A stretch of 64,000 bases of DNA, from assembly GCF_041146795.1 (NCBI RefSeq), contig NC_135187.1, forward strand, positions 5,715,556-5,779,555, read 5' to 3'. The notes beneath the pieces were generated by a model. It made no database searches. It was not told where the DNA came from and saw only the letters and a program-made list of their open reading frames with translations. The stretch is from Maylandia zebra. Its lineage: Eukaryota; Chordata; Actinopteri; Cichliformes; Cichlidae. Positions 1 through 64,000 of this stretch are shown here, in pieces; the stretch's first letter is position 1, and every line of letters begins with the position of its first letter. The translations under genes were made by a program, and so were the position numbers.

Positions 1-111
1 ATGCACATTCAAAATCACATTTTTTAAACAACATGCATACAACACTGTTTGGATTTTTCTTCCTGGGACTTCTTCAGTTTAAAAGTGAAGAAATCTCTGT
101 CCTCTGTTTTT

Positions 112-3100
112 CTATTTGGTCTCTGGATTCAGTTTCTCAGTCAGTTCAGAGATGCTGTTAGGAGCTGTAAGGCCCAAAACACACTGTTAGTCATCTGGAC
201 TGGATTTTATGTACAAAATAACAAGTACTGTGTGAACTGCATGTTTCTTCACAAACACATCATAAAAGGAAGGTAAGAAAGAAAAAAATAAACCCACTAA
301 TAAAAAGAAAGAAAAAAATTACATCATCAGTAATGAATGTACAAATGGTCCATCTAAACCCCGTTTATTCAGAAAGACCTCCACATTATTCCTAAACTCA
401 GGATGTATATCATGGGCCCTTAGCCAAGCTTACACCAATATCCACCTGGACACCACCCTTCAGCTTATTCTTCCTGGTTAGCCAAATGGCCAACTTGGCC
501 TGACCAAAAAGAAAATTAACCAAAACTGCAACTGGTCCAAGAATAAAAGTCTGAACAGAAGAATCCTCCCCAAGCGTATCACACAGAAACCTAAGAAGTT
601 CAAAAACACTCCTAAGTCTGGAACATTGCAGGAAAACATATAACACAGTTTCAGACAACCCACTGAAAAGGACAACCCTCCCCTTGGTGTGTTCTTAGCT
701 GGGCCAGGAAACAGTTTGTTGGCAGGGCAACATGGACTCTCCTCCACTGTAAATCTCCTGGTCTATTTGGAAGGGTCTTATAAAAGAGCCTCCACCTGAA
801 AGCTTGTGATAACTGTTAAAGCCTCCTTCCACTGATGCACTGCAGTGTCCCTTAAAGACTCAAAATTCCTCACCTTCACACAGCCATGAGCAAGGCTTCA
901 CTGTGCAGCTGACTAAACTGTTCCAGGTGTGGAGTACTCACTAACAGCAACTTCCCTTCCCCTTTCAGCTCTTCAGTGTTCATGGAAACAATCAGCTGAG
1001 GAAAAACAGCAGCCACAAGCCACAAGGAGGAGGACACCTTATTAACTATTAGGACCCTGCCTCTATAAGATATCTGACTGACAACTATTTCCACTCTGAT
1101 AGTTTCTTATGTATTGTCAGTACTAGCCCTTCCCAGTTCTTTTTAATTGCTTACAACTTTCCAAAGCTTAATTTTCAATTAAAGGTGGTGCATTAGAAAT
1201 TTCTACCCTAGTGACTGGCACTGACAGCAGTGACGTGATCATCTGCCAAAAAATGATTTGTGGTTTTTGCAACTTTTGTGAAACATGCGTCAAATATATT
1301 CCTCATAAATGCTATCAAATATAGATGGATGGACTTTTATATAACCTTAATTTATTCATGGAAAAATATCGTTTACATTATAAATGTCTTTTAATAGTGA
1401 TCTGGCTAAGAGGGCAGCAGAAATTGCAACAAATATAACAATAGTTCTACAAACAAATTTCTAGTGGCCAAAAATTCTATTTACCAATATAAGTAACAAC
1501 ATTACACATAAAAAAAACACATGGAAACATTGAAAATCAGTTTTTGGCAGATTAACCTTTTTTGGCACCATGAGAGCATTAATCCAGGGTGGTAATGACA
1601 ACTGCTTTATTCATACTCAAGGCAAACCCAAGGTTCTCACAGCCTACCTGCTTTCCTACTGCTGCCAACAACCTCTTCTACTGTAACTACACTTCAGAGA
1701 CCTTCATCTGCTCACGACTCCGCTGCTCTAACAGGCCATGATGCTGCCAGCATTCACAAATAAAACACGGTCAAAACTGATCTGATCATAAAACAAAAAC
1801 TGTATGTATAACAATGAAAAATGTAAAAGAGAAAAAGTAAAGAAAAGAAAAAAAGAGACTGAAAATGACAAAAATTGGCAGACCCTCCTCATCCATGTCA
1901 AGAGAGAAAGAAAGTAAGAAAATAAAATGTTATACTTACGAGACATAGGGATGTTTTCTGAAAAATATAATCCAGGTAACAAAGCTTTTACATTTTGAAA
2001 AACCATACTGAATGTGATACTGAGTCTTGTGCTGCTCTTATCGCTTCCCCCATGTTTTAACGTACTGCAGTATTAGATTCAGTTTTCCAGTCTTTATATG
2101 AATATCAGCTCACCTCTTTTACATCTCTTGTCTTTCTTCCTTTTGTAAACAACAAATCCAACTCCACCAACAAGGATGAGAAGAATAGGAACAACCACAG
2201 CAGCAGTGACGGGGATCATCACGGGCCTCTCTGCTCAGGAAAAAAAAGAGTAAAAGATAATCAGATCATAATGTATATACAGTGCATCCTCCCTGTTATC
2301 ACACTGATTATTAATGCAATGGTAGTGTGATCTATGTGGCAGTAGATGAATGATGTATTTATGTACAAATATGTATGTACAAATATATAGCATTTACTAC
2401 ATACTTCACAGCATATCTAAAAAATGTTAGACTGTTGATTTAACCTTTTATGGCTTATAGATTATTTTCTCTATGAAAACAAACCCAACCTTAATCAGTG
2501 CTAGCACAACTTACAAAAACTTTTGGCTCTAATAAAAACAATAATGAAAATTTGAAATAATGAAAGGGTTTTTTTTCCAATTATCAGGTCAAAGATTTGA
2601 AAAAGCCACTTCTTTTGCTAAGTAAATGTCAAGTTCAGATTAACCAATTTAACAATTGGTCAACATTATATGCAGCATTGTTGGCTGCACAGACTTGCTC
2701 TCTTTTTCCACTGACTTTTTGCTAGTATATATAATGATAATACAGTCAATAAACAGTCATTTTATTTCTGTTATTCTAAAAGCACAATCAGAGCACAGCA
2801 CTGTGTTTCTCACTTTTGTCAGTTCGATTTTCATTTTTGCCCCAGTTGGTCCGGATCACTGATTTGTTCAGTTTGGTGACGATGTTGTCCTCGACACCAG
2901 AGAACTGAAACACACAGCTGTAGCTCGTCCAGTCTTCACCTGGCACTGATGAAACATTCATGTTAACACTCAACTGGAACGTCCCATCATGGTTGTGGAA
3001 AATCTCTCCTTTCTTCACATGTTCATGGATCTCCACTCCATCTTTCCTCCAGAACATCATGATTTTATTAGGATAGAAACCTGTAGCGTGGCAGGTGACT

Positions 3101-5235
3101 GGGGAGGAGGGAGTCATCTGGAGGAGAGACACTGAGGGAGGAACTGCAAAGAAAGATATTTTTAAAAAATACTAATACATCTTTTTAAACTTTGTAAATG
3201 AGTCATGGCCACCATTTGATGCCAAATCCTTTTTCATTGTGATATCACAGAATTAACTGAGTTGCTAACAATGCTGCGTACTACAGTGACGAAAGAAGAA
3301 AGTCCTTCCCCAGTAGTTTACAAGTAATGTCTCTTTGCAGATGATGCTAAAAACTCCACCAACACCAAAAGTTCCACCAACTAGATATTTTTTAAGGTGT
3401 CAAAAAGTACACAAGTAAAAGTAAATGTAAAGGAATGTCAGTACAGCTATTTCTTAGTTGTTGTTTTTTTGTATTTGGTAACTAGTTACATGTGACAGTT
3501 TATCAGGTCATCTGTGCCTCTGGTCTGAGTTTGAGCTTGTAAACTTCTCCTTGATCTGTAGTCTGCTTATTTTTGCCTGTTTAACCAGCCTCTGGAGCTC
3601 AGAAAGTTTTTGAACTCTGTTGTGAATTCTCTGTTTGGACTTTAATGTACTTCAGTTCTACATCTAACTGAAGAGAACATGATAGAACATGAGCAGTGTG
3701 CCTGGGAGAACATGATGATATTGAACTAACCATTAGGATATAAAGTAGTGCAAATGCAACATACCTAAAAGTGTTGGTATGTTAATGCAGAACAATTCCT
3801 AACCAGAAATTACTCACTAGGAATGTTTGTCAATAGAATGTAAATTCAAATTTCACTCTACCTTTTCTATCCAAAAAACTCTTTGCATCATTAAAATACA
3901 TCTTCATCATGTCAGGGCACACTGTTGTGAGGAAGTTCTTCCAAACTCCATTACTGGCTGTTTTTCTATCCCACTCCTGTTTGGTGGTTTTAGCCAGAGG
4001 GTTTGAAGTGATCCATTTCTCTGTTTCTATGTCAAATCTAATGAAGTCTTCCCCATTATATCCATAAAGTTTAAAAGCAACAGTCTGTTTCGTCTCATCA
4101 TCCTGTTCACAGCCCATAATCTCCTGGATAATATGAACACCTGAAAGAGAGACAGAGACTGAAGTAAACTACAACTCATTCTAGCTTCTGTAGCATCTGT
4201 CACAGGTTTTAAAGAAATTGTCAAGGTTCAAAGTTCAAGGTTCAAGGTTCAGACTCCAAAGGGAATTTTTCTGATCTAATCTAGTATCTATCTCTCTATC
4301 TATTCGCTTCCGCTTATCCTGTTCAGGGTCGTGGGGGTGCTGGAGCCTATCCCAGCTGTCATAGGGCGAGAGGCAGGGTACACCCTGGACAGGTCGCCAG
4401 TCTGTCGCAGGGCCAACACATAGAGACAGACAACCATTCACACTCACATTCACTCGCACATTCAAACCTAGTGGCAATTTGGATTATCCAATTAACCTAT
4501 CCCCACATACTGTGTATGCTTCCGTTGTATATAGTGTATTATCTTACTTATTTTGTATTTGTTTGTATTTTATTTTTTATTTGTTTGTGTTTTTCTCCTG
4601 CTATCTGTACCTGAGCTGAGGTAACACACAGATTTACCCACCATGGGATCAATAAAGTCTTATCTTATTTTAAATAAACAAATAAAAGAATAACAAATAG
4701 GAAAAATGTTAGAAACATACCTCCAGTCTGGTTTGAGTACTGCTTGAAACTTCTAATTTCATCTGTGAGTAGCTGTTTATAATGTTTGCAGTTCTTAATC
4801 AGTGTTTCCCATTGACGTGGATCATCTTCCATAGACTCTCTTATCCAGTCTTGTCTGGGTTCTAGTGTTTTCATGTTGCTGTCATAGTAAGCTATTAAAA
4901 TTCCCCCAAGCTCTCCTGCTGCCACATAATCTGGGGTGTTTGGAACTCCAGAAGATAACATGAAAAAAATCTTCAAGGAGTGTTTGACTGTAGGACAGAC
5001 ACAGTTAATACAATTAAAACAACAGTCTGACATTACATGTGAGTACATGTGACTTTTCTATTTTGCTAAAGGGATACTTGGTAAAGTTATCAGAGTTTAG
5101 TTGTTGTAAACCATTATTTATTTTATTTAGAATAGTTTTGTTGAGTAAATTCAAAATTGTATTTCTTGAGATGATCATAATCTTACCTGTAGATCCAATG
5201 TGAAAAAGCAAAAGGAGCATTATTAGATTCTTCAT
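112..5235 (-). CDS. MHC class I heavy chain, locus 1 (complete, 7 exons)
   Basis: Minus-strand exons: leader 5187-5235, alpha1 4721-4987, alpha2 3862-4140, alpha3 2814-3143, transmembrane 2114-2230, tail 1940-1957, last tail exon 112-164 (stop TAG). All junctions have AG acceptors and GT donors in the same phase (1 nt/2 nt) and total 1113 nt, 370 aa. The leader MKNLIMLLLLFHIGSTG is hydrophobic and starts in context CACGATGA. Alpha1 ends with an NQT glycosylation sequon. Alpha2 keeps both disulfide cysteines (GCE and VCP). Alpha3 has the Ig-type pair (TCHATGFYP and SCVFQ). A Val/Leu-rich TM is followed by basic KRKKDKRCKR. By family knowledge the product sits at the cell surface with beta-2-microglobulin and presents ligands. 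By eye, anchor positions differ from classical molecules (Y7 is I, K146 is E, Y159 is F), so I infer a non-classical gene. The 3' UTR runs off the window. Confidence 0.88.
330..1110 (-). mobile_element. Degenerate L1/Tx1-type LINE ORF2 C-terminal remnant
   Basis: In the last intron of MHC locus 1, the minus strand reads in shifting frames like the C-terminal part of a fish Tx1/L1-type ORF2. One piece reads SYRGRVLIVNKVSSSLW (about 1080-1000). Further on it reads GQAKLAIWLTRKNKLKGG (about 505-450), a motif I recognise from the end of these ORF2 proteins. Stops and frame changes show it is dead. No 5' part, TSD or poly(A) tail was located, so boundaries are approximate. Confidence 0.6.
1111..1939. 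other. Intron of MHC locus 1, no further feature seen
   Basis: AT-rich intron sequence between the LINE remnant and the small tail exon at 1940-1957. No coding similarity, RNA gene or clear repeat was recognised. Confidence 0.5.
4299..4510 (+). repeat. Teleost dispersed repeat (GCTGGAGCCTATCCCAGC family)
   Basis: Contains the familiar fish-repeat strings CGCTTATCCTGTTCAGGGTC, GCTGGAGCCTATCCCAGC and AGGGTACACCCTGGACAGG, then ACAACCATTCACACTCACAT. It lies in intron 2 of MHC locus 1. Degenerate relatives occur at about 12620-12905 and, as a short piece, inside both palindrome arms (about 46200-46265 and its mirror). Confidence 0.7.
4556..4675 (+). repeat. LINE-like 3' tail (CATGGGATCAATAAAGT)
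   Basis: The segment ends with CCATGGGATCAATAAAGTCT and then TTATCTTATTTT. This is the usual 3' end of CR1/Rex1-like fish LINEs, in which the AATAAAGT stretch is followed by a short tandem tail. No coding portion remains. It lies in intron 2 of MHC locus 1. Confidence 0.45.
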
Positions 5236-5272
5236 CGTGGTTAGAGTTGAGTTAAAGTAAAGAAGTCAGAAA

Positions 5273-5320
5273 TGGTTTTACAGGTTTGTTCAGTCTGAAA
5301 ATATTTCCTGGTTTCTGTTA
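5273..5320 (-). promoter_or_regulatory. Proximal promoter block of MHC locus 1
   Basis: On the minus strand this reads GAAACCAGGAAATATTTTC followed by AGACTGAACAAACCTGTAAA, 38 to 85 nt before the start codon. The same block precedes loci 2 and 3, with a shorter version before locus 4, while surrounding DNA differs. GAAACCAGGAAA resembles an interferon-stimulated response element, which fits the known interferon control of class I genes. Function is inferred from conservation only. Confidence 0.55.
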
Positions 5321-5699
5321 CATGCTGAGTATTTGAGGCGTGTTCACCTTCCACTGACTGGTAAACAAATGTTTAATCCAACTATTCCAGAGGTTATTCT
5401 ATAAAGAGGCTTATGGTCAAAAAGACTAGATCAGTGTTTTTGTGAAAACTCATCGTTTTTCGTTTGGGCCATTCGCCTGGGCTTGTGTTTGTTAAAGGCC
5501 AAAAATAGGCTACGTTACATAGCACAGATCTTGACACATTAAGCACCTCAGTATACTATGAGAGCTATAATGCAAGTCTTTTTTGTTTGTTTGTTTGTCT
5601 TGGGTTTTCTTTTTCTTTTGACCTGTGCTGCTTCCTGGTTTAAATTCTGCAAATATTTAACACAGAGAGCTTAACACACTGGAATGTGATTCAGTTCCT

Positions 5700-6600
5700 A
5701 AGCTTAAAGACTTCAAAGACCAAGGAACTGGCTGTCCAGACCATGCCCACTGCCAGTTCAGAGAGAGGAAGAGGAGGTGGAGGTGGTCAACACATACAAG
5801 TATGTCAGGCTGTGGGTGGACAACAAACTGGACTGGTCATGCAATACGCAGCACCTGTATAAAAAAGGCCAAGGCAGACTGTACTTCCTCAGGAGGCTGA
5901 GGTCTTTTAACATCTGCAGGAAGCTCCTGAGGATGTTTTACCAGTCGGTGGTTGCTGGAGTACTTTTCTATGCTGTGGTGTGCTGGGGGAGCAGCACAGC
6001 AAAGAAGGACTCATCCAGGCTGGAAAAACTAATCAGGAAGGCTGGCTCTGTGGTCGGCATGAAGCTGGACACTCTGGTGACAGTGGCAGAGAAAAGGACA
6101 TTAAAGAAACTGTTGGACATTATGGACAATGCTGGGAATCCTCTGCACATCGTCATAAACAACCAGAGGAGTCTGTTCAGCGACAGGTTGCTTCTCCCAA
6201 AGTCAAGGACCAACAGACTTAAAACCTCCTTTGTCCCACACACCATCAAACTGTTTACCTCCTCACTGGAGGGGAGAGGGAGGGGGAAAAGGAGGACAAA
6301 GGAGGAGGGAACAACCAATTTGTAGTGCCCTTTTCCTCTTTGCCCTTTTTCTATATTCAAAGGTGCAATAGACTCAAAATAGTTGAAATGTGCAATTCCC
6401 TGGTAATTCCTATTATCCTATTTATCCCTATTATATACTCTGTATTTATATATGTCTCTGTATTTATATATGTGTATATATGATATATATCTATTTCTTC
6501 TTACATTCTTTTGCAACTTATGTAAGTGCTGTCTTACTGGAAACAGAATTTCCCAGAGGAACCCACCCAAGGGATTAATAAAGTTTTATCTAATCTCTAG
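5700..6600 (+). mobile_element. 3' fragment of a CR1/L2/Rex1-type LINE (reverse transcriptase C-terminus)
   Basis: An open frame at 5777-6325 encodes the C-terminal part of a non-LTR reverse transcriptase: YKYVRLWVDNKLDW, then GRLYFLRRLRSFNICRKLL, SVVAGVLFYAVVCWGSS and LIRKAGSVVGMKLD. These motifs are typical of fish CR1/Rex1/L2-group elements. The catalytic palm is missing (5'-truncated). A 3' UTR follows with AACAGAATTTCCC and GGGATTAATAAAGTTTTATC, ending in an ATCTAATC-type tail near 6600. It lies upstream of MHC locus 1 in opposite orientation and is an inactive copy. Confidence 0.8.
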
Positions 6601-7740
6601 TCTAATCTTTTAAAAACATTTAATTATTACACTGTATTCCTAAGGCCCCTTTGATTTCATCTTTATTTGAATATGTTTAAAAATCGTGTGTGATTTAATG
6701 CATTACATATACTATAAAGAAAAAAAAACATTTTTCTGCCAGCACTGAAGAGAGGCCACAACATTTGGCTACACAAGTTTCATTTTTTAGAACAAACATA
6801 CTTAAAAGTAGTTTTTAAAGTAGTTTCTAAAGTTCAAATAGTGTGAAAGTGAAGTTTAAATGTTCTGTCATTGTTCTGCCGTAGTGTGCTGTGCGGAGTG
6901 GTGTGTGGCGAGCCTGTGCACTGATAATACACCGTTGTTTTCATTCAGGAAATAAAGTGGCAATGATCGATCAGACACTCCTTGTCTTTTTAAAAAACAC
7001 AACACAACGCAGAGTCGAGGAGTCTGTTTGGGCCGAACTGTTGCAGCGGGATGAAGCAGAAACCGGTTACACAAGGAATTTGTTGTATGTAAGTAATTGT
7101 CCCTCTTTATTAACAAGCTGAGCCACCAATAGGATCCCATTTTGGACCCAAGTTTCTCCTCCCGGTGGGACAACAATAATTAGACAACAATGCAAACAGA
7201 ATTTGTAAATGTGAATAATTAATAACACCTTCAGAAAGACACAAGAATGTTCATTAGACTGCCTAGACTAGCATAACAATGCTGGCCACCACACAGAAGG
7301 AAATGTCCAGTGCACCGTAAGGCTCAGAATCACTAGTTAAATTGGCTGCTGTGTTGCTTAAGCTGGAAGAGCAAAGAGTGATTGTGATTAACTTCACAAG
7401 GTGTCACTGATAGGCTTCCCAACAATAGTACTTGTTATTTCGTTATACAATACTGACTAATTGAACTAATTGAAATACATCCATCCATTCTTTTCCACTT
7501 ATCCTTGTAACAACCACCCCTGTCTTGTTGTTTTCATGCTAATCTCTTCTTTATCTTTCCTGCTTGTTTGGTTTCACGGGTCATAAGTTTGACACCCCTG
7601 GTATAAACTGTGAACCTGAAATTTAAACTGGATTCATTTTAAGAATACTAATAACATTGATAGCTTGCATTTTTGGAATAAAAAAACAGTTATAACTTTA
7701 TATATACAAGCACTGAATTTGTTTCTTCTTGTCTATTAGA
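6601..7740. other. Intergenic, no gene recognised
   Basis: No convincing coding or RNA feature. The stretch 6850-7130 is less AT-rich than its surroundings and could be an old element remnant, but I could not assign it. A short CCATCCATTC/CACTTATCC string at about 7480-7505 is the edge of a common fish repeat. Confidence 0.4.
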
Positions 7741-7751
7741 ATCTCCATTAG

Positions 7752-8297
7752 TTATTCAGTAGTAACAGCTGCAATTCTTGGATTCCAAACCAAAACTTTG
7801 GTGAGAATGTTCTTCTTGAAATCAGAGACCTGAAACACACACTCGTGAGGGTCCTGTGTTTGTATGTGTGGATCTTGTTTCAGTTTCTCCAACAGTTCAG
7901 CAGTGTTGCCAGGCACTGTTATTTCCAAAGAAGAAAAATCACTGGTATTCTTTATAAAATACATAAACTGTATATCAGAGTAAAACAAGTTGTACTTACA
8001 AGGTGAACTTGAGTTTCTGCCTGAAATAAAAAGAAAATAAATCATTTCAGGCATTTGTTCTACATTACAATCAAAGTTTCTGTCATATATATTCAAAAAT
8101 AAAAGTGTCTAATATAATAAGAAATAATATAACTGAACCATGCACTGCTGGTCCTGGTTCATTGATAAACTCGGCTCCTTTGATTCTCTGACCTTTCCTC
8201 TTTTTGTAAACAGCAAATCCAACAACAGCAAAAAGGATGAGAACAACTGGAACAACCACTGCAGCAATGATGGAGATCATCCTGTCAGAGGGATTCT
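7752..8297 (-). pseudogene. Orphan 3' half of an MHC class I gene (TM and tail exons only)
   Basis: Three minus-strand exons with proper splice signals and phases: TM 8193-8297 (begins NPSDRMISIIAAVVV, then a Leu/Val-rich segment and YKKRK), small tail exon 8000-8020 (RNSSSP) and last exon 7752-7915 ending in TAA. The last exon starts PGNTAELLEKLK, matching the tail of locus 1 (PNSISELTEKLN), but runs much longer, to 53 codons. No leader, alpha1, alpha2 or alpha3 exon lies immediately upstream; the next alpha3 is 12 kb away in locus 2. It is most likely the relic of a lost locus. Alternatively it is the displaced 3' end of locus 2, since phases are compatible, with the intron swollen by transposons. 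Confidence 0.72.
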
Positions 8298-8563
8298 CTG
8301 CTCAGTAAAAACAGACAAACAAAATCAAATCTGCAGATGAAGCAGGTTAGAATAAACATATTTACGAGTAATATTAAAATAAAGTAATATTTAAAATATC
8401 CTGGAAGAGTAGTTGTAAAACAGCTAACTGATCATTTGTTCTGTTTTGAGTGTTTTGAATCTATCTGATAGTTTTCAGTTTGTTTAGTTAAAGGAAGAGT
8501 AATTTGTCACGTATTTGATACAAATCTCTTAAACTGACAGCTTATCTTCCTAAAAAACTAGTT

Positions 8564-8962
8564 CATAGATTAAATACTTCTCAGCCAGATTACTGTCATT
8601 CATTATTATCAATTTCCCCTAAATATTTCCTAAAAACCTTAAAAATGCTACAGTGAGAATATTGACAGAGATGAGAAAGAGAAACAATATTTCTCTCATA
8701 ACATACTCTTTATAGTATTTACAAGTAGAATGGGAGACAGAGCCTTCAGCTTTCCAGCCCCTCTTCTGTGGAACCAGCTCCCAGTTTGGATTCAGGAGAC
8801 AGACACTATCTCTACTTTTTGATAAAGCTTATAGTCAAGGCTAGATCAGGTACCTCCTTTAGTTAGGCTGCTATAGGTTCAGATTGTTCCCGGACGTCAT
8901 GTGATACACTGTGATGCACTGAGTATTTCCTCTTTACTCTTAATTCCCCACGTGTTTATAAA
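8564..8962 (+). mobile_element. Degenerate L2-type LINE fragment
   Basis: Plus-strand translation in shifting frames gives pieces such as QPDYCHSLLSISPKYFLKTL and, later, FCGTSSQF/LLWNQLPVWIQETDTIS. These correspond to the C-terminal end of L2-like reverse transcriptases (LDYCN...LLSGLP and APxLWNxLP). Several frameshifts and deletions show it is dead. It abuts the L1-like fragment on its right. Confidence 0.5.
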
Positions 8963-10114
8963 TCACTGTAACATGTCATCAGATCGTTCTTGAACAGCAC
9001 ATATAGTTGTTTTTTCTTTATTTATTTTTAGCTGGTTTGCTAGAAATTGACCGGATTTATTACCATGTTCATAATTTTGTAGGCGTAGTCTTTGTACTAA
9101 GACTTTTGTTTTTTTATCAATTATCTCATTTAATTCTAGTTTTGTTTTGCGTATTTTGTTCAATGTTTCCTGATCTTGGTGGGACGCGTAGGCTTCTTCT
9201 AATGATTTGATGTTTTTTTCTAATTCCTGAATATTTTTGTTTTGTTTTTTCTTTTTATGTGATGAGATAGAAATTATTTTACCTCTCATCACAGCTTTCC
9301 CTGCTTCCCATAGAACAGAAGCTGATGTTTCGGGAGTGTCATTATAGTCTAAATATGAAGTCCACTCTTTTTTAAAATATTTAATAAAGTCTTCATCTTT
9401 AAGTAGTGATATATTAAATCTCCAGTTTTTTCTTGGCGTAGTATTATTCTTGTGCATTAGTGTTAAAGATACAGGACCATGATCGCTGACAGCTATAGGA
9501 TGAATCTCAGTGTCTGAAATGTCGTTCAGCAGTGAGCTGCTGACCAAAAAATAATCCAGACGAGAGTAGGAGTGATGGACATGTGAGAAAAAAGTATATT
9601 CCTTACTGGTGGGGTGAAGGGAGCGCCATGCATCGCAAAGACCAAAGTCGCTCATATACTGTTTGATTATATTTGTGGACTGCCAATTACGCTGAGTTCC
9701 TGCTGTATTGAGCCTATCCATGTCTTCATTTAGTCCAAGGTTGAGGTCACCTCCAAGAACAAGTGTGCCATCTAAGTGTTCAGAGAGTGCACTGAAAAAA
9801 CCGTGAAAGAATGAGGGATCATCAACATTTGGACCATATACACTTGCAATACATAGCTTTTTATCAAGTATAGAGTAGGCTTGGCTTAATTGTGTGTATC
9901 CTATACGACTGTGTGCGCTGTCTGACTGATGTAAATGTGCTGCCGTTGAGCGCATGGTGCATATGTGTCGAAATAAAGGATGTTGTTTGTGGATGAGTGT
10001 CGAAGCAGGTGATCGAGGCAGTGAAAGAAATAAAGAAAGAAACCAAGGACAGGGGTGAGCAGCATAAAAACAAGAGGGGGAAAAGAGAGAAAAAAACGAG
10101 AAGAAAAAAAACAA
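8963..10114 (-). mobile_element. L1-type LINE ORF2 fragment (AP endonuclease domain)
   Basis: A 383-codon open frame. Residues of roughly 90-220 form an apurinic-like endonuclease: VYGPNVDDPSFF, then GGDLNLGLNEDMDR, SRLDYFLVSSSLL and AVSDHGPVSLTLM, the conserved catalytic blocks of L1-type EN. A Lys-rich linker with coiled-coil character follows. The reverse transcriptase is absent because the frame ends where other repeat DNA begins. The first 80 codons are low-complexity hydrophobic sequence and probably not real coding. Together with the ORF1 fragment just upstream this is one broken L1 copy. Confidence 0.8.
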
Positions 10115-10277
10115 AACGTAAACATTCCAATTAAATCACTGACGGAGAGTGACGGTGTTAATTCTGCTATGAAATCACACTTTAAGATGCGATTTGATAT
10201 CGGTAAGTTAAACAGATGTTAATGCAAGTTAGTGTGAGTGGATAGGGAAAGGGTGTAGCCGATTCTTATCTGGTGTG

Positions 10278-10590
10278 AGGTTAATACAGCCACGGAGTGA
10301 TGTTGGGGTCGCGGTGGAGCTGTCCGTCCACGTACAGCCGGTCCACAGTGATGACAGCGCGGGAGCCCTTCTGGATGAAGCCGTGTCGGATTGGGAAGAG
10401 GACCCTGCGTCGTTCCAAGATCTCTTTGGGGAACTGGTCGTTCACGCTGAAGTCCGTTCCTTTTAATTTCCGGCTTTTCACATGTTGCTTTTGTTTGAAG
10501 TGGCCGAATTTAGCCACGATAGGACGTGGGCCGTAGCCCGAATGGGGCCGAGGCGATGCACCCTATCGAAAACGATGTTCTTCACCTTCA
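10278..10590 (-). mobile_element. L1-type LINE ORF1p C-terminal domain fragment
   Basis: Minus-strand translation includes VAKFGHFKQKQHVKSR, then FSVNDQFPKEILERRRVLFP and SRAVITVDRLYVDGQL before a stop at about 10281. This matches the RNA-binding C-terminal domain of L1 ORF1 proteins (transposase_22 family), whose hallmark is the NxQFPxEIxERR stretch. It lies directly 5' of the ORF2 endonuclease fragment in the same orientation, as expected for one element. Confidence 0.75.
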
Positions 10591-10599
10591 CACATGTCA

Positions 10600-11680
10600 A
10601 GCTCTCCTAAGTACCACTATGAAAGCATGAAACTCATAAATCTTACAACACAAAATTATTATTATTAAATTAGTAAAATTAGTATCTGCAATAAAGATTT
10701 TTTCATACATTGAATACATTCTACCACAGGCAAAGTTGCCTCCATTTTTATAGTTTTTATTAATATTTTGTAATAATCTATTCTGTTTTGGGAGTGTTTT
10801 TTATGTATCTGTATTATATTATACATACACATTAAAAGTGAATCTCTGTCCAAAAAATGCACTCAGTTTACTTTTTACTCACTATGAGCTTTATTCATTA
10901 TTCTCCCCCAGTAATTAAGGTTAGGATGTGTATTTTTTCTATTCCAATCCATTCTTCTTTTGCAGCATTTAAATAACCTTTATCAAATTTGATGGTTTTG
11001 TTACAGACTTTTCAAAAAAGTGTTTTGCTTTTCTTTCACAAATGTCGGGATTAAATTGTGTTAAAATGCACAAAACAGTGATGTCATGTTTTGTGGTGAG
11101 GACCCAGGCACAGAGAGACTTGATGAATTTAAGAATCTTATGATTTAATGAAAAAAAGAAGTCTAAATATCCAAAGTCAAGGGGAGTCACGTGAGCAGAC
11201 CGTGTCTTGCAACCCATGAGGAAGTTTAAAAAAGGGATAAAACACTCAAGCAGGTCAAGCAAGTTTTTATGTTTGGTTGAGATCACTATTACTGACGAGC
11301 AGCCCAAATGAAAAAACTGAAATACATAAAAAAAAAACAACAAAAAAAAGAAAGATGTTTAGTTTGTGTGTATGTTTTTTTTTCTTAATTATATTTATCT
11401 CCTTTTAAGTGATTTATATCTTTGTTATAAACAAAGTTGAAAAAGAGCTTTGGATTCAGCCTAAAATACATAAAGCACAATTATAATTAAAAAGCCCTAC
11501 TTCTTTTTTAAATTTTACTGTGTAAGCTCAATGATGAAACAGGCTGATGCTTTGGCACATCCAACTGTATTGCACTCTTCATTTTAAAGACAATAAAACA
11601 AGCGAGTCTTAATATTGTTTAAGCAGCATATGTGAATTCAGAATCAGGCGAAGTTCAGAATCCACTTAAAAATCACGTTT
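10600..11680. other. Intergenic AT-rich DNA, nothing recognised
   Basis: No coding or RNA feature could be supported. A somewhat less AT-rich patch at about 11080-11290 may be part of an old repeat. Confidence 0.35.
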
Positions 11681-11689
11681 TTAACATAT

Positions 11690-12135
11690 AAGGCTCCACA
11701 TGGACAGACCAAGCTTAAATATCAACGCTTTGGTGAACTTATCATTGAAGCTTTGCCTTTCAGGTCCTCTAACTAGAGTCTCATAACTATCATTCATTTT
11801 AATTTTCAAACCAAAGGTGTGTCTGAGCCTCCCTCTGCCTATCAGGTCTATGTTTGTTTTAAACAATGGCTGACTGCTTATAGGTTAGTGTTCCCTCAGT
11901 CTTTTTTCCTTTCTTTTGGGCCATAGTTTACAACTGTTTACAGACTGTTTACATTACAGGTGTAGATGTTGGAATGAATGCCTGATTATGTGTCTGTTTA
12001 TGTCTCTAGGTCTATGTTTGCACATGTATAGTTTTAATGTGTTCAAACTGTGAAACACTTTGTAACTCTGTGCTTTGAAAAATGCTATACAAATAAAGTT
12101 ATTATTATTATCATTAATTATAATAATAATAATGA
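11690..12135 (+). repeat. LINE-like 3' end with (TTA)n tail
   Basis: Ends with GTGAAACACTTTGTAACTC, GAAAAATGCTATACAAATAA and AGTTATTATTATTATC, the typical 3' terminus of L2-like fish LINEs or SINEs mobilised by them. A TTA/ATAATA microsatellite follows (12098-12165). No coding part is convincing. Confidence 0.5.
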
Positions 12136-12619
12136 TGATGGTGATAATAGTGATCATAATAATACATTTTTCCACTAGCACAAGTAGGACAGTGAAAATA
12201 AGAAATACCCCTTAATTCAGTGTTTCACCTTGATAGTTCTGAGTCATGCACACACTGAAAAAAGGCCATGTTGGATTTATTTGATTCAATAATGGACATT
12301 TGTTGCACACAAATGTTTTGCTTTGGCAGAAAATTAAACAACCGAGTTAAATCAACACAACTTTTTCATATTCAATAAACCTGTGCATTTTGTGTTTCTA
12401 AAACGCGATTGAAACATGTTCAGATGAAGTAAGTTGAGCTCTTGGAATGTTTTAATCCTTCACAATTTTGTCATTTTATTTCAACACTATTCAATAACTT
12501 TTACCCCAATACTATTGGTCACTTAAATACTACATGTTGTCTTCATATTACATAATGTTCAACAAAGTCTAGATCCTGGTTACCATAAAAGTTGAATGGA
12601 TTTACAATGACTACCATCC

Positions 12620-12905
12620 TCCGGGTTGCAGGAGGGCTGGGAAATAACCCTGAAATGATAGGTTACGAGGCAGGGTACACCCTGGACACCTCACCAGTCT
12701 ATCACATAGAAACAAACAACCATTTACACTTACATTTACGGGTAATTTAGAATCACCAGTTAACCCTAACTCTAATAACTGCATGACTTTTAACTGTGGG
12801 AGGAAACCAGAAAACCCAGAGAGAAAGCTGCAAACTAGCCAGAATGTGAATTTGAACCCAGGACCTTCTTACTGTGAAGCAACAGCACTAACCACCATGC
12901 CAACA
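12620..12905 (+). repeat. Second, degenerate copy of the teleost dispersed repeat
   Basis: Contains AGGCAGGGTACACCCTGGAC, AACAACCATTTACACTTACA, CTGTGGGAGGAAACCAGA and TTGAACCCAGGACCTTCTTA, then CACTAACCACCATGCC. This is the 3' half of the same fish repeat seen at 4299-4510, with more divergence. Confidence 0.65.
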
Positions 12906-13000
12906 ATCTAGGAAACACAGGAAAGCTATGATTTCCTGTATTTGATGCAGAATTTTTTTGTTTTTGTCCTTGACAGGTTAATCCACAATAAATAGCAATA

Positions 13001-13005
13001 GCATG
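13001..13005. repeat. Left target-site duplication (GCATG) of the LTR element
   Basis: GCATG directly precedes the first LTR and recurs directly after the second LTR at 18564-18568. A 5-bp duplication is normal for LTR retroelement integration. Confidence 0.85.
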
Positions 13006-13696
13006 TGTTGTGATATTTTGATACCACGGTTAGCATTTACAGGATATTGTTTTATAGTGATATTATACAGGAAAACTGTTACTCAATAAGGCCCATTTAC
13101 TAGTTGTTTTTCTCTTTCTCTGTAACCTAAGAATTAATGTGTAAGAATCACAGGATGGTACCTCAAGGTTGAAAACACCACAGAGATCACTTCCTTATTC
13201 CCATCCTCCCTTCTTTATCTCCTAGAAAGGAGCTTGTTAAAGGCCAGGTGGTTCGTTTCAGAATTCACTAATGAAAGAACTCTGTATTCTATGTCTAGGA
13301 GTGTATTTTGCTGGGATGATCATAAATTGTAGCTGAACTGATAAACTATACAAAGGATACTTCTTTGCTCACAAGGCAGGAAAACGTTCCCTTATTTGGT
13401 CTGTACCGGTTTGAACTGAGAATCTGTTGACACACGAACCTTTTCCCTCTTTATATACTGTTGTAAGATGAATAAACCTTTGAGTCAGTTTGGAATGACA
13501 ACCTAGAACAGTCTCCGCGTCTTCTTGTTCTTCCAAACTGCTCCCGGTACTCCGGCCGGTACCGTGATTAACCATTGATCATGCATGAGAATATTTTAAT
13601 TTTGTTTATGTTAAAGGATGAACTCTGCTTATCGCTGCCCATGTCTCGAAGGAAACCCAATCCTCACAGACGGAGCTTTCTTTCAATTTGGTGTCA

Positions 13697-13950
13697 GAAG
13701 TGGGATCGGCTGACGAAGGTAAAATACACGTCTTTAATATTTATATGAGACTGATTATACCTTTCTCAGTGAATCGATCCATGGAGAAACGGGATCCGCT
13801 GACGAAGTTTTCCTTAGTGGCCCAGACAAATGGGATACACTGACGATCCTTCCTTAGTCCCCATAAAGAAACGGGATCCGCCGACGAAGTTTTCCTTAGT
13901 GGCCCAGATAAATGGGATACACTGACGAAGCTTTCCTTGGTCCCCGATTA
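13697..13950 (+). repeat. Tandem leader repeats next to the primer-binding site
   Basis: About five copies of a GGGAT...CTGACGA unit: GGGATCGGCTGACGAAGG, GGGATCCGCTGACGAAG, GGGATACACTGACGAT, GGGATCCGCCGACGAAG and GGGATACACTGACGAAG. They are spaced about 55-60 bp apart and separated by TTTTCCTTAGTGGCCC-type spacers. The unit repeats the sequence at the end of the primer-binding site. Confidence 0.8.
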
Positions 13951-16900
13951 AAGTGAATTAAAAGCAGAGAGCAAATAATTAAATTAACCTCAGATGTGCC
14001 ATCTTTTAAGTGTGTAAACTCTACGTAGAAGAAAAAAATATAATTGTTTTGATTGTGAGAGCGGTGATACTGCAGATCACCAGCTATTTAAAAAAAAAAA
14101 AAAAAAAAGAGAGAGAGATGTGTGTTGATTGAGCAGTGATGATAATAATGAATATGTTTTAGTTTGTCACTTTCAGGTGAAAAGCAGACCTGAATCAATT
14201 TTCCACATGCAGCAGTCTGAAGAAAGTTATAGTTTAACATCATTGGAAACATGCAGGCCAAGTTTCTGGCTGACTTATTTACAGAGCCATGTGTCTCTCA
14301 ACCTCACAAGCAAGTGCTCACTCCTCCCTGAAGAATGCAGCTCCAAAGAGCAATAACATGGCAGATAAAGACAGCAGCAAGTCCTGAGCCCAGCAAAGCA
14401 GCAGCAGTGTGGACAAACACCATCGGAGAAGAAGAGCAAACCCATCATCCTGCCTGATCGGATGAATGGCACTGTGTCTACAACAAGCTGAAACTTCACT
14501 GTGCATGTGAAGAAAACGTTTGAGGAGAACTGAACAGTTGGAGTTTGACATTTGCCACCTGTGGAGTAAAATGGCAAGAAGAGACAGTGGAACACAGGAC
14601 AAAGCTGAAGGAGAACTGCCGGCTATTGGACTGTTGAAGTGGGAGAGGACAAAAGAGTGAGAGGACAACAGAGTGAGAAGACTAGGTGAGAACACATAGG
14701 AATTATTAAATGTGGGAAATTAAAATTTGGGTTAGCAAACCTGGGGAAAAGAAAACTGACTGCTTAAGTGGGAAAATTGAGAAGGAGTCTGAAACATATA
14801 GAAACATATACAAAATCACACACATACAAGCAGAACATGAATTAACCCTACTAACAATTCCAAACACAAAATAACTCATGAAGATTAGACAACATCTTAA
14901 GCGTGAGTCTGTTTATCATCTTGTCCAAGTCACCTCGTGTGATGCAAAGACCAGTGAAACTCATAGCAGCTCCACACACATGCAATGAAAATTAGCTTGT
15001 TATCTTTCATCAGTGTTAAAATAGTGTCAATTTAGCAGACACTTGTTATCAAAACCGAATTTATCCTAAAAAAAAGAAAAAAAAAAGAAATTGACTCTCT
15101 AGGTTGCAGGACAGCAATTTAACTTTTGTAAAAAAATAAAATAAAAAAATCCTGGTTTGATAAATCAGTGATCAGGCAATAAATGTAGTTGTTAATATGG
15201 TAAATTGGGAGAAGCTTCCTGCTTGATTGATGCAGCAAGTAATTTACTGTATGAGGGAAATTGTCTTTTGTGATAATATTTTGAACATGCTTTCCTGTTG
15301 TCCTGTCAACTTAGTGGGTTAATAGCTGATATGCAAATTAGTTGATTGGTTTTAGATTAATGAAAGGTGATTGAATTTTAGCACGAGTGAATGAGATGTG
15401 TTAGAGTTTGTGTGTTAAGTGGAAACTCCAAAACACTGAGTTTCCTGTTTCGATGTGCGAGTGAATTCTGTATCTAGATACACAACTTTGAATACGTCAG
15501 AACAAACTTTTTTGTGAAAATTGAATAAAATAGATCTGTGACCTAAATGAGTGAAGAGCACAGACCTGGTGATTAAACTCATAGCTAATACGACATTAGG
15601 ATTATATTGTGTGTTGTGCAGCTGATGGTTGATTTGGAGTGAATTTAGCTGATGATTCTTCTTCTGTTGTGAAGTTGATGAGGAGTTTGTGTCATGACTT
15701 AAAGGCCTTTTTATTTTGATACTTTTACAGTGCACTGAAAGTTTTGTTTGATAATCTTTGTTATTTTTCATTTTTATCTTTTGAACAGGCACTGATTTTG
15801 TTTGTCTATTTCTTTTCTTTAAGCAGATCCGCACGTCGGGAATTAAAAGTGCTACACGTCGTCGAGAGAATTGTGTCAAGTGAGTTTTCTCCACATTAAA
15901 TTGGGCTCTGGAGAAGGCCACTTATTAAATGAGTGTCCCAGCCTAAAAAAGGATTGAGCGATGTAATCCTATCTAAAGTTCTTTTTCTTTTTTTGAAATG
16001 ACGTCATTTTGCTGGAAGTGGAAACTAAAAATGCGACGACAGGTTCCACTATCAGCAAAGAATGAATGAATGAATGAATGGAAATAAAAACAAACAAACT
16101 GACTGACTGACTGGTAAAAGCTGACAAGACTTGACCACGACTCAAAGTTAACCTCCACCTAGACAGGACAAAGGGTGGATGAATCTATATGTGTTTCCTT
16201 TTACAGGAGCAGTAAGATGACAGCAACATTCGAGGGTGCATGATGATTTGACCTGTGAAATGCCATTTTCTGTGTCTGTGAATTTACTATGTGTGTGTCA
16301 TTCACTAGCTTGTGTGCTCACAGAGATAACTGTGACAAAGTATGCATACGCTTGCGCAAGCGCTAACATTTGTATTTTCTTTTCTACAGCATTACAGTTT
16401 TTCATGTGTTTGATCATGTGGTTTATTACTGATTTGAGAAAACCTGCACATGACACTTGTCTTGCTGATGCTGAATGCTTGTTACCCTTATGATACAATT
16501 GTTTATAAGTGTGAAGTTTGATTTTACTTCCAGATTTTGCTTTCCAGGCCATGATGGTGTGTATGTATGCAAAACACACTAACATCTTTCATTGCAGGAT
16601 TATAGGTCCAGGGTGGTGCTGCTCCAGGGGAGGAGATGCCCTGATGTTGCCTGGGATATGATCTAGTTAACCTTTTTCTTTAAGACAGGAATCTGATTTT
16701 GATGAGTTGACACATGGGAGTGTCCAGGTGTCAAAAAGAGAGGGAGCTAGGATTAATATGAAACAACGAATTAACATTAAAATTTGTTTTATATGATTTT
16801 TGCAGCGATCTGTGTGATTAACAATTCATTCAACAGGTATTAAACCTATGCAAGTGGTGCATCCAGGCTCAGATGAGGCTTTGATGGCCTATAAGTGAGA

Positions 16901-17149
16901 GGAATGTTAGGTTTTGTACTGTTTGTTGTCATTTATGCTTAGATTAGAAATATCCATATATGCTTAGGGTTTATAATTAGTTGTAGATTGGTAAAGGTTT
17001 GATCCTTGATAGTCTGCAAACTTTGTGTGTATTAGAGAGCACTCTGGAGCATGGGGGAGTTCGTGCCTTGTTTTATTGTTTTATGGTAGGACGTAAGTGC
17101 TATTTGCTTAGGCGAACTCTTGGCAGGTTTGGGGAAGTTATTTATGGGG

Positions 17150-17150
<1 letters not shown>

Positions 17151-17192
<42 letters not shown>
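17151..17192. repeat. (CA)n microsatellite in the LTR element
   Basis: About 21 CA dinucleotides. They produce a false poly-His/Thr stretch in translated frames. Confidence 0.95.
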
Positions 17193-17194
<2 letters not shown>

Positions 17195-18568
17195 GATCCG
17201 GAGGGGATGTAGATACTGCATTGTCCGACTATGTTTACAATTTGGTAGAAACACTGAATAATAACTATCAGAAAGTTTGTCTCTCTCAGCCTTTCCCCTG
17301 CACAGTTCCACCAGTGGAGACAAGGAGACGCGGTGTTGGTGAAGTCGCTAAAACCAAGGACACTCAGGGAGGCCGTGCGTTTTCCAGCCCCCAGACTGTA
17401 CTGGCAGTGACGAAGAATCAGCATCCTCACAGACGGACAAACTAAGTGGATTCATGCCAGCAGGGTTAAGACCAGCCCAAGCAGACCATCTCAGGCGTCG
17501 GATCAAGCAGACAACACAGGCGAGCCAGCGCCCGGATCCAATGCACCTACACACACGCAATCACTGATTAACACACAACGTCTGAAAGAGCCACAGCAAG
17601 GTACTCGAACATCCAGCAGGAAGAGAAAGCCGAGAGTACCACATGATGTCTAATCTCATAAAGCTAGACTCATTCCATCCTGATAATGGAGAAAATGAAA
17701 TGCCCATTGTCATCATACAGCGCTTATTCTATGTCTCTCGAACCTGGGACCAGGCCAGAAGACGACTGAAGAACTGTTTTTCTTATATATTTAGGTTCTT
17801 TCACATTTATGATTTGTCTTTATATTATGTTATTACATTCTGTCTTTATACTATGTTATCATTTCATGATAAAAGGAGGGAACTGTTGTGATATTTTGAT
17901 ACCACGGTTAGCATTTACAGGATATTGTTTTATAGTGATATTATACAGGAAAACTGTTACTCAATAAGGCCCATTTACTAGTTGTTTTTCTCTTTCTCTG
18001 TAACCTAAGAATTAATGTGTAAGAATCACAGGATGGTACCTCAAGGTTGAAAACACCACAGAGATCACTTCCTTATTCCCATCCTCCCTTCTTTATCTCC
18101 TAGAAAGGAGCTTGTTAAAGGCCAGGTGGTTCGTTTCAGAATTCACTAATGAAAGAACTCTGTATTCTATGTCTAGGAGTGTATTTTGCTGGGATGATCA
18201 TAAATTGTAGCTGAACTGATAAACTATACAAAGGATACTTCTTTGCTCACAAGGCAGGAAAACGTTCCCTTATTTGGTCTGTACCGGTTTGAACTGAGAA
18301 TCTGTTGACACACGAACCTTTTTCCTCTTTATATACTGTTGTAAGATGAATAAACCTTTGAGTCAGTTTGGAATGACAACCTAGAACAGTCTCCGCGTCT
18401 TCTTGTTCTTCCAAACTGCTCCCGGTACTCCGGCCGGTACCGTGATTAACCATTGATCATGCATGAGAATATTTTAATTTTGTTTATGTTAAAGGATGAA
18501 CTCTGCTTATCGCTGCCCATGTCTCGAAGGAAACCCGATCCTCACAGACGGAGCTTTCTTTCAGCATG

Positions 18569-19800
18569 CACGTGGTGTGTGTGTAGTTCTCTGCCTCTTA
18601 TAACTCCACTGATTTTCCTGCAGTTTGAAATCTTGTGCGATCTTGTGAATTTCATGAGTTCAGCAACTAACCACTCTTACTAGATTGTATCAGGTCGTCT
18701 CAACAAGAACAAATTAAGTTTTTGAATTCCATGCAAATCCTACATGATTTAATTACGTTCATAGAAACATGAAATTATTGTGTTCAAATTACAAGTTAGA
18801 CTTTTTTAATGTAACAACCACCCAATTTACTTTTTTCGGTATACCAAAAAAAGTAGAGGTGGCTGCTCGACTTGACTGAGATGGATGCCTTCCTGAAACC
18901 ACGATCTAAAGAGCGCGAGTCTGAAACCCGTGCAGTGTCACGGGATTTAACATTGCTATATTATTGACTTACTTCACTTGAACATGATATGAACAATTTA
19001 ATCTAGCCTCTCTGCATATCATGTAGTTTCTACACTATATAGTTACACTTAACTTTAAAGCATGAGGCAATTGTGTTAAATACACGCAAGATGCTTATGT
19101 AAATCCAAGAGCTGGCCAATCCCTTTTTTTCAGTGCAGACCATTAAGTCCAGTAAAACAAAGACATCCAGAGTGGAGTCTAGACTAGACAAGACACTTAC
19201 TATGAATTTATAGAATAGGTTTGCTTTACATATCAATACATATAAAATATTTACTGATTCCTGAAGGTACTTAATGTTAAACAGTGCTGAAACAACAAGA
19301 GCTTCTGTAATTACTGAGTTTTTAAGGTGTATTTACAAATCTTTTGCGAGAAAGATATTTAGTAGAGCTGGAAAATCAATGCCAAGGTGCACTGAAGCTT
19401 TTCTTGCAGCACATAATAAACCAACACCTTACTGAGATACTGTGGGCATTTAATGTAGATTTTAAAGGGTTAAAATCCATCCTACCTTTTAAAGGAAACT
19501 ATTTTTAATATGGTCTGCCTATTGTAATACATAATCAAATACATAACTGGATACATACTTAGAATACATTATCGTTTTTATGGACAGATTTTTTTCTTTT
19601 ACCTGCAGTTACAGTTGGCTCTCTGTCAGTATCCAGCTGTTGTTAACACACTCAGTAGCTGCTTTTATTATGTTAACATTAATTACCAAATCAACAATTA
19701 AACATTGATGTGTGACTTAAAAATCTAAATCAAAATAAAAAAAATCTAATCATTTTCCTAACTGTTTACACAGTCCCCGTGTCCCCCTAGTGTTAAACAA
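18569..19800. other. Intergenic, possible old TIR element flanks, no gene
   Basis: No coding feature. TTTTTTTCAGTG at about 19124-19135 is an inverted match to CACTGAAAAAAGG at 12253-12265. This could mark the two ends of an older DNA transposon into which the LTR element inserted, but I found no matching TSD. Confidence 0.35.
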
Positions 19801-19804
19801 CACT

Positions 19805-20062
19805 TGCATTCAATTCAGTTCATTTTTATTTGTGTGGCACCAACATTTTCCCCAAGGTGCTTTATATTGCCTGGTAAAGACCCTACAATAATACAGAAAA
19901 ACCCCAACAATCAGATGACCCCCTATGTTGTCTTTGGCAACAGTGGGAAGGAAAAACTGCCTTTAAACAGAAAAACACCTCCAATAGAACTTTCTGCTGT
20001 GACCAGGTTAGGGTGAGGGGAGGTAAACAAAGACAAAGAGATGTTGTGTAGGAGGGCAAGAA
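19805..20062 (+). repeat. Teleost dispersed repeat (GGTAAAGACCCTACAATAATAC family)
   Basis: Recognisable strings in order: TTCAATTCAGTTCATTTTTA, AAGGTGCTTTATATTG, GGTAAAGACCCTACAATAA, CCCCAACAATCAGATGACCC, AACAGTGGGAAGGAAAAACT and GGTTAGGGTGAGGGGAGG. This is a very common fish interspersed repeat. It lies just downstream of MHC locus 2. Confidence 0.75.
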
Positions 20063-21601
20063 ATGAATAATAAAAATGAATAATGCAGACACATTAATAT
20101 ATTACATCTGATGAACCCCGGAGAGTGCTGTGATTGTCTGTGTTCTCTGGATTCAGAGTTCTGACCTGGTGTCAGGAGCTGTAAGATCCAGAACATACTG
20201 TTAGTCCACTGATCTTGAACTGGATTCTGCCTATAAAAATAACTGGTCCAGTAAACAAAAACACATTATATTAGAAGTAAATAGTTTTCCTTTTTTTAAG
20301 GGTTTTTACACTTTGCTCTGAATTCATTTTAAGCAGCTGGTGATTGGACATCCACCTTGAAGGCAGTCACCTGTATGTTTTAACTGACTAACAGATTTCT
20401 CACCTTCATCATTTCTTAATTCAGTTTTCCTCCAGTTGGTTCTGATCATTGATTTATTCAGTCTGGTGATGGTGTCACTATCAGAGAGCTGAAACACACA
20501 GTCATATCTACACCAGTCTTCAGGTGTGACTGATGAAATGTTCAGGTCAACTCTCATCTGGAAAGTCCCATCATGATTGGATAGGATCTCTTTGTGGTCC
20601 ACATACTCATGAAGCTCCTCTCCATCTTTCCTCCAGAACATCACGGCTCTGTCAGGATAGAAACCTGTAGCGTGGCAGCTGACTGGAGAGGAGGGAGTCT
20701 TCTGAAGGAGAGACACTGAAGGAGGAACTGGACAAAGATGTATTTTAAATAATGAAATTATTTAATTATAATTAAAATATATATTTTCAGATATATTTTC
20801 CTGTGGAAAATGAAAAAAGAATGTTAGTTTACCTTTTCTATGCAGAAAATGTTTTGCATAGTTCAAACAGGGCACATATTATTTAAAAAGTACTTCAGTA
20901 AAATATTTTTGGCCATGTTTCCATTCCACTTTTTTTTTGTGATTTCAGCCTCCACATTTGAAGTGATCCATGTCCCAGTCTCAAGATCAAATGCAATGAA
21001 GTCTTCTCCATTATATCCAAATAGATTAAAACCATTAATCTTTTCAGTCTCATCGTCCCATTCACAGCCTAAAATCTGCTGGATAAGGTGGGCACCTGAA
21101 GGAGAAACAAGGTTGAACTAAACCAGAATGAGATTCAGGTTCCCTCCTATTATAAGTGCTATTATATATTTCAAAGTTTTTCTCAACCTCTTCAATAAAT
21201 GTACCAGATATTGTCAAGTAAATAATAAAAGTAACGTACCCTCAATTTCATTTGAGTGCTGTTTGAAAATTCTAGTTTCATCAATCAAGATTTGCTGATA
21301 ATTCACACAGTTCTTAGTGTATGTTTCCCATTGCCGAGGATCATCTTTTATGAACTCTCTTACCCAGTCTTGTTGGGGTTCTAATGTTTTCATGTTTATG
21401 TTGTAGGAACCCATCATAACATCATCAATAGTTACCACTGCTAAATAATCAGGGGTATTCGGGAATTCAGAAGATATCATGACATAAAACTTCCAGGAGT
21501 GTTTTGCTGTAAGAGAAACAGGATTTGTTTTGTTTTTTTCACTAGTTGTCATGTCAGCAAGTGAGAATGAGTTTGGCTCTGTTTCTACTTGCAGAGTGGT
21601 A

Positions 21602-24560
21602 GGGGAGACCGGGGATAGTTGTAACGTGGGTCAGTTGTAACACTTCCAATTTCTCCAATCAGGGCTAAGTTTCAAATGATGTGACTCATCCTGTGCATGC
21701 CCAATTCAGTTCTGCTATCACATGTGAAAAATCAGCATATTTTGTCAAACACAGACAATTTAACATGAAAAAAAGTAATTTGTATGCCAAAAAGTAAGTT
21801 TTTCTACTTTATTTCAATTTCTAATAGCATTATCTGCTTTGCAGTTAAACTCATCAAACTTAAATTATGTTATTTGTATGTCTATGGGGATATATTCTGT
21901 GTAGGTCTTTAGTGCTAATGTTTTAGCCGTTGGCTGTAATGTTAGCTAGTTCATGGCTATAGGAGTCTGCAGAGGTGTGGACTCGAGTCACATGACTTGG
22001 ACTCGAGTCAGACTCGAGTCATTAATTTTATGACTTTAGACTTGACTTGAAAAAATGTTCTAAGACTTGTGACTTGACTTGGACTTTTACACCAATGACT
22101 TGGGACTTGAATTGGACTTGAACCGGTTTACTTGAAAAGACTTGATATTTTACCCCAAATATAAAATTTAACATGCATATTATATAGAGATTGAAAATGT
22201 GACGTCATTCACGGGTAGAACCGCAAAGGATTCTGGGAACTCGTGGCAAGCGGTACTAGCGCACGCAGGCTTTCAATTGAAATCAGTCACACAGCGATAA
22301 AAAGAAACACAAAAATGTCAAGAAGCCGTTGTATTATTAACTGCAATAGCTGGTCGCATGACAGCCACGGGAAGCCGACGGGTAAAGAGATCGGTTGTTA
22401 TCGGATTACGTCGCTGAAGAGAAATTGTTCAGCCATGTTTCCGAAGTAACAAAGACGCGACGGATGGCCTGGATTGCAGCCATTCAAAGATCAAATATAA
22501 CGTCCCAGAACCCTCCAGCTCACAGGTTAGTCTGCTCCAAGCATTTACACGAAGGTCAGTGTTTTTTAGTAGTTAATACGTCATTTTCATAACATAATTA
22601 GTGATATAGGTTACAAGCAAGTCTGGCGCTGAACAGAAATTGTCGCGTGATGCTCCTTTATTTATTGTGCATAAATAGTGAATTGTCCTGACACAATATT
22701 GCGTTTCGCTTCTGTTATTATGGTACATTGACAAAAACATATACTTTTATTCACAGGATAAAACAGGTTTTTTGTATCACTAATTGCCCAGTACGATTAC
22801 AGCATACAATATTGTTGTCACTGCTACATTTCTGTGATGGGTACCAGAAATTATTTCCACTACTAATTAATTACCATTGAGCTCAAAGGTCCTATTAATA
22901 AACGGTTAAGGAATGTGTATTTATGACGACAATTTGTGAGACTGGTAAACTTATGATATGTACGATGGTCTTTCGTTCTACACGGTGCATTTCAAGGTCC
23001 TGCACCCATCCGTCGGTAAACTGTACCTGGGCTTGTTGCGGTGACCTGAAGTTACTAAACTTCATGAGTGTATGCACTCACTCCAAGAACCGTATGATTA
23101 TAAATATGCATATAAATATGCTACGATGAGATAGCTGACTTCATCTAACTAGCAAATGTTGTCCAGGCTACGTTGGTGATACAGTTTTTTTTAATGTGTA
23201 TGATATTTTTGTCATGCGATTTTAAAGCCGGTCCTACAACCGCATCCAAGAATAACATGCAGCTTATCTCAGAACTGTCGGTGAAAATTATTCTTGGAGC
23301 TAGGTTTAATTGAGCTGCATTTTATAGAGGTGCAATTTCACAATTTGTGTATATTTTCTAAGTTCACTATTTTGTCATGTGTTGAGAAAAACACAGATTT
23401 TAAAATTACATGGTCTAATATTTACATTTAGCATATAACTGCAACATTATTTTTTCGTTTTTTTTTTTAAAGACTCGAAAGGACTTGAAATTCAAAGTTT
23501 CAGACTTGTGACTTGACTCGGACTTTTACACCAGTGACTTGAGACTCGACTCTGACTTGCCTGACATTACTTGAGACTTGACTTGAGACTTGAGGATAAA
23601 GACTTGAGACTTACTTGAGACTTGCAAAACAATGACTTGGTCCCACCTCTGGGAGTCTGGGTCAGTTGTAACAGCTACAGTCTGGGTTAGTTGTAACAAT
23701 AATGCAGATGTTACAACTTACCGCACTATTACTTTAACTTATATTAAACAAGTTTGTGAACGACATCAGCAGAGAGAGGTTCACTGGTCGCATTTGTATA
23801 TGCAGTTAATGCCATTGGCAACACAGTTCCTCCACTGTTTGTGTTCCCACACATACATTATGCAGACCACTGTGTCAGAGATGGACCAGTAGGAAATACT
23901 GGTAGTGGAAATAAGTCAGGATGGGTGGAAGAAACAGATTTCCTCATCTTTCTGAAGCACTTTGCAAACCACACCAAGGTAAGCCATGATAAAAAGTAAT
24001 GGAATTGCGATGATGGTGAACAACTACATTTTTTCAGCTTCATTGTTATGTTCAAAATTGGTGCAAGAGTTGTAGGTTATAATGCCCACTGAGCCAATGA
24101 GGCCAAACTCAAGGAAGACCAACCAAAATTAATGAAATATTCAGTTTCAGAAAATTTTATAATTCGTCTTTTTTGGGGGGTTGGAATATGTTCAAAAGCT
24201 AGATTTCTGCATTCTGTCACACACACAAATAGCTATATAAATGGATGTAAGTGCATTCATGTGTTGAATAAACAAAGATTACATGTTAATATTTTGTCAG
24301 TACCCTTATTTCATTGTGTTACATTTCACCCCAGGATATGTTACAACTAACCCAGACTAGGGGGTTAATTGTAGCATTTCACTCTTCGTGTTTGAGACCA
24401 TACCATGCAATGGGTAATTGTGCTGCAGAGAAAATAGCTGCACTATTTAATAGCAGAGACATGTAAATACTTTGCATTACATTTTGAATCCACTACCTTA
24501 AAAGAGCTCCAATTTACAGACAGAAATGTCAAAAATGTTACAACTATCCCCGGTCTCCCC
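21602..24560. mobile_element. Non-autonomous TIR DNA transposon with TA flanks (outer)
   Basis: Inverted ends GGGGAGACCGGGGATAGTTG at 21602 and its complement ending at 24560, each bordered by TA (21600-21601 and 24561-24562). Sub-terminal GTAAC/GGGTCAGTTGTAAC motifs recur at both ends. No transposase is recognisable; a second transposon sits inside (21970-23651), leaving about 1.3 kb of its own. It occupies intron 1 of MHC locus 2. The superfamily cannot be fixed from TA flanks alone. Confidence 0.7.
21970..23651 (+). mobile_element. Nested CAGAGGTG-ended transposon with 8-bp TSD and THAP-like remnant
   Basis: Starts CAGAGGTGTGGACTCGAG and ends CCCACCTCTG. It is flanked by exact 8-bp copies of GGAGTCTG (21962-21969 and 23652-23659). 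Both ends contain arrays of short GACTTG/ACTCGAGTC repeats in opposite sense. At about 22315-22565 the plus strand reads MSRSRCIINCNSW, then in a shifted frame MAWIAAIQRSN and HRLVCSKHLHEG. The C-x2-C, W and C-x2-H pattern is that of a THAP zinc finger, as in P-element/THAP9-type transposases. The frame is broken and no catalytic core is seen, so it is non-autonomous. The 8-bp TSD fits P or hAT; the CAGAGGTG end looks hAT/Tol2-like. Confidence 0.8.
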
Positions 24561-24856
24561 TATTTAACTAGTCTGTATTTAGTTGTTGTTTACTCAGTTG
24601 ATTAGGTAGACCTAGCTGCTGACACAACTTTATCACACACTTTTGCTCCATGTTTTTCTCTTTAGGCTAATTTTAATTTCAAATTTAGTTGATAACAATA
24701 GTCTCGTTGAGCAAATTAGAAATTAAAATATATCTTGATTGTTGATCATGATCTTACCTGAAGATGCAGCATGACATAGGAAAAGGAGTATCGTTAGCTC
24801 CTTCATCATGTTTAGACAGCTGGATTCACACTGAACAACTGAGAGAAGTGTGAGAT

Positions 24857-24904
24857 GGTTTTACAGGTTTGTTCAGTCTAATAATGTTTCCTGGTTTACT
24901 GGAG
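24857..24904 (-). promoter_or_regulatory. Proximal promoter block of MHC locus 2
   Basis: The same block as upstream of locus 1: minus-strand CCAGGAAACATTATTAGAC followed by TGAACAAACCTGTAAAACC, about 50-95 nt before the start codon. It is retained although the gene is broken. A TGACGT motif further upstream (about 24922-24927) resembles a CRE-type half of class I enhancers. Confidence 0.5.
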
Positions 24905-26678
24905 TTTTTTGAATGGCTCAACGTCAACTGACACCCTGCAGAATAACATGGACTTTGCTCCAACGAATACTCTTTCAGTTTAACTGGTTCAGTAATGAAA
25001 TGAAATAGACTTCTTTGTTATGTTCAAAACTTTTTTTTTACATTTTTACTTTGATTCATTTGTTGCTGCTTGTCTTGTGCAAAGTTTAAAATAAAGTAAA
25101 TCATGCAAAACATAAACTGAGACTTTAAAGATGTGCACCATAGCCATGACTGAGCCAACAAATATGGTGGTTTTCACAAGTAACTTCTATATAAAGCTAC
25201 ATATAGGTACACAAATATTGTGGGTTTATTTTGGCTATCGTATATTGTTCTGTGTGTTTTGAGATATTCGCCTCTGCTTTTCTGCTGCTAAACTCCACAG
25301 CATACCCAGTTATGTTAAAGGCTGAGCATTTTCGAAAAAGCAAAATTTAAAAAAGTTAAAAAAAGTAAAACTTTTTTATTTTTTTAATGTTAACATTTTC
25401 AGCTACAAAGGAGTTTACCAGACAGTTACTATAGTTTATTATGCACTTTGAATTATTAAGAATTGTGGTGGAGCCTCAGTGGGTTTCCAGTAGTGTACTA
25501 AGATAAAGATGTGTACAAGAAAACCTCCTTTTAAACGTCTTTTAATCTCTAGCTGTCATCTGTAGCCGTTTCCATTGTTTAAAAAAAAATTACTAAACCT
25601 GTTTCATCAGTTCCTGCTTCTATGCTCCACATGAATAACAAGAAAATGTTTCCACTTTCCTTGTTATTAACCCAGGTGTTGGCTTATTTGCATTTTCAAA
25701 TTAGCATCTGACTTCCTTGTAAGTTTCTTAAAGATCTGCAGAGTAAACAGGAAGCACTCCGAGAGCCCAAAACTCTGCCAAGGTGGATGCAAAACACCAA
25801 ACACCAAAAAACATAATCTCCTTGGCACAGTTCAAAAGTTCCATGTGTAATGGAAATGTGATTTTAACACACGAGATAATAAAACAATTCATCCAGACAG
25901 CTTGCAAAGTAAGAAAACTGAAACTCCTAGAATTTTTTTTTTTTTTTTTTACAGAAAATTGTATCAAGGTGCACAGACCGTATAAACAGTTTTCACAGTA
26001 AGGTGCATAATTACAATGAATTACAATTAAACTATGTAACAATAGGTATAAGGTATAATTTGCAAGCTCCTTTGACTACGATGACCTGGATGACTGAGAA
26101 CCTTCACAGACAATAGGTATAATGTAATTTTTCACATAGAAACCAACTTTAAATATAATATCTTTATTGATTATGTATTTTTTAGTAAATAAACATTTAT
26201 TTCCAAGAGGAAAAAATGAAAGTAATGAAGTAAACAAAAAAAATTGTACTTATTTCTACAATGTTATCTTAATAGTCCCATAACTGAATTAAGAAGGTCT
26301 TTCATGCAGCCTTAGTGAGTTTGTGACAGCTTCAAAAATTCTTTATTCAATAAAAGCAAAAACAAACGAACTTGATTGTAAATAATAGACAGTAAATAAA
26401 CACTGATGTGTCCAAACTGTGCAATCAATAGTGACTCAAGCACACACACAAATGTACATATCTGTTTATTTATTTGCACTGTATTTTCTGTTTTTATTAG
26501 AATTTTATTTTCAACTTTTGTATTTCTGTGAATAGTTAGATTGCTTTCTTTGCTTTCCATGCTTTTCTTTGCACTGAATGGGACAGCATGTAATTGCATT
26601 GTGCTTTTGACATAATGACAATGAAGGAGTCTGATTCTAAACTCTTGATGTCACTGTATGTCCGGGAGCTGTGTTTGC
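24905..26678. other. Intergenic between loci 2 and 3, including the 3' UTR of locus 3
   Basis: AT-rich, no gene recognised. An oligo-T run lies at about 25936-25951. Downstream of the locus 3 stop, minus-strand AATAAA signals occur at 26465-26470 and 26342-26347; either could be its poly(A) signal. Confidence 0.4.
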
Positions 26679-33325
<6,647 letters not shown>

Positions 33326-33373
33326 GTTTAGAGAGTTGGCACAGAACTGAACAAGTGGGAGAAGAGTTAGAGA

Positions 33374-33415
33374 GTTTTACATGTCTGTTCAGCCCAAAGA
33401 TGTTTCCTGGTTGAG
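33374..33415 (-). promoter_or_regulatory. Proximal promoter block of MHC locus 3
   Basis: Minus-strand CAACCAGGAAACATCTTTGG followed by GCTGAACAGACATGTAAAAC, 49-90 nt before the start codon. It is the counterpart of the blocks upstream of loci 1 and 2. Confidence 0.5.
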
Positions 33416-34030
33416 ATTACATTCGGAGTATCTGATGCATGTTCAACTTGGACTGATTCCCTACAGCTCCTTGTTTTAACAAACACTACTTCAGTTTGAC
33501 TGCTGTATAGAGTTATTTTGGGTTGTGTATTCAATAGGGACCTTTTCACAATTCAAGTGTATGCTCAGGGTATTTTTCTATGAAGATGTTTATCTTTGCT
33601 TGTCTGCAGTTAAAAGCCAAAGCAGATCATTCATCTATCCAAGAATTCTCTCCCGCATACCCAATCCAAATCACATCATTTACACAGAATGTGACACACT
33701 AGACTTACTCAACTTGACACCTGCAGAAGTTTTACTAATAATAAAAAGTAGAATACTTTTAATTAAGAAACCCCATGATAAACCGTGAAATACAAATTGG
33801 TATTGTGGAGCAGGGAAATTATTTTACTGCTATTGTTAAATAATCATCATCATTACCATTGCATTAATAATAGAATCTGCAGCATTGATATTGTATTCAG
33901 AGGTTTAAACAGTGTGTGTCTTTTAGAAAGAATAAGTTGCAGGCTGACAGGAAGTTGCAGAGAGTTTGCAGAAGGGAAAGCAGAAGTGAAAGCAGAGTCT
34001 AAGTTATTCTGAGCAGGTTAGACGAGGCTA
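33416..34030. other. Intergenic upstream of locus 3, no gene
   Basis: No coding or repeat feature supported, apart from purine-rich sequence at 33930-34010. Confidence 0.35.
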
Positions 34031-34049
34031 TTTGAATTACTAGGTTATT

Positions 34050-35990
34050 CAAATTGTCTGTTATACTTTTATATTCTTTTACTAAGCCCTTAGTAGAGGT
34101 TCTTGATTAAAACATTTATTCAACATAGTACATAGTAGTTTCAGTTAGGTTATTACACATAAGGATGAGCCTCTGGTCTGGTAAAAGGTCAGAAGTGCAA
34201 CGGGTGAGATGAGAGGGCATGTAAGGTCAACATATACATACACACACATTAGTAGACTCATTTATAGGTGAGAAGTTGGTCATGTTTGTATCTGGAAAGA
34301 GGAACAGCGTCTGGCAGGATGTGGGGCTCGTGTTCCAGACGAGACAAAGACAACGTTCTTTTAAACTGTGTTAAAAGTCATTGTGGTTTTGATTTGACGT
34401 ATGTATGTATTCTGTCTGTGACGTATGAAGGGGCGTCATTAATTCAAACCCTGATGCTATAAAAATCTGTGTATGCTTTGATTAAGTTGAAGATTAATTC
34501 CTGTCTGCGTACAGATTATTCTTCCCACGCGTGTATTCATTAAAATCAATTGTTTGACCAAGATCTTCTGGACCAGGTTGTTTGTACTCTCCTTCCTCAA
34601 TTATGTGAACCTTAACATTTGGGGGCTTTGTCCGGTGGTTGAGGAGGGAGAGAATTGGAGGTGTAGATGGAGAAATTCGGTGGTCTGAGGTGGTCGGACG
34701 GGCAGACATGAGTGCCAGTGGTCGAAGTGAGTGGGCAGAAGCCGGCTTATCCAAAGGTAAGGCACTACCTGTTGAATTATTTCCAAAGTGTGCCAAATTG
34801 GACATGATAAAATTTAAGTCTACTCACTGAAATTACTGGTGGGTGTCTGTTTTGATTTTGATGAAAAAATCTCATGAGTTGAAGCAGTTAGAGTCTGCTA
34901 AGAAGAAGTTAAAGCAGTTAGAGTCTGCTAAGAAAAGTTTAAATACTGGGTTGAAGTCCCAAAGAAATTGAGTTAGAGTCTCAAGTAGTTTGGTAGGGAA
35001 TTTGGTCATTTTGTGGGTTAAAGTCCCGGTTGGTCATTAGGTCAGACCTTTGTTGGTCATTTTGTGGGTTGGAGTCCCCATTGTCCATCAGGGTAGATCT
35101 GCCTCAGTCATACACTTGTTTTGGGTGTTGATTGTTGTTTCAAAGTATTATAAATTATTCTAGAACGGCAGTTAGAGTCTGCTAGGAAGCGCAGAGCCCG
35201 GAGGTTACGCTCCCTCCTTGTCATGGACGCGCGACATTGACCTCTCGGCGAAGAGGGTTAGTTCAGTTTGGCTTGACTGTGGGGTACAGGGCATCCTGGA
35301 ATTAAGCTAGGAGTTAGAGTCTCCTTACCGTTTGGAACGGTAGTCTGTGCTTTTTTGGCCAGCAGAAGTTGGACTTCGGGCATGTAATTTTAACTTAAAA
35401 CTTTGGGGTAAGCCTTGGCTGTGAAACGCCAAAAATAGAGCTTCAGGCAAAGTTTGGGTTGGTTGACGCTTTTAAATTAACTTAGGGATGTTAGAGATTA
35501 GACCAGAAACAGAGTCTGATACTGGTGAATTGGTCGTAAAAAACTGAGAGTTTATCCCCTGGGCGGTTATTTTAAATTTGTCGAAATTGTTTAGGCGCTA
35601 AAGCTGACAGATCTGACAGTGGTTGTAAATATAAGACGTCTTTGTAATATAAAATAAGAGAGTTTGGTGTGAGAGGAGGCTGTGTGTCGAGTCAGCAATG
35701 CACTGACTGCTTGCTGCTATTTTTAGACGGTGTGTGTGTGTGAGTGTGAAAATGCAAATGAGTAAGCAGTGAACTGTTTAAGGCACAGTTGGTTTTACAA
35801 ATACTGCTGCAAACATTGTTGAGTGTGTTTAAAATGCCATTTATGTTCATTAGAGGGTTATAAATAAAGTTTTGAGTTGCCGTAGTGGATGTATAGTAAT
35901 TGACTGAGTTTGAATGTAGATATATAAATATAGTGAGTGCACTGTATATATTTAAGATTAACATATTACTTTCAGTAGTAACTTCTCTCC
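34050..35990 (+). mobile_element. 5' end of a retrovirus-like element: LTR, tRNA-Pro-type primer site, leader
   Basis: An LTR-like stretch with CTATAAAAAT at about 34459 ends TTAACA near 34617. It is followed directly by TTTGGGGGCTTTGTCCGGTG (34618-34637), closely matching the primer site complementary to tRNA-Pro used by many vertebrate retroviruses. The leader has repeated GTTAGAGTCTGCTA units (about 34880-34932 and 35169-35182) and GGTCATTTTGTGGGTT repeats (35006 and 35055). No gag-pol-env frame is present. The right part is missing, and the left LTR edge (perhaps TGTTATAC at about 34060) is uncertain. Confidence 0.6.
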
Positions 35991-36149
35991 AGCAATAGTT
36001 GCTGGTGTGTTTTATTTTTTCAATTTCTTGTGTGTGCAGTGAGAATTAATAGAGGTTTCAATTGTTTTTTGTTTTTTACTTGCTCCTTCTGATTATGAAA
36101 GGCATGTCTAAAATACTCTGAATGAATTCAGAATGAACTCTTTTGAGTA

Positions 36150-37755
36150 CAGTGGGGCAAAAAAGTATTTAGTCAGCCACCGATTGTGCAAGTTCCCCCA
36201 CCTAAAATGATGACAGAGGTCAGTAATTTGCACCAGAGGTACACTTCAACTGTGAGAGACAGAATGTGAAAAAAAAATCCATGAATCCACATGGTAGGAT
36301 TTGTAAAGAATTTATTCGTAAATCAGGGTGGAAAATAAGTATTTGGTCAATAACAAAAATACAACTCAATACTTTGTAACATAACCTTTGTTGGCAATAA
36401 CAGAGGTCAAATGTTTACTATAGGTCTTTACCAGGTTTGCACACACAGTAGCTGGTATTTTGGCCCATTCCTCCATGCAGATCTTCTCGAGAGCAGTGAT
36501 GTTTTGGGGCTGTCGCCGAGCAACACGGACTTTCAACTCCCGCCACAGATTTTCTATGGGGTTGAGGTCTGGAGACTGGCTAGGCCACTCCAGGACTTTC
36601 AAATGCTTCTTACGGAGCCACTCCTTTGTTGCCCGGGCGGTGTGTTTTGGATCATTGTCATGTTGGAAGACCCAGCCTCGTTTCATCTTCAAAGTTCTCA
36701 CTGATGGAAGGAGGTTTTGGCTCAAAATCTCACGATACATGGCCCCATTCATTCTGTCCTTAATACGGATCAGTCGTCCTGTCCCCTTGGCAGAAAAACA
36801 GCCCCATAGCATGATGTTTCCACCCCCATGCTTCACAGTAGGTATGGTGTTCTTGGGATGCAACTCAGTATTCTTCTTCCTCCAAACACGACGAGTTGAG
36901 TTTATACCAAAAAGTTCTACTTTGGTTTCATCTGACCACATGACATTCTCCCAATCCTCTGCTGTATCATACATGTGCTCTCTGGCAAACTTCAGACGGG
37001 CCTGGACATGCACTGGCTTCAGCAGCGGAACACGTCTGGCACTGCGGGATTTGATTCCCTGCCGTTGTAGTGTGTTACTGATGGTGACCTTTGTTACTTT
37101 GGTCCCAGCTCTCTGCAGGTCATTCACCAGGTCCCCCCGTGTGGTTCTGGGATCTTTGCTCACCGTTCTCATGATCATTTTGACCCCACGGGATGAGATC
37201 TTGCGTGGAGCCCCAGATCGTGGGAGATTATCAGTGGTCTTGTATGTCTTCCATTTTCTGATGATTGCTCCCACAGTTGATTTTTTCACACCAAGCTGCT
37301 TGCCTATTGTAGATTCACTCTTCCCAGTCTGGTGCAGGTCTACAATACTTTTCCTGGTGTCCTTCGAAAGCTCTTTGGTCTTGGCCATGGCGGAGTTTGG
37401 AGTCTGACTGTTTGAGGCTGTGGACAGGTGTCTTTTATACAGATGATGAGTTCAAACAGGTGCCATTCACACAGGTAACGAGTGGGGGACAGAACAGCTT
37501 CTTACAGAAGACGTTACAGGTCTGTGAGAGCCAGAGATTTTCCTTGTTTGAGGTGACCAAATACTTATTTTCCACCCTAATTTACGAATAAATTCTTTAC
37601 AAATCCTACCATGTGAATTCATGGATTTTTTTTTTTCACATTCTGTCTCTCACAGTTGAAGTGTACCTCTGGTGCAAATTACTGACCTCTGTCATCATTT
37701 TAAGTGGGGGAACTTGCACAATCGGTGGCTGACTAAATACTTTTTTGCCCCACTG
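36150..37755 (-). mobile_element. Full-length Tc1-like transposon (1,606 bp)
   Basis: Inverted repeats of about 200 bp (36150-36349 and 37554-37755) begin CAGTGGGGCAAAAAAGTATT and are nearly identical, with three or four substitutions and a small poly-A length change. TA target duplications at 36148-36149 and 37756-37757. The interior is a single intact transposase gene. It is inserted in an older Tol2/hAT-like end. Confidence 0.95.
36366..37388 (-). CDS. Tc1-family DD34E transposase, intact (340 aa)
   Basis: Catalyses cut-and-paste movement of its own element by binding the inverted repeats and cleaving at TA sites. Residues 1-110 form the paired-like helix-turn-helix DNA-binding region, with SGAPRK (58-63) at the GRPR-like linker. 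The catalytic core has WSDET (D153), QHDNDPKHT (D244) and [11 protein letters not shown] (E279), giving exact DD34E spacing. A Gly-rich stretch ([13 protein letters not shown]) lies between. Length equals the usual 340 aa of fish Tc1 transposases, with no stop or frameshift. The start is ATG at 37388, followed by AKTKELSKD, the usual N-terminus. Activity is possible but untested; old fish copies are usually broken. Confidence 0.95.
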
Positions 37756-37797
37756 TAAGTACAGTAATGAAGTATTTGTACTTTGTTGTTTCCCACC

Positions 37798-40218
37798 TGT
37801 TATGACCCAGGGTCATTATTTGTGGTACGGGGTTGTTATTGTTTGTATTTGTATTCAGCGATGCTTGTTTCCAGGTGGAGGCCGCCCATTGGTGGAGGAA
37901 GGAAAGAGGCCAGCTACAAAAGGGGTTGGACTGGGCCGGTGAGGAGACTTTTCCTGGTTCCCCGTGAGCTGTGTGGCTGGGGACCGTCGTGGCGTGTGAC
38001 TGCACGGGGCTGCAATATTAATGTTGAAAAAGGGTTGTACCTGGGTTTGGTAGCTGTACACTCAAAAAAATAAGTCATTGGATGAACTCAATTGGACTGA
38101 TGGCAGGTTTTCCACGTAATACATCTATTTTGGTCCAACCTAATCTACATACATCATGACAATTCAATTAAATTGAGTCAGTAGAACACAATTTCGTAAA
38201 TACTGCTAAAATGAAAAAAAGTACATTAATATGATGTGAAAGGTTTTGGTTGGTCCAACTCAATACAATGTCATTCACTTGAGCTAGATTTTCATTGCAT
38301 TGAAATCATTATTTTGAGTTCAACTAAATCATAATTTTCATTACCAGAAAACTAATTTAATTATTAAAATAATGACAAAATGAATTTGTTTTTACAACTC
38401 AGGTTTATTCACTTGAATTAAAAGCAGAAACAGAATATTTTGTAAATAAACATACATGTCACATGGTCAAATCAACCTTAACAAAAATCAAAGTGCTCAC
38501 AAAAAAGTGCTGACGTACATTTGTAATGAATGTCAAATCTGAATAGCACACACCTCTGTAATACTAGCCAAGAACTTCGCCTGCAGGGGTTTTGTAGTGA
38601 TCTGCAGGAACTCTGCATTCACCTGGAAATAAAACATACATAAATATAGTAAACTAGAAGTTTAAATACAGACTGCTGAATTAACACACTGAAAGTTGCT
38701 AAACATTTGAACCATCAGTGAAGTTTGTCAAGACCTAAACTGTTTTTAGCTGAGTTTAGGAATATATCGCCACCTGTTGCTTTGGCATGTTCCTAGCAGC
38801 GTTTTCCTTCATTTTTGCGTTTACCTGTGGACGGGATTATGTTTTAAAACGAAAACGGAAAATCTCCGTTTTCAAAAATACCTGTGTAAGTGTGGACGTA
38901 GCCGAAATCTTTTATAATAATAAATAGGTTTGAACGTCATGGGAGTGCGCATTGTGCTGCCTGCAGTTACTCTTCCGGCCACATGGTTCGCTTTTGGTAG
39001 CACCCTCAGTAAACTATGTAGTGCTTTTAAAGACATCTCAAAACGATACTTTCTACTAGAAAATGGCATATAATAATAAACACAGAATACCATATTTTTA
39101 GATTATAAAAAGAAAACAGTAAGAAAGAAGTTAGCTATAGGACATCATCTTTCATTGAGCACAATGGCTAGCTGCTAATAAGCTAGCACACGCTCCGACT
39201 TAAAAGTTGGCAGCTACACAATTTCTCCTCTAAAACAAGGCACTTTTGAAAAGACCTGGCTATATTGTAAAAAAAAAAATAGTATTCAAGCAGAGAAGAG
39301 AATGGTAGCACCACCAAAAGTTCAAAAAACAACTGTTACAAGCTTCTATGATAAATAGCATTGCCATAGATTTAGCTGATAAAGAAATACACAATTGGAT
39401 ATATGAAAAAATAATATGTTACCTTACCTGAAGGTGTAGTTTTATCCAAAAAGTACAGAGAGGCGAAGAGCAGCTGCATTCATTTAGGTGATCCTGAAAG
39501 AGCGCAAAATTTTCAAAGAAGGCGGACCGTTGTGTAACTCAATAACTTTGTGTTCTTGTGACAAAGACTGCTTTGAGAGAAAATAATTTAGGTTCACCAC
39601 ACGAATAATAATTGCAGTAACGCTGGAGTGCTACATTTGCGTTGAATGAGATTAAAAATAATGTTTAAGCTTAAAGAGGGGCTTGAATTTATTTCTTTGA
39701 CTTTACAAATACTTAAGTGCAAAAATGTACTCCTCCTACCCCCAGTGCCCCAACAAACTCATTCATTTTGTGTTCAGAATCAGCCTCTGCTGGTTTTGAA
39801 TAATTTTAGGTTTACACAAAGAAAATCAAATTAATTTGGTATTTTTTAATTGCATTTGTGAACAACTAACATAATTTGCATGTGTTCTTTGAAAGGAGGA
39901 CCTGAATCTGTTTTTTGAGTGTAGGGGTGGGAAGCCGTTTTCTTTTATTCCCCTCTTTTTTCCTGTTTCGGGTAGGGAGACAGGTTAGAGAATTGTATTT
40001 TGTTTTGGAATCGTGGGAGGTAAGTTAGCTCTGTTTTTCTTTCTAGTGTGTTTTGTTTGTTGTTTTGGCATCGCCCACCCTGAAGCTCGCTACCTGTTCA
40101 GTGAATAAATTAACCAAACTCGTCATTCTGCCGTGGTGTGTTTTTTTGTTTGTCGTTATTATGTATCGGGTTTATTTTTTTGTTGTGTTGCACCCCGGCT
40201 TCGGGCCGGTGTGTAACA
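37798..40218. mobile_element. Solo LTR (about 555 bp) split by a nested element
   Basis: Starts TGTTATGACCCAGGGTC and ends GGTGTGTAACA. Flanked by CACC on both sides (37794-37797 and 40219-40222), a 4-bp duplication. It contains GTGAATAAATTAACC at about 40100 as a poly(A) signal. No internal retroviral sequence remains, so it is a solo LTR. The insertion point lies inside a CCCACCTCTG hAT-type terminus, and a 1.86-kb TIR element is nested in it. Confidence 0.7.
38059..39921. mobile_element. Nested non-autonomous TIR element (CACTCAAAAAA ends)
   Basis: Begins CACTCAAAAAAATAAGTC and ends TTTTTTGAGTG, each bordered by TA. The interior has no transposase. It includes GTTTTAAAACGAAAACGG and CTCCGTTTTCAAAAAT at about 38840-38880, known from other fish repeats. 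It interrupts the solo LTR. Confidence 0.6.
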
Positions 40219-40234
40219 CACCTCTGACTGTATT
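40219..40234. repeat. Right end of an older hAT/Tol2-like element plus possible TSD
   Basis: CACCTCTG is the terminal motif of Tol2-like hAT elements. The matching piece AGTACAGTAATGAAGTATTT and CTTTGTTGTTTCCCACC lies at 37758-37797, before the solo LTR. The Tc1 element sits in the same older copy. I did not find its left end. Confidence 0.45.
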
Positions 40235-40781
40235 ACATATAATTTAATAACAGAAATAACACTGATAAAAATGATTAAATAAACAGATAAAAACATTTAT
40301 AGATAATTTTTAGAGCTCATCTTAAAAAAGCAAAATGTATTTGGCACAACAGTGCATGTATATCATAATTCTGATTGCAAATGCTGCCAGACAGGACAGG
40401 ATAAGAAAAGAAGGAAAGAAAGAAAGGAGGGAAAAAAAAGGTGATTGGTGTTCACAGAGCAGCATCATGTGACTCTTGTTCTGCAATAAATGAAGCAATG
40501 GAGTGGAGCCTCCTTAAGGCAGAGAAACAGCTCACAGAGAAAAAAAAAACAGAATTAGAAATATAAATAAAATAAATTTATTGCTAATATTAATAAATTC
40601 ATTGCTTTTGTTTTGCAGAGGTATGACCAGGATCATGATAACGTGTCTCTTTGCTTTTTTATAACTACCCCACACATATAAACTGTATAAAGTTGAGTAC
40701 AGTAGGCTCCAAAATATAATTCTACAACATGTGTAAATTATCCAAAAACAAATATTACAATATTTATACTGAAAATAATCA

Positions 40782-41110
40782 TTGTGGCTCAAGAGTTGGG
40801 AGTTCGCCTTGTAATCGGAAGGTTGCCGGTTCGAGCCCTGGCTTGGACAGTCTCGGTCGTTGTGTCCTTGGGCAAGACACTTCACCCGTTGCCTACTGGT
40901 GGTGGTCAGAGGGCCCAGTGGCGCCAGTGTCCGGCAGCCTCGCCTCTGTCAGTGTGCCCCAGGGTGGCTGTGGCTACAATGTAGCTTGCCATCACCAGTG
41001 TGTGAATGTGTGTGTGAATGGGTGGATGACTGGATATGTAAAGCGCTTTGGGGTCCTTAGGGACTAGTAAAGCGCTATATAAATACAGGCCATTTACCAT
41101 TTACCATTTT
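40782..41110 (+). repeat. tRNA-derived SINE
   Basis: The 5' head resembles a tRNA gene with A-box-like TGGCTCAAGAGTTGGG and a good B box GGTTCGAGCCC, i.e. an internal RNA polymerase III promoter. The body reads TGTGTCCTTGGGCAAGACAC, and the 3' part GTAAAGCGCTTTGGGGTCC then GCGCTATATAAATACAGGCC, followed by CATTTACCATTTACCATTT. A 5'-truncated relative is at 60098-60225. Confidence 0.85.
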
Positions 41111-41888
41111 TGTCTCATAACATTTATTAAAGTATATTATTTGTAAAGTTAGTGCACAGCATATTTTGAGGACACTGGGCAGTATAAGAACATAAAAGAG
41201 TTATCAGTATACATTAGATGTACTTGATATGACTCCTCTCAACTATGTTCAACTTTATGTTTCAGTAAGCTGAACGAAATACAGACTGAAACTGGTGAAA
41301 GTATTTCACCTTCTGAAATTATATTGATCACTAAAGCAGATATATATTTGATATAAATGACCATAACTTGCAGCAATAAAGCAACCAGCACAAAATCAAA
41401 TAATTTACCATTCATTAACAAAACAACACATAAGCAAGTAACACACAGATTTTGCTCCAGGCATGCTTCAGATGTTTTCTTGTTATTTTTTTATTTTGTT
41501 CACTGACAATCTTTCAATGGTAAAACATGTTTGTTTTATGCCTAACAACCAAACTGTCATTGCATAACATACATTAAATTTAATACTTGTTTTATAGAAG
41601 AGTGATGATTCTAGTGCATGTGTACAGTGAAGCAGATTAAAAAATCAAATACGTCTAAACACAGACAGCTGGAAAAAAATTTCCGTCTACATACGAATAT
41701 CTAATTGTGCACTAATCTACAGCAGGTGTAGCAACCTGTTCAACAGTGGTCTTTAAAATGCTCTCGGTAATTGTAATGAGTAAAACATGACTAGAGTTTT
41801 TAATGTAAGTCTTTGAACTGTAGAAGCTGATGAAGCATCCAGAGGAAAGCCATACAGAGAGTGGAGAGCAGAACTGCTTGCAGGCCAG
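41111..41888 (-). other. 3' UTR / 3' flank of MHC locus 4
   Basis: Downstream of the locus 4 stop. A minus-strand AATAAA lies at 41490-41495. The stretch 41455-41800 has a diverged relative at 62220-62540: both have GGCATGCTTCAGATGTTTT and the block ATCTACAGCA...GGTCTaaaA...ATGCT. Confidence 0.5.
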
Positions 41889-44800
41889 TCACATTTGATT
41901 TAGTCTCTCAGCCTGCTCAGAACCATTATCAGGCACTGTAAGATCAAAAACATACAATCTGGATATTTTCAAAACTTTTCAAAGGTGTAATATGCAGTGA
42001 CTGGTGGTTTCTGTTTGCAAACGTGCCCCTGCTCCCCAGTTCAACAGAGAGACGATTAGTTATGGTCAAGCAAGCAAGAGTATAAATAACAAAGATGATC
42101 TGCACTGGCAAAAAGGTTTTGCTTTTGCATAAATCTGTGCATGTCTTAAAATGTAATCCTTTAATATCTTTAATGACACATCACATCTCACAAATTACAT
42201 ATATAATACAAGCAGGTTTTACTTACTGGGCGGAGAATATTCAGCTGAAATAAACAAAAAAACTTTTATCAGTTGTTAGAGTTTTTTCATTTCACATACA
42301 TTTTGTGTGCCTCCGTCATCTATTGATTTTTGTGTTCCTCTTTCCTGTTCAGAATGAAGAAGCCCATTTCAATTTCTATTAATTTGATTGGTTTGCTCTC
42401 ACATCACTATTATACTGTCATGGTCCTATGGCTCTAAAACTCATACTCTCATTTTAGATTTTGGCCATTTGTAACCAAACTCATGTGACAGTATGGATTC
42501 ACGAATTCAAAAAATAAAAATAAATATTTCTCCCATTTAGATTTCTCACCTTTCTTCTTTTTGTAAGCTACAGATACCACAGCTGCGATGAGGATGAGGA
42601 TGAAAACTAGAACAACCATTGCAGCACTGATGAAGATCACCATGTCAGTGGGCTTCTCTGCTGAACAAAATATTTCAACACTTGACATATGTCAATAGTA
42701 CAGAAAAAATGTGTTCAGGTATTAAAGAATGAGTTAAAAATGAAAAAGAAAGGACCTGATAGTTAATGAGTGTCTGAGTGAAACAGCAACACACCACTAC
42801 TGCTGCTCCATTACATTTACTCTGATCCCAGTTTTAGCCATGACTTATATTGCATGTTAATATTTATTACTTGTCACAGTTGGAGTAAGCCAAGTGTGAT
42901 AATTTGAAAGCTCAAGAAAACCAAATGATATTTTCAAAATCCCTGCAGGTTTCAGTCTTACCCCGGTTGGTCCTGATCACTGTTTTGTCCAGTTTGGTGA
43001 TAATGTCGCTACTAACTCCAGAGAGCTGAAACACACAGTCATACCTCTGCCACTCTTCAAGTGTAAGTGATAAAAGTTTCAGATCAACACTCATCTGGAA
43101 GGTCCCGTCATTGTTCGGGAGGATCTCGCCAGGATCAACACCTTCATGGATCTCCTCTCCATCTTTCCTCCAGAACATCAAGGCTCTGTCAGGATAGAAA
43201 CCTGTAGCGTGGCAGCTGACTGGAGAGGAGGGAGTCTTCTGGAGGAGAGACACTGAGGGAAGAACTGCAGAGAGACAGGTTTTTGAAATTTACTGTAAAT
43301 TTAAAAAATTAATACAAGAAGGCAATATGAATTCTCTTTTTTACTAGATGAGATTCTATAATTCTACCTGCTGTCTGCAGAAAGTTCCTCCCATAGTGCA
43401 CATATTTCTTTAGTAAATCAGGGCATTTAGAGGTGAAAAAGTTTTTATTGTATTCCAATCGAGTTTTTTCAGTATTCCATCTCATTTTGGTGATGACAGC
43501 CTGTGGTTTTGGAGCAATCCATGTCACTGTCTGCAGGTCAAAAGCTAGAAAGTCTTCTCCATCATAACCATACTGATTAAACCCATTAATTTCTCCAGTC
43601 TCATCATCCCATTCACAGCCATTCATTCTTTGCAAAATATGAACACCTGAAAATAGAGACAGCAACATTAATTGCAATAAACAAGTGAGAAACAAGCAGA
43701 TATCACACCTAATCAATGAAGAAACAATGCAAACACAAAATCAAAGGCTCTACACCTGCAACTGGTACAAAAATCAGTCTATCAGCGTTGAAGATTCTTA
43801 TTTTTTTCCCTCTGGCTTCTGGCTACTAGTCAACCTGTTTGCCTATTGATCCTGCTAAACTGTTTTGTTAGTTAGTTAGTTTGTTTGTAACTAATCCTCT
43901 GCACTTTATGATTCACTGTCTTCCATGTGTCAACTTCTCTCTCTCTCACATTTTCTTCATTCATCCCCAAAGTACTCCTTCCACCTTCCTAACATATTCT
44001 CTTCTCTCTTTAGTATATTTTAATTTCTATCGTTGATCATCCTAACCTGCTGCACATCATTTCCAGCTGAATCTCTCTGCCTAGCTGATAAGGACGAACT
44101 AGTCCCCAATAGTCCAGTTCCTATCGATCCTGCTTATCTGTTCCACTTGCACTTGCGCTACAATCAGCTGATTTCAGTTTGTGTTCCTGAGAAGGAAAAT
44201 AGTGGTGCAACTGTTTCTATTACAACATCTCATAGGTTCAAGGAATTTCAAACAGGACACCCTCTCACATCAGTTCTCTGACATCAGCCAGCCTTACCCT
44301 GTTCACGGTGGGGTTCCTAACGTGGGATTTGGAGACCATTAGAAAGGCTCTGCGAGATGAGCCTGATTTGAGTTCCAGTACCCCCAACCGTTGCTATGTG
44401 ACACTCTGCTGTGATCCACTAGGCTCACACCACCCAGTTTCCCTGTCACCATGGTTTGATAGAAACCTCTCACTCCTCAGACCTTACTTCTAGTGGGATA
44501 CTCTGGAGAAAGACGTCAAGGACTATGTGGCAGCTTGTTCCATCTTTGCCAGAAATAAAAGCAGCTGTATGCAATAGAGAAAGATCATGACCATGCCCTC
44601 TGTATACCTACAATAGAGCCAGTAGATCTGGACTCAGACCAGAGAGGCTTTGCTCACAACCACTAAACAAATTAAGGTGTATGCCGATTCCCACAGGACT
44701 CCCACAGAGAGTGATATTATACCCCTTTCGTCAAACTGAGTGATTTATGACCCCCCTAATTGATTTATGACCCCTAATAAATTATTCATGAGCTCCGGAA

Positions 44801-47800
44801 GTAATTAAATTATTCATGAGCTCCGGAAGTAGGAAGTAATTAAGTAATAAAAATATGATATTCATAAAAATATGATATTCATAAAAATATGATATTCATA
44901 AAAATATAATTGATTATTTAGAAAGTTTCTTATATATCAAAAAATAGCATTCTTTTATTTCTTTAAGCAATTAAATTTTTTTTTTATTTTTTTATGCTCA
45001 AAAAACGCCATCTGGTGGCGGGTCAGTGTGTGTGTGTGCGCGCGCCCGCGCGCGCCCGAGGCTGTGTGTCTGGGCGCGCGGGGGCGCGCCCGTGTCTCCG
45101 GACCGTGCTCTCTCGGGCTCCGTGCTCATGTGTTTAAAAATGTATTAAACCATATTAAAATTGTTTAGTTAAACTTGTGCTTTTGTAACGTTCAGTATGG
45201 CCACAAACACATGCTGCATGCCTTGGGGGAAAACTTTATTTCGATTTATATGCATTTGTAGATTTAGAATAAAACTCATACTCAGAAAAAACTCGCGATC
45301 CCCTAACCCTAACCCTCCTTAGAAACATAAGCAGGGAAAACTCCTTAAAAAACCCTCCGCGTTTTTTCCAAAACCCTACAATAACTTGTTAGGGTATCCC
45401 CTCTATTCCCAAAACCTTATATTCCATAACAGGGGAAATCCTGAAAAAATCCTTAGTCTTTTTTCTCAAATTCAGCGCCCCGCGGCTCCCTTCATGCTCA
45501 GCCAAACAAAGCCAAAACTCCTTTTAAAAAATTCTCCGCGATTTCTCCAAAACCCTAGAATAACTTGTTAGCTACCCCTCTATTCCCAAAAAAAAAAAGC
45601 GCTATAATCCAAAAACATTGGGAAAGCTCCTTACTCTTTTTTCTTCAAAAACTTCCCTCTTACTAGCAAGCTCTAAAATTCAACCCACACTCTAAGTTCT
45701 ACCTCGCTCTTAATCTCCGATCCACAACTTCTTGCAGAGCACAATTTTTTCCTGCTTGTTCGCTCCCCGCTCTGCTCCCGAATGCGCTGCTTACCTCGTT
45801 CGAAATTTGCGCCGGAGACCAACTCCCCCCCTTACTTCGCCCCGCTGCCAATCACATAACTATTGCACCGCTCCCTTCGCACCCCGGTTAGCCAATCCGC
45901 TCCAGGTCCGATTTTTATGATCTCCCGCTCAGGTTAAGACTACCCCCGAGCTCCCAGAAGACCCCTGCCTTCAGCCATATCAACAACTGGAACCGCTCAG
46001 ACTGCTTGCGAGTTCGCATAGGGAGCGGCCGATTTCAACAGCAACTTGCGTCTCTTTCCTTATCCGCATATCATTCGGTAAGTGTTAATCTTCCTCTCTA
46101 ACTACATTTTTGCATTTTCCTTTTTACCATTCTGTCAATCCTTTCATTTAAAAAAATAAATAAATATCACAATGGTTTGTAACAGGTACAATACACCATC
46201 CATCCATCCATTCGCCTCCACTTATCCTTTTCTCAGGCTCGCGCGGTGCGCTGGAGCCTATCCCACGTACAATACACTTTAAAATATATATAAGCTCCAC
46301 TTTTAACTCCCGTAAAAGTTTATACATTACATGTCTACATCACCTATCATGGCCTCATCGGGTATCTCATATCATCTTGTTATTGTTATGTTATGCTCCT
46401 TTGATATTTTGCTAGTTTGCGTGTTTTAAAACTCTTTTTGTTTTTCTTTATATTTTTAGACCCAGATGTGTTAACCTGATCCCTGCGAAACACCAGCTCT
46501 GCGTGGATTTTGACCGCGAGTGACCGGATGTTGTTTCCGGCCTGAGGTTGCCTGAAATGCCTTGAGGCTCGTTTGAAAGATTGCGCCCGAGACCAACTCC
46601 GCCTCCAAGGCATGCCTACCTTTAGCTGCCACCAGTGAGATATCAGAGCCGGGCTCCACATATCCAATCAGGAGCACGAGCAAGACAGCTTTTGCAGACT
46701 CTCCAGAAATATACAAGTCCTTACCAACTGCTCTGCAACCCAGTGTTTCTGGTCCCCTCACTAACATCGCTTTTTGAGATATTTTTTATGAACCACCAAA
46801 AAAGCAATTTTACCCCACAGACTGGGTCTGAGGGCAGCAGCGGGGACAAATGATTGTAATGAAGCGACGGACATTTCATGGCTGGTCTTGCATAATCGTG
46901 AGTTATTATGTCATATGGTGATAAGTACATAGTTTTGCAAGAGGCATACAAGCACTGTGGAAAAAGTAATCATAAAACTGTTTTTGTGAACACCCTACGT
47001 TATGCTTTAAAAAATGTGATACATGTAATGTGATCATCAAAGAACATGATTTTTTAAAAAAAACAAACTTTTATTCTTATGCTTTTAAAGTATGTCAGAT
47101 TATCTTAAAACACTTATTTGTATGTTATAATGTTTTTCTTACACCATGTGTAATTTTTATAGACACCTTATTCATTGTATCAATGTGTAATTATGTATCT
47201 TTGATAAATAAATAAAATATTTAATCTTGTATTTGTGTACTTTCTGGTGATTCAATAAAAAATTAGTCACATATCGCTCTGATAAACACAGATGGCTGAA
47301 AGAAATGTTTGATGGAACAAAGGAAACAAGTGTCTTGCTGCTAAACTTTTAAGTCACCGTGGTTTAAATGAGAAAGTCTGTATGTAAAACATGAAAAACT
47401 CCATATCAGTGATATCTACAAAGGTGTACTCATTTCTTTGTAATGGTACTTTACTGTTCCAATGAAACAAAAAGAAAATCTCATTTTTAAAGTACATTTT
47501 TCGGCCACCCTGACCTATTTTCAGGGGCAAGAATGTTGATGTTAGACTGTGTTTTAAATCAGGTTGTGATCTTAAACTAACTATCACAGCACTGATTTCA
47601 GTTGTAATGTCAATTAGAATCCCAATTTGGCTTTTCTCCAGTCAGTGTTATGGTGAAATTTAACTTGTTCTTTTGTGTAATTGCACATGGCCCAGCAAAG
47701 GACCCCTTAGTAAACTGTACAGCATAAGTTTTCAATTCACTTTTGTCAGAAAACTTCACAGTATGAGAAGTTACAGCACAGTTTCTCCAAACGTGTGGTT

Positions 47801-50637
47801 CTTTTTCAGCCAGCGTGCTTTTAGAGCATCTACATTAGCTCATGTAGTAAAAGTACAATCAGTAAGTGTACTTTAACATTTGAGATTCCGAGTCACTCTT
47901 GCTTAGATCATGTGAACTATATCATGAACCTTTTTTTGTATAATGCATCAAACGTGTTCAAATCAGTTTATTTTCAATTTATTTTAACTAATCTAGAGAC
48001 AAGCAACTCCTTTTTAGCTTCTGTTATGTATTTACCTCTCACACCTTAATCTAGATGTTAGTGTTCTCAGAGTTAACATGTCTCATGTTGCCATGTTGTA
48101 TTTCTAATACCCAGCCTCAGTGTTCGCCCTGTTGACCCTCAAATCCAAACACCAATGATCTAGATATTCACAAAATTCATAAGGAGATTCTTAAGGTCTT
48201 AAGTTTTGTTGTTTTTATGTTTTACAAAAAAAAACTTCACATTTTTTATATTTTTAAACGAAAGTGACATGCAAGGATATTTTTCTTTAGTGATGTTGCT
48301 TCAGCAATCTCAAATACTAATTATTCTGGGAATTTTTATGGTCAAACTATGTGATTTTCCAAATGTGTGTGTGTGGAGTAAAATGACCTTGTTCTTATGA
48401 TGTTGTCACCGTGAATCATTTAGGATTAACAACACAAATTGTATCGATAGCAGAAACAGTCTTATAACTTATAATTCTCACACGTTACCGCCAGTTCTAC
48501 AAACGCAGTCTTCTTCAGCTCTGTTTATGTAGCTTTTATGAAACTGATTTTCCATAGTACAAGTAGAATTTAATTTTTCTTTGCTCTCCAGTATAAATGC
48601 AATAATTTGCAGGCTTTTTACTGAAACTCTCACAATGCAACACTCAATGCTCAGAGCTTCATATATCAACAGCTCTGAAAATATCTTCTTTTTTAAAGTA
48701 ATGTAGGACAGGATCTCTCACTCTCTGTGTCTCAAAAAAACCCCAACTAAACTGGCAATCACCACTAAACAAATGAAAGTAGTTTATGGCTTTTTTATCA
48801 GCTGCATTTCTTTCATTTATGTATTGATCCCATTGTTTATTGGTAATGCTTTTAGGTCACTGTTTTAGCATGTCTGCCTCACACTCCATTTAAACAGTTT
48901 AACAGATAGTGGGGTCTGGTAAGGAAGTTGGGGGGAAGCAGACAACTCCACAGGAAGAGTCTTTTTGTCTTTTCTCCACTGTAAAAGATAGCAAGGCAGT
49001 GTGAAACTTTCTTTGCGGGAAAGACAAAACTGAGAGCCATGCTAGGCTCAGTGAGAGACTCTGCTCACCCTCTGCCCCAGCGATGGCAGTCCCTCACCAA
49101 GCTTGATTTCTGTTCTTTGTCTTGATTAAAGAATGTTAGCTACCGCTCATCGCTTGTCTGCAGGCTTTATTAAACGGAAAACTTCCACAACAACCTCTAA
49201 ACAGTGGTTTATGGCTTTTTGTCACCTGCAACACCATGTAACACTTGGATGTTAGATTCTTTTACCAGTCAGTGTTGTTAGCCCCTACCCCCAGGCTCCA
49301 GGTGTCTGAGCTCTAACCCTGGCTGCCAAATGTCCCCCTGAGGCCTTTGTGCCTTTTACCACCAGACTAAGTTTGTAGTCCTATCTACTAATATTATTTT
49401 ATTTTTTTATTATAGCACAAGTTTCAGTTAGGTTACTACTTTGACTTCCTCAATTTGAGCACATTTCTGACCCGATACTTTATCAAGCTTTTACTCGAGT
49501 GTTTTTGACACTAGCAGCTGTACTTCTACTTAAGTGAAAATTGCCTGCAATTTTGCCACCTCAGTTGCCACTTTTCTGGAGTTTGTACACTTTTTATATT
49601 GAAACGTTCAACGTTTTACGTGTTATCCTTGATCACAGTTCTAAACAAGTTAACTTTCTTCACTTCAAAGTAACCCAAAAAAGAAACTATATGTCCAGTT
49701 CTCTTTACTCCAAACCTGGTTTAAGGCTATGCTGTTGTTGTGATATGGCCATACAAATAATATTAAGTTTAATTAATCTTTTAAAAAAATGGCTGCTTCA
49801 TGGCTACCTGTTCAGAGAATTTGCAGACTTTTATGGAAACTGTCACAATGTAACACTCTCACTGTCAAAACAGGGTTGATCCATGTTTCTATGAACACTG
49901 ATTAATATATCAACAGCTCTGAAAATCCTTTTTTTTTTTTTTTAAGTAAAGCAGAACAGGATCTCTGTATCTCTAAAAATCCCAACAAAACTGGCAATCA
50001 CCTCTAAACAAATGGAAGTAGTTTATGGATCTTTATCACCTGCAACACCATGTAACACCTAGATGTTAGACTCTTTTACCATCACATTTGCAAGGGTTTA
50101 TGTGTTATCCTTGATCACAGTTCTAAATAAGTTAACTTTCTTGACATAAAAGTAGCCCAAAGAAGACAAATATATGTCCAGTTCTTTTTTACTCCAAACC
50201 TACTGATCGGAAAACATTATGTGATGCTGGAAGTTTTCATCCTATCCATCTGCAAAACAAGTTTACCTGTAAGCCAACACATTAGACGTAAGCAAATTTG
50301 TGAAATTCCTGAACAATGTGCTTTGTGGAGTAGCAGTAGTACTAGAACTAGTACTAGTAGTCCTAGTATTCTGCAGCAACCAGGCTTCAAGAGTGATCAC
50401 TCTTCTGGCTTTCAAATGGTGAAAACATGTCACAGTCTTAACCGCAAATCAGAAATGTTGGTAAATTTAAAAAGGAATTTAAACGTCAGCTTTGACATAG
50501 ACACAGACTTTATTAATGCCACACTCAGGAAATTCACATGTTACACATGATTTAGCTCACCTGCTAAATCCCCAGAGCAATAACCACATCAGCATCATTA
50601 GCCTGAGTGTTGATCCTCCAGGTGAGTGAGTGGAGTT

Positions 50638-50699
<62 letters not shown>

Positions 50700-52259
50700 T
50701 ATCAGAGGTGAAGCTGCTTTCTGCAAAGTCTCATCAACAACCAGGAAGAGTCTAAAAGCACTAAATATGAAACAGACCATTTACCATACCCAACACTGAG
50801 CTCCTGCACAGTCAGATGGAGTGAAACATAATGTCCCAGTGGTGTTCTGTTGGATTTAGCAGGTGAGCGTTGTTGCCAGTCAAAACCTTTTTGGAAACTC
50901 TTTACAAGAATCAATGTAATTATTTGTTTTACTTGAATCAAATGTATTGGTTTATATACCTGAAATAAAACTTTTTTTTGGAAACCCGTTACATCAAATA
51001 AAACTTTCTTGGAAAAGCATTGCAAGAATCAATCGAGTTATTTGTTTTACCCCATTCAAATCTATTGGTTTCATTACATCAAATTAAATAATTTTGGAAA
51101 CCCGTTACATCAAATAAAACTTTCTTGGAAAAACTTTACAAGAATCAATGTAATTATTTGTTTTACTTGAATCAAATGTAATGGTTTATATACCTGAAAT
51201 AAAACTTTTTGTTAGAAAAATCAAACTGTGTCTCGTGCAGGTGTATTGTGACTGCTCCATCACAATGTATAATTTGACTTGTGAGGTACACACAACAAGG
51301 CCAACAAGAAAAAGTGAATTAGAGATTCATTACAAAATACAAAAAATAAAAATAAATAGTGCACAAATTTAAAACAAGCAAAACACCTATGCAAGAGTAA
51401 CTACTAATGATTTACAAATACTTGTCATATACAACCAATACACTCAGAGAATTTTACCATATCAGTATAAAGCTCTCTGTAATTCCTGGACAGTTCGTGA
51501 AATAATTTAAAATTAAATCTGCACTTCAGTTAACTATTCTTTTTTTAACAACAGGTTTATGTCTTAGATCTACGGATACAGCTAAAACACTCTGCTTGTA
51601 TAATGCTGTATTCTCTCCCAGCTTATCCTTTTCTCACAACAGGGTGATTCCCAAAGTACGAGTCAATAAAACAATCACTCTAAAAACCAGAACAGAAAGA
51701 TAAAGTTGCAAAATAAAAGATTAAGGATTGTGTTTTTATAGCATGTAGTAAACTATCCCCTTTTTCTAACACAGAGTTTGTATGAAGTTCACTTTATCAG
51801 CTGAAAATATTAAAGCCAGAACTTACAAGATCAAAAACCTTTTACTTCATGTACAGGGTTTCCAAAATTATTTAATTTGATGTAATGAAACCAATAGATT
51901 TGAATGGGGTAAAACAAATAACTCGATTGATTCTTGCAATGCTTTTCCAAGAAAGTTTTATTTGATGTAACGGGTTTCCAAAAAAAAGTTTTATTTCAGG
52001 TATATAAACCAATACATTTGATTCAAGTAAAACAAATAATTACATTGATTCTTGTAAAGAGTTTCCAAAAAGGTTTTGACTGGCAACAACGCTCACCTGC
52101 TAAATCCAACAGAACACCACTGGGACATTATGTTTCACTCCATCTGACTGTGCAGGAGCTCAGTGTTGGGTATGGTAAATGGTCTGTTTCATATTTAGTG
52201 CTTTTAGACTCTTCCTGGTTGTTGATGAGACTTTGCAGAAAGCAGCTTCACCTCTGATA

Positions 52260-52327
<68 letters not shown>

Positions 52328-55300
52328 AACTCCACTCACTCACCTGGAGGATCAACACTCAGGCTAATGATGCTGATGTGGTTATTGCTCTGGGGATTTA
52401 GCAGGTGAGCTAAATCATGTGTAACATGTGAATTTCCTGAGTGTGGCATTAATAAAGTCTGTGTCTATGTCAAAGCTGACGTTTAAATTCCTTTTTAAAT
52501 TTACCAACATTTCTGATTTGCGGTTAAGACTGTGACATGTTTTCACCATTTGAAAGCCAGAAGAGTGATCACTCTTGAAGCCTGGTTGCTGCAGAATACT
52601 AGGACTACTAGTACTAGTTCTAGTACTACTGCTACTCCACAAAGCACATTGTTCAGGAATTTCACAAATTTGCTTACGTCTAATGTGTTGGCTTACAGGT
52701 AAACTTGTTTTGCAGATGGATAGGATGAAAACTTCCAGCATCACATAATGTTTTCCGATCAGTAGGTTTGGAGTAAAAAAGAACTGGACATATATTTGTC
52801 TTCTTTGGGCTACTTTTATGTCAAGAAAGTTAACTTATTTAGAACTGTGATCAAGGATAACACATAAACCCTTGCAAATGTGATGGTAAAAGAGTCTAAC
52901 ATCTAGGTGTTACATGGTGTTGCAGGTGATAAAGATCCATAAACTACTTCCATTTGTTTAGAGGTGATTGCCAGTTTTGTTGGGATTTTTAGAGATACAG
53001 AGATCCTGTTCTGCTTTACTTAAAAAAAAAAAAAAAGGATTTTCAGAGCTGTTGATATATTAATCAGTGTTCATAGAAACATGGATCAACCCTGTTTTGA
53101 CAGTGAGAGTGTTACATTGTGACAGTTTCCATAAAAGTCTGCAAATTCTCTGAACAGGTAGCCATGAAGCAGCCATTTTTTTAAAAGATTAATTAAACTT
53201 AATATTATTTGTATGGCCATATCACAACAACAGCATAGCCTTAAACCAGGTTTGGAGTAAAGAGAACTGGACATATAGTTTCTTTTTTGGGTTACTTTGA
53301 AGTGAAGAAAGTTAACTTGTTTAGAACTGTGATCAAGGATAACACGTAAAACGTTGAACGTTTCAATATAAAAAGTGTACAAACTCCAGAAAAGTGGCAA
53401 CTGAGGTGGCAAAATTGCAGGCAATTTTCACTTAAGTAGAAGTACAGCTGCTAGTGTCAAAAACACTCGAGTAAAAGCTTGATAAAGTATCGGGTCAGAA
53501 ATGTGCTCAAATTGAGGAAGTCAAAGTAGTAACCTAACTGAAACTTGTGCTATAATAAAAAAATAAAATAATATTAGTAGATAGGACTACAAACTTAGTC
53601 TGGTGGTAAAAGGCACAAAGGCCTCAGGGGGACATTTGGCAGCCAGGGTTAGAGCTCAGACACCTGGAGCCTGGGGGTAGGGGCTAACAACACTGACTGG
53701 TAAAAGAATCTAACATCCAAGTGTTACATGGTGTTGCAGGTGACAAAAAGCCATAAACCACTGTTTAGAGGTTGTTGTGGAAGTTTTCCGTTTAATAAAG
53801 CCTGCAGACAAGCGATGAGCGGTAGCTAACATTCTTTAATCAAGACAAAGAACAGAAATCAAGCTTGGTGAGGGACTGCCATCGCTGGGGCAGAGGGTGA
53901 GCAGAGTCTCTCACTGAGCCTAGCATGGCTCTCAGTTTTGTCTTTCCCGCAAAGAAAGTTTCACACTGCCTTGCTATCTTTTACAGTGGAGAAAAGACAA
54001 AAAGACTCTTCCTGTGGAGTTGTCTGCTTCCCCCCAACTTCCTTACCAGACCCCACTATCTGTTAAACTGTTTAAATGGAGTGTGAGGCAGACATGCTAA
54101 AACAGTGACCTAAAAGCATTACCAATAAACAATGGGATCAATACATAAATGAAAGAAATGCAGCTGATAAAAAAGCCATAAACTACTTTCATTTGTTTAG
54201 TGGTGATTGCCAGTTTAGTTGGGGTTTTTTTGAGACACAGAGAGTGAGAGATCCTGTCCTACATTACTTTAAAAAAGAAGATATTTTCAGAGCTGTTGAT
54301 ATATGAAGCTCTGAGCATTGAGTGTTGCATTGTGAGAGTTTCAGTAAAAAGCCTGCAAATTATTGCATTTATACTGGAGAGCAAAGAAAAATTAAATTCT
54401 ACTTGTACTATGGAAAATCAGTTTCATAAAAGCTACATAAACAGAGCTGAAGAAGACTGCGTTTGTAGAACTGGCGGTAACGTGTGAGAATTATAAGTTA
54501 TAAGACTGTTTCTGCTATCGATACAATTTGTGTTGTTAATCCTAAATGATTCACGGTGACAACATCATAAGAACAAGGTCATTTTACTCCACACACACAC
54601 ATTTGGAAAATCACATAGTTTGACCATAAAAATTCCCAGAATAATTAGTATTTGAGATTGCTGAAGCAACATCACTAAAGAAAAATATCCTTGCATGTCA
54701 CTTTCGTTTAAAAATATAAAAAATGTGAAGTTTTTTTTTGTAAAACATAAAAACAACAAAACTTAAGACCTTAAGAATCTCCTTATGAATTTTGTGAATA
54801 TCTAGATCATTGGTGTTTGGATTTGAGGGTCAACAGGGCGAACACTGAGGCTGGGTATTAGAAATACAACATGGCAACATGAGACATGTTAACTCTGAGA
54901 ACACTAACATCTAGATTAAGGTGTGAGAGGTAAATACATAACAGAAGCTAAAAAGGAGTTGCTTGTCTCTAGATTAGTTAAAATAAATTGAAAATAAACT
55001 GATTTGAACACGTTTGATGCATTATACAAAAAAAGGTTCATGATATAGTTCACATGATCTAAGCAAGAGTGACTCGGAATCTCAAATGTTAAAGTACACT
55101 TACTGATTGTACTTTTACTACATGAGCTAATGTAGATGCTCTAAAAGCACGCTGGCTGAAAAAGAACCACACGTTTGGAGAAACTGTGCTGTAACTTCTC
55201 ATACTGTGAAGTTTTCTGACAAAAGTGAATTGAAAACTTATGCTGTACAGTTTACTAAGGGGTCCTTTGCTGGGCCATGTGCAATTACACAAAAGAACAA

Positions 55301-58300
55301 GTTAAATTTCACCATAACACTGACTGGAGAAAAGCCAAATTGGGATTCTAATTGACATTACAACTGAAATCAGTGCTGTGATAGTTAGTTTAAGATCACA
55401 ACCTGATTTAAAACACAGTCTAACATCAACATTCTTGCCCCTGAAAATAGGTCAGGGTGGCCGAAAAATGTACTTTAAAAATGAGATTTTCTTTTTGTTT
55501 CATTGGAACAGTAAAGTACCATTACAAAGAAATGAGTACACCTTTGTAGATATCACTGATATGGAGTTTTTCATGTTTTACATACAGACTTTCTCATTTA
55601 AACCACGGTGACTTAAAAGTTTAGCAGCAAGACACTTGTTTCCTTTGTTCCATCAAACATTTCTTTCAGCCATCTGTGTTTATCAGAGCGATATGTGACT
55701 AATTTTTTATTGAATCACCAGAAAGTACACAAATACAAGATTAAATATTTTATTTATTTATCAAAGATACATAATTACACATTGATACAATGAATAAGGT
55801 GTCTATAAAAATTACACATGGTGTAAGAAAAACATTATAACATACAAATAAGTGTTTTAAGATAATCTGACATACTTTAAAAGCATAAGAATAAAAGTTT
55901 GTTTTTTTTTAAAAATCATGTTCTTTGATGATCACATTACATGTATCACATTTTTTAAAGCATAACGTAGGGTGTTCACAAAAACAGTTTTATGATTACT
56001 TTTTCCACAGTGCTTGTATGCCTCTTGCAAAACTATGTACTTATCACCATATGACATAATAACTCACGATTATGCAAGACCAGCCATGAAATGTCCGTCG
56101 CTTCATTACAATCATTTGTCCCCGCTGCTGCCCTCAGACCCAGTCTGTGGGGTAAAATTGCTTTTTTGGTGGTTCATAAAAAATATCTCAAAAAGCGATG
56201 TTAGTGAGGGGACCAGAAACACTGGGTTGCAGAGCAGTTGGTAAGGACTTGTATATTTCTGGAGAGTCTGCAAAAGCTGTCTTGCTCGTGCTCCTGATTG
56301 GATATGTGGAGCCCGGCTCTGATATCTCACTGGTGGCAGCTAAAGGTAGGCATGCCTTGGAGGCGGAGTTGGTCTCGGGCGCAATCTTTCAAACGAGCCT
56401 CAAGGCATTTCAGGCAACCTCAGGCCGGAAACAACATCCGGTCACTCGCGGTCAAAATCCACGCAGAGCTGGTGTTTCGCAGGGATCAGGTTAACACATC
56501 TGGGTCTAAAAATATAAAGAAAAACAAAAAGAGTTTTAAAACACGCAAACTAGCAAAATATCAAAGGAGCATAACATAACAATAACAAGATGATATGAGA
56601 TACCCGATGAGGCCATGATAGGTGATGTAGACATGTAATGTATAAACTTTTACGGGAGTTAAAAGTGGAGCTTATATATATTTTAAAGTGTATTGTACGT
56701 GGGATAGGCTCCAGCGCACCGCGCGAGCCTGAGAAAAGGATAAGTGGAGGCGAATGGATGGATGGATGGTGTATTGTACCTGTTACAAACCATTGTGATA
56801 TTTATTTATTTTTTTAAATGAAAGGATTGACAGAATGGTAAAAAGGAAAATGCAAAAATGTAGTTAGAGAGGAAGATTAACACTTACCGAATGATATGCG
56901 GATAAGGAAAGAGACGCAAGTTGCTGTTGAAATCGGCCGCTCCCTATGCGAACTCGCAAGCAGTCTGAGCGGTTCCAGTTGTTGATATGGCTGAAGGCAG
57001 GGGTCTTCTGGGAGCTCGGGGGTAGTCTTAACCTGAGCGGGAGATCATAAAAATCGGACCTGGAGCGGATTGGCTAACCGGGGTGCGAAGGGAGCGGTGC
57101 AATAGTTATGTGATTGGCAGCGGGGCGAAGTAAGGGGGGGAGTTGGTCTCCGGCGCAAATTTCGAACGAGGTAAGCAGCGCATTCGGGAGCAGAGCGGGG
57201 AGCGAACAAGCAGGAAAAAATTGTGCTCTGCAAGAAGTTGTGGATCGGAGATTAAGAGCGAGGTAGAACTTAGAGTGTGGGTTGAATTTTAGAGCTTGCT
57301 AGTAAGAGGGAAGTTTTTGAAGAAAAAAGAGTAAGGAGCTTTCCCAATGTTTTTGGATTATAGCGCTTTTTTTTTTTGGGAATAGAGGGGTAGCTAACAA
57401 GTTATTCTAGGGTTTTGGAGAAATCGCGGAGAATTTTTTAAAAGGAGTTTTGGCTTTGTTTGGCTGAGCATGAAGGGAGCCGCGGGGCGCTGAATTTGAG
57501 AAAAAAGACTAAGGATTTTTTCAGGATTTCCCCTGTTATGGAATATAAGGTTTTGGGAATAGAGGGGATACCCTAACAAGTTATTGTAGGGTTTTGGAAA
57601 AAACGCGGAGGGTTTTTTAAGGAGTTTTCCCTGCTTATGTTTCTAAGGAGGGTTAGGGTTAGGGGATCGCGAGTTTTTTCTGAGTATGAGTTTTATTCTA
57701 AATCTACAAATGCATATAAATCGAAATAAAGTTTTCCCCCAAGGCATGCAGCATGTGTTTGTGGCCATACTGAACGTTACAAAAGCACAAGTTTAACTAA
57801 ACAATTTTAATATGGTTTAATACATTTTTAAACACATGAGCACGGAGCCCGAGAGAGCACGGTCCGGAGACACGGGCGCGCCCCCGCGCGCCCAGACACA
57901 CAGCCTCGGGCGCGCGCGGGCGCGCGCACACACACACACTGACCCGCCACCAGATGGCGTTTTTTGAGCATAAAAAAATAAAAAAAAAATTTAATTGCTT
58001 AAAGAAATAAAAGAATGCTATTTTTTGATATATAAGAAACTTTCTAAATAATCAATTATATTTTTATGAATATCATATTTTTATGAATATCATATTTTTA
58101 TGAATATCATATTTTTATTACTTAATTACTTCCTACTTCCGGAGCTCATGAATAATTTAATTACTTCCGGAGCTCATGAATAATTTATTAGGGGTCATAA
58201 ATCAATTAGGGGGGTCATAAATCACTCAGTTTGACGAAAGGGGTATAATATCACTCTCTTCCCACTCCTAGCTTTGTAACTATTCAAAAGGTATGGCTTT

Positions 58301-61217
58301 CTGCTAAAAACATTCCTTTAAAATCTCTAACTTATAAACTTGCTCCCATTACATTGGACCGTATGAGACTGACTCAGTGATCAGCCCCTCTGCAGTGAAA
58401 CTCAAGTTGCCTCCATCTCTACAAATTCATCCTACATTCCATGTCTCTGAAATCAAACCTGTTCAGTCTAGTCCATTATGTCCTCTGTCCAACCCACTAT
58501 CACTTGCCCATCACCCGGCCTACACCGTCAGCCAGATTGTAGACAGCTGACATCGAGGCATCACCGGTTTCTCATTGACTAGCAAGGATATGGCCCAGAG
58601 GAGCATTCCCGAGTACCCCGTTCTTTAATCCTTCACCCTTCCATAAGCTCTGATTTTTCAATCAGTCATCAGTAGTTTTTTGAGTAATAACTGCAACAAT
58701 GATAACAACAAAGAGGGGAAATACCTCCAACATGCAAAAACATTTGACAACACAGCATGCAATTAATTTGCACAAATGTAATATGGTTGATAGTGATGGT
58801 GGTGACTCTTAAAGTGGAGCCAATGAGAACCAAATGAGAATTAATAAAGAATAGAATTGAGAAGTGATATCAATTGAATTAGAATCGCTAAATTCAATTC
58901 CCATTACTACTAGCCAATCAATACAAGTCTTTTCCTCCTTCCTTAGTGTCCAGCCTTACATACAACTTGCTATAAGCCTTTTCTTTCTCTTTGCTACACA
59001 CCTAGCCTCCCAGTACTCCTGTCTACTGTCTTCATCTCCCTGGCTATTCCACTTTCTCTTTGGTGACTGCTTCCTTTAAATACTTTCCTGTACTTTCTAA
59101 GTCCACCACCAAGTTTACTTGTCCTCTTTCCTCTTTCTAGAGAATACACCAAACACCTTCTTAGCAGTTTCTCTCAATACAGATGTACTTTCCCAGTCAT
59201 CTGGTAACTCTTCCTTACTACGCACAGCCTGTCTCACCTTTGAATTCTATGCAACATTCTTCTTTATTCAACTTCCACCGTTCAGTTGTTTGCTCGTCTT
59301 GATTTAACACAATACCCTATGTACTGTACCTCCCTCTTCTTAAAGTAGGTGTTCACCATACGCAAATAATTTTTTCTCGTTTTTATATAGCCCATTATAG
59401 AGCACTCAAAGCACTTTAACATGCCTCTTTCACACTGCAATGGATGCATCAGAGACCAACTTGTGGTTAGTATCTTCCACAAGGATATTTGGCATTTACA
59501 CTAGAGCAGCCAGGGATCATACCACAAATCTTCCAATTAGTAGATGACTTGCTCTACCTCCTGAACCTCACCCACCACTCTTCACCTTTGCTAAATTCAC
59601 CCACTTGACCCATTCAACATCAATCTTGTATTTTAAAATAAACGAATAATAATAATTTCAACAATCATCAGCAGTCAAATGAAACAAATCCATACCTTCA
59701 GTTTGGTTGAAACGTCGCTTTATCCTCTCAATGTGACCTTTGAAGAACTGATGATTATCTAAACACTGAAAAATGTACCACTCCAGGTGTTGAGGATCAT
59801 CCTTTAAGAGATTTTTAATCCAGTGTGCTTTGAGTTCTGGTCCCCTTCCGCTGCTATTGCAGTCACCTATCTGAACTTCATCGACAAGTGCAACAGCCAC
59901 AAACTCAGGGATGCTTTGGATTTCAGTGGTTTCAGTGAAGAAATACTTCAAGGAATGTTTTACTGTAAAATTGATGGGACTTTGTATTAGGTCATTTTCA
60001 TGTATGACTGTCAATAGTATAATCAAGAATGTTTTTGTTATATTTTTTTACTTGGTGTCCATACAGAAAGGGAAATTTTTGTGTGGGGTTATGATTATTT
60101 GTGTGAATGTGTGTGTGAATGGGAGGATGACTGAATGTAGTGTAAAGCGCTTTGGGGTCCATAGGGACTAAGTAAAGCGCTATACAAATACAGGCCATTT
60201 ACCATTTACCGTTTACCATTTAAGAAGGACAAGCATATCAGTCAAACTTATTTCGTGTTTAGCATTAACTTGAAAACACTTTAACTCATAACACTGTTAC
60301 TGGAGTTTACATGGCTGCAACTGGATATATCACTAAAAAATATCTGTGACACATATTTAGACTTACATGAACTGTGGCCTCTGCAACATTGGAAAACTAC
60401 ACCCTGGATTAAATACTAACCGTTTGATGTGGTTTTTAGTATTTATGATATATAAATACTAACTGTTGCTGCTAGGTAAAATTGCATTAATGGTCAACAA
60501 GTAAATGAAAATTTAAAATTAACTCTTAGAATTGCTAATATCATTTTGGCCTATGCATCTATTTTTATTTATTTATTTATTTATTTTGTAAAATATCAAT
60601 GAAACTAAACATTTTTTTATTTATTATATTTATCACATTATTAAAATGAATTTAAATGAAGACTTACTTTTTAAAAGAAAAGATCATTTAAATATGCTTT
60701 GAGTAGAATATGTATTTGTGATTATTTTGAAATATTACAATAAATAGAAATTCCAGGTGGGGAGGGATCTCAAATTGCAGCTGTTAATTTCAATTGTATT
60801 AAAATTAAATGTTTTTAACATTTTTGCCTGTTTAGGCTCACATGTGGTGATTTGGACATGAGAATATTCAATGGAATATTCATCATTCACTAACCGCTGA
60901 AACATTTTAAAGAGCTACAACTCTCTAACCAAGTAAGTAAACTTGCATTTTAATCAGTGATAAACTATACCATAAAAAAGGCTTTATCTATACAGTCCCT
61001 CGAAAATAATTTGACATGTCAGGGGCTTTTTATCTTTCCTCTGAACTTGAGAATAACTAAATGAAATTGCAACAGCTCATAGTGAAACTAAAAGTCAAAG
61101 TCGCTTGCAATTTAAGCTGCTATAAGTTAAGGAGAACTTTATAAAAAATACTTGAAATATGATCTTACCTGGAAACACAGCATGACAGCAGAGGAGTAAT
61201 ATGAACACATTCTCCAT
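41889..61217 (-). CDS. MHC class I heavy chain, locus 4 (complete frame, giant intron 2)
   Basis: Minus-strand exons: leader 61169-61217 ([17 protein letters not shown]), alpha1 59696-59962, alpha2 43368-43646, alpha3 42962-43264, TM 42550-42657, tail 42227-42244, last exon 41889-41935 (TGA). All phases fit; total 1071 nt, 356 aa. Two in-frame upstream ATGs (61229 and 61247) could extend the leader. Alpha1 keeps Y7 (HSLKYFF) and ends with NQT. Alpha2 has [20 protein letters not shown] and both cysteines. Alpha3 has [12 protein letters not shown] and YDCVFQLSG, and ends 27 nt earlier than the others because the donor GTAAGA directly follows TNRG. The TM is [20 protein letters not shown] followed by YKKKK. 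It is the most classical U-lineage-like member here. Intron 2 (43647-59695) holds the palindrome, so whether exons 1-2 and 3-7 are still joined in mRNA is inference. Confidence 0.75.
44290..44705 (+). mobile_element. Ty3/gypsy integrase remnant, left part
   Basis: A degenerate plus-strand frame reads [18 protein letters not shown], then [20 protein letters not shown]. This resembles the zinc-binding N-terminal region of Ty3/gypsy integrases (H2C2, VxxCxxCARxK type). It passes stops, then [19 protein letters not shown], which belongs near the C-terminal end, so the catalytic core is deleted. The copy is dead and is cut at 44705 by the palindrome. Confidence 0.7.
44700..44705. repeat. Left 6-bp target duplication (TCCCAC) of the palindrome
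   Basis: TCCCAC directly precedes the first base of the inverted repeat and recurs directly after its last base at 58260-58265. Confidence 0.9.
45008..45120. promoter_or_regulatory. GC/CpG-rich segment in the palindrome arm (mirror at 57845-57957)
   Basis: A dense run of GCGCGC/CGCCCG in otherwise AT-rich DNA, 0.6 kb before a candidate spliced transcript. It could act as a CpG-type promoter. This is inferred from composition only. Confidence 0.3.
45720..47235 (+). ncRNA. Candidate spliced non-coding transcript in the left arm
   Basis: A strong donor CG/GTAAGT (GT at 46078) is followed 380 nt later by a pyrimidine-rich acceptor TATTTTTAG (exon from 46460) and a poly(A) signal AATAAAATAT at 47211, with T/GT-rich sequence after it. 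The exon 1 region is GC-richer than its surroundings. Frames inside are short (62 and 98 codons) and match no family I know. The right arm carries the mirror image (donor at 56887, acceptor AG at 56506-56507, poly(A) signal at 55749-55754), so transcription from both arms would converge on the centre. This is a prediction only. Confidence 0.3.
50641..50698. repeat. (TG)n microsatellite, left arm
   Basis: About 28 TG units. The mirror tract in the right arm (52261-52325) is 6 bp longer and is the only length difference found between arms. Confidence 0.95.
51104..51855. other. Central spacer of the palindrome
   Basis: 752 bp of AT-rich non-palindromic DNA. Its first 110 bp continue the tandem units of the arm end (GGAAACCCGTTACATCAAAT and TTTACAAGAATCAATGTAAT, also at about 50890-51000), so the spacer starts within a repeat. 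No coding feature. Confidence 0.85.
51856..58259 (-). repeat. Right arm of the palindrome (6,404 bp)
   Basis: Reverse complement of the left arm; all landmarks are mirrored, including AGGGTTAGGGTTAGGG at 57649-57664 and the GC-rich segment at about 57845-57957. Confidence 0.95.
58260..58265. repeat. Right 6-bp target duplication (TCCCAC)
   Basis: Exact copy of 44700-44705, directly after the last base of the inverted repeat. Confidence 0.9.
58266..58625 (+). mobile_element. Ty3/gypsy integrase remnant, right part
   Basis: The plus strand reads [15 protein letters not shown] and, after a frame change, [20 protein letters not shown]. This is the typical C-terminal region of chromodomain-type Ty3/gypsy integrases (GQKVWLS and HPxFHVSxLKP motifs). 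It continues the remnant that stops at 44705. A trace of the following AYTV motif is visible at about 58522. Dead copy. Confidence 0.8.
58920..59370 (-). mobile_element. Degenerate RTE/Rex3-like LINE endonuclease remnant
   Basis: The minus strand includes [15 protein letters not shown] (about 59360-59315), corresponding to the VNTFFxKRxxHxVTY stretch of the endonuclease of fish RTE-type LINEs. Flanking DNA (TTAGCAGTTTCTCTCAATAC, CCCAGTCATCTGGTAACTC) also matches the usual antisense reading of this family. Highly decayed. Confidence 0.5.
59375..59580. repeat. Old SINE-like repeat
   Basis: TTTTTATATAGCCCATTATA, CACTCAAAGCACTTTAACAT and GACTTGCTCTACCTCCTGA match a common fish repeat that normally reads TATATAGCGC...CACTCAAAGCGCTTT...CTCTACCACCTGAGCC. 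Confidence 0.5.
60098..60225 (+). repeat. 5'-truncated copy of the tRNA-derived SINE
   Basis: GTGTGAATGTGTGTGTGAAT, GTAAAGCGCTTTGGGGTCC, AAAGCGCTATACAAATACAG and then CCATTTACCATTTACC match the 3' half of the SINE at 40782-41110. It lies in intron 1 of MHC locus 4. Confidence 0.85.
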
Positions 61218-61273
61218 CTTCTTTTGCATTTTTCTGTTTGTTAACATAAGAAAAACAACTGAGAGAGCTACTG

Positions 61274-61304
61274 TGTAACTTGTCCAAGTTCCATTTCCTG
61301 TTTG
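61274..61304 (-). promoter_or_regulatory. Proximal promoter block of MHC locus 4 (divergent)
   Basis: Minus-strand ACAAACAGGAAATGGAACTT followed by GGACAAGTTACA, in the same position as the blocks of loci 1-3 but with less identity. The CAGGAAA core is kept. Confidence 0.35.
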
Positions 61305-62860
61305 TGTGTGCCAAAGTTTTCTGAGTCAGAAAAAATTAAAGATTAAACAGGTTATGTGCTTTCAACAGCCTCCCTGCTTTTCCCAAACATCTAAGTCTAC
61401 ATCCACTGTGATGTGGCTCCTCCTACTTAAGAAAATGGAGACCTATTTAGCTTTCAGTTAATATCAGGGAAAAGACACAGTTATGGAAAAATAATGGAGG
61501 TCCTTCTCAGTGAAATGGATTCTTTTAGTCATCTGAAAAAATAATCATTCAGGTGCATCTGCGTATTACCCAAACATAAGCATACTGGTAACTTCACTAT
61601 TTATTATAACTTAAACATTACACATCCCCTAAATCATCATTATCAAGTTGTCACAGTAGATGTAATCATAAACATAGACAGAGAAGACAGGCTCGGATGT
61701 GATAGTTGTGACAGTACAAAATGTGAAAGCCAAAGATACAAAAAAAGAGATTCAGGCAAGTTCTGTTCAAATATATCATTTTGAAAAGTTTATCAGATTT
61801 TATTGGTTCAGATTGGATTTTGTTAGTGAAACAACTCACAAAAAAGTGACTGCATCTGGAGAACAATTAAGAGATAAATTTGTTTTAAGAGCAATGTTTT
61901 TGTCTTCTGAGAAGTTGTTTTCTTTTCAGTTATTTCCTTCTTCTTTTTTACCCACAAGCAATATTGGTGCAGGATAAATGATGTAGTGAAGTAAATTCTA
62001 TCCACTGTCAGATGAACTTTTACCTGTACTGCTAAATAAACTTAAAGACAAACCAGAAAACCATCAAAAATGCATGTTGCTTGAATTACAGCACAGCACA
62101 GGCAATCAAAGGTCAAAGTCGTGGAACCTCACAAGTCACATGCAAGAACTCAAGCAATTCATTCTCACAAAAACATCTAATAAAATAATAAACTGATAAC
62201 ATTTTATTTCCAGACGGAATTCTGTTGCTGGCATGCTTCAGATGTTTTGCTGCTATTTGGTAATGGGTGTCTGTGTTCTACACTGTCCATTTGTTAGTGG
62301 CATAGCATACTGTTGTTGTTAGATGCATGACCATCCCTATAGCTAAAAAATATGCTTACGTTTTGTAGAGGACTTGTGCTGATGCCAGTGCATGTTTAGT
62401 CAATTAAGAAGATTCAATTCAAAAATGCATGTATCACATAGACAACTGGAAAAAAATAATTAAAGTCTCTACAGGCAAATATCTAATCTACAGCAACGGT
62501 CTAAAAAAATGCTATCAGTATCTGTGGTTAATTTTCAAAGATATCCATGTTTTATACATATAAAAGAGAAGATGGGTGCACTGAGACTCCAAACGTTGAC
62601 ACATGACACCAAATGTCCACCGTGATGAAACTACAATGTGAAGAAGATGGATTGGTGATCTTACTTCACCAGTGTTCCCTTACCCATTTATATAACCTTG
62701 TCTTATGAAGGTTATATAAAAAGGAGCAGCCTATAAAAATATCTCTTCATTTCAAAGGTTGGAATTTTAAAGGAGGAACATTTAGGGCGTGATTTACTAA
62801 CGTCTGCAGCAGCACAAAGCCTTTTTTAGATTATGCATGTCTGGTTGTAAGAGTTTCACT
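61305..62860. other. Upstream of MHC locus 4; contains a paralogue of the locus 4 3' flank
   Basis: No gene recognised. 62220-62540 resembles the 3' flank of locus 4 (41455-41800), which suggests the edge of another, decayed or displaced class I unit. Confidence 0.4.
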
Positions 62861-63058
62861 TTTAGGAGGAGCGGGAGTCACAAGTTCAATTCCCACCCAG
62901 CATCCAGTAAGGGTCCGGGCTAGACCCCACATGCTAAAAACCAAGCCCTGGAATGGCGCGGCTATGTCTGCAGCCTGTCCGCAGCTCGGACACAAGCATT
63001 TCACTACATGCTGTACTCTGTATGATTGCGTATGTGACAAATAAAGGTTGTTTGTTTG
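62861..63058 (+). repeat. SINE-like repeat
   Basis: Contains B-box-like AAGTTCAATTCCCAC, GGGTCCGGGCTAGACCCCAC, CGGACACAAGCATTTCACTA, CATGCTGTACTCTGTATGAT and GTGTGACAAATAAAGG-type 3' end, a frequent fish retroposon tail. Confidence 0.55.
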
Positions 63059-64000
63059 TAATATTTCAGTGAGTTACACAAAAGTAAATTACAAAGTCTG
63101 AACACAATTTACTCCAAATTGTACAAAAAAAAACACCAAAAGAAATCCTTTTATATGCCTGTTATGGTTATGATAGCAGCTAAGGGGCTGTTTATTAGAA
63201 TAAGTGTACTTTGCGTGGATGACTAAAAGTTGTTATTGCAGTGGCAAAAACTTGTCCCTGTCCTAAAACTCTTCAGTCTTCATGCTGCGTGCTTAGAGGT
63301 TAGCCCCATCTTTTGCATCTCAGTAATACTGGGACTAAACTGAAACAGAGCAAAAATTAATTGAATGGAACTTTTTCTTAGCAGTGCACACACATTGACT
63401 TTAATGAATAATGTACAGTAACAGTGTGCTATTAAAAATACAAAGCAATTAACGCATTTATGCACATGGCAGAGACTTTATCTTGCTGTTTTCAGAAAGA
63501 CCCACATTTGTGATTTTAAATCTGAGTATACAATAATTTATTTTGGACAGGGCCTACATCCCTCTCTACCTCATGCCTCCTCCTCAGGTTTGCTGGTTTT
63601 TACTGAAGTTAACTGGCTGCAAATAAATTATGGCACACTGTTGGGAGATCATCCTGGGATTGCAGCATCACAATAATTTGCTCCACTTTGTAAATCTTAC
63701 CCATAGTCTGTAAAATGAAATACATCTCTTTTTTTTATATTTATCTAATGTGATCCAGTGGAACTCCTTTCATCCTCTCTGCTGAGGATTTCTGTGACTG
63801 CAGTAAAATTCCATTCATCCATCACTTATCCAAGCCAACCTCAAGGAAAATGTAATTTAGGATAATCCTAAACCTTGCAAAAGAACAACAAACCTTACTA
63901 ACTAATTATACAGAACCTTAAACACACTTTGATCAGTTAATATAGATTAGAGAGGTCATATAAATCTGTTCTTTGTGCAAGGCAACAACTCAACAAGAAG
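63059..64000. other. Intergenic to the window end, no gene
   Basis: AT-rich. No coding sequence, RNA gene or repeat family recognised. Confidence 0.4.

What the first reader, a model, noticed from the sequence alone, without database searches (positions are those of the whole stretch)
44706..58259. Giant near-perfect palindromic mobile element inside an MHC class I intron
Two 6.4-kb arms mirror each other with no indel in the outer 5.9 kb and only a 6-bp microsatellite length change. The ends are AGAGAG...CTCTCT with an exact 6-bp TSD. Known fish fold-back elements and MITEs are far smaller, and no transposase is visible. Such arm identity implies very recent insertion or ongoing arm-to-arm gene conversion. 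It may be a new class of giant non-autonomous element, or a Polinton/Maverick-related derivative that lost its coding core.
Basis: partly seen in the sequence, partly recalled or inferred. Interest (0 to 1): 0.9.

Follow-up and report, generated by a model that had tools for sequence, protein, structure and literature searches.

The report
Palindromic Maverick-derived jumping element family
An immune-gene intron in what is probably a fish genome carries a 13.6-kb mirror-image piece of mobile DNA, one of many such copies there, apparently built from one end of the virus-like transposon Maverick (Polinton) folded back on itself, which hints at how these elements copy their DNA.

Summary
The palindrome is real. 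Arms 44706-51103 and 58259-51856 differ by one base and 6 bp of a GT microsatellite, with a TCCCAC target duplication. It sits in a decayed Ty3/gypsy fragment in intron 2 of an MHC class I gene. The own genome (962 Mb, unnamed, probably a fish) holds a family: eight sequenced copies have two long arms, and ten more inverted pairs are known by coordinates. The ends, (AG)3//(CT)3 with 6-bp duplications, are a published vertebrate Maverick motif, and a coding Maverick there shares them. Both arms carry the polymerase-side end, so it looks like a fold-back of one Maverick end. In 9 of 9 copies tested the two arms are sisters on a tree, so arms copy each other. A second palindrome family carries the other Maverick motif, (AGT)2; it shares about 80% identical blocks with the first, so independence is not proven. 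A copy on C4 appears, by coordinates only, to fold near its polymerase gene. Precedent: a palindrome-containing Polinton-like insert in Chinook salmon (PMC2584663). Whether arms are equalised at transposition or in place is unresolved.

The parts
44700..44705 (.). left target-site duplication TCCCAC
58260..58265 (.). right target-site duplication TCCCAC
44706..51103 (+). left arm of the palindrome (6,398 bp)
51856..58259 (-). right arm of the palindrome (6,404 bp), inverted copy of the left arm
51104..51855 (.). central spacer (752 bp) of this copy; in 8 of 12 elements with a spacer match symmetry runs 80 bp further in, so the ancestral spacer was about 541 bp
   Evidence: the 541 bp is read off the junction sequences by eye
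44706..45914 (+). left terminal segment (arm 1-1209) homologous to BOTH ends of coding Mavericks E1 and E4
57051..58259 (-). right terminal segment (arm 1-1209) homologous to BOTH ends of coding Mavericks E1 and E4
45915..46156 (+). arm 1210-1451, homologous only to the polymerase-side end of coding Mavericks (patches continue to arm 1665)
56809..57050 (-). arm 1210-1451 in the right arm: the same polymerase-side-only segment
46447..50881 (+). arm interior (arm 1742-6176) of unknown source; blocks of it about 80% alike in family F2
   Evidence: (ORFs without Pfam family above cut-off)
50882..51206 (+). 116-118-bp tandem repeat at the inner end of the left arm; 74-84% like a repeat beside the integrase gene of E4
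51832..52077 (-). the same tandem repeat at the inner end of the right arm
44423..44705 (+). left part of the decayed Ty3/gypsy fragment that was the target
   Evidence: reading frame by eye; no Pfam match for 44423-44590
58266..58550 (+). right part of the decayed Ty3/gypsy fragment (SH3_Tf2-1 domain)
59658..60047 (-). ORF holding the MHC class I alpha-1 exon of the host gene
43309..43740 (-). ORF holding the MHC class I alpha-2 exon of the host gene
42912..43289 (-). ORF holding the MHC class I alpha-3 (C1-set) exon of the host gene

Best explanation
The feature is a non-autonomous Maverick (Polinton) derivative whose two halves are mirror copies of ONE Maverick end, the polymerase-side end, plus DNA joined to it. 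SHOWN: it belongs to a family with a Maverick end motif and 6-bp target duplications; both window arms carry the polymerase-side end; 8 of 12 elements with a spacer match share one inner fold point; in the 9 copies tested the two arms of a copy are more alike than arms of different copies. INFERRED: (a) the founder arose when a displaced strand of a linear, protein-primed Maverick replication intermediate folded back and was copied to its 5' end (snap-back), which duplicates one end and deletes the other; (b) the palindrome has spread since, moved in trans by the integrase and polymerase of coding Mavericks with the same ends (such as E4), inserting with 6-bp duplications; (c) the two arms are re-equalised repeatedly, because a single palindromic strand pairs with itself during the extrachromosomal cycle and/or by arm-to-arm gene conversion in the chromosome.
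For: Ends and duplications: AGAGAGTGATATTATACCCC at both ends of 16 of 16 elements read; an exact 6-bp duplication in 14 of 16, one more (E2) in a TA run and so ambiguous, one (E15) without. Motif (AG)3//(CT)3 and 6-bp duplications are published for vertebrate Mavericks (PMC8097293). E4 with the same ends codes a 1,425-aa polymerase (PF03175, 2.3e-38), Pox_A32-type ATPase, adenain-type protease and rve+chromo integrase, in the published two-module order. Both window arms match the polymerase side of E1 and E4 to arm 1451 and the integrase side only to 1209; E5's left arm keeps a 486-bp block of the polymerase side at 94-97% that the window has lost but for 25 bp. Same fold point in 8 of 12 elements. 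Arms are sisters in 9 of 9 copies, all nine forks starred; 0-4 differences per pair over 1.6-4.2 kb of interior, against a median of 0.65% between copies (36 pairs). Private changes on both arms 57, on one arm 12, including an 18-bp inversion in both arms of E7. Second family F2: (AGT)2 ends, GCTGTG duplication, ends of polymerase-side type. C4:19470187-19482573: two polymerase-side-type ends, polymerase matches mirrored to the base by coordinates.
Against: No replication intermediate is seen; snap-back is inferred from products, and a head-to-head dimer made by recombination would look alike. The arm interior (4.4 kb) has no known source. Over the whole projected arms, repeats included, arm pairs of the nine copies differ by 0.02-0.89%, while left arms of different copies of these nine differ by 0.59-2.51%, so the two ranges overlap there. 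The mutation spectrum does not separate the two ways of equalising arms (Fisher p 0.19 and 0.38 for CpG transitions). Large indels are arm-specific (E7, E8, E9, E11), so equalising is not complete. E15 lacks a duplication. Branches between copies are unresolved (9 of 18 inner branches open). F2 shares about 80% identical blocks with the window arms, so the two families may not have become palindromic independently. Trans-mobilisation is argued from shared ends only; the capsid-like gene of E4 is split over two frames, so E4 itself may be defective. The C4 element and ten further W-type pairs rest on coordinates, not on letters read. Gypsy paralogs that would show the empty site were not found (only the two flanks hit).
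Confidence: 0.74

Rival explanations
1. The palindrome arose as a head-to-head dimer: two identical linear or nested elements recombined, or sister ends fused, and the product then moved as one unit. Arms stay alike by gene conversion in the chromosome, as in Y-chromosome palindromes (recalled).
For: Gives the same anatomy of two polymerase-side ends around a spacer; arm-to-arm copying is shown.
Against: Palindromes with polymerase-side ends also occur with the other end motif and, by coordinates, in a copy with polymerase sequence, which fits a built-in replication accident better than chance recombination; but F2 shares blocks with this family, so this counts only in part.
Confidence: 0.3
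2. Arms are equalised only in place by gene conversion; transposition simply moves a ready palindrome (compatible with either founding mechanism).
For: Both-arm private changes include complex events, a repeat conversion in E6 and an inversion in E7; spectra of one-arm and both-arm changes do not differ significantly.
Against: Arm-specific insertions and deletions persist beside stretches with almost no arm difference; this is weak, since they may be younger than the last conversion.
Confidence: 0.4
3. Assembly or library artefact (fold-back read, hairpin chimera).
For: Perfect palindromes are a known artefact shape (recalled).
Against: A fold-back read would mirror the flank too; here the mirror stops exactly at the duplication and different flanks follow. 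The layout recurs at other places with their own duplications.
Confidence: 0.02
4. An unrelated fold-back or MITE-type DNA transposon.
For: Long inverted arms and no coding region found.
Against: Maverick end motif, 6-bp duplications and 1.2 kb of homology to coding Maverick ends.
Confidence: 0.02

Closest known systems
Maverick/Polinton elements of vertebrates (PMC8097293; passages and section 7 seen)
   Same: End motif (AG)3//(CT)3, 6-bp target duplication, total length in or near the published range of 12.7-24.6 kb, ends shared with a coding copy of the same genome.
   Different: No coding genes found; arms of about 5.5-6.7 kb against published terminal repeats of 46-1,447 bp; both halves come from one Maverick end. 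The word stem 'palindrom' does not occur in that paper's main text.
Palindrome-containing Polinton-like insertion upstream of Chinook salmon gh1 (PMC2584663; six passages and section 8 seen)
   Different: Reported as one unusual insertion; in the parts I saw there were no ends, duplication, family, arm comparison or mechanism.
Snap-back or palindromic defective genomes of protein-primed linear replicons (adenovirus; pGKL1-derived yeast plasmids) - recalled, no call
   Same: One terminus duplicated, the other lost, giving an inverted dimer with a spacer.
   Different: Those are extrachromosomal; here the product is an inserted, amplifying repeat family in a genome.
Foldback elements (FB, TU, Galileo) - recalled, no call
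   Same: Very long inverted arms around a spacer.
   Different: Other superfamilies, other target duplications, no Maverick ends.

Membership tests
Maverick/Polinton | 6-bp target-site duplication | tested here: met
   Window TCCCAC; 14 of 16 family elements exact, 1 ambiguous, 1 without
Maverick/Polinton | conserved end motif (AG)3//(CT)3 or (AGT)2//(ACT)2 | tested here: met
   Window AGAGAG/CTCTCT; F2 AGTAGT/ACTACT; motifs from PMC8097293
Maverick/Polinton | terminal inverted repeats shared with coding members | tested here: met
   Arm 1-1209 matches both ends of E1 (94-95%) and of E4 (86-93% by piece); E5 arm 99.85% to E4 over 673 bp
Maverick/Polinton | own polymerase, integrase, ATPase, protease genes | tested here: not met
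   Longest stop-to-stop ORF in an arm is 139 aa; 10 ORFs of the arm and spacer scanned, none above a Pfam cut-off. So it is filed as a non-autonomous derivative, not as a full Maverick
Maverick/Polinton | the proposed helper E4 carries the core genes in two facing modules | tested here: met
   polB, ATPase, protease, integrase by Pfam among 10 ORFs scanned; order as published. No Pfam match for the capsid-like ORFs, named by position only and split over two frames
Maverick/Polinton | terminal repeat length 46-1,447 bp as published | tested here: not met
   Arms about 5.5-6.7 kb; this is the variant feature
Snap-back genome of a protein-primed replicon | both termini derive from the same end of the parent | tested here: met
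   Polymerase-side-only DNA in both arms; F2 by sequence similarity and C4 by coordinates
Snap-back genome of a protein-primed replicon | linear extrachromosomal intermediate with terminal protein | not testable with these tools
   needs DNA from germ line
MITE | short element (hundreds of bp), TIRs only (recalled) | tested here: not met
   13,554 bp; about 1-kb copies E10 and E14 with the same ends do exist
Assembly artefact | mirror runs into the flank, single occurrence | tested here: not met

The most novel reading that the evidence does not exclude
Palindromes are a regular by-product and a successful parasitic form of Mavericks: fold-back of the polymerase-side strand during protein-primed replication has founded several palindromic lineages in one genome (W family, F2, the C4 copy), and the two arms are re-made from one strand at each transposition round, so arm divergence dates each insertion much as LTRs date a retrovirus. 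The palindromes would be satellites that use (and perhaps are packaged by) coding Mavericks.
Probability: 0.35. Interest if true: 0.9.

Novelty: new variant of a known kind. Interest (0 to 1): 0.74.

Why it matters
Maverick particles have not been observed (start of the abstract of PMC8097293), and I know of no direct observation of their replication (recalled). Palindromes made from the polymerase-side end are what protein-primed strand-displacement replication would leave behind, so they may be fossils of that process and give a concrete test for it. They also form a kind of repeat that short-read assemblies would tend to collapse or break (inference), and they show arm-to-arm sequence copying at single-base detail in many young copies, one of them inside an MHC class I intron.

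Tried and rejected
Terminal 18-23-mers in viral contigs: one 18-bp hit, whose neighbouring bases differ from the element, so taken as chance; two other patterns gave none. An 18-mer in prokaryote genomes gave four hits, not followed up and taken as chance. Arm 44706-47300 against phage records: none. Pfam on 10 ORFs of the arm and spacer: nothing above cut-off. ORFs of the arm interior (62, from 35 aa) against five coding Maverick loci: only the tandem repeat matched. I first took the inner edge of the window palindrome for the founding fold point; other copies show it is a later change. Mutation spectra of one-arm and both-arm changes: an apparent difference in the interior set was not significant in the larger set, so I dropped it. 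Pox_A32 search to test whether C4 lacks an ATPase: it finds only six places, E1, E4 and four polymerase neighbours of the same kind, so it says nothing on C4. Empty-site search with joined flanks found only the two flanks. Artefact, MITE and foldback readings rejected as given above.
Full report
OBSERVATION. The window holds an inverted repeat whose strict arms are 44706-51103 and 58259-51856 (6,398 and 6,404 bp). They differ by one substitution and by 6 bp in a (GT)n run. The spacer is 752 bp. The ends are AGAGAGTG...CACTCTCT and the flanks carry TCCCAC on both sides. Removing the element and one TCCCAC restores a continuous reading, judged by eye, of a decayed Ty3/gypsy integrase C-terminus, supported by an SH3_Tf2-1 match on the right. 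MHC class I alpha-1 lies to the right, alpha-2 and alpha-3 to the left, all on the minus strand, so the site is intron 2 of that gene. An empty allele was not seen: the joined flanks hit only themselves.

A FAMILY. The genome search placed the window on contig C21 of a 962-Mb genome in 63 contigs, without a name; that it is a fish is my inference. The first 200 bp gave 49 matches (40 of 112 candidates scored, so a lower bound), many of them inverted pairs 0.9-17 kb apart. I read 15 further paired elements (E1-E15) and 8 loci with one end. All 16 elements with the window start with the same 20 bp at both ends; 14 of 16 have an exact 6-bp duplication, E2 lies in a TA run, E15 has none. Two long near-identical arms are present in the window, E6, E7, E8, E9, E11, E12 and E13; E2 has unequal arms; E5, E3 and E15 have one long arm; E10 and E14 are about 1 kb. 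E1 and E4 have other cores. The arm interior gave 40 scored hits of 100 candidates, all 98-100%, including ten more inverted pairs that I know by coordinates only.

MAVERICK PARENTAGE. E4 (C21:33578118-33594631) has the same ends and codes a 1,425-aa family-B polymerase, a Pox_A32-type ATPase, an adenain-type protease and an integrase with chromodomain. The other six ORFs scanned had no match above a Pfam cut-off; the one at the place of the capsid gene is split over two frames. The order, two facing modules, is that published for vertebrate Mavericks, whose end motifs are (AGT)2//(ACT)2 and (AG)3//(CT)3, with 6-bp duplications and terminal repeats of 46-1,447 bp (PMC8097293: passages, section 7). 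The terminal 1,209 bp of the arm match both ends of E1 and E4; beyond that, to arm 1451, only the polymerase side matches, with patches to 1665. E5 keeps a 486-bp block of the polymerase side at 94-97% identity of which the window has only 25 bp. Since both window arms carry this segment, both ends of the palindrome are polymerase-side ends. Window ends are 99-100% identical to E1 over the first 600 bp and E5 ends 99-100% to E4 over 1.2 kb, so ends are exchanged or shared with coding copies.

ARMS COPY EACH OTHER. I made a tree of the arm interior with 21 of 28 arm rows; the seven with under 1,000 filled positions were dropped, namely both rows of E1 and E4 and one row each of E3, E5 and E15; E10, E14 and the 8 one-end loci were not put in. 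The two arms of each of the 9 copies with both rows are sisters with starred support; branches between copies are mostly unresolved. Arm pairs differ at 0-4 sites over 1.6-4.2 kb; copies differ by 0.36-0.97%, median 0.65%, 36 pairs. Over the whole projected arms, repeats included, arm pairs of these nine differ by 0.02-0.89% and left arms of different copies by 0.59-2.51%. Against unanimous other copies, 57 private changes are on both arms and 12 on one, with 4 arm differences at polymorphic sites. Over a larger set the counts are 72 and 43, or 40 and 26 after dropping clustered changes. Both arms of E7 carry the same 18-bp inversion, and both arms of E6 the same swap between internal repeats (read from the printed alignment). 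Such events are not expected twice by chance. Large indels, including a LINE-like insert in one arm of E9, are not shared between arms. CpG-transition shares do not differ significantly between the classes (p 0.19, 0.38), so I cannot say whether equalising happens at transposition or in place.

FOUNDING. In 8 of 12 elements with a spacer match (E2, E3, E7, E9, E11, E12, E13 and the one at L046) the symmetry runs 80 bp further than in the window and ends at the same point, which fits one founding event for this family; the window's inner edge was changed later within the tandem repeat. E5, E8 and L041 do not show it in the letters read, and E6 had no spacer match. The repeat itself is 74-84% like one beside E4's integrase gene.

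OTHER PALINDROMES. The spacer search (40 of 123 candidates scored) also gave weaker relatives at 72-94%. One, C7:45153974-45165152 (F2), is an 11,179-bp palindrome: 7,906 columns at 99.0% in the inner part, 1,539 columns at 99.0% in the outer part, ends AGTAGT/ACTACT, GCTGTG on both sides. Blocks of it are 78-87% identical to pieces of the window arms, repeat and spacer. The shared blocks mean that the two families may not have become palindromic independently, though their fold points differ: the window's spacer segment lies in F2's arms. F2's terminal 200 bp match at both ends of elements at C7, C24, C15 and C5; in seven other copies of that lineage with a polymerase match, the polymerase-side end matches over 1-200 (84-92%) and the far end only within 1-169 (integrase not looked for there). 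A stretch of its arm also matches at 94-98% at 15 places, each about 1-6 kb upstream of a polymerase match. Two of these are at C4:19470187-19482573, where both ends are polymerase-side type and the polymerase matches lie at exactly mirrored offsets, 5,128-5,823 from each end. This looks like a fold-back near the polymerase gene itself, but I could not read the letters.

NOVELTY. Searches for 'Polinton'+'palindrom' (44 papers, 25 listed), 'Mavericks'+'palindrom' (20 papers, all listed) and six phrases on non-autonomous or palindromic Polintons/Mavericks (none) found one precedent: an approximately 20-kb Polinton-like insertion with a 10-kb palindrome at Chinook salmon gh1 (PMC2584663, passages and section 8). 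I opened only that paper and PMC8097293; the others I saw as titles and starts of abstracts. The library holds open-licence papers only. I rate this a new variant of a known kind.

Noticed in passing
window 36148-37757: Tc1/mariner element with a 361-aa open transposase frame on the minus strand (PF25787, PF01498, PF13358) between about 204-bp inverted repeats 97.5% alike.
   Followed up: partly
window 13006-13685 and 17884-18563: 680-bp direct repeats, 99.7% identical and 4.9 kb apart, possibly the LTRs of a young retrotransposon.
   Followed up: no
window 28333-30363: An open frame of 676 aa on the minus strand runs from MHC class I alpha-2-like sequence through a dinucleotide run into LINE-like reverse transcriptase sequence (read by eye).
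   Followed up: no
window 46078 and 46459: A splice-donor-like GTAAGT and an acceptor-like TTTTTAG follow a CpG-rich, promoter-like stretch; the donor is kept in E4 upstream of its polymerase (read by eye), so palindromes may be transcribed from both arms.
   Followed up: no
L029 (E9 right arm): A LINE-like insert with an 808-aa open frame sits in one arm of E9 only, with an apparent duplication of about 13 bp (named by eye).
   Followed up: partly
G000:C4:19470121-19482639: By coordinates, a palindrome with two facing polymerase matches (in open frames of 929 and 970 aa; 1,345-1,388 aa in several other copies); letters not read.
   Followed up: partly
L030, L033: About 1-kb elements E10 and E14 with the same ends and 6-bp duplications: MITE-like Maverick derivatives.
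   Followed up: no
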